The notes below the pieces were generated by a model. That model had not been told where the DNA came from. It ran no database searches and saw only the letters and a program-made list of their open reading frames with translations. Shown one piece after another: positions 1 to 64,000 of a stretch of 64,000 bases of DNA; the stretch's first letter is position 1, and each line of letters starts with the position of its first letter. The DNA lies in assembly GCA_963930775.1 (NCBI GenBank), contig OZ005700.1:6334609-6398608 (forward strand), written 5' to 3'. This DNA is from Cliona cf. orientalis (Eukaryota; Porifera; Demospongiae; Clionaida; Clionaidae). A program made the position numbers and the translations under genes.

Positions 1-1
1 C

Positions 2-2096
2 CACGAAGATCGTATGAAGCGCAAGATGAACAAGAGTCAGACAAAACGTGCAACCACTACTAGCTCAGCAGCGGCAGATACTTCAAAGCCGCAAGCACAG
101 AGCTCCAACCAAAAGTCTACAGAAGATGCTGGCTATTCACCTGCACCGGGTGGATTTTCAAAGGGCAGCACACACACTGCATCAAACATTACATCCGGTA
201 ATTACACGTAGGTAGTTTACATGCTATTGTGTGAGTCTAGGTGTGCGTATGTGTGCATGTATTTGTGATATCTTAATACCCTGCACACGTGCACATGCAC
301 AAGGGTTAAGCAATCGATTTGCATATAGTTTATGTTATGGATCTTGTGTTTGGCACCGACTTATTAATTAGAGTGCGCGAGAAATAGCAGGATGCACATG
401 CAACACACGCGGAGTATGTGCTCTAGAGAGCTCTAGTTAGTGCATGAAATGAAATAGCATAATAATAGCTATACTTAACACTGGGTATTAAAATCTCTAC
501 AGGAACATACAGAATAACTCTGGAAGAGAACGAGACCACAGATGAACTAGATCTTCATGGATCGTTCAACCTTGTCCTAGCCCCCACTACTCTGACCATA
601 GCTGACGTCAACACGGGAAAGCCAATCTACAAGTGGAACTATAAGTTCCTCAAGAGCTTCGGAAAGCAGTCGGGAAGGTTCAACTTTGAGGTCGGCAAAA
701 CACCTCAAGGAGGTACCGGTACCTACAGGTGCATAACCACCTGCTCCAAGGAGATATTTGGAGTGGTGAATCGCAACATCAAGATCATCCGAGAGCGGTT
801 GGAGACTGCTAGGAGGGAGCAACAGCCAAAGCAGCAGCAGCCACGTCGACCAGACAGGCGCTCTGGGGTAGCGGATGACACTGTTCCAGGGAAGTACCGT
901 AGCAGTCAGAACATGGAGGGAGGAGGAGCCGCCATCGGAGAACCTATAGAGCAACAAGCACAGCCTAACCGAGAAGCCAAACTAACTGAACAAGATGTGG
1001 CCAATAATTACTCACTGGCAGGACAAGGGGAAGAAGACATTGCTGCTCTCTACGCAAAAGTTCAGAAACCTCCAAAAGGTAATATAACCTTCAAGCACTC
1101 AATGTGTTGATATAGGATTCCCCACACTGTCCTGGTAACTACACCCTCCCAAATGATTTTAGTTATCCCTGTATGTGTTCTTTTTTGAGTGGATTCAAAG
1201 CATTAGTGAAAGCATTTATTGACTACAAGGCTATGAATATGCCTTCCATTGATTCACCAACAGGTGGTGCCCCACCCACCTCACCATTTGAGCCTCAACA
1301 GAAACAGGGAGAGCAGCAAACCAGTCCAGCAGCAGCACAGCAGCAAGCTTCTGCTCAATCAACCAATCGATTCTCCTACGACGACACCCTGGATACTCGA
1401 GACAGCGCTCTCATTCAGTTGGACGGACCACTTCTGGATGTTGAAGCATTAAGTCCCAAAAAGCCTGCTCCAGACTTGAGCAATATCATGGATCTTGAAC
1501 TGAACAATGACTTCTTCTCAAAGACAGCCAGTACAGCAGCTACTGGCGTTGATCCATGGGGAGGTGGTGGAGCAGCGCAGACATTGGGTAATATGGGCAT
1601 GCAGAGCAGCAACCCATGGGGCGCTGGTGGTGGACAACAGTTTGGTGGTGGTGGGCAACAGTTAGGTGGCGGTGGTGGGCAACAGTTTGGTGGTGGTGGC
1701 ACTGGGCAACAGTTTGGAGGCGGTGGTGGGCAACAGTTTGGAGGCGGTGGTGGGCAACAGTTTGGAGGCGGTGGTGGGCAACAGTTTGGAGGCGGCGATG
1801 GGCAACAGTATGGAGGCGGCGGTGGGCAGCAGTACGGTGGTGGTGGGCAGCAGTTTGGTGGGTATGGAGGGGGATTTGTACAGCCAGCTGGTGGAGGATA
1901 TGGAAAGTCCACTATGTACGGGAGACCTGCACAGCAAGGGCAGTGGGGTATGGGCGGTCAGCAGCAGTCTGCTGCATTTGGACGTCAAGCAGCAGCAGCT
2001 CAGGCTCCAGCCCAGACCCAACCCCAGGCACCACAGAAGGCCCTCTCTCAGCAGGAATTCGACCAGCTCTGGGAAGAACTCAACACCAACTTCTAG
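2..2096 (+). CDS. DOK/IRS-type PTB-domain adaptor, 3' part (5' end outside window)
   Basis: Inferred exons are <2-197, 503-1078 and 1264-2096; splice phases agree. The first exon stays open to the window edge, so upstream exons are probably missing. Exon 2 encodes an IRS-type phosphotyrosine-binding fold: a strand TYRITLEEN, a KWNYKFLKSFG segment, then a NFEVGK strand and a helix ending in KEIFGVV. This is the pattern of DOK, IRS and FRS2 proteins, which dock on NPxY motifs of activated receptors. Tyrosine motifs follow (NNYSLAG, ALYAKVQ) and could recruit SH2 proteins once phosphorylated. Exon 3 has DPWG and NPWG motifs, a tandem Gly-Gln-Gln-Phe repeat (about 1625-1870) and the C-terminus QEFDQLWEELNTNF. 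A PH domain, expected upstream in DOK proteins, cannot be checked. The family call is fairly sure; DOK versus FRS versus IRS is not. Confidence 0.72.
1620..1875 (+). repeat. Coding minisatellite, Gly-rich QQFGGGG repeat
   Basis: About twelve tandem copies of a roughly 21-bp unit (variants of ggcggtggtgggcaacagttt) lie in frame inside the last exon of the PTB adaptor and encode GGGGQQF/Y repeats. The units are near-identical, so length polymorphism and assembly collapse are likely. The antisense strand is open across the repeat (Cys-Pro-rich reading), but this is a by-product of codon periodicity. Confidence 0.85.
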
Positions 2097-2284
2097 ACAA
2101 TGTATTACCCATAGCACTAGCTATAATTATTATGATACTCTGTATACATATGCCATGCATCACCTGATTTGATATTGTTTAGCAACACATTATTGTTATT
2201 ATATATAAAATTTTCTTGGGTTTGTTTTTGTATCCTATTTACTAAACTTAATATTGTTAGTATTGTGTTTATAATGTATCTGTA

Positions 2285-2374
2285 TTTCCTGATGAAATCG
2301 AACCTTCTTGGCTTTCTTGCATGGATACCTGATTAGCTATTATAATATGGGTGTAGACAGCAGGGAGGGCTGAG

Positions 2375-2406
<32 letters not shown>

Positions 2407-2795
2407 ATTTTCAGGCTCTATTGACTTTTATCAGAATTTTGCACTACTGCATTGATGATAATTTCTCCTAAAAAGTGAATTTTTATGACATTTTTAATAA
2501 CAGCTAGGGCAGAAAATTTTCGTGCACTTCGCATGCAATGATCATCAAGCCCCCCACCCCCCCCCTCCCACATTGCAAATCGTGTCTACGCCCATATACA
2601 ATTACCCACTAATTGCATTTACTTGCAATTGGTTTGGATCCAGGTGCCTTGAAGGGGCTGCGGCACCCAGACTAACAATAATTAATTCAGGATTTATTCT
2701 GGGTGTTTTTCTTTATCGATTCAGGTGTTGTCTCATTTGGTGATGATAACAATGCTGTTGGAATTATTAATTATTTTTAGCTGCTTTAACTCGTG
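2285..2795 (-). pseudogene. Decayed copy of the 3' part of the coiled-coil gene at 12.8-15.2 kb
   Basis: Three blocks match the intact gene in the same order and orientation. 2290-2318 matches its terminal exon (12780-12808). 2629-2650 matches the 3' end of its long exon (12878-12899). 2689-2790 matches the 5' end of that exon (about 13560-13680). About 650 bp of exon are missing between the last two blocks, a poly-C run is inserted, and frameshifts and stops are present. It lies immediately 3' of the intact PTB adaptor gene, mirroring the arrangement of the second copy. Confidence 0.75.
2377..2405. repeat. Poly-C tract
   Basis: A run of about 29 C residues in intergenic DNA. Similar G or C homopolymers occur at 11806-11825, 14503-14518, 23386-23404, 27951-27981, 37990-37999, 39491-39500, 40096-40105 and 42963-42979. 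Lengths are likely unreliable in the assembly. Confidence 0.9.
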
Positions 2796-3479
2796 CATAC
2801 ATAATTATCATGCATTGGAAGGGGACTAAAAGGAAGGATAAATAAAGGGCAATCTCAGCCGCTTTGCCTCTTTGCTTATCTGCAGTTGCAATTATTAAAC
2901 TTAGAACTCTGGCTTGTGGCCATGCACCCTTAGAAAGAGTAATGGAACACTGTCTTCCAAGTGTGCATTTATCTATATCTCTGGGCCCTGGTTTCTAAAT
3001 GCCAAATATGCAACAGTTGGGTGCAGCAGCTGCAGGGCTCTTGACATATAAAATCGAAGTACACTATATCTGTCTATGCTAGTTTTTTTAAGCTTTCGAA
3101 ATCATTAGAATCAAATGAATAATCAATTGGCTAGAGAGGCCTTACACATGCTAACTTTCAGAGTATATATAGGTGTATAGATTTTACAGCTATACGGTTA
3201 CCGGTCCCTTCCCTCCTCCTCCAGCTGATTAATGAATAGTATATCAATGAAGTACAAGATATATTATATATACTTCAGAGTAGCAGCTAGCATGAAGTAG
3301 TAGCTAATAATACTATATCAGATTCTCTGTCATGACAAGGTTTTCTATTGCGCAAGAATATGGTTCAGTATGTTTTACATTAAGGTTAATTTTATTGTGT
3401 AAAGTGCATGATATTAAATCTTTGGTTAGCTACACTCAAGTTCCTGTACAATAAATCACATATGGATAAATTTAATTTC
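2796..3479. other. Intergenic region, no gene seen
   Basis: AT-rich sequence between the decayed coiled-coil copy and the end of the ankyrin-Roc-COR gene. No exon with matching splice signals or conserved protein was found. A terminal exon of the ankyrin gene could lie here if the GT donor at 3518 is used, but none was recognised. Confidence 0.5.
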
Positions 3480-6400
3480 TCAACATACTATAATTATACA
3501 TGCATGGACTGAACTAACCTTAGGAACTCTCCCGTGAAAGATGCTAAACTCATCAAACAAATCACGAAGATGCTCATACAAAATTGGACTATTTAACTTC
3601 CCGATCATCTCTTTGAACTGTTTGATATTTCTCGGTTGAGTATCTAGTTCACTTTCATTGAACAAACTGGAGAGGATATCATCTGGAACATTTTTACTAG
3701 CTTCATCAGGGTCAAATAATGATCGTAGTGTTGTTTCATCAATTCCGGTGTATGGCTCAAAGCAGAGCAAATCTTGATTGATGAGATGGTACTGAAATAA
3801 ATCATCCTGAACATACTTCACACCTTTGATTACGGCAGTAGCAATGTCTTTCACTGCTACCTTCTTGACAGGTTCGTTTAACAATCCTCTTTCATCTAAA
3901 CTCGGATTACACATTACATATTCATTTGCTTTCGTTGCTGAGGAATGTTTGGCTTTTGCTTTATGCACTTCTTTCAGTACAGCTGAGCGTAACCTAACAG
4001 CTTCTAGCTCTGTGTCTTTGAAGCAACGAACAAGAACAATCACCGTTTGATTTTGATTTGTCACTTCAACAAGCACTTCAACTCCTGAAGCACTCCAACA
4101 AACACCATTCTTCCAAACGATACACCTTCTATGTAAAATAATATTTGGCATGCTGGTGGCTGCAAACTGAAACGTCAACTGTAGAAGAAGCACTTGGAGA
4201 AATAATGTATTAAAAAAGTTATCTTGTGTGCATTCTAAGGACCATCCTGAACAAAAGCTGTATTTATCATCATGTTTCCATTGTAACTTTCGTTTTTCTC
4301 TTGTTTCATTTACCATTCCTGGGAAAAAGAAATAGTCAACAACGTCACATGAGCCATCATGAACACTTGTATTAATTTTCATTGCAAATTGTGGATCTCC
4401 ACGAGTAGAAAGACCTGCTTTCTGTTCTCCTGTCGAATTTGTTGCTCCATTCTCTATCAGCTCGAGTACTTGTCTATCTTCAATCTTTTTACAAAATTCT
4501 GAGTAAACAAGAAACTGCTGAAGCATTTCATATTCAATATTAGGGAACATCGCTTTGATTTCCTTGGATGATAGTACACCAACGTTTGATTCAATTGAAG
4601 GATAACTACGAGTTTCAAAGTCTTTGCCGGCAAACAGTAACCCATGCACTTCATGGAATATCAAGCTCTGTGCTTTGGGTGTTAATATCCAAAAATCATG
4701 TGACTCACTTTCCAGACCAATCAGGAGGATGTGCTGCATATGATGCATAGTTGTGAGCAGCTCTATTACCGTACTTCTTGTGAGCTTCCACTTTCCAAGC
4801 TTTTCTAAAAATTCAGAAAATTTCACCGGCTTGTCGGGATAATGTTCATAGAGGTGAGAGAAGATTAGATGGCATCGATTATCCAAATCGGAATATTTCT
4901 CCAGTTTATCAGTACTCATTATCAGCAACATTTCCACTTTCTGCAGCTCATCATCCGCCTCACAGCAATTAAGGAGAATAGGATATTCAACGAGGTTAAT
5001 AGAGTCAGACATTCGTTCCATAGTTTGGTTTAGTGAATGCTTCATTTTCCTGTGCAAGTCTTTTGAGCTTGAATACTTGTCAACATGACTGCCAATAACA
5101 ATAACTTCCGGCTTTCGTCCAGAAATGCAAGAGATCTGACAGTTTTGAATGAATTTTGTCCAATAGATCAATTGTTTCAGCTTATCTGGGGCTGTGATAT
5201 CCACAACAATAACAAATAAAATAGGAGAATCCTCCTGGAATTCTGAAAATGATATTCGATTTTGCAAGAGAATCGAGTGAGTACTGTGAAACTCTGGATG
5301 CCCAGCGAAGTCATAAAAAAGAACACGTAGTGAACGTTCCTTCACCACTCTAAATTCAGATATCTCAATACCAGCAGTACGTTCACATTTTCCATCAAAT
5401 TGTCCAATTGATGGTTGATTCAGTTGATCCCAGCTGTAGGTTTTAGTTAATGACTTGAGCAAGGTTGTTTTTCCTGCCATGGAGTTGCCAAGAACAAGAG
5501 CTGTTACTGTGAGATTCAGAGGATGTTTGGCTTTTACTGCGTTAAATATGTCAGTTAAGTGCTTAACTCTTCTAGTATCTGGTACATCCTTTGGATCAGC
5601 TCCATTCATAACTAGGAGATTGATTAATTCTCTGTTTGACAAGTAATAGAGTGGAGTATGTCCATACTTGTTTTTAATGGATATTGCCTTTCCACACTTT
5701 CCACTCTCAATTAGTTCTTTAATCATAACATGATCCGATTTAAAACAAGCAAGGTGAAGTGGAGTGTTACCCTCTTCATTCTGTATATTCAAGTCACAAT
5801 CAGAAAATTCTAGTCCATCACTTCTGAACAAAATATCAGGCCGAAAGTGAACAATAGAGTTACCGAATGAATCACGAAGCTTCAAAGAGTATTTATGCTC
5901 AGCAATGAAAGCAAGTAAGTCATCCATTGAGCACCAGCCGGTATGGTACATGGAGTGAAGCAGAGGAAGTTCAATGGTTATTGGGTTGACTGGAGGATGC
6001 ATAACATAGCTACTAATATATTTTTGATCAGTAGAAACCTTCTTGCCAATCTGTAGAGACATAACGGCTTCCTTTGGATTGCAGAAGCCTCTGGAGATTA
6101 GTCCTTGAATTAATGTTATGTTTTTGTGTTTTAAAAGGTAGTACACTGGAGAAAGTCCACGCCCGTCCAATGTGTGAGCACTACAGCCTTGTTCACATAA
6201 GAGGTATACCGTGTCACATATTATTTGATCAGGATCACTCATGCATGTATAATGAAGAGCAGTCTGACCCTTACGGTCAACAGCTGTTGGGTCACACATC
6301 TTTCGTTCAACAAGTAACTTAACTGCATTCATAAAAGTGCAACGAGCTGCAGCATGAAGGAGTGTTTCTCCCCTGTTACTTTCAGAACAAATATTTTTAA

Positions 6401-8936
6401 TTTGCTCCGCTGTCAGTGGACAGTCTGCTAAACATAAAAGAATTTTTCTCACCAATTCTTGGTCCCTGCTCATTCCTGAGCTAGCACGTGTTATCAAAAG
6501 ATGAAGAGGGGTATGTCCACCTTTATTCTTTATACAGAGTACTGAAACAATTTCCGTGTATTGGAAGTGTTCCAAGAAGGTTTTAAACGAAGAGGTAGTG
6601 ATTACAAACAAACTTAGATTCTCAACGACTTCATTAATCAGATAATGAAAAGCATTATTACCTTTTTCATCCTGCAAAGCCACTGCCTTGCTGATGCATT
6701 CGTGTGATAAATGGGGGCATTTTAGCAACAACTGGATGTACTCTATTGTACATGAAAGGTGCAAAGGACTTTCCTTCTCGTCATTCTGTATGCACAGCGC
6801 TTTTGACACTCCTTCTGTCAATTCTTTATTGTTTAATAAGTACTTTAAGATTAATGACCTTGGCCGTTTAAAGGCTAAATGCAATGGAGTGTTACAGTGC
6901 ACATCAATGGAATGAAGTAATTTGTTCAACCTATCAAGATTCAAATACTTTGACAAGCAATGTAGTATTTGAACCCCGTCACGTTCAATAATAAAGTCAA
7001 GTGGAGTGAATCCAAAGGCATTCTTTCTTTCGAGCATTTGATTAGCTTCTATCTCCTCACTTAACATTTCTATCATTTCTGGGTTAATCTGCTGACGTAG
7101 GCACATCTGATGAAGAATTGTATTTCTATTTTTGTCAGTGTCAGTGCTCTTACAAACTCCAGACTTGAGCAACTTTTTCACTATCTCGATGCTTCCACGT
7201 CTGCAGGCAATGTATATTAAATTTTGATATGAATAAGAAGCACCATCATGGCTTATACCTCCACTGATTTCTTTGTTTTCAATCAGAAAGTCAATAATTG
7301 CTTGAGACTCATGGTAGCAAGCAATACTGAGCATTGTTCTTCCAAGGTTATGCAAGTCATTCAGTGGTACACTGATTCCCTCAGCTAGCAATAATTTAAG
7401 AATGTCAAGTTGATCATTTCGACAGGCTATGTGAGCTGGTGTTTCTTTGGTGATATGATTCACCATTAATCGTGTACATCCAGATTGTGCGACTAATTTT
7501 TGTACAATTTCAATGCTTCCTAGCCGACAAGCATTGAACAATGGTGTGTCTCCAAACTTGTCAACAGCATCTAGTGAGCAAGTATACTGCTGATCATTCA
7601 GAAGGGCAAGAGCAAAATCTGGACGATGACAACAGCAAGCCAAATGAAGTGGAGTTTCACTAGTGTCAGCAGTTTTAACATTGAAGCTGACATTGTCTTT
7701 GGAAAATAGGAAAATGAAGATTTCCATTCGGTTATGCTTGATAGCCAAGGTCAGTGGAGTGTGGCCGCAATTATTGTAAATATCAACATTACATCCACTT
7801 GCAACCAACAATTGCACAATGTCTAACCATCCCCACTCGCAGGCCACATGTAGCGGTGTGTTTCCATGCTTATTCTGGGCATTTATGTCACACTGAAGCT
7901 GTCCTATAGCGAGTTTCACTAACTCTAACTTGCCAGAAACACATGCAAAATGCAAAAGCGTACCATGATCGGTATTCAAGTGGCTTACAAAATCGTGGTA
8001 GAGATCTGCAGACTTTGAAATTAGCTTCTTTATGAGCGCTTCATTACCGCTTAGCATGGCGGCATGCAATGGTGAGTGTGCATATTCTACACAATTACAG
8101 TGATTGTATGGCTTAAGCGTCAATGTTTCAATGGCTTCTGGAGATGGTTCCTGACTGGGGCAAAGACCGATCGTATTTGTTAAATATGTCACAATATTGG
8201 TCCTGTTTAGTCTGCAGGCAGCCTCAAGAATCAAACCATAAAGTAACGCTTCCTGTGAATTATTGATTGGGGTAAGTTTCACTAATTCATCCAGAAATAG
8301 TTTGAGGGTGTCAAGATTGTCACCACAACATGAAGCAGCGAAATGTATGTGCTTAAAATCTGTCTTTTGCATTCTTAGATTGGACTCAAATATCTTACAT
8401 AATACACTCAATGTATAGTCATGAAACAAGCTCAATTTTGTGTTTTCATCAAATTTAAGGCACATGCGTGCGTATGTGAACCTCGTCATCGGTACACTCT
8501 GAGATGAAGCAGCTGTTTGGAACATATGCAATGAAAATTCATCAGGCATTTCAGCTGGATGAGGTAGATGAAGAGGCTGAAATGCACCTACATATGTGTA
8601 CCCCCCAATTTGAAAGAAGTAAGCAAGAATGTGCAGATGTTTGAATTTGCAGGCTAAATGGCAAGACGTTAAGGAATCGTGATCAACTTCAAGAGGGCAT
8701 AGCCGATATACTTCAACAAGAGAACGGACAATATCAAGTAGGCCATGTTTACAAGCAACGTGAAGTAAAGTCTCCTGCCGTTCATTTCTAATCGACCTAG
8801 GATCATGGTGACTGGATAAAATTAATTCTCGTAGCCGATTGCGATCATTTTGTTCTACAGCCGAGAATAGTTGTAACTCCACAGATTCAACGTGAACACA
8901 GGATTGCTTTGGTTCAATATCTCCTGATTTTGACAT
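3480..8936 (-). CDS. Ankyrin-repeat Roc-COR GTPase (Roco-like, no kinase)
   Basis: One open frame of 1,818 residues, ATG at 8936. Residues ~50-1130 are ankyrin repeats, well over twenty, with TPLHLAC-type helices. Residues ~1145-1300 form a Roc-type GTPase: P-loop GNSMAGKTT (~1150), switch II DFAGHPEF (~1210), and SHVD (~1283) in place of NKxD. Residues ~1310-1530 resemble a COR region. The C-terminal ~250 residues are unassigned. No kinase or LRR domain is present, so the order is ANK-Roc-COR as in the middle of DAPK1. Roco proteins act as GTP-regulated scaffolds; a role here in sensing or death signalling is inference. A possible donor (CCTAAG then GTTAGT at 3518) suggests the real C-terminus may lie on a further exon. 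Absence of introns over 5.4 kb is unusual for this locus. Confidence 0.85.
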   Translation of the reverse strand: MSKSGDIEPKQSCVHVESVELQLFSAVEQNDRNRLRELILSSHHDPRSIRNERQETLLHVACKHGLLDIVRSLVEVYRLCPLEVDHDSLTSCHLACKFKHLHILAYFFQIGGYTYVGAFQPLHLPHPAEMPDEFSLHMFQTAASSQSVPMTRFTYARMCLKFDENTKLSLFHDYTLSVLCKIFESNLRMQKTDFKHIHFAASCCGDNLDTLKLFLDELVKLTPINNSQEALLYGLILEAACRLNRTNIVTYLTNTIGLCPSQEPSPEAIETLTLKPYNHCNCVEYAHSPLHAAMLSGNEALIKKLISKSADLYHDFVSHLNTDHGTLLHFACVSGKLELVKLAIGQLQCDINAQNKHGNTPLHVACEWGWLDIVQLLVASGCNVDIYNNCGHTPLTLAIKHNRMEIFIFLFSKDNVSFNVKTADTSETPLHLACCCHRPDFALALLNDQQYTCSLDAVDKFGDTPLFNACRLGSIEIVQKLVAQSGCTRLMVNHITKETPAHIACRNDQLDILKLLLAEGISVPLNDLHNLGRTMLSIACYHESQAIIDFLIENKEISGGISHDGASYSYQNLIYIACRRGSIEIVKKLLKSGVCKSTDTDKNRNTILHQMCLRQQINPEMIEMLSEEIEANQMLERKNAFGFTPLDFIIERDGVQILHCLSKYLNLDRLNKLLHSIDVHCNTPLHLAFKRPRSLILKYLLNNKELTEGVSKALCIQNDEKESPLHLSCTIEYIQLLLKCPHLSHECISKAVALQDEKGNNAFHYLINEVVENLSLFVITTSSFKTFLEHFQYTEIVSVLCIKNKGGHTPLHLLITRASSGMSRDQELVRKILLCLADCPLTAEQIKNICSESNRGETLLHAAARCTFMNAVKLLVERKMCDPTAVDRKGQTALHYTCMSDPDQIICDTVYLLCEQGCSAHTLDGRGLSPVYYLLKHKNITLIQGLISRGFCNPKEAVMSLQIGKKVSTDQKYISSYVMHPPVNPITIELPLLHSMYHTGWCSMDDLLAFIAEHKYSLKLRDSFGNSIVHFRPDILFRSDGLEFSDCDLNIQNEEGNTPLHLACFKSDHVMIKELIESGKCGKAISIKNKYGHTPLYYLSNRELINLLVMNGADPKDVPDTRRVKHLTDIFNAVKAKHPLNLTVTALVLGNSMAGKTTLLKSLTKTYSWDQLNQPSIGQFDGKCERTAGIEISEFRVVKERSLRVLFYDFAGHPEFHSTHSILLQNRISFSEFQEDSPILFVIVVDITAPDKLKQLIYWTKFIQNCQISCISGRKPEVIVIGSHVDKYSSSKDLHRKMKHSLNQTMERMSDSINLVEYPILLNCCEADDELQKVEMLLIMSTDKLEKYSDLDNRCHLIFSHLYEHYPDKPVKFSEFLEKLGKWKLTRSTVIELLTTMHHMQHILLIGLESESHDFWILTPKAQSLIFHEVHGLLFAGKDFETRSYPSIESNVGVLSSKEIKAMFPNIEYEMLQQFLVYSEFCKKIEDRQVLELIENGATNSTGEQKAGLSTRGDPQFAMKINTSVHDGSCDVVDYFFFPGMVNETREKRKLQWKHDDKYSFCSGWSLECTQDNFFNTLFLQVLLLQLTFQFAATSMPNIILHRRCIVWKNGVCWSASGVEVLVEVTNQNQTVIVLVRCFKDTELEAVRLRSAVLKEVHKAKAKHSSATKANEYVMCNPSLDERGLLNEPVKKVAVKDIATAVIKGVKYVQDDLFQYHLINQDLLCFEPYTGIDETTLRSLFDPDEASKNVPDDILSSLFNESELDTQPRNIKQFKEMIGKLNSPILYEHLRDLFDEFSIFHGRVPKVSSVHACIIIVC

Positions 8937-10101
8937 TTTTGGTGAAAATTCAGTAGACTAATGCCTACTGCTCAACAATTTCTGAATCAGTTGCAAGTAT
9001 ATTATTATTTTTAACTGCTGTCTACCAATGATTGTGGTAGCTATATTATGAAGCGTTTCTTCAGAGCAGTATGCAATCACAATAGAGCTCGAGATCAAGG
9101 AGTTACCTGCTAATAATAGTATGTACACCGGAACCACTGAAGAGTATATCAGGTATAATAGTCCATGAGATAGTGTGTATTAATAATTATTTTATTCAGA
9201 AAACAAAGTTATTTACGTAAATGCTGGCGTGCAGATTGACACATAATATAGAGCAGCAGTAGTAGGGAAAATCTTTGAAGATCTCTAGAATTTTGACTCA
9301 CTGTTGAGAAAGTCCAATAAAGATAAATTATAGGAGAGATTAGTAGCAGCTGAAAAGAGACGCTTGCTTCCCAATTGATATGTACACCTATAATAATAAT
9401 GTAAGATGATACGTAGCTGACAGAGTCAGGGCTTTGCTTCCTAAACCAGTTCATGTCTGATGATTTTTACATGAAAGAACTTACCTTTAAACTTGAAGTC
9501 TAGCTTTAGTGGTGCAAGTGTTAAAAGTAAAGTGCATCAAATTTGTGGGTGGGGCTGCACTGCCGCTGACTTGCAATCCAACTTGCTTTGAACTGTCGGG
9601 CCAACTCTATAATACATACGTGAACGAGAAACAAGGTGGAAGTTGATTATTGCTTCGACTTACGTTTACATATTATAATATATAGTGTAATAGTCTTACC
9701 TTTGGGTGTAGATAGACTAACCTAGTCCTTGTAAAAGAAACTGACAAGAAATTGAGGGAACGCCCCTAGCTCCCGCCCTCGGGTAGAACGAGCAGGAACG
9801 GGTCGTCAAGGCAAATTGTACAGCGTAGGCCCTAGCCAGCAATTGACGTGGATTCTTATCAGTTCAATAATCATGAGTTCCACCAAGAGTAGATCTGTTG
9901 TTTATTAATGCAAATGTTTTAGTAGCTACTTTCTAGTCACGTTTATGCAATTATTGTCCACAATACATGTCTATACATGCCAGTAGCTTGAACAACAAAA
10001 CAATCACATCAACTTCTAATCTATTAAAAAGTCCTCTACCACTACCACTTTAATACATTAGCACATGTCCAAAACTGAAATTTTCAGTACTGATCCGTTT
10101 T
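8937..10101. other. Intergenic region upstream of the ankyrin-Roc gene
   Basis: AT-rich sequence holding the presumed promoter of the ankyrin-Roc-COR gene and the 3' flank of the deaminase gene. A short GC-rich patch (about 9760-9810) is the only contrast. The 81-codon open frame at 9209-9454 has no supporting features. No gene seen. Confidence 0.5.
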
Positions 10102-10995
10102 TCATTTTCCCTTTTTCCCTTTCTTTGGTCCTGCTGTTTTCTTCTTATTTAGTGCATTAGAACATATCCGATGGTAATTCTTTAGCCCAGCCATCTTTTT
10201 GTATATGAAACTCACAACTTTCCTGGTTTCGTCGTACCTCCCATCATATAAAGCTGCACCAGTCATTTTACTAATAGCATCCTTGCATTCATCATTGGTG
10301 ATATACGTTTTAGCAAAATCACACCAGTCCCATGGAACTATCGTAAATCCATCATCCACAAGCATAGCAAGGCATTCTAAATTTACCTTTGTATTTCCAT
10401 TTCCTGTTTTTCCCTTTCCCCTATATGGGCGGGCAATGTGTATGGTCGGCTTTGGTTTATTATTGTATGCATTGTATAGCATCATGGCACAGTCTGGACA
10501 AGGAGCACTGGTCAAATAAAACTCGGTTGGAAGGCCACACTGTGCCGCCATATTGTCCTCTGCATGATTTCCACTCCCAGAAACATAGACGTGCCCTTTT
10601 GTATTCAATTTGGGGCACCTAGGAGCAAAGAGGTACGTCCTGGATGGAATATATTTGTCTTCAGGTTTGAACCATGCCTTTCCCTTGAATATGGTCATCA
10701 TGGAATCCAATTTTGAAAGAGTCAGATCTTGACTCCAGCCAGCTTTCTGTATACATTTTGTACTATCTGAGTACAAAATAATAAATATTTAATAATAACT
10801 CTATCATTAATAAGCTTACAGACCCATTGCATTAGCTATGAATTCTTGTCCAGCTGCAGCAGCCATTATGAATGATAGCTCTTCCATGGCATCAGTACCA
10901 TCCAATTCAACAGTGTGTCCTGCTACAGATGTACACACACTCACTGTACCTATGGCGACCAACATGACCAAAGAAAGCAGTCCCTTGCTCTGCAT
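10102..10995 (-). CDS. Secreted AID/APOBEC-like zinc deaminase
   Basis: Two exons, 10995-10824 and 10766-10102, joined across a 57-bp GT-AG intron to give 278 residues. The Met at 10995 begins a clear signal peptide: a Lys followed by a hydrophobic run (LLSLVMLVAIGTVSVC) and a small-residue cleavage region. An upstream in-frame Met at 11019 would bury this signal. The catalytic zinc motif is HAEDN (His125, Glu127) followed by APCPDC (Cys147, Cys150), the H-A-E / P-C-x2-C signature of cytidine deaminases of the AID/APOBEC-like superfamily. The C-terminus is strongly basic (KKGKKGK), suiting nucleic-acid binding. Secreted metazoan AID/APOBEC-like deaminases are known and have been linked to immunity; this protein fits that description, but the exact clade needs a profile search. 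A bacterial-type deaminase acquired by transfer is the alternative. Confidence 0.78.
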
Positions 10996-11360
10996 TTTGC
11001 TTGAATTGTTACAGATCAATCTAACCGTTGACTTGTTGATAATGTGTTAAAATTAATAATAGTATACTGAAAGTAGGAAAATAGCTTCCTACAATTATTA
11101 GTACTAGCTATTGAAGCACGTACAAGGAATTCTCTGAATAATTGTAGTAAATGAACATGCAATGGCCGGAATCAAATCGATTGTGAATCGATTGATAGTG
11201 ATAATATTATAATTATAGTGTATATCACATCTTTTACATGCAGTGTAAAAACTCGTAGATAGTTATGACTTGGAGCACAAGTCATAATATTATTTTGTTC
11301 CTGTAGCTATAGGTAGGCTGTAAGTTTCTGTAAATTTAATTATCAATCATGCATTTATGT

Positions 11361-11409
11361 GCTCAGATATAGTACAAAATATACAGAGGAAGCTGGCTGG
11401 AGTCAAGAT
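11361..11409 (+). pseudogene. Inverted fragment of the deaminase exon 2 start
   Basis: About 49 bp match, on the opposite strand, the splice acceptor and first codons of deaminase exon 2 (10770-10724), including the segment encoding KAGWSQD. Similarity fades downstream and no catalytic motif follows. It is the remnant of an inverted or head-to-head duplicate of the deaminase gene. Confidence 0.7.
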
Positions 11410-12149
11410 TACTTTATCCGATACAATTCTGACCACTCATGTAAAAGGGCGCCTTTAACAGTTCTGGATCTACCCCTGTATATGGCAACTACTTATTACC
11501 ATGACATTGTGCAAACTGAATGTTTTCTCCCTTTGGTATTACATGGGTTATGGGATAACACTACCATGACTGAGCCTGCTGGTACATGACCATAGTTAAT
11601 TGAGTGTTGATGGAAGCCCCTGAGCAGTGAGCTGTCTGCCGGACCTCCACCCTCACCAGGTGCATGGGGACAAGAGGAGTTCTAATACAAACACAATCCC
11701 GGTGCGGCAGGAGGCACCTCAATCCTAATGCTGAAGGCTTGAGGTCCATAATACCAGGGGGAGTGGCGTCACTACCCCCGCATCCAAAAGAAATGCAATG
11801 CCCACCCCCCCCCCCCCCCCCCCCCAAGCCAGAACATGATGATTGAGGGATCTTAATAATATTATATCTTTGATATGCATCACTCTCTCATCAGATTCTG
11901 CCTAGGATTTTTATCAGATTGTCCTCCACACCCATTGAAATCCAATAGCTTGGGAGTATGGACAACAAACTGATACAGAGTGTTATGTATGCTTGTGTCT
12001 TTTAGTTCAGCACAGGTAAATCATATATTATGGATAGGTACATGTGAACTCCGCTCACATCGTGGCAGACAATTATTGCAAGAGATTGAATGAAGGCTCA
12101 GCCCAAAAAGCTGGGAAGGTCAGCAACATCAGCCTTAATATTATTATTA
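11410..12149. other. Intergenic region with poly-C tract, no gene seen
   Basis: AT-rich spacer with a C homopolymer at 11806-11825. Short open frames here contain no recognisable domain and no paired splice sites. Confidence 0.5.
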
Positions 12150-12237
12150 AGGTGAGGGTGAGATGTAGCTGGGAATCAAACCCAGATCCTCCAGTTGGAT
12201 GCGCATATGCTCTTATACCACTGAGCTACAGGAGCTC
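12150..12237 (-). repeat. tRNA-derived element (SINE head or tRNA pseudogene)
   Basis: On the minus strand there is a good box A (TAGCTCAGTGG at 12228-12218) and a near-consensus box B (GGTTTGATTCC at 12182-12172) at tRNA-like spacing. The acceptor stem cannot be closed, because the sequence 3' of the T-arm does not pair with the 5' end, so a functional tRNA is unlikely. It directly abuts the decayed DOK-like 3' copy. Confidence 0.5.
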
Positions 12238-12253
12238 TTGTCATTAGAGCAGA

Positions 12254-12592
12254 TTGAATCTTGATGATGCCCAGCTGGATCTTCATGGCCATATTATAAG
12301 TACCAAACAGTATATCGGCAACAGTATGGAGATGGTGGGCAGTAGTATGGTGACTATGGACAGCCAGGTAGTGGAGGATATGGAAAGTCCACTATGTACG
12401 GGAGACCTGCACAACAAGGGCAGTGGGGTAGCTATGGGCGGTCAGCAGCAGTCTGCTGTATTTGGACGTCAAGCAGCAGCAGCTCAGACTCCAGCCCAGA
12501 CCCAACCCCAGGCACCACAGAAGGCCCTCTCTCAGCAGGAATTCGACCAGCTCTGGGAAGAACTCAACACCAACTTCTAGATAATGCACACT
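12254..12592 (+). pseudogene. Decayed 3'-end copy of the PTB adaptor gene
   Basis: From about 12360 to 12580 the sequence is nearly identical to 1882-2096, the last ~70 codons of the PTB adaptor, including the QEFDQLWEELNTNF terminus, and the similarity runs on into the 3' flank to about 12810. A 4-bp insertion (gcta at about 12430) breaks the frame, the Gly-rich repeat is degraded with stops, and no PTB exon lies upstream. It is a truncated, frameshifted copy. Confidence 0.85.
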
Positions 12593-12772
12593 ATATAATT
12601 AATGTGTACAAGGGCTTATCGAGCCCTTGTGTGTACATATATACACCATACATCATCTGATTTGATATTGAGATATTTTTTACATATTTCTTAGCAACAC
12701 AATCTTCTTGGATTTTTAGATTAGTATAATACGTTATTATTGTGTTTATATCTCATGTTGTACCTATATTTC

Positions 12773-15182
12773 TTAATGATGAAATCGAACCTTCTTGGCT
12801 TTCTTGGGTATGCTGGATACAATAATATTATTATGACATTTTAATACAAGGATACTATATCCACTTACCTGGCGTCACTTGGTTTGGATCCAGGTGCCTT
12901 GTAAATTGATTGTCCAGATCTCTTTCTGACTACACTACCAGGCTGTGGTGAATCCATTACTGGTGTAGCTGAAGGAACCACTCTTTGGTTTAGTAGCCGT
13001 TGAAATGCTGGACCCTGTGTAACTGAAACATTAGTTACTCTAGAAGACTGACTGCGAACAACTTGAGATTCTCGAAGTAGACTCTTCTGTGGTGCAACTG
13101 TTGGCTTTGAGAGGGTGTGCTTCAATTGTGATGTTGAAGTGGCAATGTTTTGTGCATTGGATCTCTGCATATGTATTGACATAACAGCTGTGTCAGTGAA
13201 TCGTGAAGCAGCATGATTTTGCTGCCAAGTGCTGGAGGTAACATCCTCACCAGGGCTATCAAAATTGCTCCAGTCACTGTCAGTTAAAATGATGTCATCC
13301 TCAATGTCATCCCTTACACTTTCCATGTCCCAGTTGTCATCCTCGTCGTCTAAATACATCTCCTCGTCCCCCGTAATTAACCACTCATCATCGACAAGCT
13401 TAATGTCCTCTTCGGGTTCCTTTTCTTGTGCACCTCTCTGCTGTTGAGTATCAGCGATGGACCTTGAACCCCAAGACTCTCCTACAAGTGAGTTTGGCTT
13501 GGGTGCTGGTACATACTGGCAGGTGTAAGGGTTATAGTGCCCAGGCCGTCTGCTAGAATCAACTGATTTATTCTGGGTGCTGCTCTTTTGACGATTTAGT
13601 TGTTGTCTCATTTGGTGATGATAGCATTGCTGTTGGAGTTCTTTCAGCTGCTGTTTGGCTGCTTTTAATTCAGCTTCTTCTGGGCATGCCTTACAAGACT
13701 CCAACTCCTTTTGAAGCCTATAATATTATTATAGTTTGGTGGAATGGTGTTTAAAATATGCATCTTCAAACATTACTCTATAGAATATTCTACCCGCAAA
13801 CCAGGTCCTTCCTTCACAAGTTTAATTCACATGCAGAGAAGAACTAAAATTCTTGTGTCAGGTGGACAGCCTGGTTTGAGATTGCATACACAGTATCAAC
13901 GAACCTGATGAATTCAGGGTCCTTGGATAATTTCTGGCTCATTGAACTGCATTCCTCTGTTAGCCTCTCTATCTCGGCTTCCTGCTCCAAAAGTGTCTTG
14001 TTCAGTTCTATTAGAGCAATCAGTATCATTAATTCACCCTTCAAGTTATAGTCTACCTTTTGATTTAGTTTTCTCTTTTTCAAGGACTTCTTCAGCTTCA
14101 GAGAGCTCCTTTTCGAGCCTCCGCACTTCCTCTTTCTGCACATCCATTTCCGCCAACTCTAGAAAATTTCAAACCAAAAAAAAAATTGTTTCCCTAACAC
14201 ACCTATAATTCCTATAGCTACCTGTCTTGAGGAGCACCTCTTCATCTTGCAAGAGATCTATCTTTTTCCTTCTCTCTTCCTGCCTGCGCTTGAACCCTGA
14301 ACCATGGAGGTCATAATTGCGGCCAAACTCGATCAACTTGGTTTTGACGTCTTGGTGTTCTTCTTCACTTCGTTTCCTCTTTTCAGCCTGCCATTCAAGT
14401 GCAAGCTTAGGATCCTCAGTGTAGCTTGGGTAGCTGCCAAACTACTAATAAGCCGGGTTTCATCCAGTGGAGGGGAAGCTATTCGGAGGAGTCCTTCCCT
14501 ACCCCCCCCCCCCCCCCCATCCCCCCATCCCCCCATCTCCCCATCCCCACCCCCAAACTTTTAAGCATTCATGGTATTTGACCATCCACAGAAATGATCC
14601 AGAGATTCTATGGTAAACATGTGCAAGGCCTCTGTAAGCTTTGATTGATATACTCGCTTGTGAGTTTCCCCCCATATGTCACTGGACGAAATTCTAATAG
14701 TGCACAATGCTGGGGTATTCTAATTGGAATGCACCCTATAGTAAACATCAACACAGAGCTGAGTGCATATCAGATAGTTAGTGTTTAAGCTCACCAATTT
14801 CTCCGTAAGGTCTTGTTTTTTCTGGGTAAGTGAGTCTTTTTGTTCTTGAAGGATTCCCTTTCTGATTGAGAGCAGTTTGAGCTCCACCTCCAGCTCAGCT
14901 ACCTTGTTGCTCTTCACAGCTAGCTCCCCCTGTTTGGTAGCACGTTCCTCTCTGGTGCGAACTATTTCTATCTTTCCCTGCTCTATGCTTTCTGCCACTG
15001 CAATTATTAAATTTTATCAAATCATGGTCGTGGTAAACTTAGGGAGGATGAGTGTGTGTATATATTCATGTGCAGTGATAGTCAGATTTCTGGCACTCAC
15101 GTTGCTTTAGTTTGTCAGTTCTTGCCTTAAACTTCAGCTCTTCGTGAAAGATTTGCTCAAATAGTTCATTTAGCTCGGTCAT
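12773..15182 (-). CDS. Coiled-coil protein, CCDC172-like (tentative)
   Basis: Inferred exons: 15182-15101, 14997-14795, ~14430-14222, 14158-14057, 14007-13905, 13717-12869 and 12812-12773; all junction phases agree except the acceptor near 14430. The start is MTELNELFEQIFHEELK. Residues ~1-270 are almost continuous coiled coil. The long exon adds a second short coil (EAELKAAKQQLKELQQQC), an acidic stretch with repeated DDE/DDW motifs and a basic Ser-rich tail. The last exon is tiny and ends IPKKAKKVRFHH, a basic tail missed if the GTAAGT donor at 12868 is read as a stop. The N-terminal pattern and an EFGRNYDLHG segment recall CCDC172, but this is a weak match. It is divergent from the RING gene at 15.46 kb and shares a promoter region with it. 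Confidence 0.65.
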
Positions 15183-15460
15183 GATTCACAATGGAATGCA
15201 GCTGTGTATATTTTCTCCTGCTTGATCATCAAGTTTGCGCATGCGCACGAGGCGTATTCATGACGTAATGTGTTATGTTGCTAAAAATATTCAGCGTGAC
15301 ATAGGAAAGCGTGGTCACCCTGAGCTGCGCCTGGGCTGCACAGGCCAAGAAGCTGGAGGAGTGCTATTTATTTGGCGGTATTTGTGGCTGTTTTATCCAA
15401 AGTGAACAGAGCTCACGGAATTACCGTCAAAGGAAAAAATAGATTATTGTGGACTCGATC
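15183..15460. promoter_or_regulatory. Bidirectional promoter, NRF1-type and CRE-like sites
   Basis: The 278 bp between two divergent start codons contain a perfect NRF1 palindrome TGCGCATGCGCA (15236-15247) and a CRE/ATF-like TGACGTAA (15261-15268). Both factor classes commonly drive bidirectional housekeeping promoters. The site sequences are seen; use by the factors is inferred. Confidence 0.55.
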
Positions 15461-17389
15461 ATGGAGGCCATTGACCACAAATATTCTAGTAGTGAGAATG
15501 CGTCTTGCTCTGATACATCGTATGTCACGGAGTGTTCTAGCTCAGTACCTAGTGGAGGGGATGATATGGATTTGTGTGCAGCAGATCTAGTGCCAGTAGC
15601 AGCGCCGGCTTGCGCAGGATCTGCCCCTCAGGAGGAGGCTATCGTGAAGAAACTGCTATCCAAGCTCAAAAGGTCAGCTGGTATTACTGAGGATGAGATA
15701 ATGTTTGTCAATCAGCATGCTACAGCAGGATTCTTATCATACTAGACCAAGTTTATGACAAATTTGTCATTGCATATTATATTATTATACATCATTTTTT
15801 GGCAGCGAAGAGATGTTTGAACTACGCAAGCTAAAGCACCATCAACGCCCTGTCTCTGAATTCTCCAGCAAACAGCACCTGGAGCAGGTTCTGCTAACTA
15901 AGTGCAAGCAAGCCCCAAATACTGATATAAATGCTCAAGCAACAAGCCTCGCTCATAATCGTATTAAAGAATTTGATTCACGAGCCCAAGCAGCAGAATC
16001 TCGGCAAAATACACAGAATCTCATGCCAGAAAGCATCCAACTTGAAATCCGTGGTCTTTTTGAGCGCCATGTGGTCTCAGGGATGCTCCAGAGTCCAGTA
16101 CAGGCAGAACTAGAAAGAGTCATCCAAGAGGGACAGCAGCAAGGGAGAAGGCCTAGAAGAAGACGCGCTTGTCCTCCTCCATCAGCTCAGCAAAGAGCCG
16201 AGGTAGCTGGGGCAGCAGGCAGGGTGATGGCCGCTGTCAGAAGTGGAGCTAGGTCTAGAGGAGCTTCGTATCACAGAAGAGTTCGCCACTCTCGACCTCC
16301 AATGGATGGCAACTATCCAATGCCTAGGAGAAACCAGGCTCGTATCCTTGATCATCTTCGACAGAGTCCAGCACTGAATAGTCTCGATCAAGGAGCCAGA
16401 GAGGAAATTGTATCGGAAGTCAGTAATCTAGTCCACCAGCAGCTGGTAACGTCAGCTCTCTCTGGGGAGTTCAGGGGAGTATTAGAGCTTCATATTCAGG
16501 TATAATAATACAAGCTGTCACACATCATCATGGTCTAGATTAATACTACCAGATTATGATATATTATGCTTTTAATGTCAGTAACAGTTTCCTATTATTG
16601 CATCTAGGAAAGGGCTGACCGTGTAGGTGATGGTCAAACTGGAGAAGATTTCCTTCAGTCGCTAAATCACCGCCATAGTGGACGGTCAAGCGCAGAAGGC
16701 TACAGGTTTGTGTTTGAAGAAGCTCCGTGGAGATTAGCATGCTGTGATTGTTATTATGCAGGGCTGAAGGAGGAGCTTCAAACGGTGAAATGCACCGTGA
16801 GATGCAAGAGATGAAGAGCCAACTTGCAGAGCTGAAGCAGATGATGCGTGTGAGCTTTGACTTGCAGATGGACATCCAGCGATCCATCAGGCAGGAAGTG
16901 GCTGCAGCTCTCTCCATGTTCCTGGCCTCTCCTCCTCAAGCCGCAGTGCTGAAGGCCTCTCCTGGTCCTGGGCTGGGAAACACAACTGCAGCATCACTAC
17001 ACACATGTCCCATTCCCACTCTCAGTAAGTTCAAATTTTCCCTTTTGACTCAGAGACTAAAACAGTAATTGATCTGTTATCCAAAATGAGGGATCCTTGT
17101 AAGCATGCCTGAAAACACAATAATTATTGTTATAATACATTATTATTTTGCAGGGCAAGCTGATACATCAGTGAGCTCATTGACCAATCAAACAGATGGT
17201 GCACGAGTGGTTGAGGCTGGACATTGTGTCATCTGTTCTGATGGTGTCATAGACTCTGTTGTGTATCGCTGTGGTCACATGTGTGTCTGCATGGCCTGCG
17301 GGCTGGAGCTGAAGGGACAGGGGCTCAAGTGTCCAATCTGCAGAGCCCCTATCACTGATATCATCAGAGCCTACTCCAGTATGCTGTGA
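15461..17389 (+). CDS. RING-finger E3 ubiquitin ligase (neuralized-type C-terminal RING)
   Basis: Exons 15461-15672, 15806-16499, 16608-16705, 16762-17024 and 17154-17389 join in phase to 500 residues. The last exon encodes a C3HC4 RING: CVICSDG, then YRCGHMCVCMAC, then CPICRAPITD. The spacing and the IIRAY tail resemble neuralized and other E3s with a RING at the extreme C-terminus, which recruit E2 enzymes. Two related ~30-residue segments in exon 2 (FERHVVSGMLQSP and VHQQLVTSALSGEF, each followed by a helix) form an internal repeat, separated by an Arg-rich linker. Exon 4 adds a short coiled coil (EMKSQLAELKQMM). No substrate-binding domain was recognised. The first ATG after the in-frame GTG at 15449 is used. 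Confidence 0.8.
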
Positions 17390-17618
17390 TGGAATTTTTT
17401 TCCAAAATTTAACGTCCTGATAAACAAATTATTTATACTGTATGTATTCTGTATTCTTTATTTATCATGCTGCAATTTTAATGATGTACAATAATGTGCA
17501 TGCAATGTCTATCAAAGCTGAGCATGCGCAATATTATTATCATTAATCTGCTATGGTACAGGGTCGTTAAAGTAGGGTGCGCACCAAATCGAAAAACTTA
17601 TTTACTGAGATATACTAG

Positions 17619-18101
17619 ATGCAGAATCACATCAGTCGCTACCTCCTATCGTCTTCCCGTCTCTTGCGCTGCGGCAATCCCTCTCTCCCTTCCTGGAACT
17701 CTCTCTCACCACCTGCCAACCTCCACCCACCCCTGCACTGGCAAGCCAGTCGGACCGTAATCCTCCTCACAAAGCTGAAGATAGTGGACAACAGCGAGAA
17801 TGCCAAAAAGGTGACAAGACTGGACCAGCCTTACTGCATCAAGCTGCCCAGGAACAACAGAGTGGCAAAATTTGGTGATATCATAAAGATTGCCCATCGT
17901 GGCAAGGTGCACAATGCCCTCTTGGTCAGCAACAGGAGGCCGAGCAAGTGGCTGCCTCGCTACGACTCAAATAATGTCATCCTGCTCAATGAGAAGTTTG
18001 AACCAGTTGGGACTCGTATCTTTGGCCCACTGCCGTCTGCTATCAGGAGAAAAGAGGGAAAATACTCTAAGATCATTGCAATGGCTACCAAGTTCATTTG
18101 A
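17619..18101 (+). CDS. MRPL14: Mitochondrial ribosomal protein uL14m
   Basis: Single exon of 160 residues. The first ~45 residues are basic and lack acids (RYLLSSSRLLRCGN), as expected of a mitochondrial presequence. The rest matches the uL14 fold: LTKLKIVDNSENAKK, a GDIIKIAHRGKVHNALLV core strand pair and the IFGPLPSAIRR terminus. uL14m sits at the subunit interface of the mitoribosome large subunit. The protein is slightly longer than the ~145 residues of the human homologue. It lies 230 bp downstream of the RING gene on the same strand. Confidence 0.85.
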   Translation: MQNHISRYLLSSSRLLRCGNPSLPSWNSLSPPANLHPPLHWQASRTVILLTKLKIVDNSENAKKVTRLDQPYCIKLPRNNRVAKFGDIIKIAHRGKVHNALLVSNRRPSKWLPRYDSNNVILLNEKFEPVGTRIFGPLPSAIRRKEGKYSKIIAMATKFI

Positions 18102-19365
18102 GGGCACTAGCTGTACATAGTTTAATATCATCCAAGTTATTAATACAGTCATGTTGTACCTGGTGATATAATTATTATAATCTATGGGTGTATACAAATG
18201 AAAACTGATATTCTCACAAAATTAAATATCAAACAAACTTTGAACACACATACACATACTACTTGAAAATTTAATGCTCACACCACTCCACAATACCAGC
18301 TATGTTGGAGTACTAGTGCTAGCCATTGAGTTTGAAATCCTTGCGTTCTCAGCATAGTTGTCTAGTACAGCCTTACAGTCCATGCATACTCTAACTGACT
18401 CTTCAAATGCTGCCGGAGCTGCAGGGTGGTGGTGTAATGTGAGACCACAACATAGTGTACAATGTCATAAAAATTCAGAATAATAATAATCATAGAGTCG
18501 GTAGACTCTATAAGTAGGGATGGCACGGATACTCCATATATTATGTAATACATTACAAAAATCCAAATATCTCAAAACAGGTAACTTTGTGAAATTTCTA
18601 AGTGTCAAAATCAGAATCTACAGCAAATTATCTATCTAACAAGACCAAGATCATCCATCAACTCAATTGTATATGCCAGAACCAGATGTTAAAAAAAAAT
18701 AGCCATTTATCAATCTTTCTTTCTTTGTCATTTCCAGGGCTAGCTCAAGACTCTCTGGACCTCTCACCTTAGTTCTCATATAAATCCACTCTATTTTGTA
18801 GCGCGCAGTGCAGTGGCACGCTAGTTTTGCGTTATCTCTACAGTCACATAATGGGGCGCATTAAAGACAGGGTGTGTCCGATACGCCATTTTTGTCATAT
18901 AATGCGCATGCTCTTAATGCGTTGCCATGGTGAAATCGTGACTGTAGTCAGCGGCGCGCGCTACCGCCGCTAGCAACTTGCTAGCAAGCCAGCTAGCTAG
19001 CGCCTCGAACCAAGCTAGCTTAGCCTAGCCATAGCTAAGCGCCAGGCTCTCCCGCACGAGCTAGGCCAGTGCGAGCGCGAGCGCGATAAAGCGAACCTAG
19101 CTAGAGGCTAGCGCGTGCAGCGCTCAGAGTACTGCGCCCGGTTATGGAGACTTGAGGCCATACTAGAGTCGATAAATCAATAATAGCTACACTGGTACTA
19201 GAGTCTCATCGCTACTTGGCTGCCTGAAACAGCTTTATCGCCTAGGCGAGTTAACGAGGGGCGTGGCTACTACTTTTACGCGCACGCGCGAACTTCGGCA
19301 CCTCCCATCTATACTTACTGTATAATAATATTATAGTTGCACTCATGCAATAAAAAAGAACAGAA
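18102..19365. other. Intergenic region with GC-rich GCTAGC-rich island
   Basis: No gene seen. Between about 18940 and 19130 base composition jumps and GCTAGC/AGCTAGCT palindromes are clustered, together with CGCGC runs. The island has no open frame with paired splice signals. It could be a degenerate repeat or a CpG-rich regulatory region. Confidence 0.45.
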
Positions 19366-19752
19366 ACAAGTGTAAAAACAATTGAATAAAATTGAAGGAT
19401 GAAGTAGGGATGGCGCGCAATGCCAAAAAGTACACAAACAAGATTTTTAGGGATAAGAGATAATCACAACCACTATACATCCCTACGCTTGCTTTTTGCG
19501 TATATAGCATGAATCAATAATAATACAAAATTACTGACAGGGAGAACATGAATTTCTCCCACATGCAAGTCAAGAACACTCCAAGGATAGCATGTCTTGA
19601 ATAAGTTGGTCTGTAATCAAGAAAAGCAAGCGTAGGGATGTATAGTGGTTGTGATTATCTCTTATCCCTAAAAATCTTGTTTGTGTACTTTTTGGCATTG
19701 CGCGCCATCCCTACTTCATCCTTCAATTTTATTCAATTGTTTTTACACTTGT
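19366..19752. repeat. Foldback element with ~130-bp inverted arms
   Basis: Bases 19366-19495 and 19623-19752 are reverse complements with essentially no mismatches seen by eye, separated by a ~127-bp loop. Transcribed, this forms a ~130-bp perfect hairpin. No coding capacity and no convincing target-site duplication. Near-identity of the arms argues for recent origin or ongoing gene conversion. It lies downstream of the protrudin-like gene on the opposite side from MRPL14. Confidence 0.85.
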
Positions 19753-20165
19753 ATTATTATAGGTTATACAACCACCCCAGTGCCTGCTCAGGCAAACCTA
19801 ATCCCTGCAAAGGCAAGAGCCACTTCGATGTACATGCGTGTGTGTTTGCACACGCATGTGTGTATGTACATGTATGGCATTAATTATTTTAAGTGACCTC
19901 AGTTTTTACAGGCAAAGTAAAGGCTATTAGATGAGTACTTTGCAAGTCAGTTGTCCAGTGGAAAGGAAAAAATAGGCAGTGGCTCTCAAGTGCTTAATTC
20001 AGTTATACTACAAGTCACAACGTTTAGGCTTTCAGTTTACATAGTGACAGATAGATGCCGTTCCCTAATTCTGTAATGAAACTACTATGACATTGTGTTT
20101 GCATATGACTTAGCGTGTGTATAATAGTTTGTGTCAGCACTGTGGAAAGTTACGAATAAACTTAC

Positions 20166-24343
<4,178 letters not shown>

Positions 24344-24698
24344 GGGCACTCCAGCTAGCCGGAAAATAGTCCAAAAAGCACCAACCAAGTTTGAGTTAGA
24401 TTTACAATTTATCGCGTGAGGTAGCCCCGACACAATAACACGACTTGTGGGCGGGGCTGGTCAGTTCACTGAATATACACACAATCAATGATTATACACA
24501 CGATGGCCGTATGCTAAAAAGAACATCAAACCATACACTTAATGTCTCCAAGAAATTTTAAGTAGACTACTGTTCACTAGCTGCTGTTTCGTAGCATATT
24601 CGATCACATGTACATTCGTACCATGTTCGCTTTCACCAAGAGTCTGGCGGTTTCACTATGATTGTGTTTCATTGCTCAGTCGATGGATTATCATTATG

Positions 24699-26185
24699 CT
24701 AGGAGTCCTTCACACTGGGAGGTGCTGTGGCTGTCACTCTAGACACGAGTAGTTCCAGGCGGACGTGCATTCGCTGAGCAGACAGAGTTGGGACGATCAG
24801 ATTCAAACTCGCGATCTTCTTATTGATGGTCTTGACTGTTTGAGAGAGTTCTTCCAGCTCCTGCTCCCACTCTTTCTTTCTCTCTGGAGTCATGGGGTGA
24901 GGGCCACACTTGGACCAGCAAGTGCTCAGACGCTTCTTCACATTCTCAATACTCTGACGAATCTCTTTGTCTAGAGAGATCCACTCTGGAGCAAATCCAG
25001 CGTTCCCCATCATGTTGTTCAGTTTCTCCTGCACATCATCAAGAATTGGACTGTCTCTCTCCATCTGTATTGACTTTCCCAGTCCCCTAAACTCGGCCTT
25101 TCTCTGGCTAATTCTCTCCTGAGCGTAGGTCACTTGTCTTTGGAAGTAGTCCTGAGTGAGGAAGATGTCTTCAGGTATCCGATGTTCCCTCCCGATAAGG
25201 CCCAGACTCTGGTCAATCTCTCTCAGCTCTTGCTCCAACACAGCAGAGCTTTCCCCAGCACCTGCCACCTTCTTGATATGACTCATGCAGTGTTTGAATG
25301 CCTCTCTTATCTGTAAAGTTGGAGAAATACTGTGGGTAATTAAGGTGGCACTTACTCAAATATACATACATGTATGTACAATGTACATGTACGTACAATG
25401 CATGCATAATAAACATGACATCTTTGGCTAGACGAAAAATTAGTCTCACGGGGCAGCCCCGTAACAAGTCTGGTGAATTTCGGTCTGTGTTGCAGAGCTA
25501 CATGTACGTACGTGTAGGCAAGTAGTACAAGGTGTGGCCAGCAATTCAATTCTGATCAGTGTGGTAAACCTTGACGTTTTTTTCTTTTTTCTGGCCAGAC
25601 TACTCAGCGTGCCCGAATACTCGACATGCAACATGATTATAGCACAAGGTGGTACCATATGCCACTGCACCCCATGATAAGATTTTTCCTCTCGTGAAGG
25701 AGCAGCTGGCCCGTAAGGCTAGGGCAATATTGGATCGACCAAAATGGCAGTAGAGTGGTATACGAGCACATGTATAGTACATGTACATAGTATAGGAACT
25801 ACAAATATTACACATGTACATATTGTATTATGACAGACCTCGGCAGATTTTTCAGCACTGGCATGAGGTGTTCTTGAGTCAGGGTGGTATCTCTTCACTA
25901 GGTCAGTGTAAGCTTTCCTGATCTGCTCCACAGTGCAGTCATGTTTGTTGACTCCTAGTAGCTGGAAGGAGCGCTCCAGCTCCAGCCGCAGTTAGCTGTG
26001 GGGCTCTCCTTCGAATTCAACTTGGAATGACCCACTCCCCTCCTGTCATCAGAATCACTCCTACCATATGATCTGGAAAGACGCCTGACACTAAAAGCAG
26101 CTGTTAGACATCGTCTGGCTGTACTCAGCCGAAGTCTGGGTAAATTGTGTACAAGGAGAGAGCGTCCTAACATAATCCTCACCAT
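24699..26185 (-). pseudogene. DNAJC28 tandem copy 2, probably broken
   Basis: Two exon-like blocks, 26185-25839 and 25310-24699, parallel copy 1 just upstream. The first has a mitochondrial-type leader (MLGRSLLVHNLPRLRL) and an intact J-like segment with RYHPDS. Between them, relative to copy 1, there are 6- and 11-bp insertions (about 26000-25975) that put leader and J domain in different frames. The second block keeps the conserved NAGFAPEWISLDKEIRQSIENVKKRL core of the DUF1992 region but lacks roughly 50 residues before it, including the IRDSIGRGEFKNL helix. Its intron (25311-25838) is about 530 bp against 73 bp in copy 1. An internal start could still give a short protein. Confidence 0.65.
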
Positions 26186-26279
26186 TCCAAATAAAGCGCA
26201 TTTACAAATGATGTCATGCAAAATATGAGGGGCGGGGCTGGTAGTTGCAGTAATGTACAATAACAAGATCCATCAATGC

Positions 26280-27621
26280 TCATTTTCTTCTTTGCCATAA
26301 CTTTAACCATACATCAAATGTTCTCATAATGCTGCTAATAAAGTTAGCACTGTTTGTCGGTTGATCTACATGTAGTTCATTGGTATTGCTTGCAGAATCA
26401 CTTACTCCAAAACTTCTCTCTTCAGAAGTTGAAGCACCTTCAAGCTTCGAGTCTTTCAAACCAGAAGGTGGTTCTGCAGTCACTTTAGATACCAGAAGTT
26501 CCAGACGAACATGAGTTCTCTGAGCTGATAGAGACGGCACAATCAGGTTGAGATTATTGATCTTCCTATTGACGGTCTTGACTGTTTGAGAGAGTTCATC
26601 CAGCTCCTGCTCCCACTCTTTCTCTCTCTCTGGAATCATGGGGTGAGGACCACACTTGGACCAGCAAGTGCTCAGACGCTTCTTTACATTCTCAATACTC
26701 TGACGAATCTCTTTGTCTAGAGAGATCCACTCTGGAGCAAATCCAGCATTACTTAGCAATCTGTTTAATTTCTGTTGCATATCATCGATCACAGGGTTGT
26801 CGTGTTCCCGACTCAGGGGTTTCCCCATTCCTCTCAGGTTCTTAAACTCCCCTCTCCCAATAGAGTCACGAATCTTCTCATGTGCAATTCTCTCCAATGT
26901 CTGTGTAATTTTTGGCTTAAACTTCTTAGTCTTTCCCTTGTATTCCGCCACCTCCTTTGCATCGGGATTCCGTAGAGCCTTCTCAAACTGTTTTTCATAC
27001 ACATTATCTATTGCTTCGTAGAGTCTATGCTGCGCGTAGGCTTTTTGCCTCTGGGAGTAGGTGCCTGGCCCAACGTCATAGGTGAGGTATTGACGGTGAG
27101 GTAGCCTTCTTTGCTTGGTGAAGCCAAGCCTTTGGTCAATGTCCGCTAGCTCCTCCTCCATGGCAGCATAGATCTCACGAGACATGGCCACATTTTTCGC
27201 ATAACTCATGCACTTCTTGTAGGCTTCTCTGATCTATTGGGAGGGAAATATTTAAAGATCAATAAGTGGGTATCTTTGCAGCTGCAGCTAGTAGACATAT
27301 GTATACCTCAGTAAATTTTTCAGCACTGGCATGAGGTGTCCTAGAGTCAGGGTGGTATATCTTCACTAGGTCAATGTAAGCCTTTCTGATCCGCTCCACA
27401 GTGCAGTCATGTTTGTTGACTCCTAGTAGCTGGAAGGAGCGCTCCAGCTTAGCTGTGGGACTGTCCTTCAGTTTGGAATGACCTGCTCCCCTCCTGTAGT
27501 CAGAGCTACCAGCAATGCACGTTCTGGATAGATACCTGACAGAGAGACTTGGCCTGATCACATCCCAGTGAAGATTGGATTGTCTAAAAAGCTGGAAAAC
27601 TGGTGACAGACGCACAGACAT
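26280..27621 (-). CDS. DNAJC28: Mitochondrial J-domain / DUF1992 protein, DNAJC28
   Basis: Exons 27621-27307 and 27233-26280 give 422 residues. The Met at 27621 starts a basic, hydroxyl-rich mitochondrial presequence. A short J-like domain follows (SFQLLGVNKHDC ... AYIDLVKIYHPDS, with the HPD motif that stimulates HSP70). The C-terminal half is the DNAJC28 conserved domain (DUF1992): KIRDSIGRGEFKNLRGMGKP, then LSNAGFAPEWISLDKEIR and a long coiled helix. It is divergent from PYROXD2, with 116 bp between start codons, and its duplicate follows 95 bp downstream. Family assignment is firm; the precise cellular role is poorly known. Confidence 0.85.
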
Positions 27622-27737
27622 AGGAAACTCCAGGTGTAGGGACTGTTCGAGATAAAGCGCATCTGGGCTGGGTCCCCGGCCCCAGACCCCACCCTCCGGG
27701 TGTGGCTCGTCATATGCACGCTGGTCTTGCATGCACC
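27622..27737. promoter_or_regulatory. Short bidirectional promoter DNAJC28/PYROXD2
   Basis: Only 116 bp separate the two divergent start codons, so both 5' UTRs and the core promoter must share this stretch. Both products are predicted mitochondrial. No obvious TATA box is seen. Confidence 0.5.
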
Positions 27738-27949
27738 ATGCTGAGAAGTCCTCGGAGACTGTGCTCTACTTTGCATGGGAGAAAATTTGACGCAGTAGTG
27801 ATTGGAGGTGGCCATAATGGACTCGTGGCTGTAAGTTTGCATGCATGCCAGCAGGTAATACGCCAGACTACGGTAGGTCTCTTGTTGGCCTACGCAAAGC
27901 ATGATATCATGTCACAGCCTTTTGTATGCCCTGATGAAAAGAGCTAGGA

Positions 27950-27983
<34 letters not shown>

Positions 27984-30900
27984 TATTAAATATAATTTGT
28001 TGCATAGAGAAACGAGGATTATGTACTTGTGAATGTAGGCAGCCTATCTAGCCAAGGCTGGCAAGAGTGTGGCTGTGTTGGAGAGACGGCATGTTCTGGG
28101 TGGAGCTGCCGTGACTGAGGAGATTGTCCCAGGATTTAAGTTCTCTCGAGCATCCTACCTGGTCAGCCTGCTCAGACCAAAGATCATCGAAGACCTCGAA
28201 CTCAAGGTGCGAGCCTCATTACCGTGATCTTGTTTCATTCTTTTCATGAATACATGACTGTTAGCTGAAGTACCCGGAATGTACATATACTGAGGGATTG
28301 AGATAAATAATTATTGGTAGTTTCATCTGATGATCCACTGGATGTCTTCCTCCTTGTTTCAGAAACATGGCTTGAAGACCATCTACCTTCGGAATCCTAA
28401 CTCCTTCACTCCTATGTTGGACAGTGACAAGTATTTATTGTTGGGAAACAATGTGAAGGAAAACAAGAAAGAGATAGCCAAATTCTCAAGAAGGGATGCA
28501 GAGGTAAGAAGATGATGGCACTATTAGAAGCTAGGTGAATCCTTCCACTTGTAATTAGCGTCAAATCAAGGTTCCACTATCACCATTACTCATTAGTAGA
28601 AGTTGGTTTACCGTTCAAGTAGACAATGTGCTGAATCTTGTCCTTTAATCAGCTCTCTATAATGTATATCGATTTCATAGGCGTTTGCAAAGTACGAACA
28701 CTGGATGAGTGGCATAGGTATGCAAGTAATAAAAGTGAATGCAACAACCATTTCATTTATTAACTCCTATGTAGCGGATGCTATTGATCCTCTATTGGAT
28801 ACTGAGCCAGTTGATGTAAGGAAGATTTGGAGTGGTTTGCTTCAACGGAAAATTTCAGCTTTCAAATCAGTTGCAGCTTTGGCAAGAACTGGTGAGATAA
28901 TAATTCTTTTTAAACTACACGAGACCTTCATAAATATCATCTCTCTATAATTATACTACACTGTGTACATGTACATAATATTATGTAGGTGCCACTCTTG
29001 GTAGAGATTTGCCAGCTTTCTATGAGCTCATCACCGCTCCTGCTTCCAAGATAAGTCCATCATACAATGTCTAGGAATGGACATCTGATTGCAATTGTGT
29101 GTCCATTTCCTCTGTGATCCATTACGTGTTAGACAGGTGGTTTGAGTCTGAGCCCCTGAAGGCGACCCTAGCCACTGATGCCGTCATTGGAGCAATGAAC
29201 AGTCCAAAGAGACCTGGCAGTGGGTGAGTATAGTCATGCATAGAATTATTGTATTGCATGGCACAATCTCAGCTAAATTGGATAATATGCAGCTGAGGAT
29301 TTATCGAGTTGCCACAAGGTGGCTCGATGTAGACCTTGATGCAGCTGTGAACTAGTGATTTCAAAAATCATCTAAGATTCTTTAATAATAGTCGCATCAT
29401 CATACATTGTATATATTATGTGTACATGTAGGTATGTGCTGTTGCATCACGTGATGGGTGAGCTTGAGGGAGTGAAGAATGCCTGGGGTTACCCGGAGGG
29501 AGGGAATGGAGCTGTTTCCATGGCGATAGCCAGAGCAGCGGAGGCTCATGGAGCTGTCATAAACACTGACTCAGTGAGTGTGTATAATATTATGATTGTC
29601 TTATTGAGTATTTTGTGCACAGGAAGATTTTCAATACCATAGAAAAGGTTTACTTAATTATGAACCCTTGACCACATCCCCAGTGGCTGCATAGTTCTAA
29701 TGGTGCATGTGGTAAAGGTCGTCAATACATACATCGATGCCGGGTCCTCAATCGCAGAGATGGAGTCTGAGATCAACTTTCGACTTCGAATTTCGATGCT
29801 TCAATCAAAGGAGATGAACTCGACAGCACAGTACAGCTTCCGAACTTCAGATAGGTCGTGGCATGACGCGTGCTATAAATAGCGCAAGGCTAGCTTTATT
29901 TATCCACAGGATTACGTCAGCCAAGAGAACGCGTGAAGTTCGGCTGGCATTACTTGTCGGAGAAAGTAGCACTCAGCTTTTAATGTATTCGCTGGATATG
30001 TATGTAAGTTAATATATGATTCTGTGGATTTTCAGGTCTCAGAAGTGTTCTGTAAAGGCTCTGAATTTTAGCGCTATGACGACATAGGTTACATCATAAT
30101 TACAACATAATTACCTAATAACCGCAAAAAAGCAAATTTATACTGGGGATGTAATTAATATGTGCATATTGTATGGGATTGAGCATAACGTCATTATTAA
30201 ATCACCCGATTAAAAAAACTGTCCTGTAGCACTTTTTAGTGAAGTATCTGAACACTTTATGTTCAAATTATAATTTTGCGAAGATATCACATCCTTTATG
30301 TAAGAAAGTTTTGCAAGTGAGAGCAGCTACATGTACTGAAGTTGGGAAAATTAAATTTTTTTCCTGGTAAAGTATTGTATAACTTATTGCAGCCAGTAGA
30401 TGAGATTCTATTGAGTGGTGATAACACTGTCAGTGGAGTGATGCTGGAGGATGGGTCAGAGGTTAGAGCAGGGGTCGTCCTATCTAACGCCACTCCCAAA
30501 GTTACGTTCATGGACCTGCTTCCTGGGGTAAATGGAGCTGAGAATTAAGACATTTCAGTGTCCAGACCACAATGATAAATTCGTGAATTAGCGAAATATT
30601 TTCATTTCAGAGTACTCTATCACAAGACCAGAAAAAGCACATCAAAGGCATTGATTACACTAGTCCAGTGACCAAGATCAACGGTAGGCTATATAATTAT
30701 TAAATATTGTAATTATGAATTTCATTCTTCTCTCCTTTTCAGTTGCTCTCAGTGGTCTTCCTAATTTCTGCTGTTCCCCCAATCCCCCAGGGGGAGGGCC
30801 TGCCCCCCACCATCAATGTACCATTCACCTCAACACAGAGCACTCGGACATGATCCACCAGGCCTTCCTTGATGCAGAGCAGGGAAAGTGGTCAACTAGG

Positions 30901-32307
30901 TATGCCCACACTACCGTATAGCGGGAAATTTTCGAGGGAGAAAACTTTCGCGGATTGGTAGGAAAGGAGCATTTCGCGGAGAAAACTTTCGCGGAACGTT
31001 AAAACTGGTCGCATAATGGGTGGGGCATGCCTAGAATTTTGTGGAGAAAACTTTCGCGGATGGGTGAAAAATCGTGAAATTCGTGAAAGTTTTCTCCCTC
31101 GAAAATTTCCCGCTATACGGTATTATTCCAACTTTTCGCCTCATGTGTAACACAGACTTGACTTGTCATAGCTTCAGTAGATTACTGCATGAGAATTCCT
31201 ATGCACAAATAATAATTATTTATAGATTTTCCTCTTCTTTTGATACCAGGCCCATGCTCGAGGTGTGCCTCCCCTCCTCCCTGGATCCCACGCTGGCCCC
31301 TCCTGGATGTCATGTGATGTCCATCTTCTCTCAGTATACCCCTTACCATCTGTCAGAGGGGGAGTGGTCGGATGAGAGACGTCAGCAATATGCTGACCTG
31401 GTGTTTGACTGTATTGAACAGTATGTCCCTGGATTCAAGAGCCTGATAGTTGGAACTGATATCCTGACCCCACCTGACCTTGAGAGGGTATTTGGTCTCA
31501 CTGGGGGGAACATCTTCCACGGCTCAATGTCCCTCGATCAGCTCTACCTAGTCAGACCAACTCCTCTCAATCCGTCTTATTCAACAGCTGGAATCAAGGG
31601 CCTCTACCTGTGTGGCAGCGGTGCTCACCCGGGTAGGTTAAATATAATATGTATGCTTTACCATGATTAGTTGTTACTGTAATGATTGAAGCTAGTCAGA
31701 TCTTGGCCCAATTTCCTACATCCTCAACACATAATATTATTATGATGTTGTGTTGTGTATGCACATACGGTAATCATTATGTATACATAGTATTATTGGT
31801 TAGCTGTTGTCTAGCAACTAAACCCTAATTGCTGATTACCAGAGGTGGCTGTCGGTCAGCAGAAAATTAATAATCTGACCTCAAGACACAAGGTGCTGTA
31901 CATGTATATCTGGCCATTGAAGGTTAGAAGCTAGAGTTGGGCAATTTCTGTCAATGATAATCATGGCACTAGCATACAAGTACAAACACAAGCTTTTTGG
32001 GTAATCCCTCCTGAGGAGAAGAGAGTATCTAAGCTAAGTGGTTAAAAGCTGTTTAAGATCACCAGACATACTTCAGTTGTGATAACACCTTGTCAAAACT
32101 GAAGTTGTATATTGTCATAATAATTGCGTTTGTGCTTCCAAATACGAGCTTTTACAGGCAATGGGAGTTAGATACTCTCTTCTTCTCCCTCTTATCCACA
32201 CTTATAGTTCACATAATGATGCTGTCTGTTGCCTTTCTTCAGGTGGAGGTGTGATGGGGTCCCCTGGTAGGCTGGCTGCACTGGCGGCATTAGAAGATAT
32301 TCAATGA
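27738..32307 (+). CDS. PYROXD2: FAD-dependent oxidoreductase PYROXD2
   Basis: Thirteen exons join in phase to 556 residues: 27738-27830, 28039-28206, 28363-28503, 28681-28717, 28775-28891, 28989-29050, 29126-29223, 29432-29573, 30393-30527, 30611-30683, 30743-30899, 31250-31632 and 32243-32307. The N-terminus is basic and presequence-like ([15 protein letters not shown]), followed by the dinucleotide-binding motif [10 protein letters not shown]. Typical family blocks follow: [70 protein letters not shown] and the C-terminal FAD loop [20 protein letters not shown]. Length fits the ~580-residue human protein, a mitochondrial carotenoid-desaturase-like flavoprotein. Intron 29051-29125 appears to be AT-AC (see findings). 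A TIR element sits in intron 30900-31249. Confidence 0.88.
27951..27981. repeat. Poly-G tract in PYROXD2 intron 1
   Basis: About 31 consecutive G residues 120 bp downstream of the first donor. Such tracts may form quadruplexes and are often mis-sized in assemblies. Confidence 0.9.
30914..31120. mobile_element. 207-bp MITE with ~38-bp TIRs, TA target site
   Basis: Ends CCGTATAGCGGGAAATTTTC (30914-30933) and its inverse (31101-31120) extend to about 38 bp of inverted repeat, flanked on both sides by TA (30912-30913, 31121-31122). The TA duplication fits Tc1/mariner-type mobilisation. Inside, GAGAAAACTTTCGCGGA is repeated three times as subterminal direct copies. It lies in the intron before PYROXD2 exon 12. 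Confidence 0.8.
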
Positions 32308-32363
32308 ACATCAAGCACTCAATTCTATGCATACTGGTAATCATCTGCACTGAATGAGATACC

Positions 32364-32522
32364 GTATACATAAAAAATTTCGCCACGCCTAGCTACCTTT
32401 GCATTACAGAAAATGTTTGTGGAAAATTTTTGTCAATGCGGTAAAGGTCGTCATATCCTCTATGCAATGACAAAAAGTTTTCGCCAATGAGAGTAGGTGG
32501 CAAAAATTTCTACGTATAATAT
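32364..32522. mobile_element. Degenerate inverted-repeat element
   Basis: A left end reading CCGTATACATAAAAAATTTCGCCAC and a right end reading GTGGCAAAAATTTCTACGTATA are imperfect inverse copies. It looks like an old MITE of the same general type as the one at 30914. The internal sequence contains the dispersed motif GGTAAAGGTCGTCA (32440-32453). Confidence 0.4.
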
Positions 32523-32935
32523 GATAGTAATAATTATAGCTGCCATACAATAATTACGTAATTGTAGCTTCAATGCAATCCCAAAACATTTGGAATCGAA
32601 TAGATACGATCCTCCACCTGTAAAGCTGTAAAGCACACATGAACCATAGCTGTAGCCTACACTGCCATTGGATGGGTATATTATATATATATGGGGAAGT
32701 CCAGAGTTAATTAATTAGTACACTAATTGCAAATTGTAATCCTCATAGTCTCGTTCCCAGACCCTATTGATATATACCATGTGAGTAAACCAAATTACCA
32801 TACTTTGCCCGATCGATAGTAGTCATACCTTCTACGTAACACAGGGCCAATACTTGGGGATAAAAATTTCATCAATGAGAGCAGGGAAGTGGCAACAACT
32901 ATTAATACTCTGAGATAATTTTATACAATACTGTA

Positions 32936-33132
32936 GGACGGGTTTTAATTGTGTAGTTTAATAATTATGTTGTAGTCAAGTCAGGCCAAATTGCGAATCC
33001 AATAATTGCGATAGACGACTTTGTACTGTACTGTAGTATACTTGCACATTTATGTTTGCGAATCTATTAATTGCGAAACTTACAAAAACTTGCAATTCAC
33101 AATTAATAGATACTCGCAATTAAAACCCGACC
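32936..33132. mobile_element. 197-bp MITE, TA target site
   Basis: Ends GGACGGGTTTTAATTG (32936-32951) and CAATTAAAACCCGACC (33117-33132) form a TIR with one mismatch, each flanked by TA. A second internal palindrome (CGAATCTATTAATTGCGA with its inverse further on) lies in the right half. Confidence 0.65.
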
Positions 33133-33186
33133 TATATGGTATTATGCAACAGACATTATAGTCTGCTGATTAGAGAAGAGTCCTCT

Positions 33187-35596
33187 ATAGTTTCCCCTCC
33201 GAGGCCAACTTCGTCAAATCTTGGGCACCCACAGACATAGATTGTCCTTTGGTCGCTGGGTTGACAATGACTCCAAGCAAAGCCTTCCCATCTCTATGTT
33301 AGATACAACATTAATTTTATAGCAAGCTTGTAGCTGTCCCAAGGATGCACAAATGCACCAATCACCACCTATAATAAACTATATTAATAGTGTGAAAGGG
33401 GTCTCTGTTACAGTACGCATTGGATCAAGATCTTATGGGCACATTTAGTTTCTTCTACCATAGACAGACGTTCTACCATAATATCAAAAATCTGCTTACC
33501 ATTGATGAAAGTGTTCCACCCTTATCCTGAACCAGAGGAAGGAAGTATTTAGAGTGCTTGTCTGCACCAACATTCTACAAGAAAAATACATAATATTAGA
33601 TTTTATGCACCAACTCTTCCAGTATTATTGAGCTAGTGACTCACTTCCATAAGAAAGTCTACTGACTTTTGAAGTAGAGGTCCACCTTCCTTCCACAGTC
33701 CAAAACTCGCGACAACATCAGTGATCTCCTTGGCTTCATTGACCACTGCCTTTTGCAGTTTAGCTGCATTCTCTTCTGTATCTACATAAATAAGGATAAG
33801 GGCCAATTGCAATAGCTAACTACGTATATTATTGTGATCATTATGCATGCATGAACTATAATAACCCAGGAGAACATTTATATTATTATGTGATAAACAA
33901 CTAGTGCCTAACAAATTTATGTACATCATAGTGGCAACATGCAGTATCAGTTTGCCTGGGGGTATTACAGACACTGTGAAGGTCTAAACATACCCAATGA
34001 GAATTATTTCAGTCATGTGATTCTTTATCCTCAATCAAGAGCGCGTAAGAACCAATGCAAGTTGCAGGAGTCGCTAGCTCTGAGTGTGGGTATTTGTGTG
34101 TCACCATCCAATACTACGTTAGCTGCGTTTAAGCTTCTCACTGATCTACCAAGACAATGATTACATTCTTCTGTTTAAGAATTTTGAGGTTCTTGGTTGG
34201 GTTTGAAATAAGAATGACAAAAATTAATTCAGAATAAGAATGATAAGATCTTATTCTGCCAAGTGTTGGTGTAAAAAGAACGAGTGCACTTATTATGCAT
34301 ACTAGATTCTTTGTGTGTGTGTGTGTGTGTGTATCGACCTAGCTGTGCATGCTGATCTACCATGGCACATGTGTTACTGCTGCATGTATAATTGTATGCA
34401 TTCTTGTGGTCACCCCATTACGTAGAACAAAACTTCAGCCACCAAGGTAGTGCTTCATTTATACAACAGTGCACCAATGCACAGGGACAGTGCTTCAATG
34501 TATACAACTGTGCAATAAGACACTCTTTTGGACCAGATTTCTATGTGATTTAGACTGGTGGGCTCTTTGTAAAACTCTGAGCAGAGTGATGGTTCTATGT
34601 TGGCCACAGCTGCACTTTATGCATGCTTAGCCTTGTATTGGCATGGATACAACTGAGAGCACGATCATGCATAGGCATCTGGGCACAGTGGGTTATAACG
34701 GCGATCAAATACAACAAAGAAACGGACTCGGCCTCGTTTGAATTCGATCGATACTGGGTACAGGGGCTAAAAATGTTTGTTGGTCACTCCTATTAACCGT
34801 GTGCTTTCTGCCCATGCGCACGCAGTACTTACTTACCAGACCACGCCCACCGCAGCGTTTAAGCGCACGCTTTCGATCTCTGCTAACATGCTGCTAAGCA
34901 CGAGAACGATCACCACTGATATAGAAAGGGCGGTTTACGTCACATAAACCTTTCCCTCTCGATTACCCCCACCGCAGCGTTTAGTTATTAATCATGAATT
35001 ATTTTTCTGATAAACACGCGGAGGGCTGAATTCCCGAGTAAACGCAATGATCTAGACCACACCTAACGTTGTCCAGTTAACCATTCGTGAACTGAATATC
35101 GATTTTAAAGTTTTGGCGGGCGCGGCTGAGCCGCGGCGGCCAGCCGCAGCCGATGGGCGGCCCTTTGGCGGCCAACGGCGGCTTTCGGGCGGCCCCAACG
35201 CGGCTTGGGCCGCCGCGGCAGTGTCCTTCTCGGCCACCGTAGTATAGTGGGCATGCAGACAGTAGTTTAGGAGGTACCTTTGATCTTTAGCTAGCTAGTA
35301 GTCATCGTGCAAGATTCAGTGTCAGTGAATCTGGCTCCGCAGAGCTTATACCTGTAGTGTACTGCCTATCACAGGAATGAAATCTTCCTGCGATGGATTT
35401 CCTAGCCTTTCTTTGGTTTTCTGAGCAGATCCTTGGAAAACTCCAACACTGGCAGCAGCTTTATAGCATGAAGTAAAAATGATAATTATTTGGTTCACCA
35501 TTTTACTTGTGCAAGCTTGCCTTTCTCTAAGATGGTTTTGATCAATCCTTGCCCAGTAGTGCCTGAAGCACCGAAGATTAGTATGGTCTTAGCCAT
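33187..35596 (-). CDS. Small protein with Rossmann-type start; exon model partly uncertain
   Basis: The ATG at 35596 opens with MAKTILIFGASGTTGQGLIK, the beta-alpha nucleotide-binding start of NmrA/SDR-type proteins (GxxGxxG). Best joined exons are 35596-35521 (GC donor), 35458-35363, 33781-33645 and 33574-33500, all in phase, giving segments such as GSAQKTKERLGNPSQEDF, ENAAKLQKAVVNEAKEITDV and GADKHSKYFLPLVQDKGG. A plausible final exon near 33290-33187 (LLGVIVNPATKGQSM ... LTKLASEGKL, stop) does not join in phase, so an exon is probably missed. The rest of a Rossmann domain is not seen, so the start may be fused onto a helical protein, or the gene may be damaged. I do not recognise the helical part. 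A hAT-type element ends 28 bp upstream of the start codon. Confidence 0.45.
35130..35219. repeat. GC-rich hairpin island
   Basis: A GCC/GGC-dense stretch in otherwise AT-rich intron DNA, bounded by a perfect 12-bp inverted repeat GCCGCGGCGGCC (35130-35141) and GGCCGCCGCGGC (35208-35219). Internally, GGCGGC units recur. The Ala/Pro-rich open frame through it is probably not coding. Confidence 0.6.
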
Positions 35597-35623
35597 TTGG
35601 CTAGATGCAAACAAGATCTATAG

Positions 35624-36216
35624 CGAGGGGTCCGCAACGAATGAAATATCGTACATCTGGCTTAGAAATCAATGGAAATCAGCTGAAATCCACAGAAATC
35701 AATCAAGAAATCACTAGAAATCATCCGGTGAAATCGCTTGCGGTTGCGGATCCGCCCACCTTTATTTAATATCTATGCTGATTGCCTGAGGCTGGATCCA
35801 GTGAATGGTTTCACCAAGATTGATGGTGTATCGCGAGTTGCAACGTTAGGCTGTTTGGTGCTTTCAATTAGCTCTAGCTACTTTTGACATTGTCATGCAT
35901 ATTAAATATTTGTCTTTCAATAGCCTGTAGCTGCACAAAAATTTTAGATCTTTTGTGTAAATAAATATTAAATTTGTCATGCACTTACTATCCGGTGTTT
36001 TCATACTAAACTTTCATTATCCCAGAAATCAGTAATTAGAAATCCAAAATTTAATAGTAAGAAATCATTGAAATCAAAGCAGAAATCGAACACTAAGAAA
36101 GGAAATCTGGTCTGAAATCGGAAATCAACCATCGCTAGAAATCATAGCTGAAATCAGGAAATCCGTGTATGATTTCGAAATCTCGTACGCCAAAACGGAT
36201 TGTTGCGGACCCCTCG
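35624..36216. mobile_element. 593-bp non-autonomous hAT-like element
   Basis: Perfect 15-bp terminal inverted repeats CGAGGGGTCCGCAAC (35624-35638; inverse 36202-36216) are flanked by an exact 8-bp duplication ATCTATAG (35616-35623 and 36217-36224), the size made by hAT transposases. Both subterminal zones are packed with the hexamer GAAATC at short intervals, resembling multiple transposase-binding sites. No coding capacity. It lies in the gap between the Rossmann-start gene (-) and VPS51 (+). Confidence 0.85.
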
Positions 36217-36432
36217 ATCTATAGGTCTTATGATGCGAGTTTACAGAGTCCAGGCGGGTGTTTTATAGTCAATTCCCTTCCGGTGGAGGACATGCATTCA
36301 CGCATGCTCGATTCTCGACGGGCGTGGTTAGGTACGGGGTCGTCACAATGCCTAGCTCCTCCCATATGGTGAAATTTTAATTCCATTCTGCACGGAATGC
36401 GAACTGAAAGTTGTGACAACGGAGCATAGAAG

Positions 36433-39400
36433 ATGGCAGAAGCAGAGGTGGATCGCCGATCGAAGGAGCCAGAGAGAAGCGAGTCCCCGCAGTCAGGTAG
36501 GTCACACTCTCTACAGTACGCTTACAAACTCTCTTGCCTTTATGTGCCAATCTGTCACAGATCCAAACAAAGCCAGTCCTTTATAACACTTTGTCCATGT
36601 CAGTGCCCCTTTTTAATATTTTACTCCTCTCTCCTCAATCTCCCCAGTAGAGTTGCAAGGCTACATATTTAAATTATGTAGAGTAGTTTAATATACTGTT
36701 TTAATATTGGGTATTGAGTCCACTATGAACTGACTTATTTCTCCCAGGTGATGCAAATCCGGAGGAGGATGTCAGGATGAGAAAAAGGAGGCGTGGTCTC
36801 CTGAGGATGTACTATGGAGTGGATGACCAGGTTCCTGAGCAGAAAGCCAACCCCATGGACATTGACCATGCTCAGTTCAGGTCAGACATGTTCATGGAGA
36901 AGGTGCTGAAGGAGTGCTCCCTCAACGAACTCTATCACATGGAGGGGAAAATGAAGAAAGGTATGCTAGCTATCCCTCTCTCTCTTTCCTGCTTTTCCAT
37001 GTACTTCAGTATCACTGTCCGGGTGCCTGAATAGCACTCACGACATAAATTGTTGTAATGAGTGTGATGCATTTACTGTTTCTTTAGAGATTCAAGAACT
37101 GGACAGCAACATGCAGTACTTGGTCTATGAGAACCACTCTAAGTTCATCAAGGCATCGGAGACCATCAGAGAGGTTGGTTGTCAGGGGTTGTTGCCGAAA
37201 CTTACAAAATCTTGTAGCCATCCCTCTATAGACATTACTGATCCATAGGCGGCGGAAGCGGGGGGGCCGGAGGGGCCATGGCCCCCCCACTTTTTCAAGA
37301 TTGACACACCCACTTTTGCCTTGCACTAAGCAAAATGCTTGTCAATTTTACCGGTCTGCAATAGCCTTTTATCATTTCTGAATCAAAAACATGCTAGTTT
37401 CATTGCTGCTTTCCTTGAAATCGACTTTTTTTGCCTGTTGTCCATCGTTGTTTCTCCATTTTCACGGACGCGTTACCGCTAATTAGTGGGCGTGGCTTAA
37501 AAATTTTGCGCGCGGATCATCTACATCTTGGCCCCCTCACATTCAATATGCTTCCGCCGCCTATGTGATCGGTATTGGTTTCAAGCGGATTGGAGGGACT
37601 AGTAGCCAAAAGTGGGATACAGCAGCAAAATTAATGGCTAATTTGGCTGGTGTGTAGGGAACCCCTGGTTATGTACTGTTGATTAAAGACTGATATGATT
37701 GTGTTTGACTCGGGGCCTGAGTGATGTTCGTGGTGATGTACTGTACGTATACCATCCTTGTCCCATGCCTACCTACTTCATGTTGTGTGTGAACTATACT
37801 CTCTCCTGAATCCCTCATCACCTCCAGATGAAGGATGATTTTCAGCGGCTTGAGGACGACATGAGCCACCTTGGTTCAAAGGTTGATGAGATCACTTCCT
37901 CCAGCACCAGTATCAACAGGGCACTGGCCGACAGAAAGAAAGAGATATCAAAGTTGTGTGGTGTGCACCACCTACTGAAGAAGGTCACTCCCCCCCCCCC
38001 TCTCATTTCTTCATTTCCCCCCTCTCTCTCCAATTCCTGCCTTCTCTCTCCCTCCCTCTCTCACTCTTGCTCTCATAACTCATGTTTTCTCTCTGATCTG
38101 TGAACATTAAACACTGCAGCTTCAATTCTTGTTTGAATTACCGACAAGATTAAAGAAGTGCATTGAGATGGGTTTCTATGGACAAGCTGTAAGGTAAATT
38201 AATTATTGCTTAAAAACACATTATATCGGTATAGCCATATTGAGTTATTATACTTGTCCTTAACAAATAGTTTTACGTACACCTCACTGCAGGACGTACT
38301 CCAAGGCCCACCGTGTGCTGGAGCAGTACCAGCACATGCCCTCCTTCCATGGCATACAGAGAGACTGCGCTGAGATTGTGACGAAGCTGAAGTGTGCCCT
38401 CAAGGCGCGGCTGGACGACCCCCAGTCCAGCACCACGGTGGTGGCGGAGACGGTCGACCTGCTGCTGGAGCTAAACGAGCCACCTCATCAGCTGTGTCAG
38501 CAGTTCCTAGCCACGTTAGTCACTCTCATGTGTGCAAGTGTGTAGTGTATTGGTGGTTCAGGAACTATCGACCAGATGCCTAGTAGCTGAATAGAAAATG
38601 TCCTTGATTGATGAAGGATAATTTACAGACATGCTACTTGAGAGCTGCATGAGAATGTGGCATTGCATATGCTAAATGACAGTATGCATTCGAACAGCTC
38701 TTACAGTAGTAGACTATCTTATTGGACAGCGTGAGCAACTTATAATGAAGACTAGTATCCTATACCGAAATTATTTTAAAAGTATGTAGTAGCTCCTTTT
38801 GTACTTGTTGCTACAGATCTCGTAGACAACTGGAGAAGGACTTGGACAATGTGAGGAGAGCAGAGAAGGTAAGTGTAATCATAAGATAGTATTATACATG
38901 TACATGTGTAATGGTACAAAAATAATCACATCCATTCGTTGTTATGGACTTGGCTAAAGTTAGTCGCTCCAGCACTGGCACAAGTCCCTATTTGACTCTT
39001 AGTACATAATATTATTATTATAATTTAATGATAATTTCATATTGTTCTTTTGGCGGTGATTGTTGATTGTGTTGTCTACCTCTCTATCCCACAGCCAACA
39101 GACGGGACTGAAGAACTAATGGTAAGCACATTGCAGATTTAGTCCATGTCATTTCAAGGGATACTGAATATTCAATTAAATAATTATTAGCACATAGAAA
39201 TGTAGTTGGTTGTGTTTTTTATATGATTAATGGAGTTCAGCCGGACTGTAGTATGGGTTAGTAAGGTAGCATGGCTACTGGAACCTGACAACACATATTA
39301 TACCTTCTTCAGGATGTGCAGGACTATGTGAACCTGGTGTGCAGTGGGTTCCTGGCCAATGTGAGCCTGGTCATTCAATCGTGCTATGATATGTTCATCA

Positions 39401-42400
39401 GAAGGCATCTAACAAGGTACACATACATGTATATTGTAGGTGTGCAAGAAAAGAGTGTGTGTGCATGTACATGTAAGAGAGGAAGAGAAGGGGGGGGGGG
39501 GTGTGGGTGATGGAGAGAGACAAAGAAAAAATTATTAGTCATTTTCTCACAGCAAATCAGGTGACCAGGAAGTTGCTGAGCTGGCACAGCAGACGTTGAC
39601 CGAGTTTGTGGATGCACTGATGAGCAGCTGCTTCAGTAGTGTACAGGAGCGGCTGAGAAGAGAGGCATGTCTCCTGGAGAGTGTCACACTAGTCAGAGCT
39701 CTGGACAAGATCAGCGGAAAGCTACAGGCCATGGACAAGCTACTGCCATCAGCTGGACTCAGCAGGTAAGCTACATGTAGATGAATGGTGATCACAGCAC
39801 AAAGTAAGAGTCTTAGTAAATGCACATGAATCATTGATTATGTGTTCCAATCTCAATTGCTGTGAAACTGTTTGGTGTACTTACATACGTATGGCTAAGT
39901 ACAATGTAGTATCACGTGCTTAGCACTGAAGAGTGTGTGTACGGTGAAGTATTATATTTCTCTCTTCGCTTGCAGAAAGAGCAGTTCACTGGTGACAGAC
40001 ATAACCAGAGCACACACTGAGTGCCATGCACAGAGACTGCAGCAGAGCTTCTCAGGTGAGTTACTGAGTGTAAGAGCGAGGGAGAGGGAGAGAGGGGGGG
40101 GGGGGTGGGTGGGTAAGAAAGGAGGGAATAAAGAAATTAAAATGTACATGTATGTATGTCCAATATGATGTGTTTATGTTTCTCTCGTTGTCCAGATTCC
40201 CTGATGAGTGTTCGTCACAGCCTGGTGACCAGTAAGATGACCGGAGCCTCTTCTCCCATCCAGAGGCCCTCGTTGAACGAACACTGCTCCACCCTCTATG
40301 CCTCTATCAAGAGCGGGCTGGAGGCCTCACTCACAAAGGTCAAAGAGTTCATAGCTTCAACGGTGTCCTTCTCGATGCGAAACGAGTTCCGCCGGGAGTT
40401 CTGTGTGACCAACGTGAGGAGTGGCATCGTCATGACCTTCATCAACTTTGTCCTGGATACCTGTGAGGTACAACGGTACAATGTACATGTACTGCCAGAA
40501 TACATGTATACTTAGTACTTCTAAGGTTGTTTGTTTGCTGTCTGGGTGGGATGTGGCTTTGTATTTGTGTGTGTTTCCACCTCTCTCTATAGCTCATATC
40601 CAGGGCTTTTATTTATGAGGGAGTAGGGGTGGAGGAAATGGATGTTTACCCCCTCCATAGGAATGAGCAGGTGGCTAATTACCCCGTGTGCATGCACAAG
40701 GGGTAAAGTAGTCGGTTGTGTCGTTGTTATCATTGTTGTTGTCGTTAGCACAAAAATCACTATCTCTCGATGCCTAGGCACCTAAGTGACTCGTAAGCAC
40801 AATAAATCAGTCGTATTTGGCGAAAAACGGGCTTCAGTGTGCTTTGAATCGAGGGACATGGTCCACGAACGTCACAAATAGTGCCTTTTTGTTAGCATTC
40901 GTAACCACATAGGTCTATCGACAGTGCGCACTCAATGCATTATGCATGCAGGCCTTGTGTGTTTTGCTCATGCGTATTATGAACTGGTAAAGGTAGTCAA
41001 TAATGCTAGTGGACAATATATTTGCCTGCTAGCTATCTGCACACTGGAATGCAAAGCCCTATTGAATCGGAATATAAGATACCTACATGTATACATTGTA
41101 TATATCTGCCTAGTCTAGATCCGGTGCAGAGAGAGAGTCAGTGGTTTTTGGCGGATAACAATGATCATCATCGGGAGCCCTATTATATTATAATACAACC
41201 AAGCAGCACTTCTACTCAGTATTTTTCATACACACAAAAGTAGATCTATAATATATATAGATTGCGCACGGCTGCTGCATATCCAATTATTGAAGAATAA
41301 TCAATGGCAATGTAGTATTGCATGGGGGGCTTAAATGAGAGTGTGTGCTTACTGCGTTGATATTGAATATTCACCTTGTTCAGGGTTTTGCAGAGGCTAG
41401 TGGGGAGTCTAGTTCCTCTTCCCCCTACCCCCCGCCTCTCATACTGATCCTCTCCAAGCTGGTCCATGACATGGAGAGATCAACCATCAGCTACCTAGTC
41501 AGCTATGGAGATGAGAAGTTCCCACCCACTGACGAGGGACAAATAGTAGCCACACCCACTGGAGAGGTGCTTGTCAGAGCTAAAGGAATTGCACAGGTTT
41601 GTGGAAGAGAGACGAGATAGGAGAGAGGAGGGAGGGAGGGAGAGAGAGAGTGAGAGAGATTGAGGGGGACCATGACTCATTCTTCCTTCTTATCCTGTAG
41701 ATGCTGCTGAACCACTATGTTAAAGTGCAAGGCCAAGTGATCTCACAGGTACTAAACTTTGCATTGTACATGTATGTGCTTCCTTTGCGATGACAATAAT
41801 TATTATTCTACTGTTGCTTATTTCATGCTTACTTGGGCTGTTCTCCATCTTTCTCACTGTAGATGATCCGTAAGAGTGTTGAGACTCGAGATTGGCTCAA
41901 TACGATAGAGCCAAGAAACATTCGCTCTGTCATGAAAAGAGTCGTTGAGGAAGTGACAGTCATCGACAAACAGGTGGGAACACTCTACGAGGATGGGGCT
42001 AAGAAGGATCAGGGATCAGGTCAGTTCACAGCTTTATCATGCTTGATCAAGTTAGGTTATTGGCTTTGAACCAAAATCATAGGGAAATGTACCTGTAAAT
42101 AATGGTCACCCTGAGCTAACTATTAGCTTCATTTTTTGTATAGAGGGAAGCCGGACTTACACATACAGTCTGACCCACGGCAGAGGCTACAACTACACCT
42201 CACAGTGAGTCAGATAAGGCAATGCACGCTTCATCATTACATTTTATTACTATTATTATTTCAGTATGGACAGCAGTCTGCTTAGTAATATACAAAAACT
42301 GTTCTATGAAAGAATAGAGATCTTCAGTAAAGTTGAGTTCTCCAAGCTCTCCATAGTCACAGGAATCGTCAAGATATTTCTCAAGGTAAGTGTGTGTGTC

Positions 42401-44332
42401 TGTGTCACTCAGTGACTCCTGTGAAAAGAGAGGAGTTATAGTGTATTTAATTTGCCACAGAAAGGGAGGGACAAAGCTAAAAGGGGGATAGCAGCCTTGT
42501 CCCTCCCTATGCCTATTCCAACTTTTCACTTTATCAACACCGAATATCTGAGAATGTAGTCTCGTCCCCAGACCCCACCCCCAAAAGGAGGAAAAGGGTC
42601 TGGTGAACTTGGGCTGAATCTTCAGTTCTCGTTCTACAGCGCATGCGCATATGTGCCGACAAGGCCATGCAAAGCTTGGTTCTGATTGGTTGCTATAGCT
42701 GCGTTTGCATGTGATCGCAGAATCCTTGGGCCTATGCTGAGGAATTTCTATGTGCCAATGAGATCGTAGCTTTGGCTCAGTCATATGACAAGCTTACCGC
42801 AGGAATGCAACATCGCTATACCGTCTGTATACCTATTCAATTTCGCCGACCAATCAGATTCAAGGTTTGCTTTACTGCCGGTTGCGGGCATGTCCAAGTT
42901 CACCAGACCCTTTTCCTCCTCGAGGGTGGGGTCTGGGGACGAGACTACTGAGAGTGGGACATGGGGGGGGGGGGGGGGGTATTGAAGGGGTGTATAAAGA
43001 ATAAACAAGCATACTGTAGTTAATCGAATACTACATGTAAGAAATTAGCATTCTCATAATATTAATTTTATGTATGAGTGATTGACGACCTTTACCAGGA
43101 AAACATGCGTTTTTCAAAATTGAACTTATTTTTTCCATACGTTGTATTAGATTAAGTACAGTAATACTTTTGAGCAAAGTGTATGTACACTACAGTGTAC
43201 GAGACCATTACATGTACGTATACTTGCACTATCAATATGCCAATAATAATATTCTGATGTAGGCACTACTTGAATGTGTGCGATTGAGAACATTCAGCAA
43301 GTTTGGCTTGCAGCAGATGCAAGTGGATGCCCACTACCTCCAAATCTACCTCTGGAGATTTGTCTCCGATGAACAGTAAGGCATACTGTGTGAATAAACA
43401 ATAGCACTGCGATTACAGTTGAGCCTCCGAACAAAGGACACTTTGGGAACGGGCCTCTTGTCCTTTGCTCGGAGGTTGTCCCTATCTCGGAGGTTCATGA
43501 TTTTTCAACCCATTTTGATTGTATTATCCTTAACAAGTTAGTAAATGCACTGAAATGCATAATAAGAGCAGTAGAGATGATAATCAAGTGGTTGGTATGT
43601 TCTGTTTTCAGTATCAACATAGCACAAGCTGAATTTTTTTGGTTCTGAAGTACTGGCTACTCCAAAATCGTTATCTGGATTCAAGGCTAATATTATTATT
43701 GCGCATGCAGCATAATATCGCGACCGCCTAGATTGCGACAAAGGTGGGCGTGTCATCGTTAATTTAAGGGCATAGTTTCCGGATGTCCGCTATTTAGAGG
43801 CAGTTTTGCATTGAAAAGTCACATTGGGAGCTTGGATCTTGTCTGCTGTCCGGAATCGAGAAGCGTCGGCTTCTCGGAGGTTGGTAATGTACTACAACTA
43901 TGCTAAATTCAATCGGTAACACGGCACTTGTCCGCTGTAGAGAGGTTGTCCGCTTCTCGGAGGGTCCGTTATCAGAGGCTCGACTGTATATTATAACACC
44001 ACAGGTTGGTCAGAGTGATGCTGGAGCAAGTGATAGCAAGCACCATTGAGAGATGTGTGGAGCCAGTGCTGATGGAGCAAAGTGTAAGTTTCACCTTTAG
44101 TCATGTAGACTCCGCTGGGCTTTCCCTACTCCATACTACAATAATATACTGTAGAGATTCATTGCATACCCAGTAATAATATTATTGTAAGGGTATTCGA
44201 TTCTATAAATAGACTAAGAAATTTAATATTAATTTTTTGGTGGTTGCTAGGCATTGATACGTGCAAGCATGCTAACTATGCTAATTTCCTCTGCCATGTT
44301 AGGTTATTGAAGTCATATGTGAACGAAACTGA
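36433..44332 (+). CDS. VPS51: GARP/EARP tethering complex subunit VPS51
   Basis: Twenty exons join in phase to 794 residues (human about 782): 36433-36496, 36748-36960, 37088-37173, 37828-37983, 38120-38193, 38293-38514, 38817-38868, 39095-39121, 39313-39416, 39553-39765, 39976-40055, 40196-40467, 41384-41596, 41701-41748, 41863-42019, 42144-42204, 42265-42385, 43263-43375, 44005-44083 and 44303-44332. Diagnostic blocks are [11 protein letters not shown], the N-terminal coil with [13 protein letters not shown] and [29 protein letters not shown] and [14 protein letters not shown]51 links VPS52-54 (GARP, endosome to Golgi) or VPS50 (EARP, recycling). Introns host three TIR elements (37244, 42557, 43416). 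Confidence 0.9.
37244..37565. mobile_element. 322-bp MITE in VPS51 intron
   Basis: 16-bp perfect inverted repeats CATAGGCGGCGGAAGC at 37244-37259 and 37550-37565 are flanked by a 5-bp direct duplication TGATC (37239-37243, 37566-37570). No coding capacity. Superfamily not assigned. Confidence 0.75.
42557..42947. mobile_element. 391-bp TIR element in VPS51 intron
   Basis: About 55-bp inverted repeats beginning TAGTCTCGTCCCCAGACCCC (left 42557; right end 42947), with a few mismatches, flanked by 9-bp near-identical repeats CTGAGAATG and CTGAGAGTG. A 9-bp duplication fits Mutator-like mobilisation. A poly-G run follows just outside (42963-42979). Confidence 0.7.
43416..43986. mobile_element. 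571-bp pogo/Tigger-like MITE in VPS51 intron
   Basis: Ends CAGTTGAGCCTC (43416) and GAGGCTCGACTG (to 43986) are inverse copies with one mismatch, flanked by TA (43414-43415, 43987-43988). TIRs starting CAGT with TA targets are typical of pogo/Tigger elements. Internally, TTCTCGGAGGTTG-like segments recur. Confidence 0.7.
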
Positions 44333-45352
44333 ATCCAGCATTTCCTGACTCTGTTGTCACACATTAGCTCAAGTTTATGTTGTAGTGTGTCACGTTTTGA
44401 TCACATTATAATTATGTTATTTTTATGTTGTGATGCCATGGTTAGAGGGACACCATATTATTATTATTGTGATCCAGAAGGCCACTGGGTTGGTGTGGGC
44501 TTATGGTCAGATCATACAGAAGCATGGTTATGATAATATCGATATTGTGCATATACATGTATACCTGTCTGGCATCATGATCAATCTAGTAGTGACTCCT
44601 GAATAATATTACTAGATTTCTCAGGAAGGGTATAACTATCACCACTTAGATTGCAATTGATGTCAGGTCTAGGACTGCAACTATATATAATAATTTTTGT
44701 GGGCCCAGTTTTAATTTCTGAGTAATGCAACCAAGCAAAATTATATTAATTATACATGTATATAGCTCCCAGTTTAGGGTTGGGTTACTTTGATAATTAT
44801 TGTTCTTATATAATAATACGGTAGTAAAGCAAGTAATTAGTATGCATGAACAGCTAACTAGTTGCAAAGAAAACTGGCTTAATATCATCAGGAGCATAAT
44901 ATGATACTCTTCAGCAAGGGAGGCAGCCCATGTCATGTGGCAAGTCACTAATGTAATGGTTGTCTCCTTCCTCTATAATAATATGAATCACCTGAGCTGG
45001 TATGAGCCCCATCCAAAGACTAGGAAGCTTGGAAACAATACTAGATATGCTATAGCTATGTTATTATTAAGGATCTGAATGCTCACTTAATTTTAAATCT
45101 TCACTCGATTAATTAATAGCTCGCATCATGACAGTTATACCATAGATCATAACTGTTCACCATCATCGGAAAATTATTTTTATTCTATAAAAATTATTTA
45201 ATAATGAATAGCTGTATTTTGTCATTGATCACTGATAACTCTCGATCCATTGGATCAGCGCGTCGAGCTCGTCACGTGCAATGAGTTACGCATGCGCGGT
45301 AAAATCTGCTCCGCCCCCTGAATTATTGCTGAGTCATGACTTAAACATCAAG
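44333..45352. other. Intergenic region, no gene seen
   Basis: AT-rich spacer between VPS51 and the helicase gene. The 100-codon frame on the minus strand (44646-44948) has no recognisable domain. Only the last ~110 bp look promoter-like. Confidence 0.5.
45266..45352 (+). promoter_or_regulatory. Candidate promoter of the RIG-I-like gene with AP-1 site
   Basis: Immediately upstream of the start codon lie GCATGCGCGG (NRF1-like, about 45290), a GC box CCGCCCCC (about 45311) and a perfect AP-1 site TGAGTCA (45330-45336). Stress- or infection-responsive control through AP-1 is inference. Confidence 0.45.
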
Positions 45353-48300
45353 ATGGCAACAAGTAAGTTGTTCTCCATAATTATTCTCTATCCGAGCATT
45401 GAAATATCTGTAAATCTAGACTAAGACTAATACGGTGGCCGAGAGGGGCCGCGCATTCTACTTTAAACCTTCCGAAAATGCTTATTTCCTGCCGTGGTGG
45501 TTTCTAATTTGGAGTTATGCCCCGGAATTTATGATTAAATTATTTTATTCTCTATCTAGAAATTGACGAATTCAACTGCAATGAGCTGCCACCACTGAAT
45601 GTGCCGAATGCATTGCTGCAACTCAAGGATGTCAATAACATAGGCACTTTGGGAGTGCACCTTCATATTCCACCGTCCAAAATTCGCCAGATTGAACAAG
45701 AGTACAAGGATCTTGAGCGCCAAAAAATTGAGATGATTGATTTCTGGTTAAGCAACTCAAAGCCCAGTGATTGCTCATGGAAGAGGTTAGCTGAGGCACT
45801 GAACTGTGTTGGAGGCCACGGTCGTCTAGTGTCAAGACTAAAAAATAAGCTGGAAAATAATAGCTTACCTGAAGCCGCGGCAGAGATCCATCAGTCAGGT
45901 ATTTTAAGATACCGTTGAATGGATTGTATACTATCTGGAAAGTATTGGTTGATGTGCACACTTATAATGCAGGTGAATATATCACACGAGAATATGAGAG
46001 TGAAAGCAGTGAGAGCAATGAAGTTCCATCCGGTGGTTCTCAAAATATTAAATTTTGTATTCAGCCCGAGAGTGTATCAGGTAACAATCTGATATTAATA
46101 AATGGTAAATCTAATGAATTTATTGTGGCTTTGCTTACAGAAAAGTGTGATGACAGACCTACACCAAAGGAATTGAGAATGCATGTCCGCAGCCATGTGC
46201 AAGATAAATGGGAAGAATTGGCCGATGAACTGGGATTGGATGATGAAGAAAACACTTCAGAAGAGCTAGAGAAGATTAAGGAAAAGTGGAAATCTGATAG
46301 CCAAAAGGCTACATTTGAGGTGTTAAAGCTTTGGCTAAAGCACTACAAGACAACCGCAAGTTGGCAAACGCTGCTCAGCGCTCTACATAAGCTCAAATTG
46401 GAGTCTGCAGTTTCTTCAATTCAAGATTATCTATCAGGTAGTGATAAGTATTAATCAATTTACCTGAATCTATAATATTTTATTAATCATAGAGAAAAAT
46501 AAGACGACAAATCTTCAATTGTCAATGGAATCAGAATCCTACTCGCAGAGTTCGAGCACCAGCTACAGTCTGCTTCAACAGCAACAGTCATTGATGGAAG
46601 TAGCCACTGATGCTACAAATTCTTCGAATGTACCTGCATGTGACAAATTTATGATTCAAATGAAACAAGGTCAAAGGGTTCGTAGCTATCAGCATGAGCT
46701 AGCGAAGCCAGGAATTGATGGAGAAAACTACATCATTTTTGCTCCAACTAACAGCGGAAAGACTCTAATGGCAGCTCTGGTGATATCCGATCATCTGATA
46801 CGGAATCCTCGAGAGCAAAAAGGCCTGGGGCCAAAGGTAGTTATGGTAGTGAAAACAAGACTCCTGGCAGATCAACAAACAAAACGGCTCAAAGAGTACA
46901 TTCCAGGAGCTCGGGTGGAGTGTAGTAGGGGGAATGATTGTGAAGAAGATTCGCAACAAAGCAAGGAGCTGCCGTCCGTCAGTGATGCTTTGCATCGCTC
47001 TGATATTATAGTTTGCACAGCCGGTAAGCTAGTTGATGGATTAAAGAAAGGGAATCTGGGCATTGGAGACATTTCTCTCCTTGTCTTGGACGAGTGCCAC
47101 AATACTGACAAAGGTAGCAACTACGCTCAAGTCATGCATGCTTATCTCGAGCAAAAAATCGACCAAAAAATGCAGGGAAATCAACTACCACAGATTGTGG
47201 GCTTGACTGCTACACCAGGGGTAGGGAAAAATCCAGGCCTCAATCCACTAAAAGAGGTAGATAAGCTTATCAGTCTCTGCGCACAAGTGGATGCAACCAG
47301 TGGGATCAAATTTGTGAAGGAAAACGTTGAAGAATTAAACAGAGTGGTGCCAAAGTCAGAGTATCGTGAGGCAACCGTCAAACAGAGTGAACAAAGGGAG
47401 CAATTCATACGGCGTGTCGTAGCTGATATGGAAGTGTGTGAATCATTTCTCACTTTTGATAGCAAATTTCTGCGCTGGTCACAGGCATACGAGCAAGAGG
47501 TGAAGAAAATGAAAACTACACTTGAAGAAAGTGATAATCCTAGCGACAAAGACAAGATCAGTACCGTTCGAGTATTGGAGTGCCTATGTCAGACGCTCAT
47601 GGCATATATGGATCTTCCTTACACTCTTGCAACTACTCCCCTCAAAGTATATGATGACCTCGACATTCCAGACAAAGTGATATCAGACCACGATAAGGAA
47701 CTCAAAGAAATGCTTACTAAGCTGGAATCTGATCTTGCACAGTTACCGATCTGTGAAAATCCAATTTTGGACAAGGCAAAGGAGATATTGGAAAAGAGAT
47801 TTAAAAAAAAACCGAAGTCGGAAGGAATTATTTTCATTCGAACACGAGAACAAGCCAAGGTGATTAGCGAATGGATTTCAGAATCGAAATTTGCTCAAGC
47901 AATTGGAGTGAGGTCGCACATGCTTCTTGGGCATAAAAGGCCAGAAGAAACTGGTCCATCAATGTCTGATGCTGAGCAAAAGGCAGTCATATCAAATTTT
48001 CACTCAGGAAAATACAACCTTCTAGTTGCGACATCTGTTGCAGAAGAAGGACTGGATATCAAGCAATGTAACTTAGTCATGCGTCTGCATATTTCCAGTG
48101 CCAAATCGAAAGCTCAAATGCAAGGTCGAGCGAGAGCTGACGACAGCGAGATTATCACAATCATATCTGACGACCCCCAAAAGCACTACAAGGATATACT
48201 GAATGACGAGCAATTGGTTCTGACGGAACGAGTTGTTCAACATTTCCTACCATCATACTATGATCAATTTGCAGACCGCTTAGCCACCAAGCAGTTTGAA

Positions 48301-48756
48301 ATAGTAGAAAATGTGAAAAGACAGAGAGAAGCTCAAAAGCAGCGCATGAGCACCCATCCAGCTCGAAATGTTGTACTAAAGTGTAAAAGCTGCAAGCAGA
48401 AGGCGTGTTGTGGTTCTGATCTATACGTTATTGATAAAACGGATCACCACGTCGTTCCCGGAGATGAATTCTGCTATGAAATTCATGAACATAGAAACCC
48501 CGGAATGCCAGTATGTGAATTTGATGGCTCAACCATAAAGAAATTCAACAAAGTGCACTGTAGTAACTGTGGCAAAAGTTGGGGCGCTCTTGGATATTGG
48601 CCCAAATCAAAACATGAATTTCCCATCCTGAAATGCCGCGAGTTTAACTTCTTCATTAATGGGATAAAAGAAAATTTTAGCGGCAAGTGGACGAAGCGCC
48701 CATTTGATGTATCACCACTATCCCACTGGTTTGCCCAGAACAAATCTGAAGATTGA
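45353..48756 (+). CDS. RIG-I-like receptor with two N-terminal Death-like domains
   Basis: Exons 45353-45362, 45560-45898, 45973-46437 and 46493-48756 give 1,025 residues. Exon 2 (~5-116) encodes a Death-fold bundle (VNNIGTLGVHLHIPPSKIRQ ... WKRLAEALNCVGG). Exon 3 holds a linker and a second one (KWEELADELGLDDE ... VLKLWLKHYKTTASWQTL). Exon 4 is a superfamily 2 helicase of RIG-I/MDA5 type: Walker A PTNSGKT (~356), DECH (~471), TATPG (~510), a helical insert, the second RecA domain (TSVAEEGLDI; QMQGRARADD), and a C-terminal regulatory domain with zinc pairs CKSC (~902) and CSNC (~961). RLRs bind viral double-stranded or 5'-triphosphate RNA and signal via N-terminal CARDs in vertebrates. Here each bundle occupies its own exon. 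Death versus CARD versus DED subtype needs a profile search. Confidence 0.85.
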
Positions 48757-49230
48757 TTCACTAGCTTGCATGCATAGTAAGTGGGTGGAGTTTTAGTCCT
48801 CCATCAGTTACATACCAAGTTCAAGTCATTGTAGCTGTTTTTTTTTTCTTCCTTGTAAACTCTATAACTATTATTATTGGAAGTATCATTAAATTTAAAC
48901 TTTGAAGACTTGTATAGCATACACGATAATCGTGTGTCTTGAGAAGGGAATTTTCCCATGCAACAGTAGCTCAGAGAATAAGGAGAGGTTCTAATTTGTG
49001 GCCAAGGCTCATTAATTTAACAACGGAAGGTGACACTAACTAAGATACAGCACGAGTCAGATCATTGCAAATTTGGACATGATATGTGTACACTGCCAAA
49101 CAAGGGTAGCACATGAAACTGTGTGCATTCCATTAATGTTAGGCTATAAAATAAGGTTTCTAACTCCAGTTGGGTGCATAGAAGACGGAGTTAGTATTGA
49201 TCAAAGACTGATCTTAGAGCATATAGAACC
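48757..49230. other. Spacer between helicase and CARD gene A
   Basis: About 470 bp of AT-rich sequence holding the helicase 3' end and the promoter of gene A. No gene seen. Confidence 0.5.
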
Positions 49231-50764
49231 ATGAGTGAACAGAAGCAGCATCAAAGGCCATCAGTCAGGAGACCAAATCGTCAGTCGGTAAATACAACTG
49301 CCATTACAACAGCTACTATAGCTAGCTACATAATTATTATCTCTTTCACTGATAATAATCAATTGCTGTAGTGGATTGTTCCAGATAGGAGTTTAGAGGA
49401 GTCTGTTATAAAGTCCAACAACCACTATCTCAGGAGCTACCTCCCTGCTGATGACCTAGCTCCTCCACTGTACCAAGAGGGCCTACTCACCGATGAGGAG
49501 TATGAGCACTACAAACGACTGAAGGAGATGCATACAACAACTGCCAACAAGAGTGAACACTTGACCAGTTGCCTAATCAAGAGAAAAGAGGGCTATCTCA
49601 GGAAGTTCTGTGAAATATTAAATGGTATCACTGGTGCTGAGCACATTGCTGAATACTTGGATAAGCAGTACATGAAAATTACCAAAGAAGGAGGTATGAG
49701 TATTCACTGAGTCTAGCCTCATACCTATAATAAACAGAGAATAGTTGTGCATGGGGATGAGGTGATAGCATCCTTAGATGTCATCTTAAGGTTTTCCTAT
49801 GCAGTGACTTCACTGAGTCTCCCTGGATCCAAATGGATAAGCCAATCAGCTAACGATTTGCTTCAAAAGGTACGAAATTTGGTTCTTATTACCTACTAAG
49901 TTGATAATCACATGTATTCAACAGGAAGATGAACCTCGAAGCAGATGTTCAAAGTGCAAGAGTTTAAAGCATGAAAACAAGCGATTGAGGAGGATGCAAA
50001 GATGGCTCCAAGTACAACTCGAGGGGCTGAAGAAAGAGAACCAACAACTTCGACAGACAAATGCTTTCAGCCAGAATCTCCTTCAGAGCTCCAAGAAACA
50101 GCTGGAGCTGATGGAAGAAAAGGAGAGTCAGTTGAGGAATTTAGTTCCAATGCTACAGCAAGCAACTACGCTGATTGAATGCACAAGTGTAGCAAGAAAT
50201 GGACTGAGTGCTAACTTTCACCACATGGAACAGTTCTTCCACTCCTTTGGCAATCCTCCTGAGCCACAAGAACATACTGATCCTGAAGAATTAGTAGGAC
50301 AGAATGGTTATTCTGGGTATCAACATATTCGGCAGATAAGTATAGAAACCCAGGCTAGCTCACGGCTCAGCACAGAAGTGAGTGATGGTGAAATGGATAT
50401 GGAATTAGAGCAACTATCTTTGCTAAGTCAGCAAACCTCGAAGGAACTGCACGAACTAGTTGCTAGCATCACAGCCACATACCCTACACATGATTCCCAT
50501 CAACACTCCTGTAGCATTGGAGTTCCAGAATCTGATCATCGTGGAATGTCCAAAATTCAACGACACCCAGCTACAAATACTTCCACACAATGTCATCTGG
50601 GTAGGCCTGTTTCTCAATCAGATAATGGGTATGACCACCTGAGTGGCACAAGGAAGCATAAGGAGTCAAAGGGTAAAAGTTATGGCGAAGAAAATGCTTA
50701 TTCAAGGTCCGGGCTGGGACGTTCTTTACACATGCGTAAAAAATTTAATACTGAGTGGTCATAG
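49231..50764 (+). CDS. CARD-coiled-coil protein, paralogue A
   Basis: Exons 49231-49287, 49372-49693, 49805-49869 and 49925-50764 encode 427 residues. Exon 2 is a CARD-like bundle: LEESVIKSNNHYLRSYLPAD, LLTDEEYEHYKRL, KSEHLTSCLIKRKEGYLRKF, then ILNGITGAEHIAEYL. The hydrophobic pattern resembles CARDs of the CARD9/CARMA and BCL10 kind. Exon 4 begins CSKCKSLKHENKRL, a C-x2-C-K-x-L motif leading straight into a coiled coil of ~70 residues, then a Ser/Gln-rich disordered tail. CARD plus coiled coil is the layout of filament-forming adaptors. It is the first of four tandem paralogues and follows the RIG-I-like gene by 474 bp on the same strand. Exon 3 is a short variable linker. Confidence 0.75.
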
Positions 50765-51340
50765 ACTATAATATTATTATACACACACACCTTGCATGTA
50801 GTCCTCTGTTAAGTCCCTCACATTAGTATTATGACATTGTATAGATATAATATTATTATGAGATGGATCATTGAAAATATCATAGTTATGAAAAATCAAT
50901 AATAATTGCACATTGATGTCAATTTTTGGCCTCATTAACTTTGCAGTATTCACTTTTCAAGAGAGTTACTCAATATTAATAGCTCCTCAATGCAGGATCT
51001 GTCTATTCTATGAATGACATCTTTTGCACCAAGCAAGAATTGTTTCATCTGTATTATTAGAATCCAATCGATCAGATAATATATATAAGGAGCAGTGCAA
51101 TTGGGCTAACTTAATCGGTGACACAAAGAGGAATGTGACTGCCATATGAATGCAGAAGCATGACCCTTGTTAACTAAGTTTACTTTGGGTCATTAATGAA
51201 TAAATGCACTGGTAATATTATCTCCACCAATAAGGTAGAAGGGATTACACCTCAATCATTACACACTGTCACAAGACATCATGAGATATCACATTCCTTT
51301 ATAAATAAAACTGTGGTTCCATGCTAAAGTTTAAGTTTAA
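50765..51340. other. Spacer, no gene seen
   Basis: AT-rich sequence 3' of gene A running to the palindromic element. No conserved reading frame. Confidence 0.5.
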
Positions 51341-52741
51341 ACGGTGGCCCAGAAGGTCACTCGAGATTGAACATTGGCCTTTCGATTGTGCTAAGAGATT
51401 GCACATTGGCGATTCGAACCTCGAATCTCCAATCTCCAATCTCTTAGGACACCGTGCTAAGCGATTGCACATTGGCGATTCGAACTTCGAATCTCCAATC
51501 TCCAATCTCTTAGGACACCGTGCTAAGAGATTGCACATTGGCGATTCGAACCTCGAATCTCCAATCTCCAATCTCTTAGGACACCGTGCTAAGAGATTGC
51601 ACATTGGAGATTCGAACCTCGAATTTCCAATCTCTTATGACACCGTGCTAAGAGATTGCACATTGGCGATTCGAGCTAGGTAGGCGCGGCTGGGGATTTC
51701 CCTCATCACACGGTCTTTAATCGCGCATGCGCGCACGTGATTCTCTGGTTGTATTCCATCCAGAGCAGGAAAAGGAGTTTAATATACACGAGACTAGCAC
51801 GTAGCCTGTGCTATTCCACCATAAGTTAGCAGCCATAATTCTGGCATAAGGAAACGGTCCACGCACATTCGATAATGGCCACACCCCTTGCCACAAGTGG
51901 CGCCATGGCGGATGGCATGCACGCGCCAGCCTGCGTATAATAGTAAGCTAATTGCCAATGTGCAATCTCTTAGCACGGTGTCCTAAGAGATTAGAGGTTC
52001 AAGGTTCGAATCGCCAACGTGCAATCTCTTAGCACAGTGTCCTAAGAGATTGGAGATTCGAGGTTCGCAATATGCTAGCCTCATCTACGTAGTCCCCAGG
52101 CTCTCTCGGAGGCCTGGGAACGAGGCTTGCAATGTGTATTCTCTTAGAAAAGGTGTCCTAAGAGATTGGAGATTCGAGGTTCGAATCGCCAATGTGCAAT
52201 CTCTTAGCATGGTGTCCTAAGAGATTGGAGATTTGAGGTTCGAATCGCCAATGTGCAATCTCTTAGCACCGTGTCCTAAGAGATTGGAGATTTGAGGTTC
52301 GAATCGCCAATGTGCAATCTCTTAGCATGATGTCCTAAGAGATTGGAGATTGGAGATTCGAGGTTCGAATCGCCAATGTGCAATCTCTTAGCACGTGTCC
52401 TAAGAGATTGGAGATTCGAGATTCGAATGTGCTAGCCTCATCTACGACGTCCCCAGGCTCTCTTGGAGGCCTGGGGACGAGGCTATCAATGTGTATTTTC
52501 TTTAAAAAGGTGTCACTTTGGAAATTTGAGATTCGAATCGCCAATATGCAGTCTTTCAGCACGGTGTCCTAAGAGATTGGAGATTGGAGATTCGAGATTC
52601 GAATCGCCAATGTGCAATCTCTTAGCACGGTGTCCTAAGAGATTGGAGATTGGAGATTCGAGGTTCGAATCGCCAATGTGCAATCTCTTAGCACAATCGA
52701 AAGGCCAATGTTCAATCTCGAGTGACCTTCTGGGCCACCGT
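51341..52741. mobile_element. 1.4-kb palindromic TIR element built of inverted hairpin repeats
   Basis: Ends ACGGTGGCCCAGAAGG (51341) and its inverse (to 52741) continue as a long terminal inverted repeat, with an exact 8-bp duplication AAGTTTAA outside (51333-51340, 52742-52749). Each arm contains tandem ~58-bp units, about five on the left in one orientation and more than seven on the right in the other. Each unit is itself a hairpin: CTAAGAGATTG at one end and CAATCTCTTAG at the other, with GGTTCGAATCGCC between. The centre (about 51683-51950) is non-repetitive. In the right arm a second segment (tagcctcatctacg ... cgaggct) occurs twice, at about 52077 and 52433. No transposase. The 8-bp target size is hAT- or P-like. 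Confidence 0.85.
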
Positions 52742-52799
52742 AAGTTTAAGCACTAAAGTGTATCGAGCTAAACTTAGTCTAGTGATAGAGGAATTTGGC

Positions 52800-55700
52800 A
52801 TGGCAACACTCAAGAAGAAGAGAACTAGAAGTATCAAACGAGACCCAAATCAGGTTTTGATAACCAAACCTGTCACTGCTTTGCAGACAGACGGGCCAAT
52901 TTCTGCAATCTCAAGCTCAGCTGGAAGAGTAAACAGTGTTAATCAAAAAAGATACTTTATGGTAAGTAATAATAATTAATAGTTATGGGGTGTTATGAAA
53001 CTTTATGATGTCTATAATAATAATGGACAGCTCATTAATGTATTAAGCTTGATAATCCATTATTCAGGAAATGCCTCCAGATAAAGAAATGGAAGTTAAA
53101 GTCTTGCAAGCCTGCTTTGTGCACCTATCTAACAACCTCCCCCCAGATGATGTTTCTATGGAGATGAATAGTAGAGGTCTACTCACAGTCAAGGAGCATG
53201 AGGAATACATGAGCATGAAACGATCACACTCATCTGATTCCACCAAGAGTGAGTACCTCCTGCTGTGCCTAGGGAGGAGGAAGGCAGGATTCTTGACACA
53301 ATTTTGTGAAATACTGAGAGAAATTGAACAGGCAAGCTACTTAGCTGATGATATCATTGAAGCTTACAAAAGAGCAGCTCTTCAAAAAGGCAAGTATTAA
53401 CAAAATTATGTTATTAACATCCAAGATGTGCATATAATATAAGAAGTTGTAGGTGTAAATTTGGTGCTATTTTGTAGCTGCTATCATTAAATTTTATTTC
53501 ACTTGTGGCATGGCTAATTGAATCTCCTTATCTGACCTCAATGATATCCTGAATACTTTCTTTAGGTTGTACACCCACTGCTTGTAATCGTACATCCAAA
53601 ATAAGCCTCTCCATCTCTGATCCTGATCTTCGTTCCACAAAGGTACGTGTACCATGTACTGGTTTGCACTCGCACGCAATAGCTCAGTTAGAGACAAAGA
53701 ACTGATTTTAATACCCAGGTACAGAGATATTTATATGCACATAGAATTCCAAATACGCGAACACAAAGTAATATCTAAGTACACACAAAACCACGTAATA
53801 TAGGATGATTGCACAAATCAATAATACATAATACACATAAAATACATACCACTACATCTCCCTCTTTAAGTCCAGTTCTGTTCAAGTCTCACAGGTGGTT
53901 TTGACACTCTGCCACTTCTAGTCTTTCGAGTTCCATTCTCAGTAGGGGCAGTGTCAGGTTCTCCATTGTTGTTTAGCACCTGTTCTTGGCTTTCTCTTTC
54001 CGTGTTCTGTTCCTCAGTACTATCAGATTCTTGAGGATCTGGCAAGACAATGAGATCACGTCTATTTCTACGAATAGTTCCATTTTCGACTCGTACAGTG
54101 TAAGATCTTGGATTGGACTGTTCAATAATTGTTCCGTTCGATTTGTTCTCAGGAATCCACACTGTGTCTCCTGGTTGTAGTGGCTGTAATTCTCTCGCTT
54201 TGTGGCGACTGTCAAAGTTTCTCTTATTTCTTTTCTTAAACTTTCTCTCCTTTTCTCTAACCACCTTCTCCTTCGGCACGGAGGGTTTCAACTGCTCGGG
54301 AGCAATAGGTAGAGTTGTTCGCAGTCTTCTTCCCATTAGCAGTTGTGATGGACTATGCCCGTTCTCAAGAGGGGTTGAGCGATAGGCTAACATTGCCAGG
54401 TACGGATCAGCGTTCTTTTCCAAGAGTAGTTTTGTTGTTTTTACTGCCCTCTCTGCTTCACCGTTGGCTTGAGGGTACTTGGGGCTACTAGTCACATGAC
54501 TAAATTCGTACTCTTTAGAGAAGTCTTGAAAAGCTGCCGAAGAGTATTGGGGGCCATTGTCCGAGACTACTACTTCCGGTATCCCGTGACGTGCAAAGAT
54601 GGATTTGAGATGAGATATGACACTCGCTGCGGTGGTTGACGTGAGTTTGGCAACTTCGATGAATCTCGAATAATAATCGACTACTAAAAGATATTCAGTC
54701 TTCTTCCACTCAAACAAATCCGTTCCAACTCGTTGCCACGGTCTTTGCGGAAAAGGAGATGGTATCAATGGTTCCGGATGCTGAATTTGCATTTTGCAAC
54801 AAATAGCACATTTCGACACTTTCTCGTCAATATCCTTTCTGATCCCAGGCCACCATACCGAATCTTTCGCTCTCTGTCGGCACTTCGTCATTCCTTGATG
54901 TCCGCTATGGATTCTGTCTAAAATCTCTGCTCTCATGGAGGTTGGGATCACCATTCGGCTCCCTCTCATAAGTAGTCCTTCCGCTACCGTTAACTCTGAT
55001 CGGACCTGGTAGTATGGCTTTAAGGGACCTTTCCACTCTGCTTTTCCTTCCAGGCAGTAGCTTTTTAGCTGTTTGCACACCTGATCTTGATCTTGCTGTT
55101 CTCGGATGGCTTTCAAACGCTCTTCCGATGCCGGTAAGTTGTTGACGATTGCGTGCACGTACTCCTTCGTTTCGTTACTCAAATTGCTTTCGTCCTGTTC
55201 GGTGACTGGTGCTCGGGAAAGCGTGTCAGCAGTGTTCAATTCTTTTCCCGGCACATGAGCGATCGTGAAGCTGAATCTCATCAAACGAAGTCTGAATCGT
55301 TGCACTCGCACTGGAACTGAATCGAGGGGCTTAGATGAGAGGAGAGGTACTAACGGCTTGTGATCGGTCTCTATCTTGAATTGAGTTCCCAATAGGTAGT
55401 CCTGGAATCGCTCGCAAGCCCATGTCGCTGCTAGCGCCTCTTTCTCGATTTGCGCATAGCGCTGTTCCGTCTCCGTAAGAGCTCTTGACACATAGGCTAT
55501 CGGCCGGAGGCTTCCGTCAGGTTGAGTCTGCCTGAGAACTGCTCCTAGACCATATGATGAAGCATCTGCAGAGAGAATCGTTTCGTTTTCGGCATTGTAG
55601 AGGGCCAAAACCTCGCTAGAGCTCAATGTTGTCTTGAGTCGCTCAAACGCTTGCTGCTGGTCGTGTCCCCAACTCCATTGGTTCTTCTTACTCAGTAGGT

Positions 55701-58027
55701 CTCTGAGGGGTTTCGTTTGATCAGCGAGGTGTGGCGAAAACTTGCTCTGCTGGTTTACCATTCCAAGAAACCGCCTTAGCTCACTCACTGTCATTGGAGT
55801 CTTCATCTGCTGAATGGCTCTGACCTTTTCCGGATCTGGCCTGACTCCCGATTCGTCTACTAGCTGACCCAGAAACTTGACGCTCTTTTTGTTAATTTCA
55901 CATTTCTCTCGCCCAAGGGTTAGTCCAGCTTTACTGAGACGAGTGAGGACGATCTTCAATCGACTGTCGTGTTCGGGTTGAGTTCCTGTTTCACTTTCGG
56001 CAGGAGGGGAATCGGCACACGTCGTGGGGTTGTGAGGGCAAACGGTGTGGCTCCTTCACGTAATTTGATCCTGTAGCTGTCCTTTAGCTTTCCCAGACCT
56101 CTGAACAGTTTCGGAAACTGCTCCACGACGTTGTCTCCTTGGACTGGCTCGATTAGTACTGCTACATTGAGAGCTTGTATTGCAGGTCTTCCTAACAGCG
56201 CTCGGCTTAGGTTTCGGACAACATAAATCTCCTGCTGGCTCTCCACTCCGTTCTTAGTTAGGCATGCTTTGAATCGACCACACACCTCCAAAGGTTCCCC
56301 TGTCGGTCCGTTTAGAGGAATCGAAGCTGCTTCCAATTTGCTGTCTTCCTCTGGGTGATACACACTCTCCGGGATCACAGTAACATCGGCCCCTGTGTCG
56401 ACTTTAAACTCTAGGGCTCTGTTGTTGAGTTGCACCACAGCCATCCATGGCTTGTTAGTGCTCACTGTGTCAGCATTGACTGTGCCCAGAAATTCCTCAC
56501 TGTCACTGGTATCACAATCCTGTTTGACCTCCTTGACACCCACTTTAGTTTTGCAACAGTGTTTGAAGTGTCCCTTCTTGTGGCATCTGTGGCATGTTGC
56601 TTGATTAGCTGGACACTGCTGTCTGCCATGGGGAGGTGACCTTCCACACCTGCTGCAGCTGTGAGGTTTTGGTGCTGACCCTGTGGTTTTCCTCTGTTTG
56701 TGTGTTTTCACCGCTTGGATGGCTATCTTATCATCTCGATCTCCCCTGACAACGCCTTGCTGCTTCCGTACGGATTCGCTCTGCCGCACCTTTGTAATGC
56801 AGCTGTCTAGGGTAAGGCCCGCTTCCAGCTGAAGCTTCTCTGATAGTTTGCCATCTTTGATGCCTACCACAATTCGATCTCTCACCAGCTCGTCGTGCAG
56901 TGTGCCGTATCCACAGTTCTCTGCGAGGCGATATAGATCGGCGATAAACTCGTCCACACTTTCGTTCTCTCCCTGTGAGCGGCTATTGAATCTTGCTCGC
57001 TCGTAGATCGTGTTGCGTCTCTTCACGAAGTAGCTCTCGAATTTCCCTTTTACTGTCGCGTACTCCTTTAGCTCGTCCTCCTTTAAGTTGAACGAGGTGA
57101 GGATGTCTTCTGCTTTGTCACCGAGCGAGTACACGAGTGTGCTTACTTGAACTTCCTCCGATTTCGTCGCAAGATCGGAGGCCTGCCTAAACCTCTCGAA
57201 GCGCTTGATCCAGCGTGGCCACTCCTCGGGTTTGGCGAAATCGAATTTTTCGACAGCGGGAATTCGGTAGGATGCTGCCATTAGCTCGGTGAGTTCAATC
57301 CCGGCTCTGACACCATGTACTGGTTTGCACTCGCACGCAATAGCTCAGTTAGAGACAAAGAACTGATTTTAATACCCAGGTACAGAGATATTTATATGCA
57401 CATAGAATTCCAAATACGCGAACACAAAGTAATATCTAAGTACACACAAAACCACGTAATATAGGATGATTGCACAAATCAATAATACATAATACACATA
57501 AAATACATACCACTACATACCATAGACACAACGTTATTATTGTAGTTATAAGTATGATTATGTAGGATACATATCATGTTCAAGAATGTACAAGATGCAA
57601 AGTTTTAGAACACCAAATAAAGAAGCTTGAGAGACAGAGAAGACATCTTAAAGATCAACAATTGCTTAACCAGACAACACTCCTCCCCTTCAAGCCTCTC
57701 GCTGAAGTGGCTCAGGAACAGTTGCAGAGGGGACTGGCAGAAATCAATAAACTAATGACCCTGCTTCCTCCAATGCAAGAGGCCATCACTCAAGCGACAG
57801 GAGGGATTTCTGGAGCTCAGGTCTCCCTCAAGAAAATGAATGACGTATTAGGACAAGACATGACAATGCAGAAGAAAGCTTTGTGGGCACTGCCTCAAGT
57901 TGCTTCTCTAAGAGAGAGTGTTCTTAGTGAGGTAAGTGTCTTCACTTCTGAAGGAGAGTTTGAAAGAAGTACAGAGAGCCAGTCGAAGAACACAACATGG
58001 TACAATGACGATAAACCAGCAACATGA
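52800..58027 (+). CDS. CARD-coiled-coil protein, paralogue B (intron carries LTR element)
   Basis: Exons 52800-52961, 53068-53389, 53566-53642 and 57566-58027 join in phase to 340 residues. Exon 1 is a basic leader (ATLKKKRTRSIKRD). Exon 2 is the CARD: MEVKVLQACFVHLSNNLPPD, LLTVKEHEEYMSM, KSEYLLLCLGRRKAGFLTQF. Exon 4 begins ECTRCKVLEHQIKKL, the conserved C-x2-C-K-x-L motif, followed by a short coil and helical segment ending without the long tail of the other paralogues. The donor after exon 2 is GC (AAAAAG then GCAAGT). The 3.9-kb third intron holds a full-length minus-strand LTR retrotransposon, 12 bp downstream of the donor, which may impair splicing. The protein is the shortest of the four. 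Confidence 0.72.
53655..53856 (-). repeat. LTR, downstream copy of the Ty3/Gypsy element
   Basis: 202 bp, same sequence by eye as 57316-57517. It is the 3' LTR in the element's own orientation. The purine tract AAAGAGGGAGA (53867-53857, minus) sits directly against it. Confidence 0.92.
53866..55959 (-). CDS. Pol remnant: RT end, RNase H and integrase
   Basis: Open frame of about 697 codons, reading in from upstream rather than starting at a true Met. It opens with the end of the reverse transcriptase (thumb/connection, LTRLSKAGLTLGREKCE). The RNase H domain follows (TILSADASSYGLGAVL; ETDHKPLVPL). Integrase comes next: an HHCC zinc-binding region (HSGHQGMTKCRQRAK ... CAIC) and a DDE core (GTDLFEW, SDNGPQYSS, then the Glu in ANGEAERAV), with a chromatin-binding-like basic tail. 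The palm with the Y-x-D-D motif is absent. No internal stops otherwise. The frame is offset from the Gag-protease frame at the deletion junction near 55956-55975. Confidence 0.88.
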   Translation of the reverse strand: MKIVLTRLSKAGLTLGREKCEINKKSVKFLGQLVDESGVRPDPEKVRAIQQMKTPMTVSELRRFLGMVNQQSKFSPHLADQTKPLRDLLSKKNQWSWGHDQQQAFERLKTTLSSSEVLALYNAENETILSADASSYGLGAVLRQTQPDGSLRPIAYVSRALTETEQRYAQIEKEALAATWACERFQDYLLGTQFKIETDHKPLVPLLSSKPLDSVPVRVQRFRLRLMRFSFTIAHVPGKELNTADTLSRAPVTEQDESNLSNETKEYVHAIVNNLPASEERLKAIREQQDQDQVCKQLKSYCLEGKAEWKGPLKPYYQVRSELTVAEGLLMRGSRMVIPTSMRAEILDRIHSGHQGMTKCRQRAKDSVWWPGIRKDIDEKVSKCAICCKMQIQHPEPLIPSPFPQRPWQRVGTDLFEWKKTEYLLVVDYYSRFIEVAKLTSTTAASVISHLKSIFARHGIPEVVVSDNGPQYSSAAFQDFSKEYEFSHVTSSPKYPQANGEAERAVKTTKLLLEKNADPYLAMLAYRSTPLENGHSPSQLLMGRRLRTTLPIAPEQLKPSVPKEKVVREKERKFKKRNKRNFDSRHKARELQPLQPGDTVWIPENKSNGTIIEQSNPRSYTVRVENGTIRRNRRDLIVLPDPQESDSTEEQNTERESQEQVLNNNGEPDTAPTENGTRKTRSGRVSKPPVRLEQNWT
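55956..57281 (-). CDS. Gag-protease polyprotein of the Ty3/Gypsy element
   Basis: 441 residues from ATG at 57281. The first ~200 residues are a helical retrotransposon Gag capsid domain (WPRWIKRFERFRQASDL ... FNSRSQGENESVDEFIADL). Two zinc knuckles follow (CSRCGRSPPHGRQQC and CHRCHKKGHFKHCC), then an aspartic protease with VDTGADVTVI. The frame runs a few residues into the start of reverse transcriptase (RRVPIPLLPKVKQEL) and then hits a stop created by the internal deletion. Confidence 0.88.
   Translation of the reverse strand: MAASYRIPAVEKFDFAKPEEWPRWIKRFERFRQASDLATKSEEVQVSTLVYSLGDKAEDILTSFNLKEDELKEYATVKGKFESYFVKRRNTIYERARFNSRSQGENESVDEFIADLYRLAENCGYGTLHDELVRDRIVVGIKDGKLSEKLQLEAGLTLDSCITKVRQSESVRKQQGVVRGDRDDKIAIQAVKTHKQRKTTGSAPKPHSCSRCGRSPPHGRQQCPANQATCHRCHKKGHFKHCCKTKVGVKEVKQDCDTSDSEEFLGTVNADTVSTNKPWMAVVQLNNRALEFKVDTGADVTVIPESVYHPEEDSKLEAASIPLNGPTGEPLEVCGRFKACLTKNGVESQQEIYVVRNLSRALLGRPAIQALNVAVLIEPVQGDNVVEQFPKLFRGLGKLKDSYRIKLREGATPFALTTPRRVPIPLLPKVKQELNPNTTVD
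57298..57315 (-). promoter_or_regulatory. Primer-binding site of the LTR element
   Basis: TGGTGTCAGAGCCGGGAT on the minus strand directly abuts the 5' LTR. It begins TGG and so could pair with the CCA-terminated 3' end of a host tRNA; the tRNA was not identified. Confidence 0.7.
57316..57517 (-). repeat. LTR, upstream copy of the Ty3/Gypsy element
   Basis: 202 bp, TG...CA, the 5' LTR in the element's orientation, apparently identical to 53655-53856. Followed outside by the TACCA target duplication. Confidence 0.92.
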
Positions 58028-58490
58028 GTGGCACAATAATAAGTGCATTCAGAGCACAGTATAGATCATCTGTCATAATAGCATTAGGAGAATAATTGCT
58101 TACTAGCACTTTCAAATTACATCATCCTGCATTTTAATTTTGATGAAGTATCAGCATAATAATAATTATAGTATAACGGTATTGAAATACCATGGCATGA
58201 AGTATCAGCAAAATTGTGTTACACTTCATTAATCAGAGGTACAGGGTATCATGTTACATTGAGCTAAGATATGGGAGTGCACCAGGGTAAGCCCCTTTAC
58301 TGTTACAGTTAACGCACACCAGGAAATGTACTCATATCAGGTATCTCAGTTTACATTCCACCCATGAATCTGCATATACACACCAATTAGCAACTTGGGT
58401 GGCATCCACGAATGATACTATAAATCTTCATTGTGAATAGCTAGGCCACAGCAGTGTGTAGCCAGAAATCTCTTAATCTTGTGTGTGAGA
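58028..58490. other. Spacer between CARD genes B and C
   Basis: AT-rich, about 460 bp, no gene seen. A repeated phrase atgaagtatcagca (58143, 58198) is the only internal structure noticed. Confidence 0.5.
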
Positions 58491-60246
58491 ATGTCTGCTG
58501 GTGCCTCTGTGAAGCCTCAACCACCTCCAAAACCTCATTCGCTTATCAAGTCAGTACAGCGAAGAAATGGAGCAATCAAGCAAACAAAGGTAATCAATTA
58601 CAAAACTATCGGGTATTAAATTTTATCACGACTATAGTATATATCAATTATTATGTGAAACTGTAAGGTCTAGAGATTAAGATGTCATGTATGCACCATG
58701 ATGGTTACTCCTAGGCCTTATTCTGTCACAGACTGTACATGACCAGACCATCGAGGACTTGGTTTTGGATGAACTCTACTACGATATAGTTCGTAATTTA
58801 CCAGCAGATGACATAGCCATCCTAATGGATGAACGTAAGCTCCTAACGTTGGGACAGAGGGACCACTACAGGATGATGAAAGCAAACCATTTGCCTGATG
58901 TGGAGAAGAGTGAGTACCTTGTTGATTGCCTCAGAAAAGGGGAGCCTGGATTTCTACAGAAGCTGTGCACCATTCTGAAAACGCTGCCACCATCAAGCTA
59001 CATTGCAGATAAAATTCAAGGTATTATATACATAGTATCAGAGAGATTGACATAAAATTAATGGCTGAATTGTTTGATCACATAGATAAGGTAAAAGAGA
59101 TGTCATCAAAGCCACTGATACTTAAACCACAGCGCCCTGAAAGTGTAAGCAAGGTAAAATCATTGACAAGCATTTGGATCTTGTAATATTATTTAAAATA
59201 CATGACTTGAATAGATTAAATCAGATGTACAATGGAAGATTGAATACAGAAAGCTGGAAATGAAAACAAGAATGCAACTCCAAACTAAAGATAGAGAAAT
59301 CAAGAGACTAAGAAAAGTTGTTCGACACCTACAAAAAGATAATAGCGACCATCTTGAACAACTCTTTAGTGAGATGAGATCCCAGGTGGAAAACGTTACA
59401 AAGTGGATTGACCTCAAATCTAAGGCTGCTCTATCACCTCACTCCAGCTCATTGCTGAGGATAGCCCTCAGCCGAGATGAAAAGTATGGAGATCTCTACA
59501 GCTCACATGAATCACAACTGAGTATCAGTGATACGAGTTCAAATCAGTCCACTCTGGAGCGCCATCATCGAAGGAGGGAATCATATGAGAGTTACCTACC
59601 ATCGAGCACTTGCCCACCTTCCAGCTGTGAGAGTAGCCAAGTTGCCACACCAACAACGCCTGTTAAAGGGAGAAACTACGTGGGAGGTGATCCAGATTTT
59701 CATAGCGTGCTAGCTAAGAGTTTTATTCCTCCCCTGTCTGTGGAGAGTGACATGACATTGTCAAACATCACCAAACTTTTAAAAGAGTCAGAAGCTATGC
59801 TCAATCAGCCAGATTCCCTTGATGACAGTATAATTGAGCCATCAGTAGCAGGGACCGATGCACCTGGTGAAAGTGTCAGCCATAATCTGGCAACAAATGA
59901 CTTGAACGACTGGAGGTCAACATTAGCAACCACATCTCACCGTGCACGCACACGCAGCATGAGTGCTCCTTTTGTTAGTACGGAGAGTTCATTGTCCACT
60001 GCCATGGCAACTGACACCAATGATGATGCTAATAATGTTGAATCAGCAGCAGATGCTGATGATGTTCACACACCATCAACTGTGAAGTCCAACACTACCA
60101 GTCCCAAGTCATCCATTCAAGATCCCCCCACTCAACCAAACTTCAAGTATGGAAATGAAGTAACGGCCCAACAAGAGCAAGGACCAATGGCTGATCTCAT
60201 TGCTGTATTCAGAAAGATTCAAGGAAGGGACTTTCTAGCTCAGTAA
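58491..60246 (+). CDS. CARD-coiled-coil protein, paralogue C
   Basis: Exons 58491-58589, 58732-59020, 59086-59153 and 59215-60246 encode 495 residues. Exon 1 is Pro/Lys-rich. Exon 2 is the CARD (IEDLVLDELYYDIVRNLPAD; LLTLGQRDHYRMM; KSEYLVDCLRKGEPGFLQKL); it is 289 bp rather than 322, with shortened flanks. Exon 4 starts with a charged coiled coil (KIEYRKLEMKTRMQLQTKD ... REIKRLRKVVRHLQKD). Unlike A, B and D it lacks the C-x2-C motif. The long tail is Ser/Thr/Asp-rich and contains RARTRSMSAP, similar to the TRSASAR segment of D and a candidate basophilic-kinase or 14-3-3 site. Confidence 0.75.
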
Positions 60247-60996
60247 CTAGTCTATAATATAATATTACATGCCTGATGATACATAATATTACGTGCCTGA
60301 TGATTCCATCTTTGCTTATACAATATTATTACTGAAAACATTAGAGTTGTACCTAAATTTTAATTTTAATTTGCATCCATATCTTGTGAATTCAAATACT
60401 AGTATCATGAGGTACATGCCAAACTAGTGCATGTCACTGCTACATTCCTCCAATTAAGCTAAATCGTATAAAATCATGCATGGGAAATGACTTGGTCATC
60501 TCCACAACAGTTATCACACTAGTACTGTATTCTGATGGTGAGCTTCAGCGTACTTGATAGTGCCATGATATGAATTATGTCCTTCCAAGTGATTACTGCA
60601 TGAATCTGCAATAATTAATGATCCATACAACAGAATTTGCGTGTAAGGAATACAATTTCAAACTCAATTGTCCAGCTCCGAATCAATTAATTAGACTCAA
60701 CCTATGGCCTTACATGACTCTTAATAATTTAAATTAGTGTCTAGGCGGTAGTGTAGTACTATGTAACTTTCTACTATTACATTGTGTACACAATCAACTA
60801 TTATTCATAATAGATAATGCAAAGAATTCCAACAATGTGCTGACTGATACAATATTATATTCTGCACTATAATAACATAGATAAGAGAAGTCAAAGGTCA
60901 TCTATGGTTTAGTCAGAAGGTGAACAAGTACTAGTCCAATTGAGATTGAAATAGGCCTACCTATATAGAGAGCCACTGGCTATACTGCATTAAACA
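60247..60996. other. Spacer between CARD genes C and D
   Basis: AT-rich, 750 bp; no gene, no obvious element. It must contain the promoter of gene D. Confidence 0.5.
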
Positions 60997-63981
60997 ATGA
61001 ATTTTCTACGTTCAAGGCGTGCATCTGCTGATGGAGGTAGAAGAAGGCCAATTCATGTCGATGAAGTTGTGCGTACCAGTTCATCTGAAATAGATAGTCC
61101 CCTTCAGCCAAAGAAGAGGGAAGGCAACAAGGATATGACCAAGGTATAGCAAGTAATAAAAGGTACAATACCGTAGCTACATACTGGATTTCATACTGCA
61201 AGAGAAATAATATGGCTGTGTTCAATGGCATTAATATTGCCATGATAGTCTCTATAGATAATTCGGCATTTTTTTTATCAAATTGATCATGAATACAGTA
61301 CTAGGCTGCTAAGGCGTAATGATAACTGCATGGCTATGTACTCCTGGATTGCAGGATATGCCTCCTGATAAGCAACTAGAAGAAAGAATCCTAATTGAAT
61401 GTTCTGAATACTTGGCTGAAAACCTACCAGCTGATGATGTAGCTCCCAAGATGCTCTCTTCAAATTTGCTCACTTGCAAGGAACATGATGAGTACAGGGC
61501 GTTGAAGAGGAGCTTTAGATCGACGATAGATTTGAGCTATTATTTGTTGGAGTGCCTGCGAAAGAGACACGCTGGCTTTCTGGGGACTTTCTGTAACATA
61601 TTATGGGAGATACAGCCTGCTAATTATCTTGGAGACCACATTCAGGGAGCGTATAATGCTGCAGTTTCACAAGGAGGTGAGTAGCATGTACGTGATCTAG
61701 AGAACAGAGAGGGGGGAGGTGGAGGAGACAATCAGAAAGAGAGAGAAATGGGAGAGAAGCTAAGGGGACACACAGATTAATAACATGTCCTTTGGGATCA
61801 GAACACAACATGCATATCTCTCTCCCAAATTTCTAACTTGATAAACAAGAAACAATAACCAGCCTCTATGATTATCTCAAAACAAGTGATTCAAGCGTCT
61901 ACATTACAGAAGTGAAGTTTTCATAACCTGGGACTCTTTCTGGACCTCCTGTATTGCCCCTTTATAATACTCCATATATATCAAATGTCAACAAGTTACT
62001 ACCAGCTTATTGTTTATTGTAGTGATTGAATGGCTAATCACACTTAGTCTAGCACATATTATAAACAATCATAATGCATGTACTTCCACTGAAGCACTGG
62101 ACTTGGGCTACCAAGGTACTATGCATAGATCATGCATGCAGTGTAACGACGCAAATGCGATCCCGACCCGTTCGTGATACACCGGGACGTACGCCGCCGC
62201 GATCGCTGGACGATATGGATGGGAGGGGCTGGGAGGTCAGAGGATGGGTTGCGAATGGTTAGCAGGGTTAGTGTGGGAGGGGCTGGGAGGTCTGGGGATG
62301 GATTGCGAATGATTAGCAGGGTTAGTTTCTAGGGTTTGCGTATACGTGGACTGGAGGGGCTGGGAGGTCTGGGGCTGGGTTGTGAATGGTTAGCAGGGTT
62401 AATGTCGGAGGGGCTGGGTTGTGTAGGGTTTGTCTACAAAATAGTTGAAATAATTGCTGCCAGCAGCGACAACGGTGGTGGCCGAGTGGTTGGGCTCTTA
62501 TGTATGGGACGGAATAGAGCGGGTTCAAATCTTGCCGTACACTTTGATTTTTTTTTCCCTGTCGAATTTTTCTAAGTGTTGATAGATCGCATTTGCGTCG
62601 TAACATGCAGTGCATGCACTGTATTATTTTAGATGGTCCCTGGGTTTATCCCGCATGCATGACAGAATGAGCTGTAGAGCACCTTATAAATTCGTTTGCA
62701 TGCCCAAAGCTGAAAACTGAGCTAATATCTTGGTCAAATACATGTACATGATACAGGTTTCAATCCAGGTTCCAGGGATCGACTCTCCAAAATGAGTTGC
62801 TCAGACACAGATATCTCTATGAAGGTCAGCTATAGAGGCTGAAGTAGGGGGATATGCAAGTGGGAGATGGAGGATATCTTAGCCATTTGGAGTGAATTGC
62901 AAATGGCAGTCAATTGTATGTGCTGGTTAGCCTTATTCATGGCAGCACATGTTTTATATTATTCTCTGTAGTTGTTTGCTACAAGATTTAGTCTGTAGTG
63001 ATGAGCAATGTTAAAATTAATCCCTAATCCTTCAATATTATCATTCTCCACTTGTAGGCTGCCCCACAAGGGGGTGTTAGTCAGCCATGTGTAGCATGCA
63101 AAGTGCTAAGGAAACAGAATCGACAACTGAAAGAACAATTGATAGACCTTGATAAGGAATATTATCTTTTGTACAATGCCAAAATAAAGATCGAAACACA
63201 ACTTGAAATGCTTCAAGACCAGCTACAGAGAGAAGAAAGGGAAAGGCAAAATCTGTCCAGTACGTTTATTGTGCCAAAACTCCAGGAGGTGATCACACTG
63301 ATTGAAAGCCGTAATAAAGCTATTGAACCTTCTGGAGTACAACAGACACTTAAAAGGATGAGCGATTTAATGCATGAGCAAGTCAGGCCTGATGTCCCAA
63401 GGAGGAAATTCCATAGCTCATTTGGGTACAGTATGCTGAGTTTATTTAGTGACACAAGTTCAGTTGCTGGAGAAGAGGAAACAGCTCGACAAAATGCTAC
63501 TGCAAGTGACACCAACTCCATTCCTGCTATTACCCATCATATGAACGATTCAGATAAATCTGTACCCATCGCTAATACACAGAAGGACAAACCCATAATG
63601 ACTCCAGCTGTGGACAGACACACTGAAATACCTAATCCTCAAGCTGATAGAGAACGTACCCCTTTCCAGTCACAAGAAGACATTATTACAAAAGAACAAC
63701 CTCACAAGCCCATTCGTTGTGATTCTACCCCAGAAAGTGATTGGAACAAAACTCGTTCAGCTTCTGCGAGGAAAACACGTCACCATTCTGTATCAGGGGC
63801 TACTGAGAATTCTACCAAACCTATACATGAAGATTTAAGTCACAGCTTAATAAGAGGGAGAAAACTAACTAACCCAACAGTAAAAGGATCTCAGGCATAC
63901 TTACAAGGTGATGAACTTCAATCCAGGCTTGCACAGAGAAGAAAAAGAATTGAAGCAAGCTGTGAAGCTGTAGAAAAATGA
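60997..63981 (+). CDS. CARD-coiled-coil protein, paralogue D
   Basis: Exons 60997-61143, 61355-61676, 62757-62824 and 63058-63981 join in phase to 486 residues. Exon 1 is Arg-rich (NFLRSRRASADGGRRR). Exon 2 (322 bp, as in A and B) is the CARD: LEERILIECSEYLAENLPAD, LLTCKEHDEYRALKR, YYLLECLRKRHAGFLGTF. Exon 4 begins with CVACKVLRKQNRQL, the C-x2-C-K-x-L motif, then ~70 residues of strong coiled coil (LEMLQDQLQREERERQNL). The tail is disordered, with DWNKTRSASARKTRHHS resembling paralogue C. Intron 2 (61677-62756) contains a 460-bp TIR element. The frame ends 19 bp before the window edge. Confidence 0.75.
62144..62603. mobile_element. 460-bp TIR element, 9-bp target duplication (Mutator-like)
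   Basis: 19-bp inverted repeats TAACGACGCAAATGCGATC (62144-62162) and its inverse (62585-62603, one mismatch) are flanked by an exact 9-bp duplication CATGCAGTG (62135-62143, 62604-62612). The left half holds about four tandem ~50-bp units containing GGAGGGGCTGGGAGGTC and GAATGGTTAGCAGGGTTA. The right half holds a tRNA-like sequence. It lies in an intron of CARD gene D. Confidence 0.85.
62470..62560 (+). repeat. tRNA-like sequence captured in the TIR element
   Basis: Box A TGGCCGAGTGG (62478-62488) and box B GGTTCAAATCT (62521-62531) are spaced as in a tRNA of the Ser/Leu style, and an oligo-T run (62548-62556) follows, as at pol III terminators. The acceptor stem is not convincing. A tRNA-derived SINE fragment inside a DNA transposon is the simplest reading. 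Confidence 0.5.
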
Positions 63982-64000
63982 TGATTCATATCTGTACTAT

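Follow-up and report, generated by a model that had tools for sequence, protein, structure and literature searches.

A Death-domain RIG-I-like receptor gene beside a tandem family of CARD genes in the sponge Cliona cf. orientalis

Described systems and the layout of the locus

RIG-I-like receptors (RLR) carrying Death domains have already been reported in sponges, namely the type A1 receptor of Amphimedon queenslandica (accessible part of PMC8998645). The RLR described here is like that receptor in having an N-terminal Death region, a DExD/H helicase and a RIG-I C-RD and so fits membership of the A1 type, but it has two Death exons, unlike type A1 as set out there, and ten RLR C-RDs are found in the Cliona genome against the two RLR genes that the accessible text gives for Amphimedon (PMC8998645). 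For the four genes beside it, here called A to D, comparison can be made with CARD9, CARD10, CARD11 and CARD14 and with the CARD-CC proteins of Nematostella, in which an N-terminal CARD is likewise followed by a helical or coiled-coil segment and then by a tail that is long and possibly inhibitory (accessible part of PMC5978004). A-D differ from CARD9/10/11/14 in their short coil, in the CxxC motif that A, B and D carry before the coil, in that no MAGUK part is seen and in forming a tandem family, with eight copies on C12 and four on C9. As far as the accessible text of the same survey goes, Bcl10 and type 1 paracaspases are restricted to cnidarians and bilaterians, and CARD-CC proteins are found only together with Bcl10 (PMC5978004).

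The literature searches made found no paper on a CARD-CC family of sponges, and if such a sponge family of CARD, helical segment and tail does nucleate CARD filaments, this design would either have an older root or have been invented independently. MAVS is a further CARD adaptor, although A-D have only the general idea of a CARD adaptor in common with it and, unlike MAVS, A, C and D have hydrophilic tails without an evident membrane anchor, as judged by eye. Of the death-fold proteins of sponges, the FADD of Amphimedon is described as supersaturable, a state that is thought to drive all-or-none assembly (accessible part of PMC13012725). The accessible text on Dysidea avara gives 39 CARD and 128 DEATH genes (PMC12909245), numbers that make such neighbours common stock, and the Cliona genome has at least 150 Death matches (best 150 of 1292 candidates) and 49 CARD matches.

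The window, by which is meant the whole stretch of 64,000 nucleotides analysed (G000:C12:6334609-6398608), is part of a 217-Mb genome, and all gene models are predictions from the DNA alone (Table 1). The RLR and genes A, B, C and D follow each other head-to-tail on the plus strand from 45353 to 63981, with 474 bp between the stop of the RLR and the start of A. The predicted introns of A-D are GT-AG, the sole exception being the GC donor after the CARD exon of B, and the intron phases are 0-1-0 in the models of A, C and D, with B also fitting this pattern if the exon 3 listed, one pick among several candidates, is used. Among open reading frames of at least 70 aa no other host-like gene was seen between the RLR and D, an LTR retroelement and an inverted-repeat block being present. 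The sequence-only reading of this locus, as an RLR and four paralogues in one orientation with no unrelated host gene between, four exons and phases 0-1-0 in each paralogue and a CARD exon of exactly the same size in A, B and D, is thus borne out by the exon models, for B with the chosen exon 3. Its cluster of four paralogues is incomplete, as the array extends past the end of the window.

Table 1. Positions of the predicted exons and of the repeats in the window
Feature	Position	Strand	Evidence
RLR exon 1, start codon	45353..45362	+	
RLR exon 2, Death domain 1	45560..45898	+	Pfam Death 7.2e-6
RLR exon 3, Death domain 2	45973..46437	+	Pfam Death 2.1e-9
RLR exon 4, DECH helicase and RIG-I C-RD	46493..48756	+	Pfam
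Gene A exon 1	49231..49287	+	
Gene A exon 2, CARD, 322 bp	49372..49693	+	CARD_2 1.1e-4, CARD 7.2e-4, under cut-off
Gene A exon 3	49805..49869	+	
Gene A exon 4: CxxC, helical region, tail	49925..50764	+	16 relatives, E up to 1
Inverted-repeat block between A and B, MITE-like	51341..52741	.	repeated short units
Gene B exon 1	52800..52961	+	
Gene B exon 2, CARD, 322 bp, GC donor	53068..53389	+	aligns with family; no single-sequence Pfam match
Gene B exon 3, picked among candidates	53566..53642	+	
LTR retroelement in B intron 3	53651..57518	-	gag, protease, RNase H, integrase matches
Gene B exon 4	57566..58027	+	
Gene C exon 1	58491..58589	+	
Gene C exon 2, CARD, 289 bp	58732..59020	+	profile comparison; no single-sequence CARD match
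Gene C exon 3	59086..59153	+	
Gene C exon 4	59215..60246	+	
Gene D exon 1	60997..61143	+	
Gene D exon 2, CARD, 322 bp	61355..61676	+	CARD 1.8e-3, under cut-off
Gene D exon 3	62757..62824	+	
Gene D exon 4: CxxC, coiled coil, conserved Ser-rich tail	63058..63981	+	heptad p 0.006 (35-residue window)

The RIG-I-like receptor

The RLR gene runs from an ATG at 45353 to a stop at 48756 and is predicted to encode 1025 aa in four exons. All five of its Pfam matches are above cut-off, the two Death domains being followed in exon 4 by DEAD (3.4e-23), Helicase_C (1.7e-13) and RIG-I_C-RD (5.4e-15), which gives the order Death-Death-DECH helicase-C-RD with both helicase domains present and DECH visible in the translation, and the description of the gene as a Death-domain RLR is upheld. 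The cysteines C631, C634, C690 and C693 of the C-RD are invariant in the 11 chosen sequences of alignment A4 and are presumably the four that bind zinc. PF18119, which we take to be the helicase insertion domain (Hel2i), is not among the matches of the window RLR at E up to 1 and is listed for some of its relatives. At the same threshold no CARD was matched in the RLR exons, tandem CARDs of the RIG-I/MDA5 type being absent. Among the best 120 of 253 helicase relatives the closest named ones are those of Amphimedon queenslandica (P0097, 36%, 394 bits) and Dysidea avara (P0107, 32%, 346 bits), with vertebrate RIG-I reaching at most 231 bits. In viral contigs the alignments of RLR, A and D have a single weak helicase match (44%, query residues 59-99) and no other, and a search of genome contigs gave archaeal helicase loci (best 80 of 555 relatives).

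The first Death domain (45595-45897) has at least 130 matching places in the genome at E 0.01 among the best 150 of 364 candidates, of which the five best non-self matches are all on C10 (8.0-8.46 Mb, 44-47%), above Death 1 of the two RLRs at C11 354 and 357 kb (35-37%). This pattern suggests domain grafting, and the Death proteins of C10, as relatives of Death 1, are possibly its partners too. From the intact helicase and C-RD it may be supposed that the ligand of the receptor is RNA, that its binding would uncover the tandem Death domains or bring them together, and that these in turn would recruit a Death-domain adaptor encoded elsewhere.

Part of the receptor gene has a near copy on another chromosome. 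The block 46687..48773 (plus strand) is 91.6% identical over 2091 bp to C11:355970-358057, with a dS of 0.245 and a dN/dS of 0.19 over 687 codons for the helicase-RD block, whereas the Death exons of the window RLR and of this C11 receptor (C11_357) are only 35-41% identical; by eye, the helicase exon of C11_357 begins like that of P0055 and the one of the window RLR like those of P0020-P0023. The low identity of the Death exons and the P0055-like exon start speak against the window RLR being a simple recent copy of C11_357, and a converted block fits them better. It is thus probable that ectopic gene conversion of the 2.1-kb helicase-RD block has occurred with the window copy as the donor type, the block of C11_357 seeming to have been overwritten by it.

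The CARD family

Whether the second exons of A-D encode CARDs depends on the method used. Taken one sequence at a time, the Pfam matches of A and D are under cut-off and B and C have no CARD match at all, whilst the CARD_2 match of a C-type copy (C12:6431491) reaches 1.2e-3 and the match of a B-type copy on C9 reaches 0.013, both again under cut-off. When a profile of the four sequences was compared with nine CARD exons of the same genome the result was 97.7% (hhalign, E 1.7e-12, 85 columns), slightly biased since one of the nine (L041) was first noticed through a weak match to A and D, and the control comparison with an alignment of seven RLR Death exons gave 0.3%. Other searches are less informative, as the genome-wide CARD_2 profile search was empty but missed even gene A and is thus insensitive, and against the PDB (E up to 10) the A-D profile matched not a single CARD chain, the two matches that it did give being chance-level and non-CARD, which makes that search one of low power with regard to CARD9 and CARD11. 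Because the profile comparison so clearly exceeds its Death control, the assignment of exons 2 as CARD, or at least death-fold, stands. The label of CARD exons that the sequence-only reading had used is therefore clear by profile comparison but not by single-sequence Pfam; the profile searches on the five proteins that it had named as a check give Death and RIG-I C-RD above cut-off in the receptor and a death fold, by comparison of profiles, in exons 2.

The same reading had called the genes CARD-coiled-coil, a name that suits D and is weak for the other three. Heptad periodicity in the first 110 residues of exon 4 was compared with 2000 shuffles in windows of 35 and 28 residues, giving raw p values over eight tests of 0.006 and 0.080 for D, 0.098 and 0.034 for B, 0.062 and 0.195 for A and 0.171 and 0.276 for C. 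A coiled coil after the CARD is supported in D, and in A, B and D the helical or coiled-coil region is preceded by CxxC. The tails encoded by exon 4 are polar (0.69-0.75 polar residues), and the motif FSDTSS is kept in 14 of the 15 rows of alignment A3, with P0013 having VSDTSS. By eye, P0150, from a public contig of 4874 bp, has an A-type exon 4 with a D-type tail end, a hybrid that may result from recombination between members of the array or from misassembly.

Genome-wide there are 11 strong CARD exons (queries CARD D and CARD A, E up to 1), seven of them on C12, comprising A-D and those at 6431491, 6436480 and 6440037, and four on C9 between 6.879 and 6.894 Mb; the remaining matches are weak, with E of 0.006 and above. 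Exon 4 of D matches seven places at E 0.01, itself counted, one of which is copy E (L047:2151-3185, C12 6400759-6401793), where exon 4 starts 2.2 kb past the stop of D and contains an in-frame stop. E is the twelfth copy of the family and the eighth on C12, with no CARD exon found by the CARD A and D queries at E up to 1, and kinase-like ORFs, named by eye, lie downstream of it. In D' the reading frame of exon 4 is interrupted. The expansion by local duplication of adaptor-like genes that had been proposed for the locus holds in its duplication part, and the family appears to have grown by tandem duplication, with its second cluster on another chromosome.

For CARD exons dN/dS was 0.57, 0.06, 0.35, 0.19 and 0.06 in five of eight pairs, one of these five being near saturation (dS 2.8) and the other three pairs saturated, and for exon 4 it was 0.27-0.41 in four of five pairs, the fifth being saturated. 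The CARDs thus look to be under purifying selection and the whole looks like a birth-and-death family maintained by selection. The whole D protein has 19 relatives at E up to 1, and A-like P0145 and D-like P0012 come from public contigs of equal size (339517), as do the D- and E-like pairs P0013 and P0016 (284237) and P0004 and P0018 (5058), so that part of the CARD-CC array appears to be conserved.

A-D may therefore be viewed as a putative lineage-specific CARD family, in which the CARD is N-terminal and the segment after it, helical or coiled-coil and in A, B and D preceded by CxxC, leads to a long tail, rich in polar residues, that seems to evolve faster. If they act as nucleators of the CARD9 type, the coil would oligomerise and the tail restrain the protein, and release of the tail would let the CARDs seed, as their output, a filament of a downstream CARD protein.

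Linkage of the two families and other features of the window

A search with PF11648 finds the ten C-RDs of the genome at five loci, with five on C11 at 6.94-7.01 Mb, two on C11 at 0.354-0.358 Mb and one each on C1, C13 and C12. The C12 C-RD is the only one of the ten beside CARD-CC exons, none being found near the other nine at E up to 1, and there is no RLR C-RD at the C9 cluster of CARD-CC genes. Death exons upstream were searched for at six of the other RLRs (those at C11 6936, 6988 and 7011 kb were left out): Pfam Death is above cut-off for the receptors at C11 354 and 357 kb and under it on C1 (9.2e-4), and at E 0.01 there is no Pfam Death match upstream of C11 6959, C11 6979 and C13, the upstream ORFs of C11 6959 and 6979 kb being Death-like by eye and that of 6959 also in alignment A7. 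The C13 receptor (G000:C13:664449-664796) has a very long branch, and its upstream ORF of 306 aa has no Pfam match at E 0.01.

The linkage was also examined in relatives in public data, using the best 120 of 253 RLR relatives, 108 of them with a contig size, a shared contig being deduced from equal sizes with the sequences unread; equal short sizes can be chance, equal long ones hardly. The tree comprises 47 rows, the ten receptors of the Cliona genome (three partial) and 37 chosen from the best 120, and places the window RLR with P0020-P0023, P0025-P0029 and C11_357 (support 100/100). Four cases were found among those listed in which an orthologue of the window RLR has the contig size of another RLR: P0023 with P0034 and P0050 (all 788866), P0025 with P0031 (9618), P0027 with P0035 (507267) and P0029 with P0044 (37761). 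P0034, P0031 and P0035 belong to the C11_354 clade (100/99), P0050 forms with P0055 a third clade (100/100) and P0044 is in an open fork. For the near orthologues P0021 and P0022 there is no second gene by which to place them, and P0020, which is 99% identical, is on a 1.72-Mb contig. As window-type receptors share contig sizes with other RLR types, the ancestral position of the window RLR was most likely among other RLRs. The 35 CARD-CC hits (19 to D, 16 to A) have no contig size equal to any of the 108 listed RLR rows, a null result weakened by the use of the best 120 of 253 relatives and by 90% clusters that may hide members on other contigs. As these contigs are unread, this leans against, without deciding, the local sensor and adaptor module that the sequence-only reading had proposed.

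According to that proposal the RLR would signal through the neighbouring CARD proteins, which would have expanded as its adaptors, and the tight linkage on one strand and the presence of death-fold domains in both families are what would be expected from it. The chance of adjacency for these two families is about 0.2% by hand estimate (79 kb x 5 RLR loci / 217 Mb), which applies to these two families alone, and many pairs of families could have caught notice. Against the proposal are the nine C-RDs without CARD-CC genes, the C9 cluster without a receptor and the orthologues that share contig sizes with RLRs and, among those listed, with no CARD-CC hit, and it also goes against the usual homotypic rule, to which pairing of Death with CARD does not conform. 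The receptor has Death domains in the place of the CARDs that CARD-CARD coupling would call for. The module is not supported and is quite unlikely; in a genome so rich in death folds, that two genes are neighbours says little about whether they are partners. It is more fitting, and probable, that two separate innate-immune families meet here and that a rearrangement in this lineage brought the RLR next to the CARD array, the relatives of the RLR seeming to lie among other RLRs. A receptor and CARD nucleators that each have their own type of contact would best fit the evidence.

The other alternatives concern the CARD genes. A-D could be true members of the CARD9/10/11/14 CARD-CC group acting through Bcl10 and a MALT1-like paracaspase, as the succession of a CARD, a helical region and a regulatory-looking tail would allow, and the nine comparison CARD exons do match the PDB chains of CARD11 and CARD9, albeit after those of CARD8, RAIDD, Caspase-9 and APAF1. 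This is unlikely in view of the distribution of Bcl10 given above, and a MALT1_Ig search of the genome was empty, although its controls were silent too, just as the A-D profile misses the chains of CARD9 and CARD11 along with every other CARD. That A-D are not nucleators but decoys or regulators, capping CARD filaments that belong to other pathways, might explain the turnover seen in copy E and D' and the A/D hybrid P0150, but the apparent purifying selection on the CARDs and the tail motifs kept between relatives are more than a decoy would need, and this role is very improbable. It may also be imagined that the RLR left an ancestral RLR array and joined the CARD-CC array as a young co-regulated unit, in which the CARDs relay the signal of the receptor through a Death-CARD adaptor and the CARD-CC family is an independent sponge invention of a CARD9-like nucleator, a combination that would have to be called a long shot. 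Two families brought together by rearrangement thus remain the preferred explanation.

The LTR retroelement begins a few bases after the donor of the chosen exon 3 of B and has a domain order that we take to be Ty3/gypsy-like; its two 207-nt repeats are identical, and the insertion therefore looks young. The arms of the inverted-repeat block, 51341-51564 and 52518-52741, are 224 nt long and 96% identical. Elsewhere in the window, on the minus strand, 3480-8957 holds a single ORF of 1825 aa in which ankyrin repeats are numerous and a Roc-like GTPase region is just under cut-off, and 10102-10788 an ORF for an AID/APOBEC-like deaminase (Pfam AID 1.1e-5, just under cut-off).
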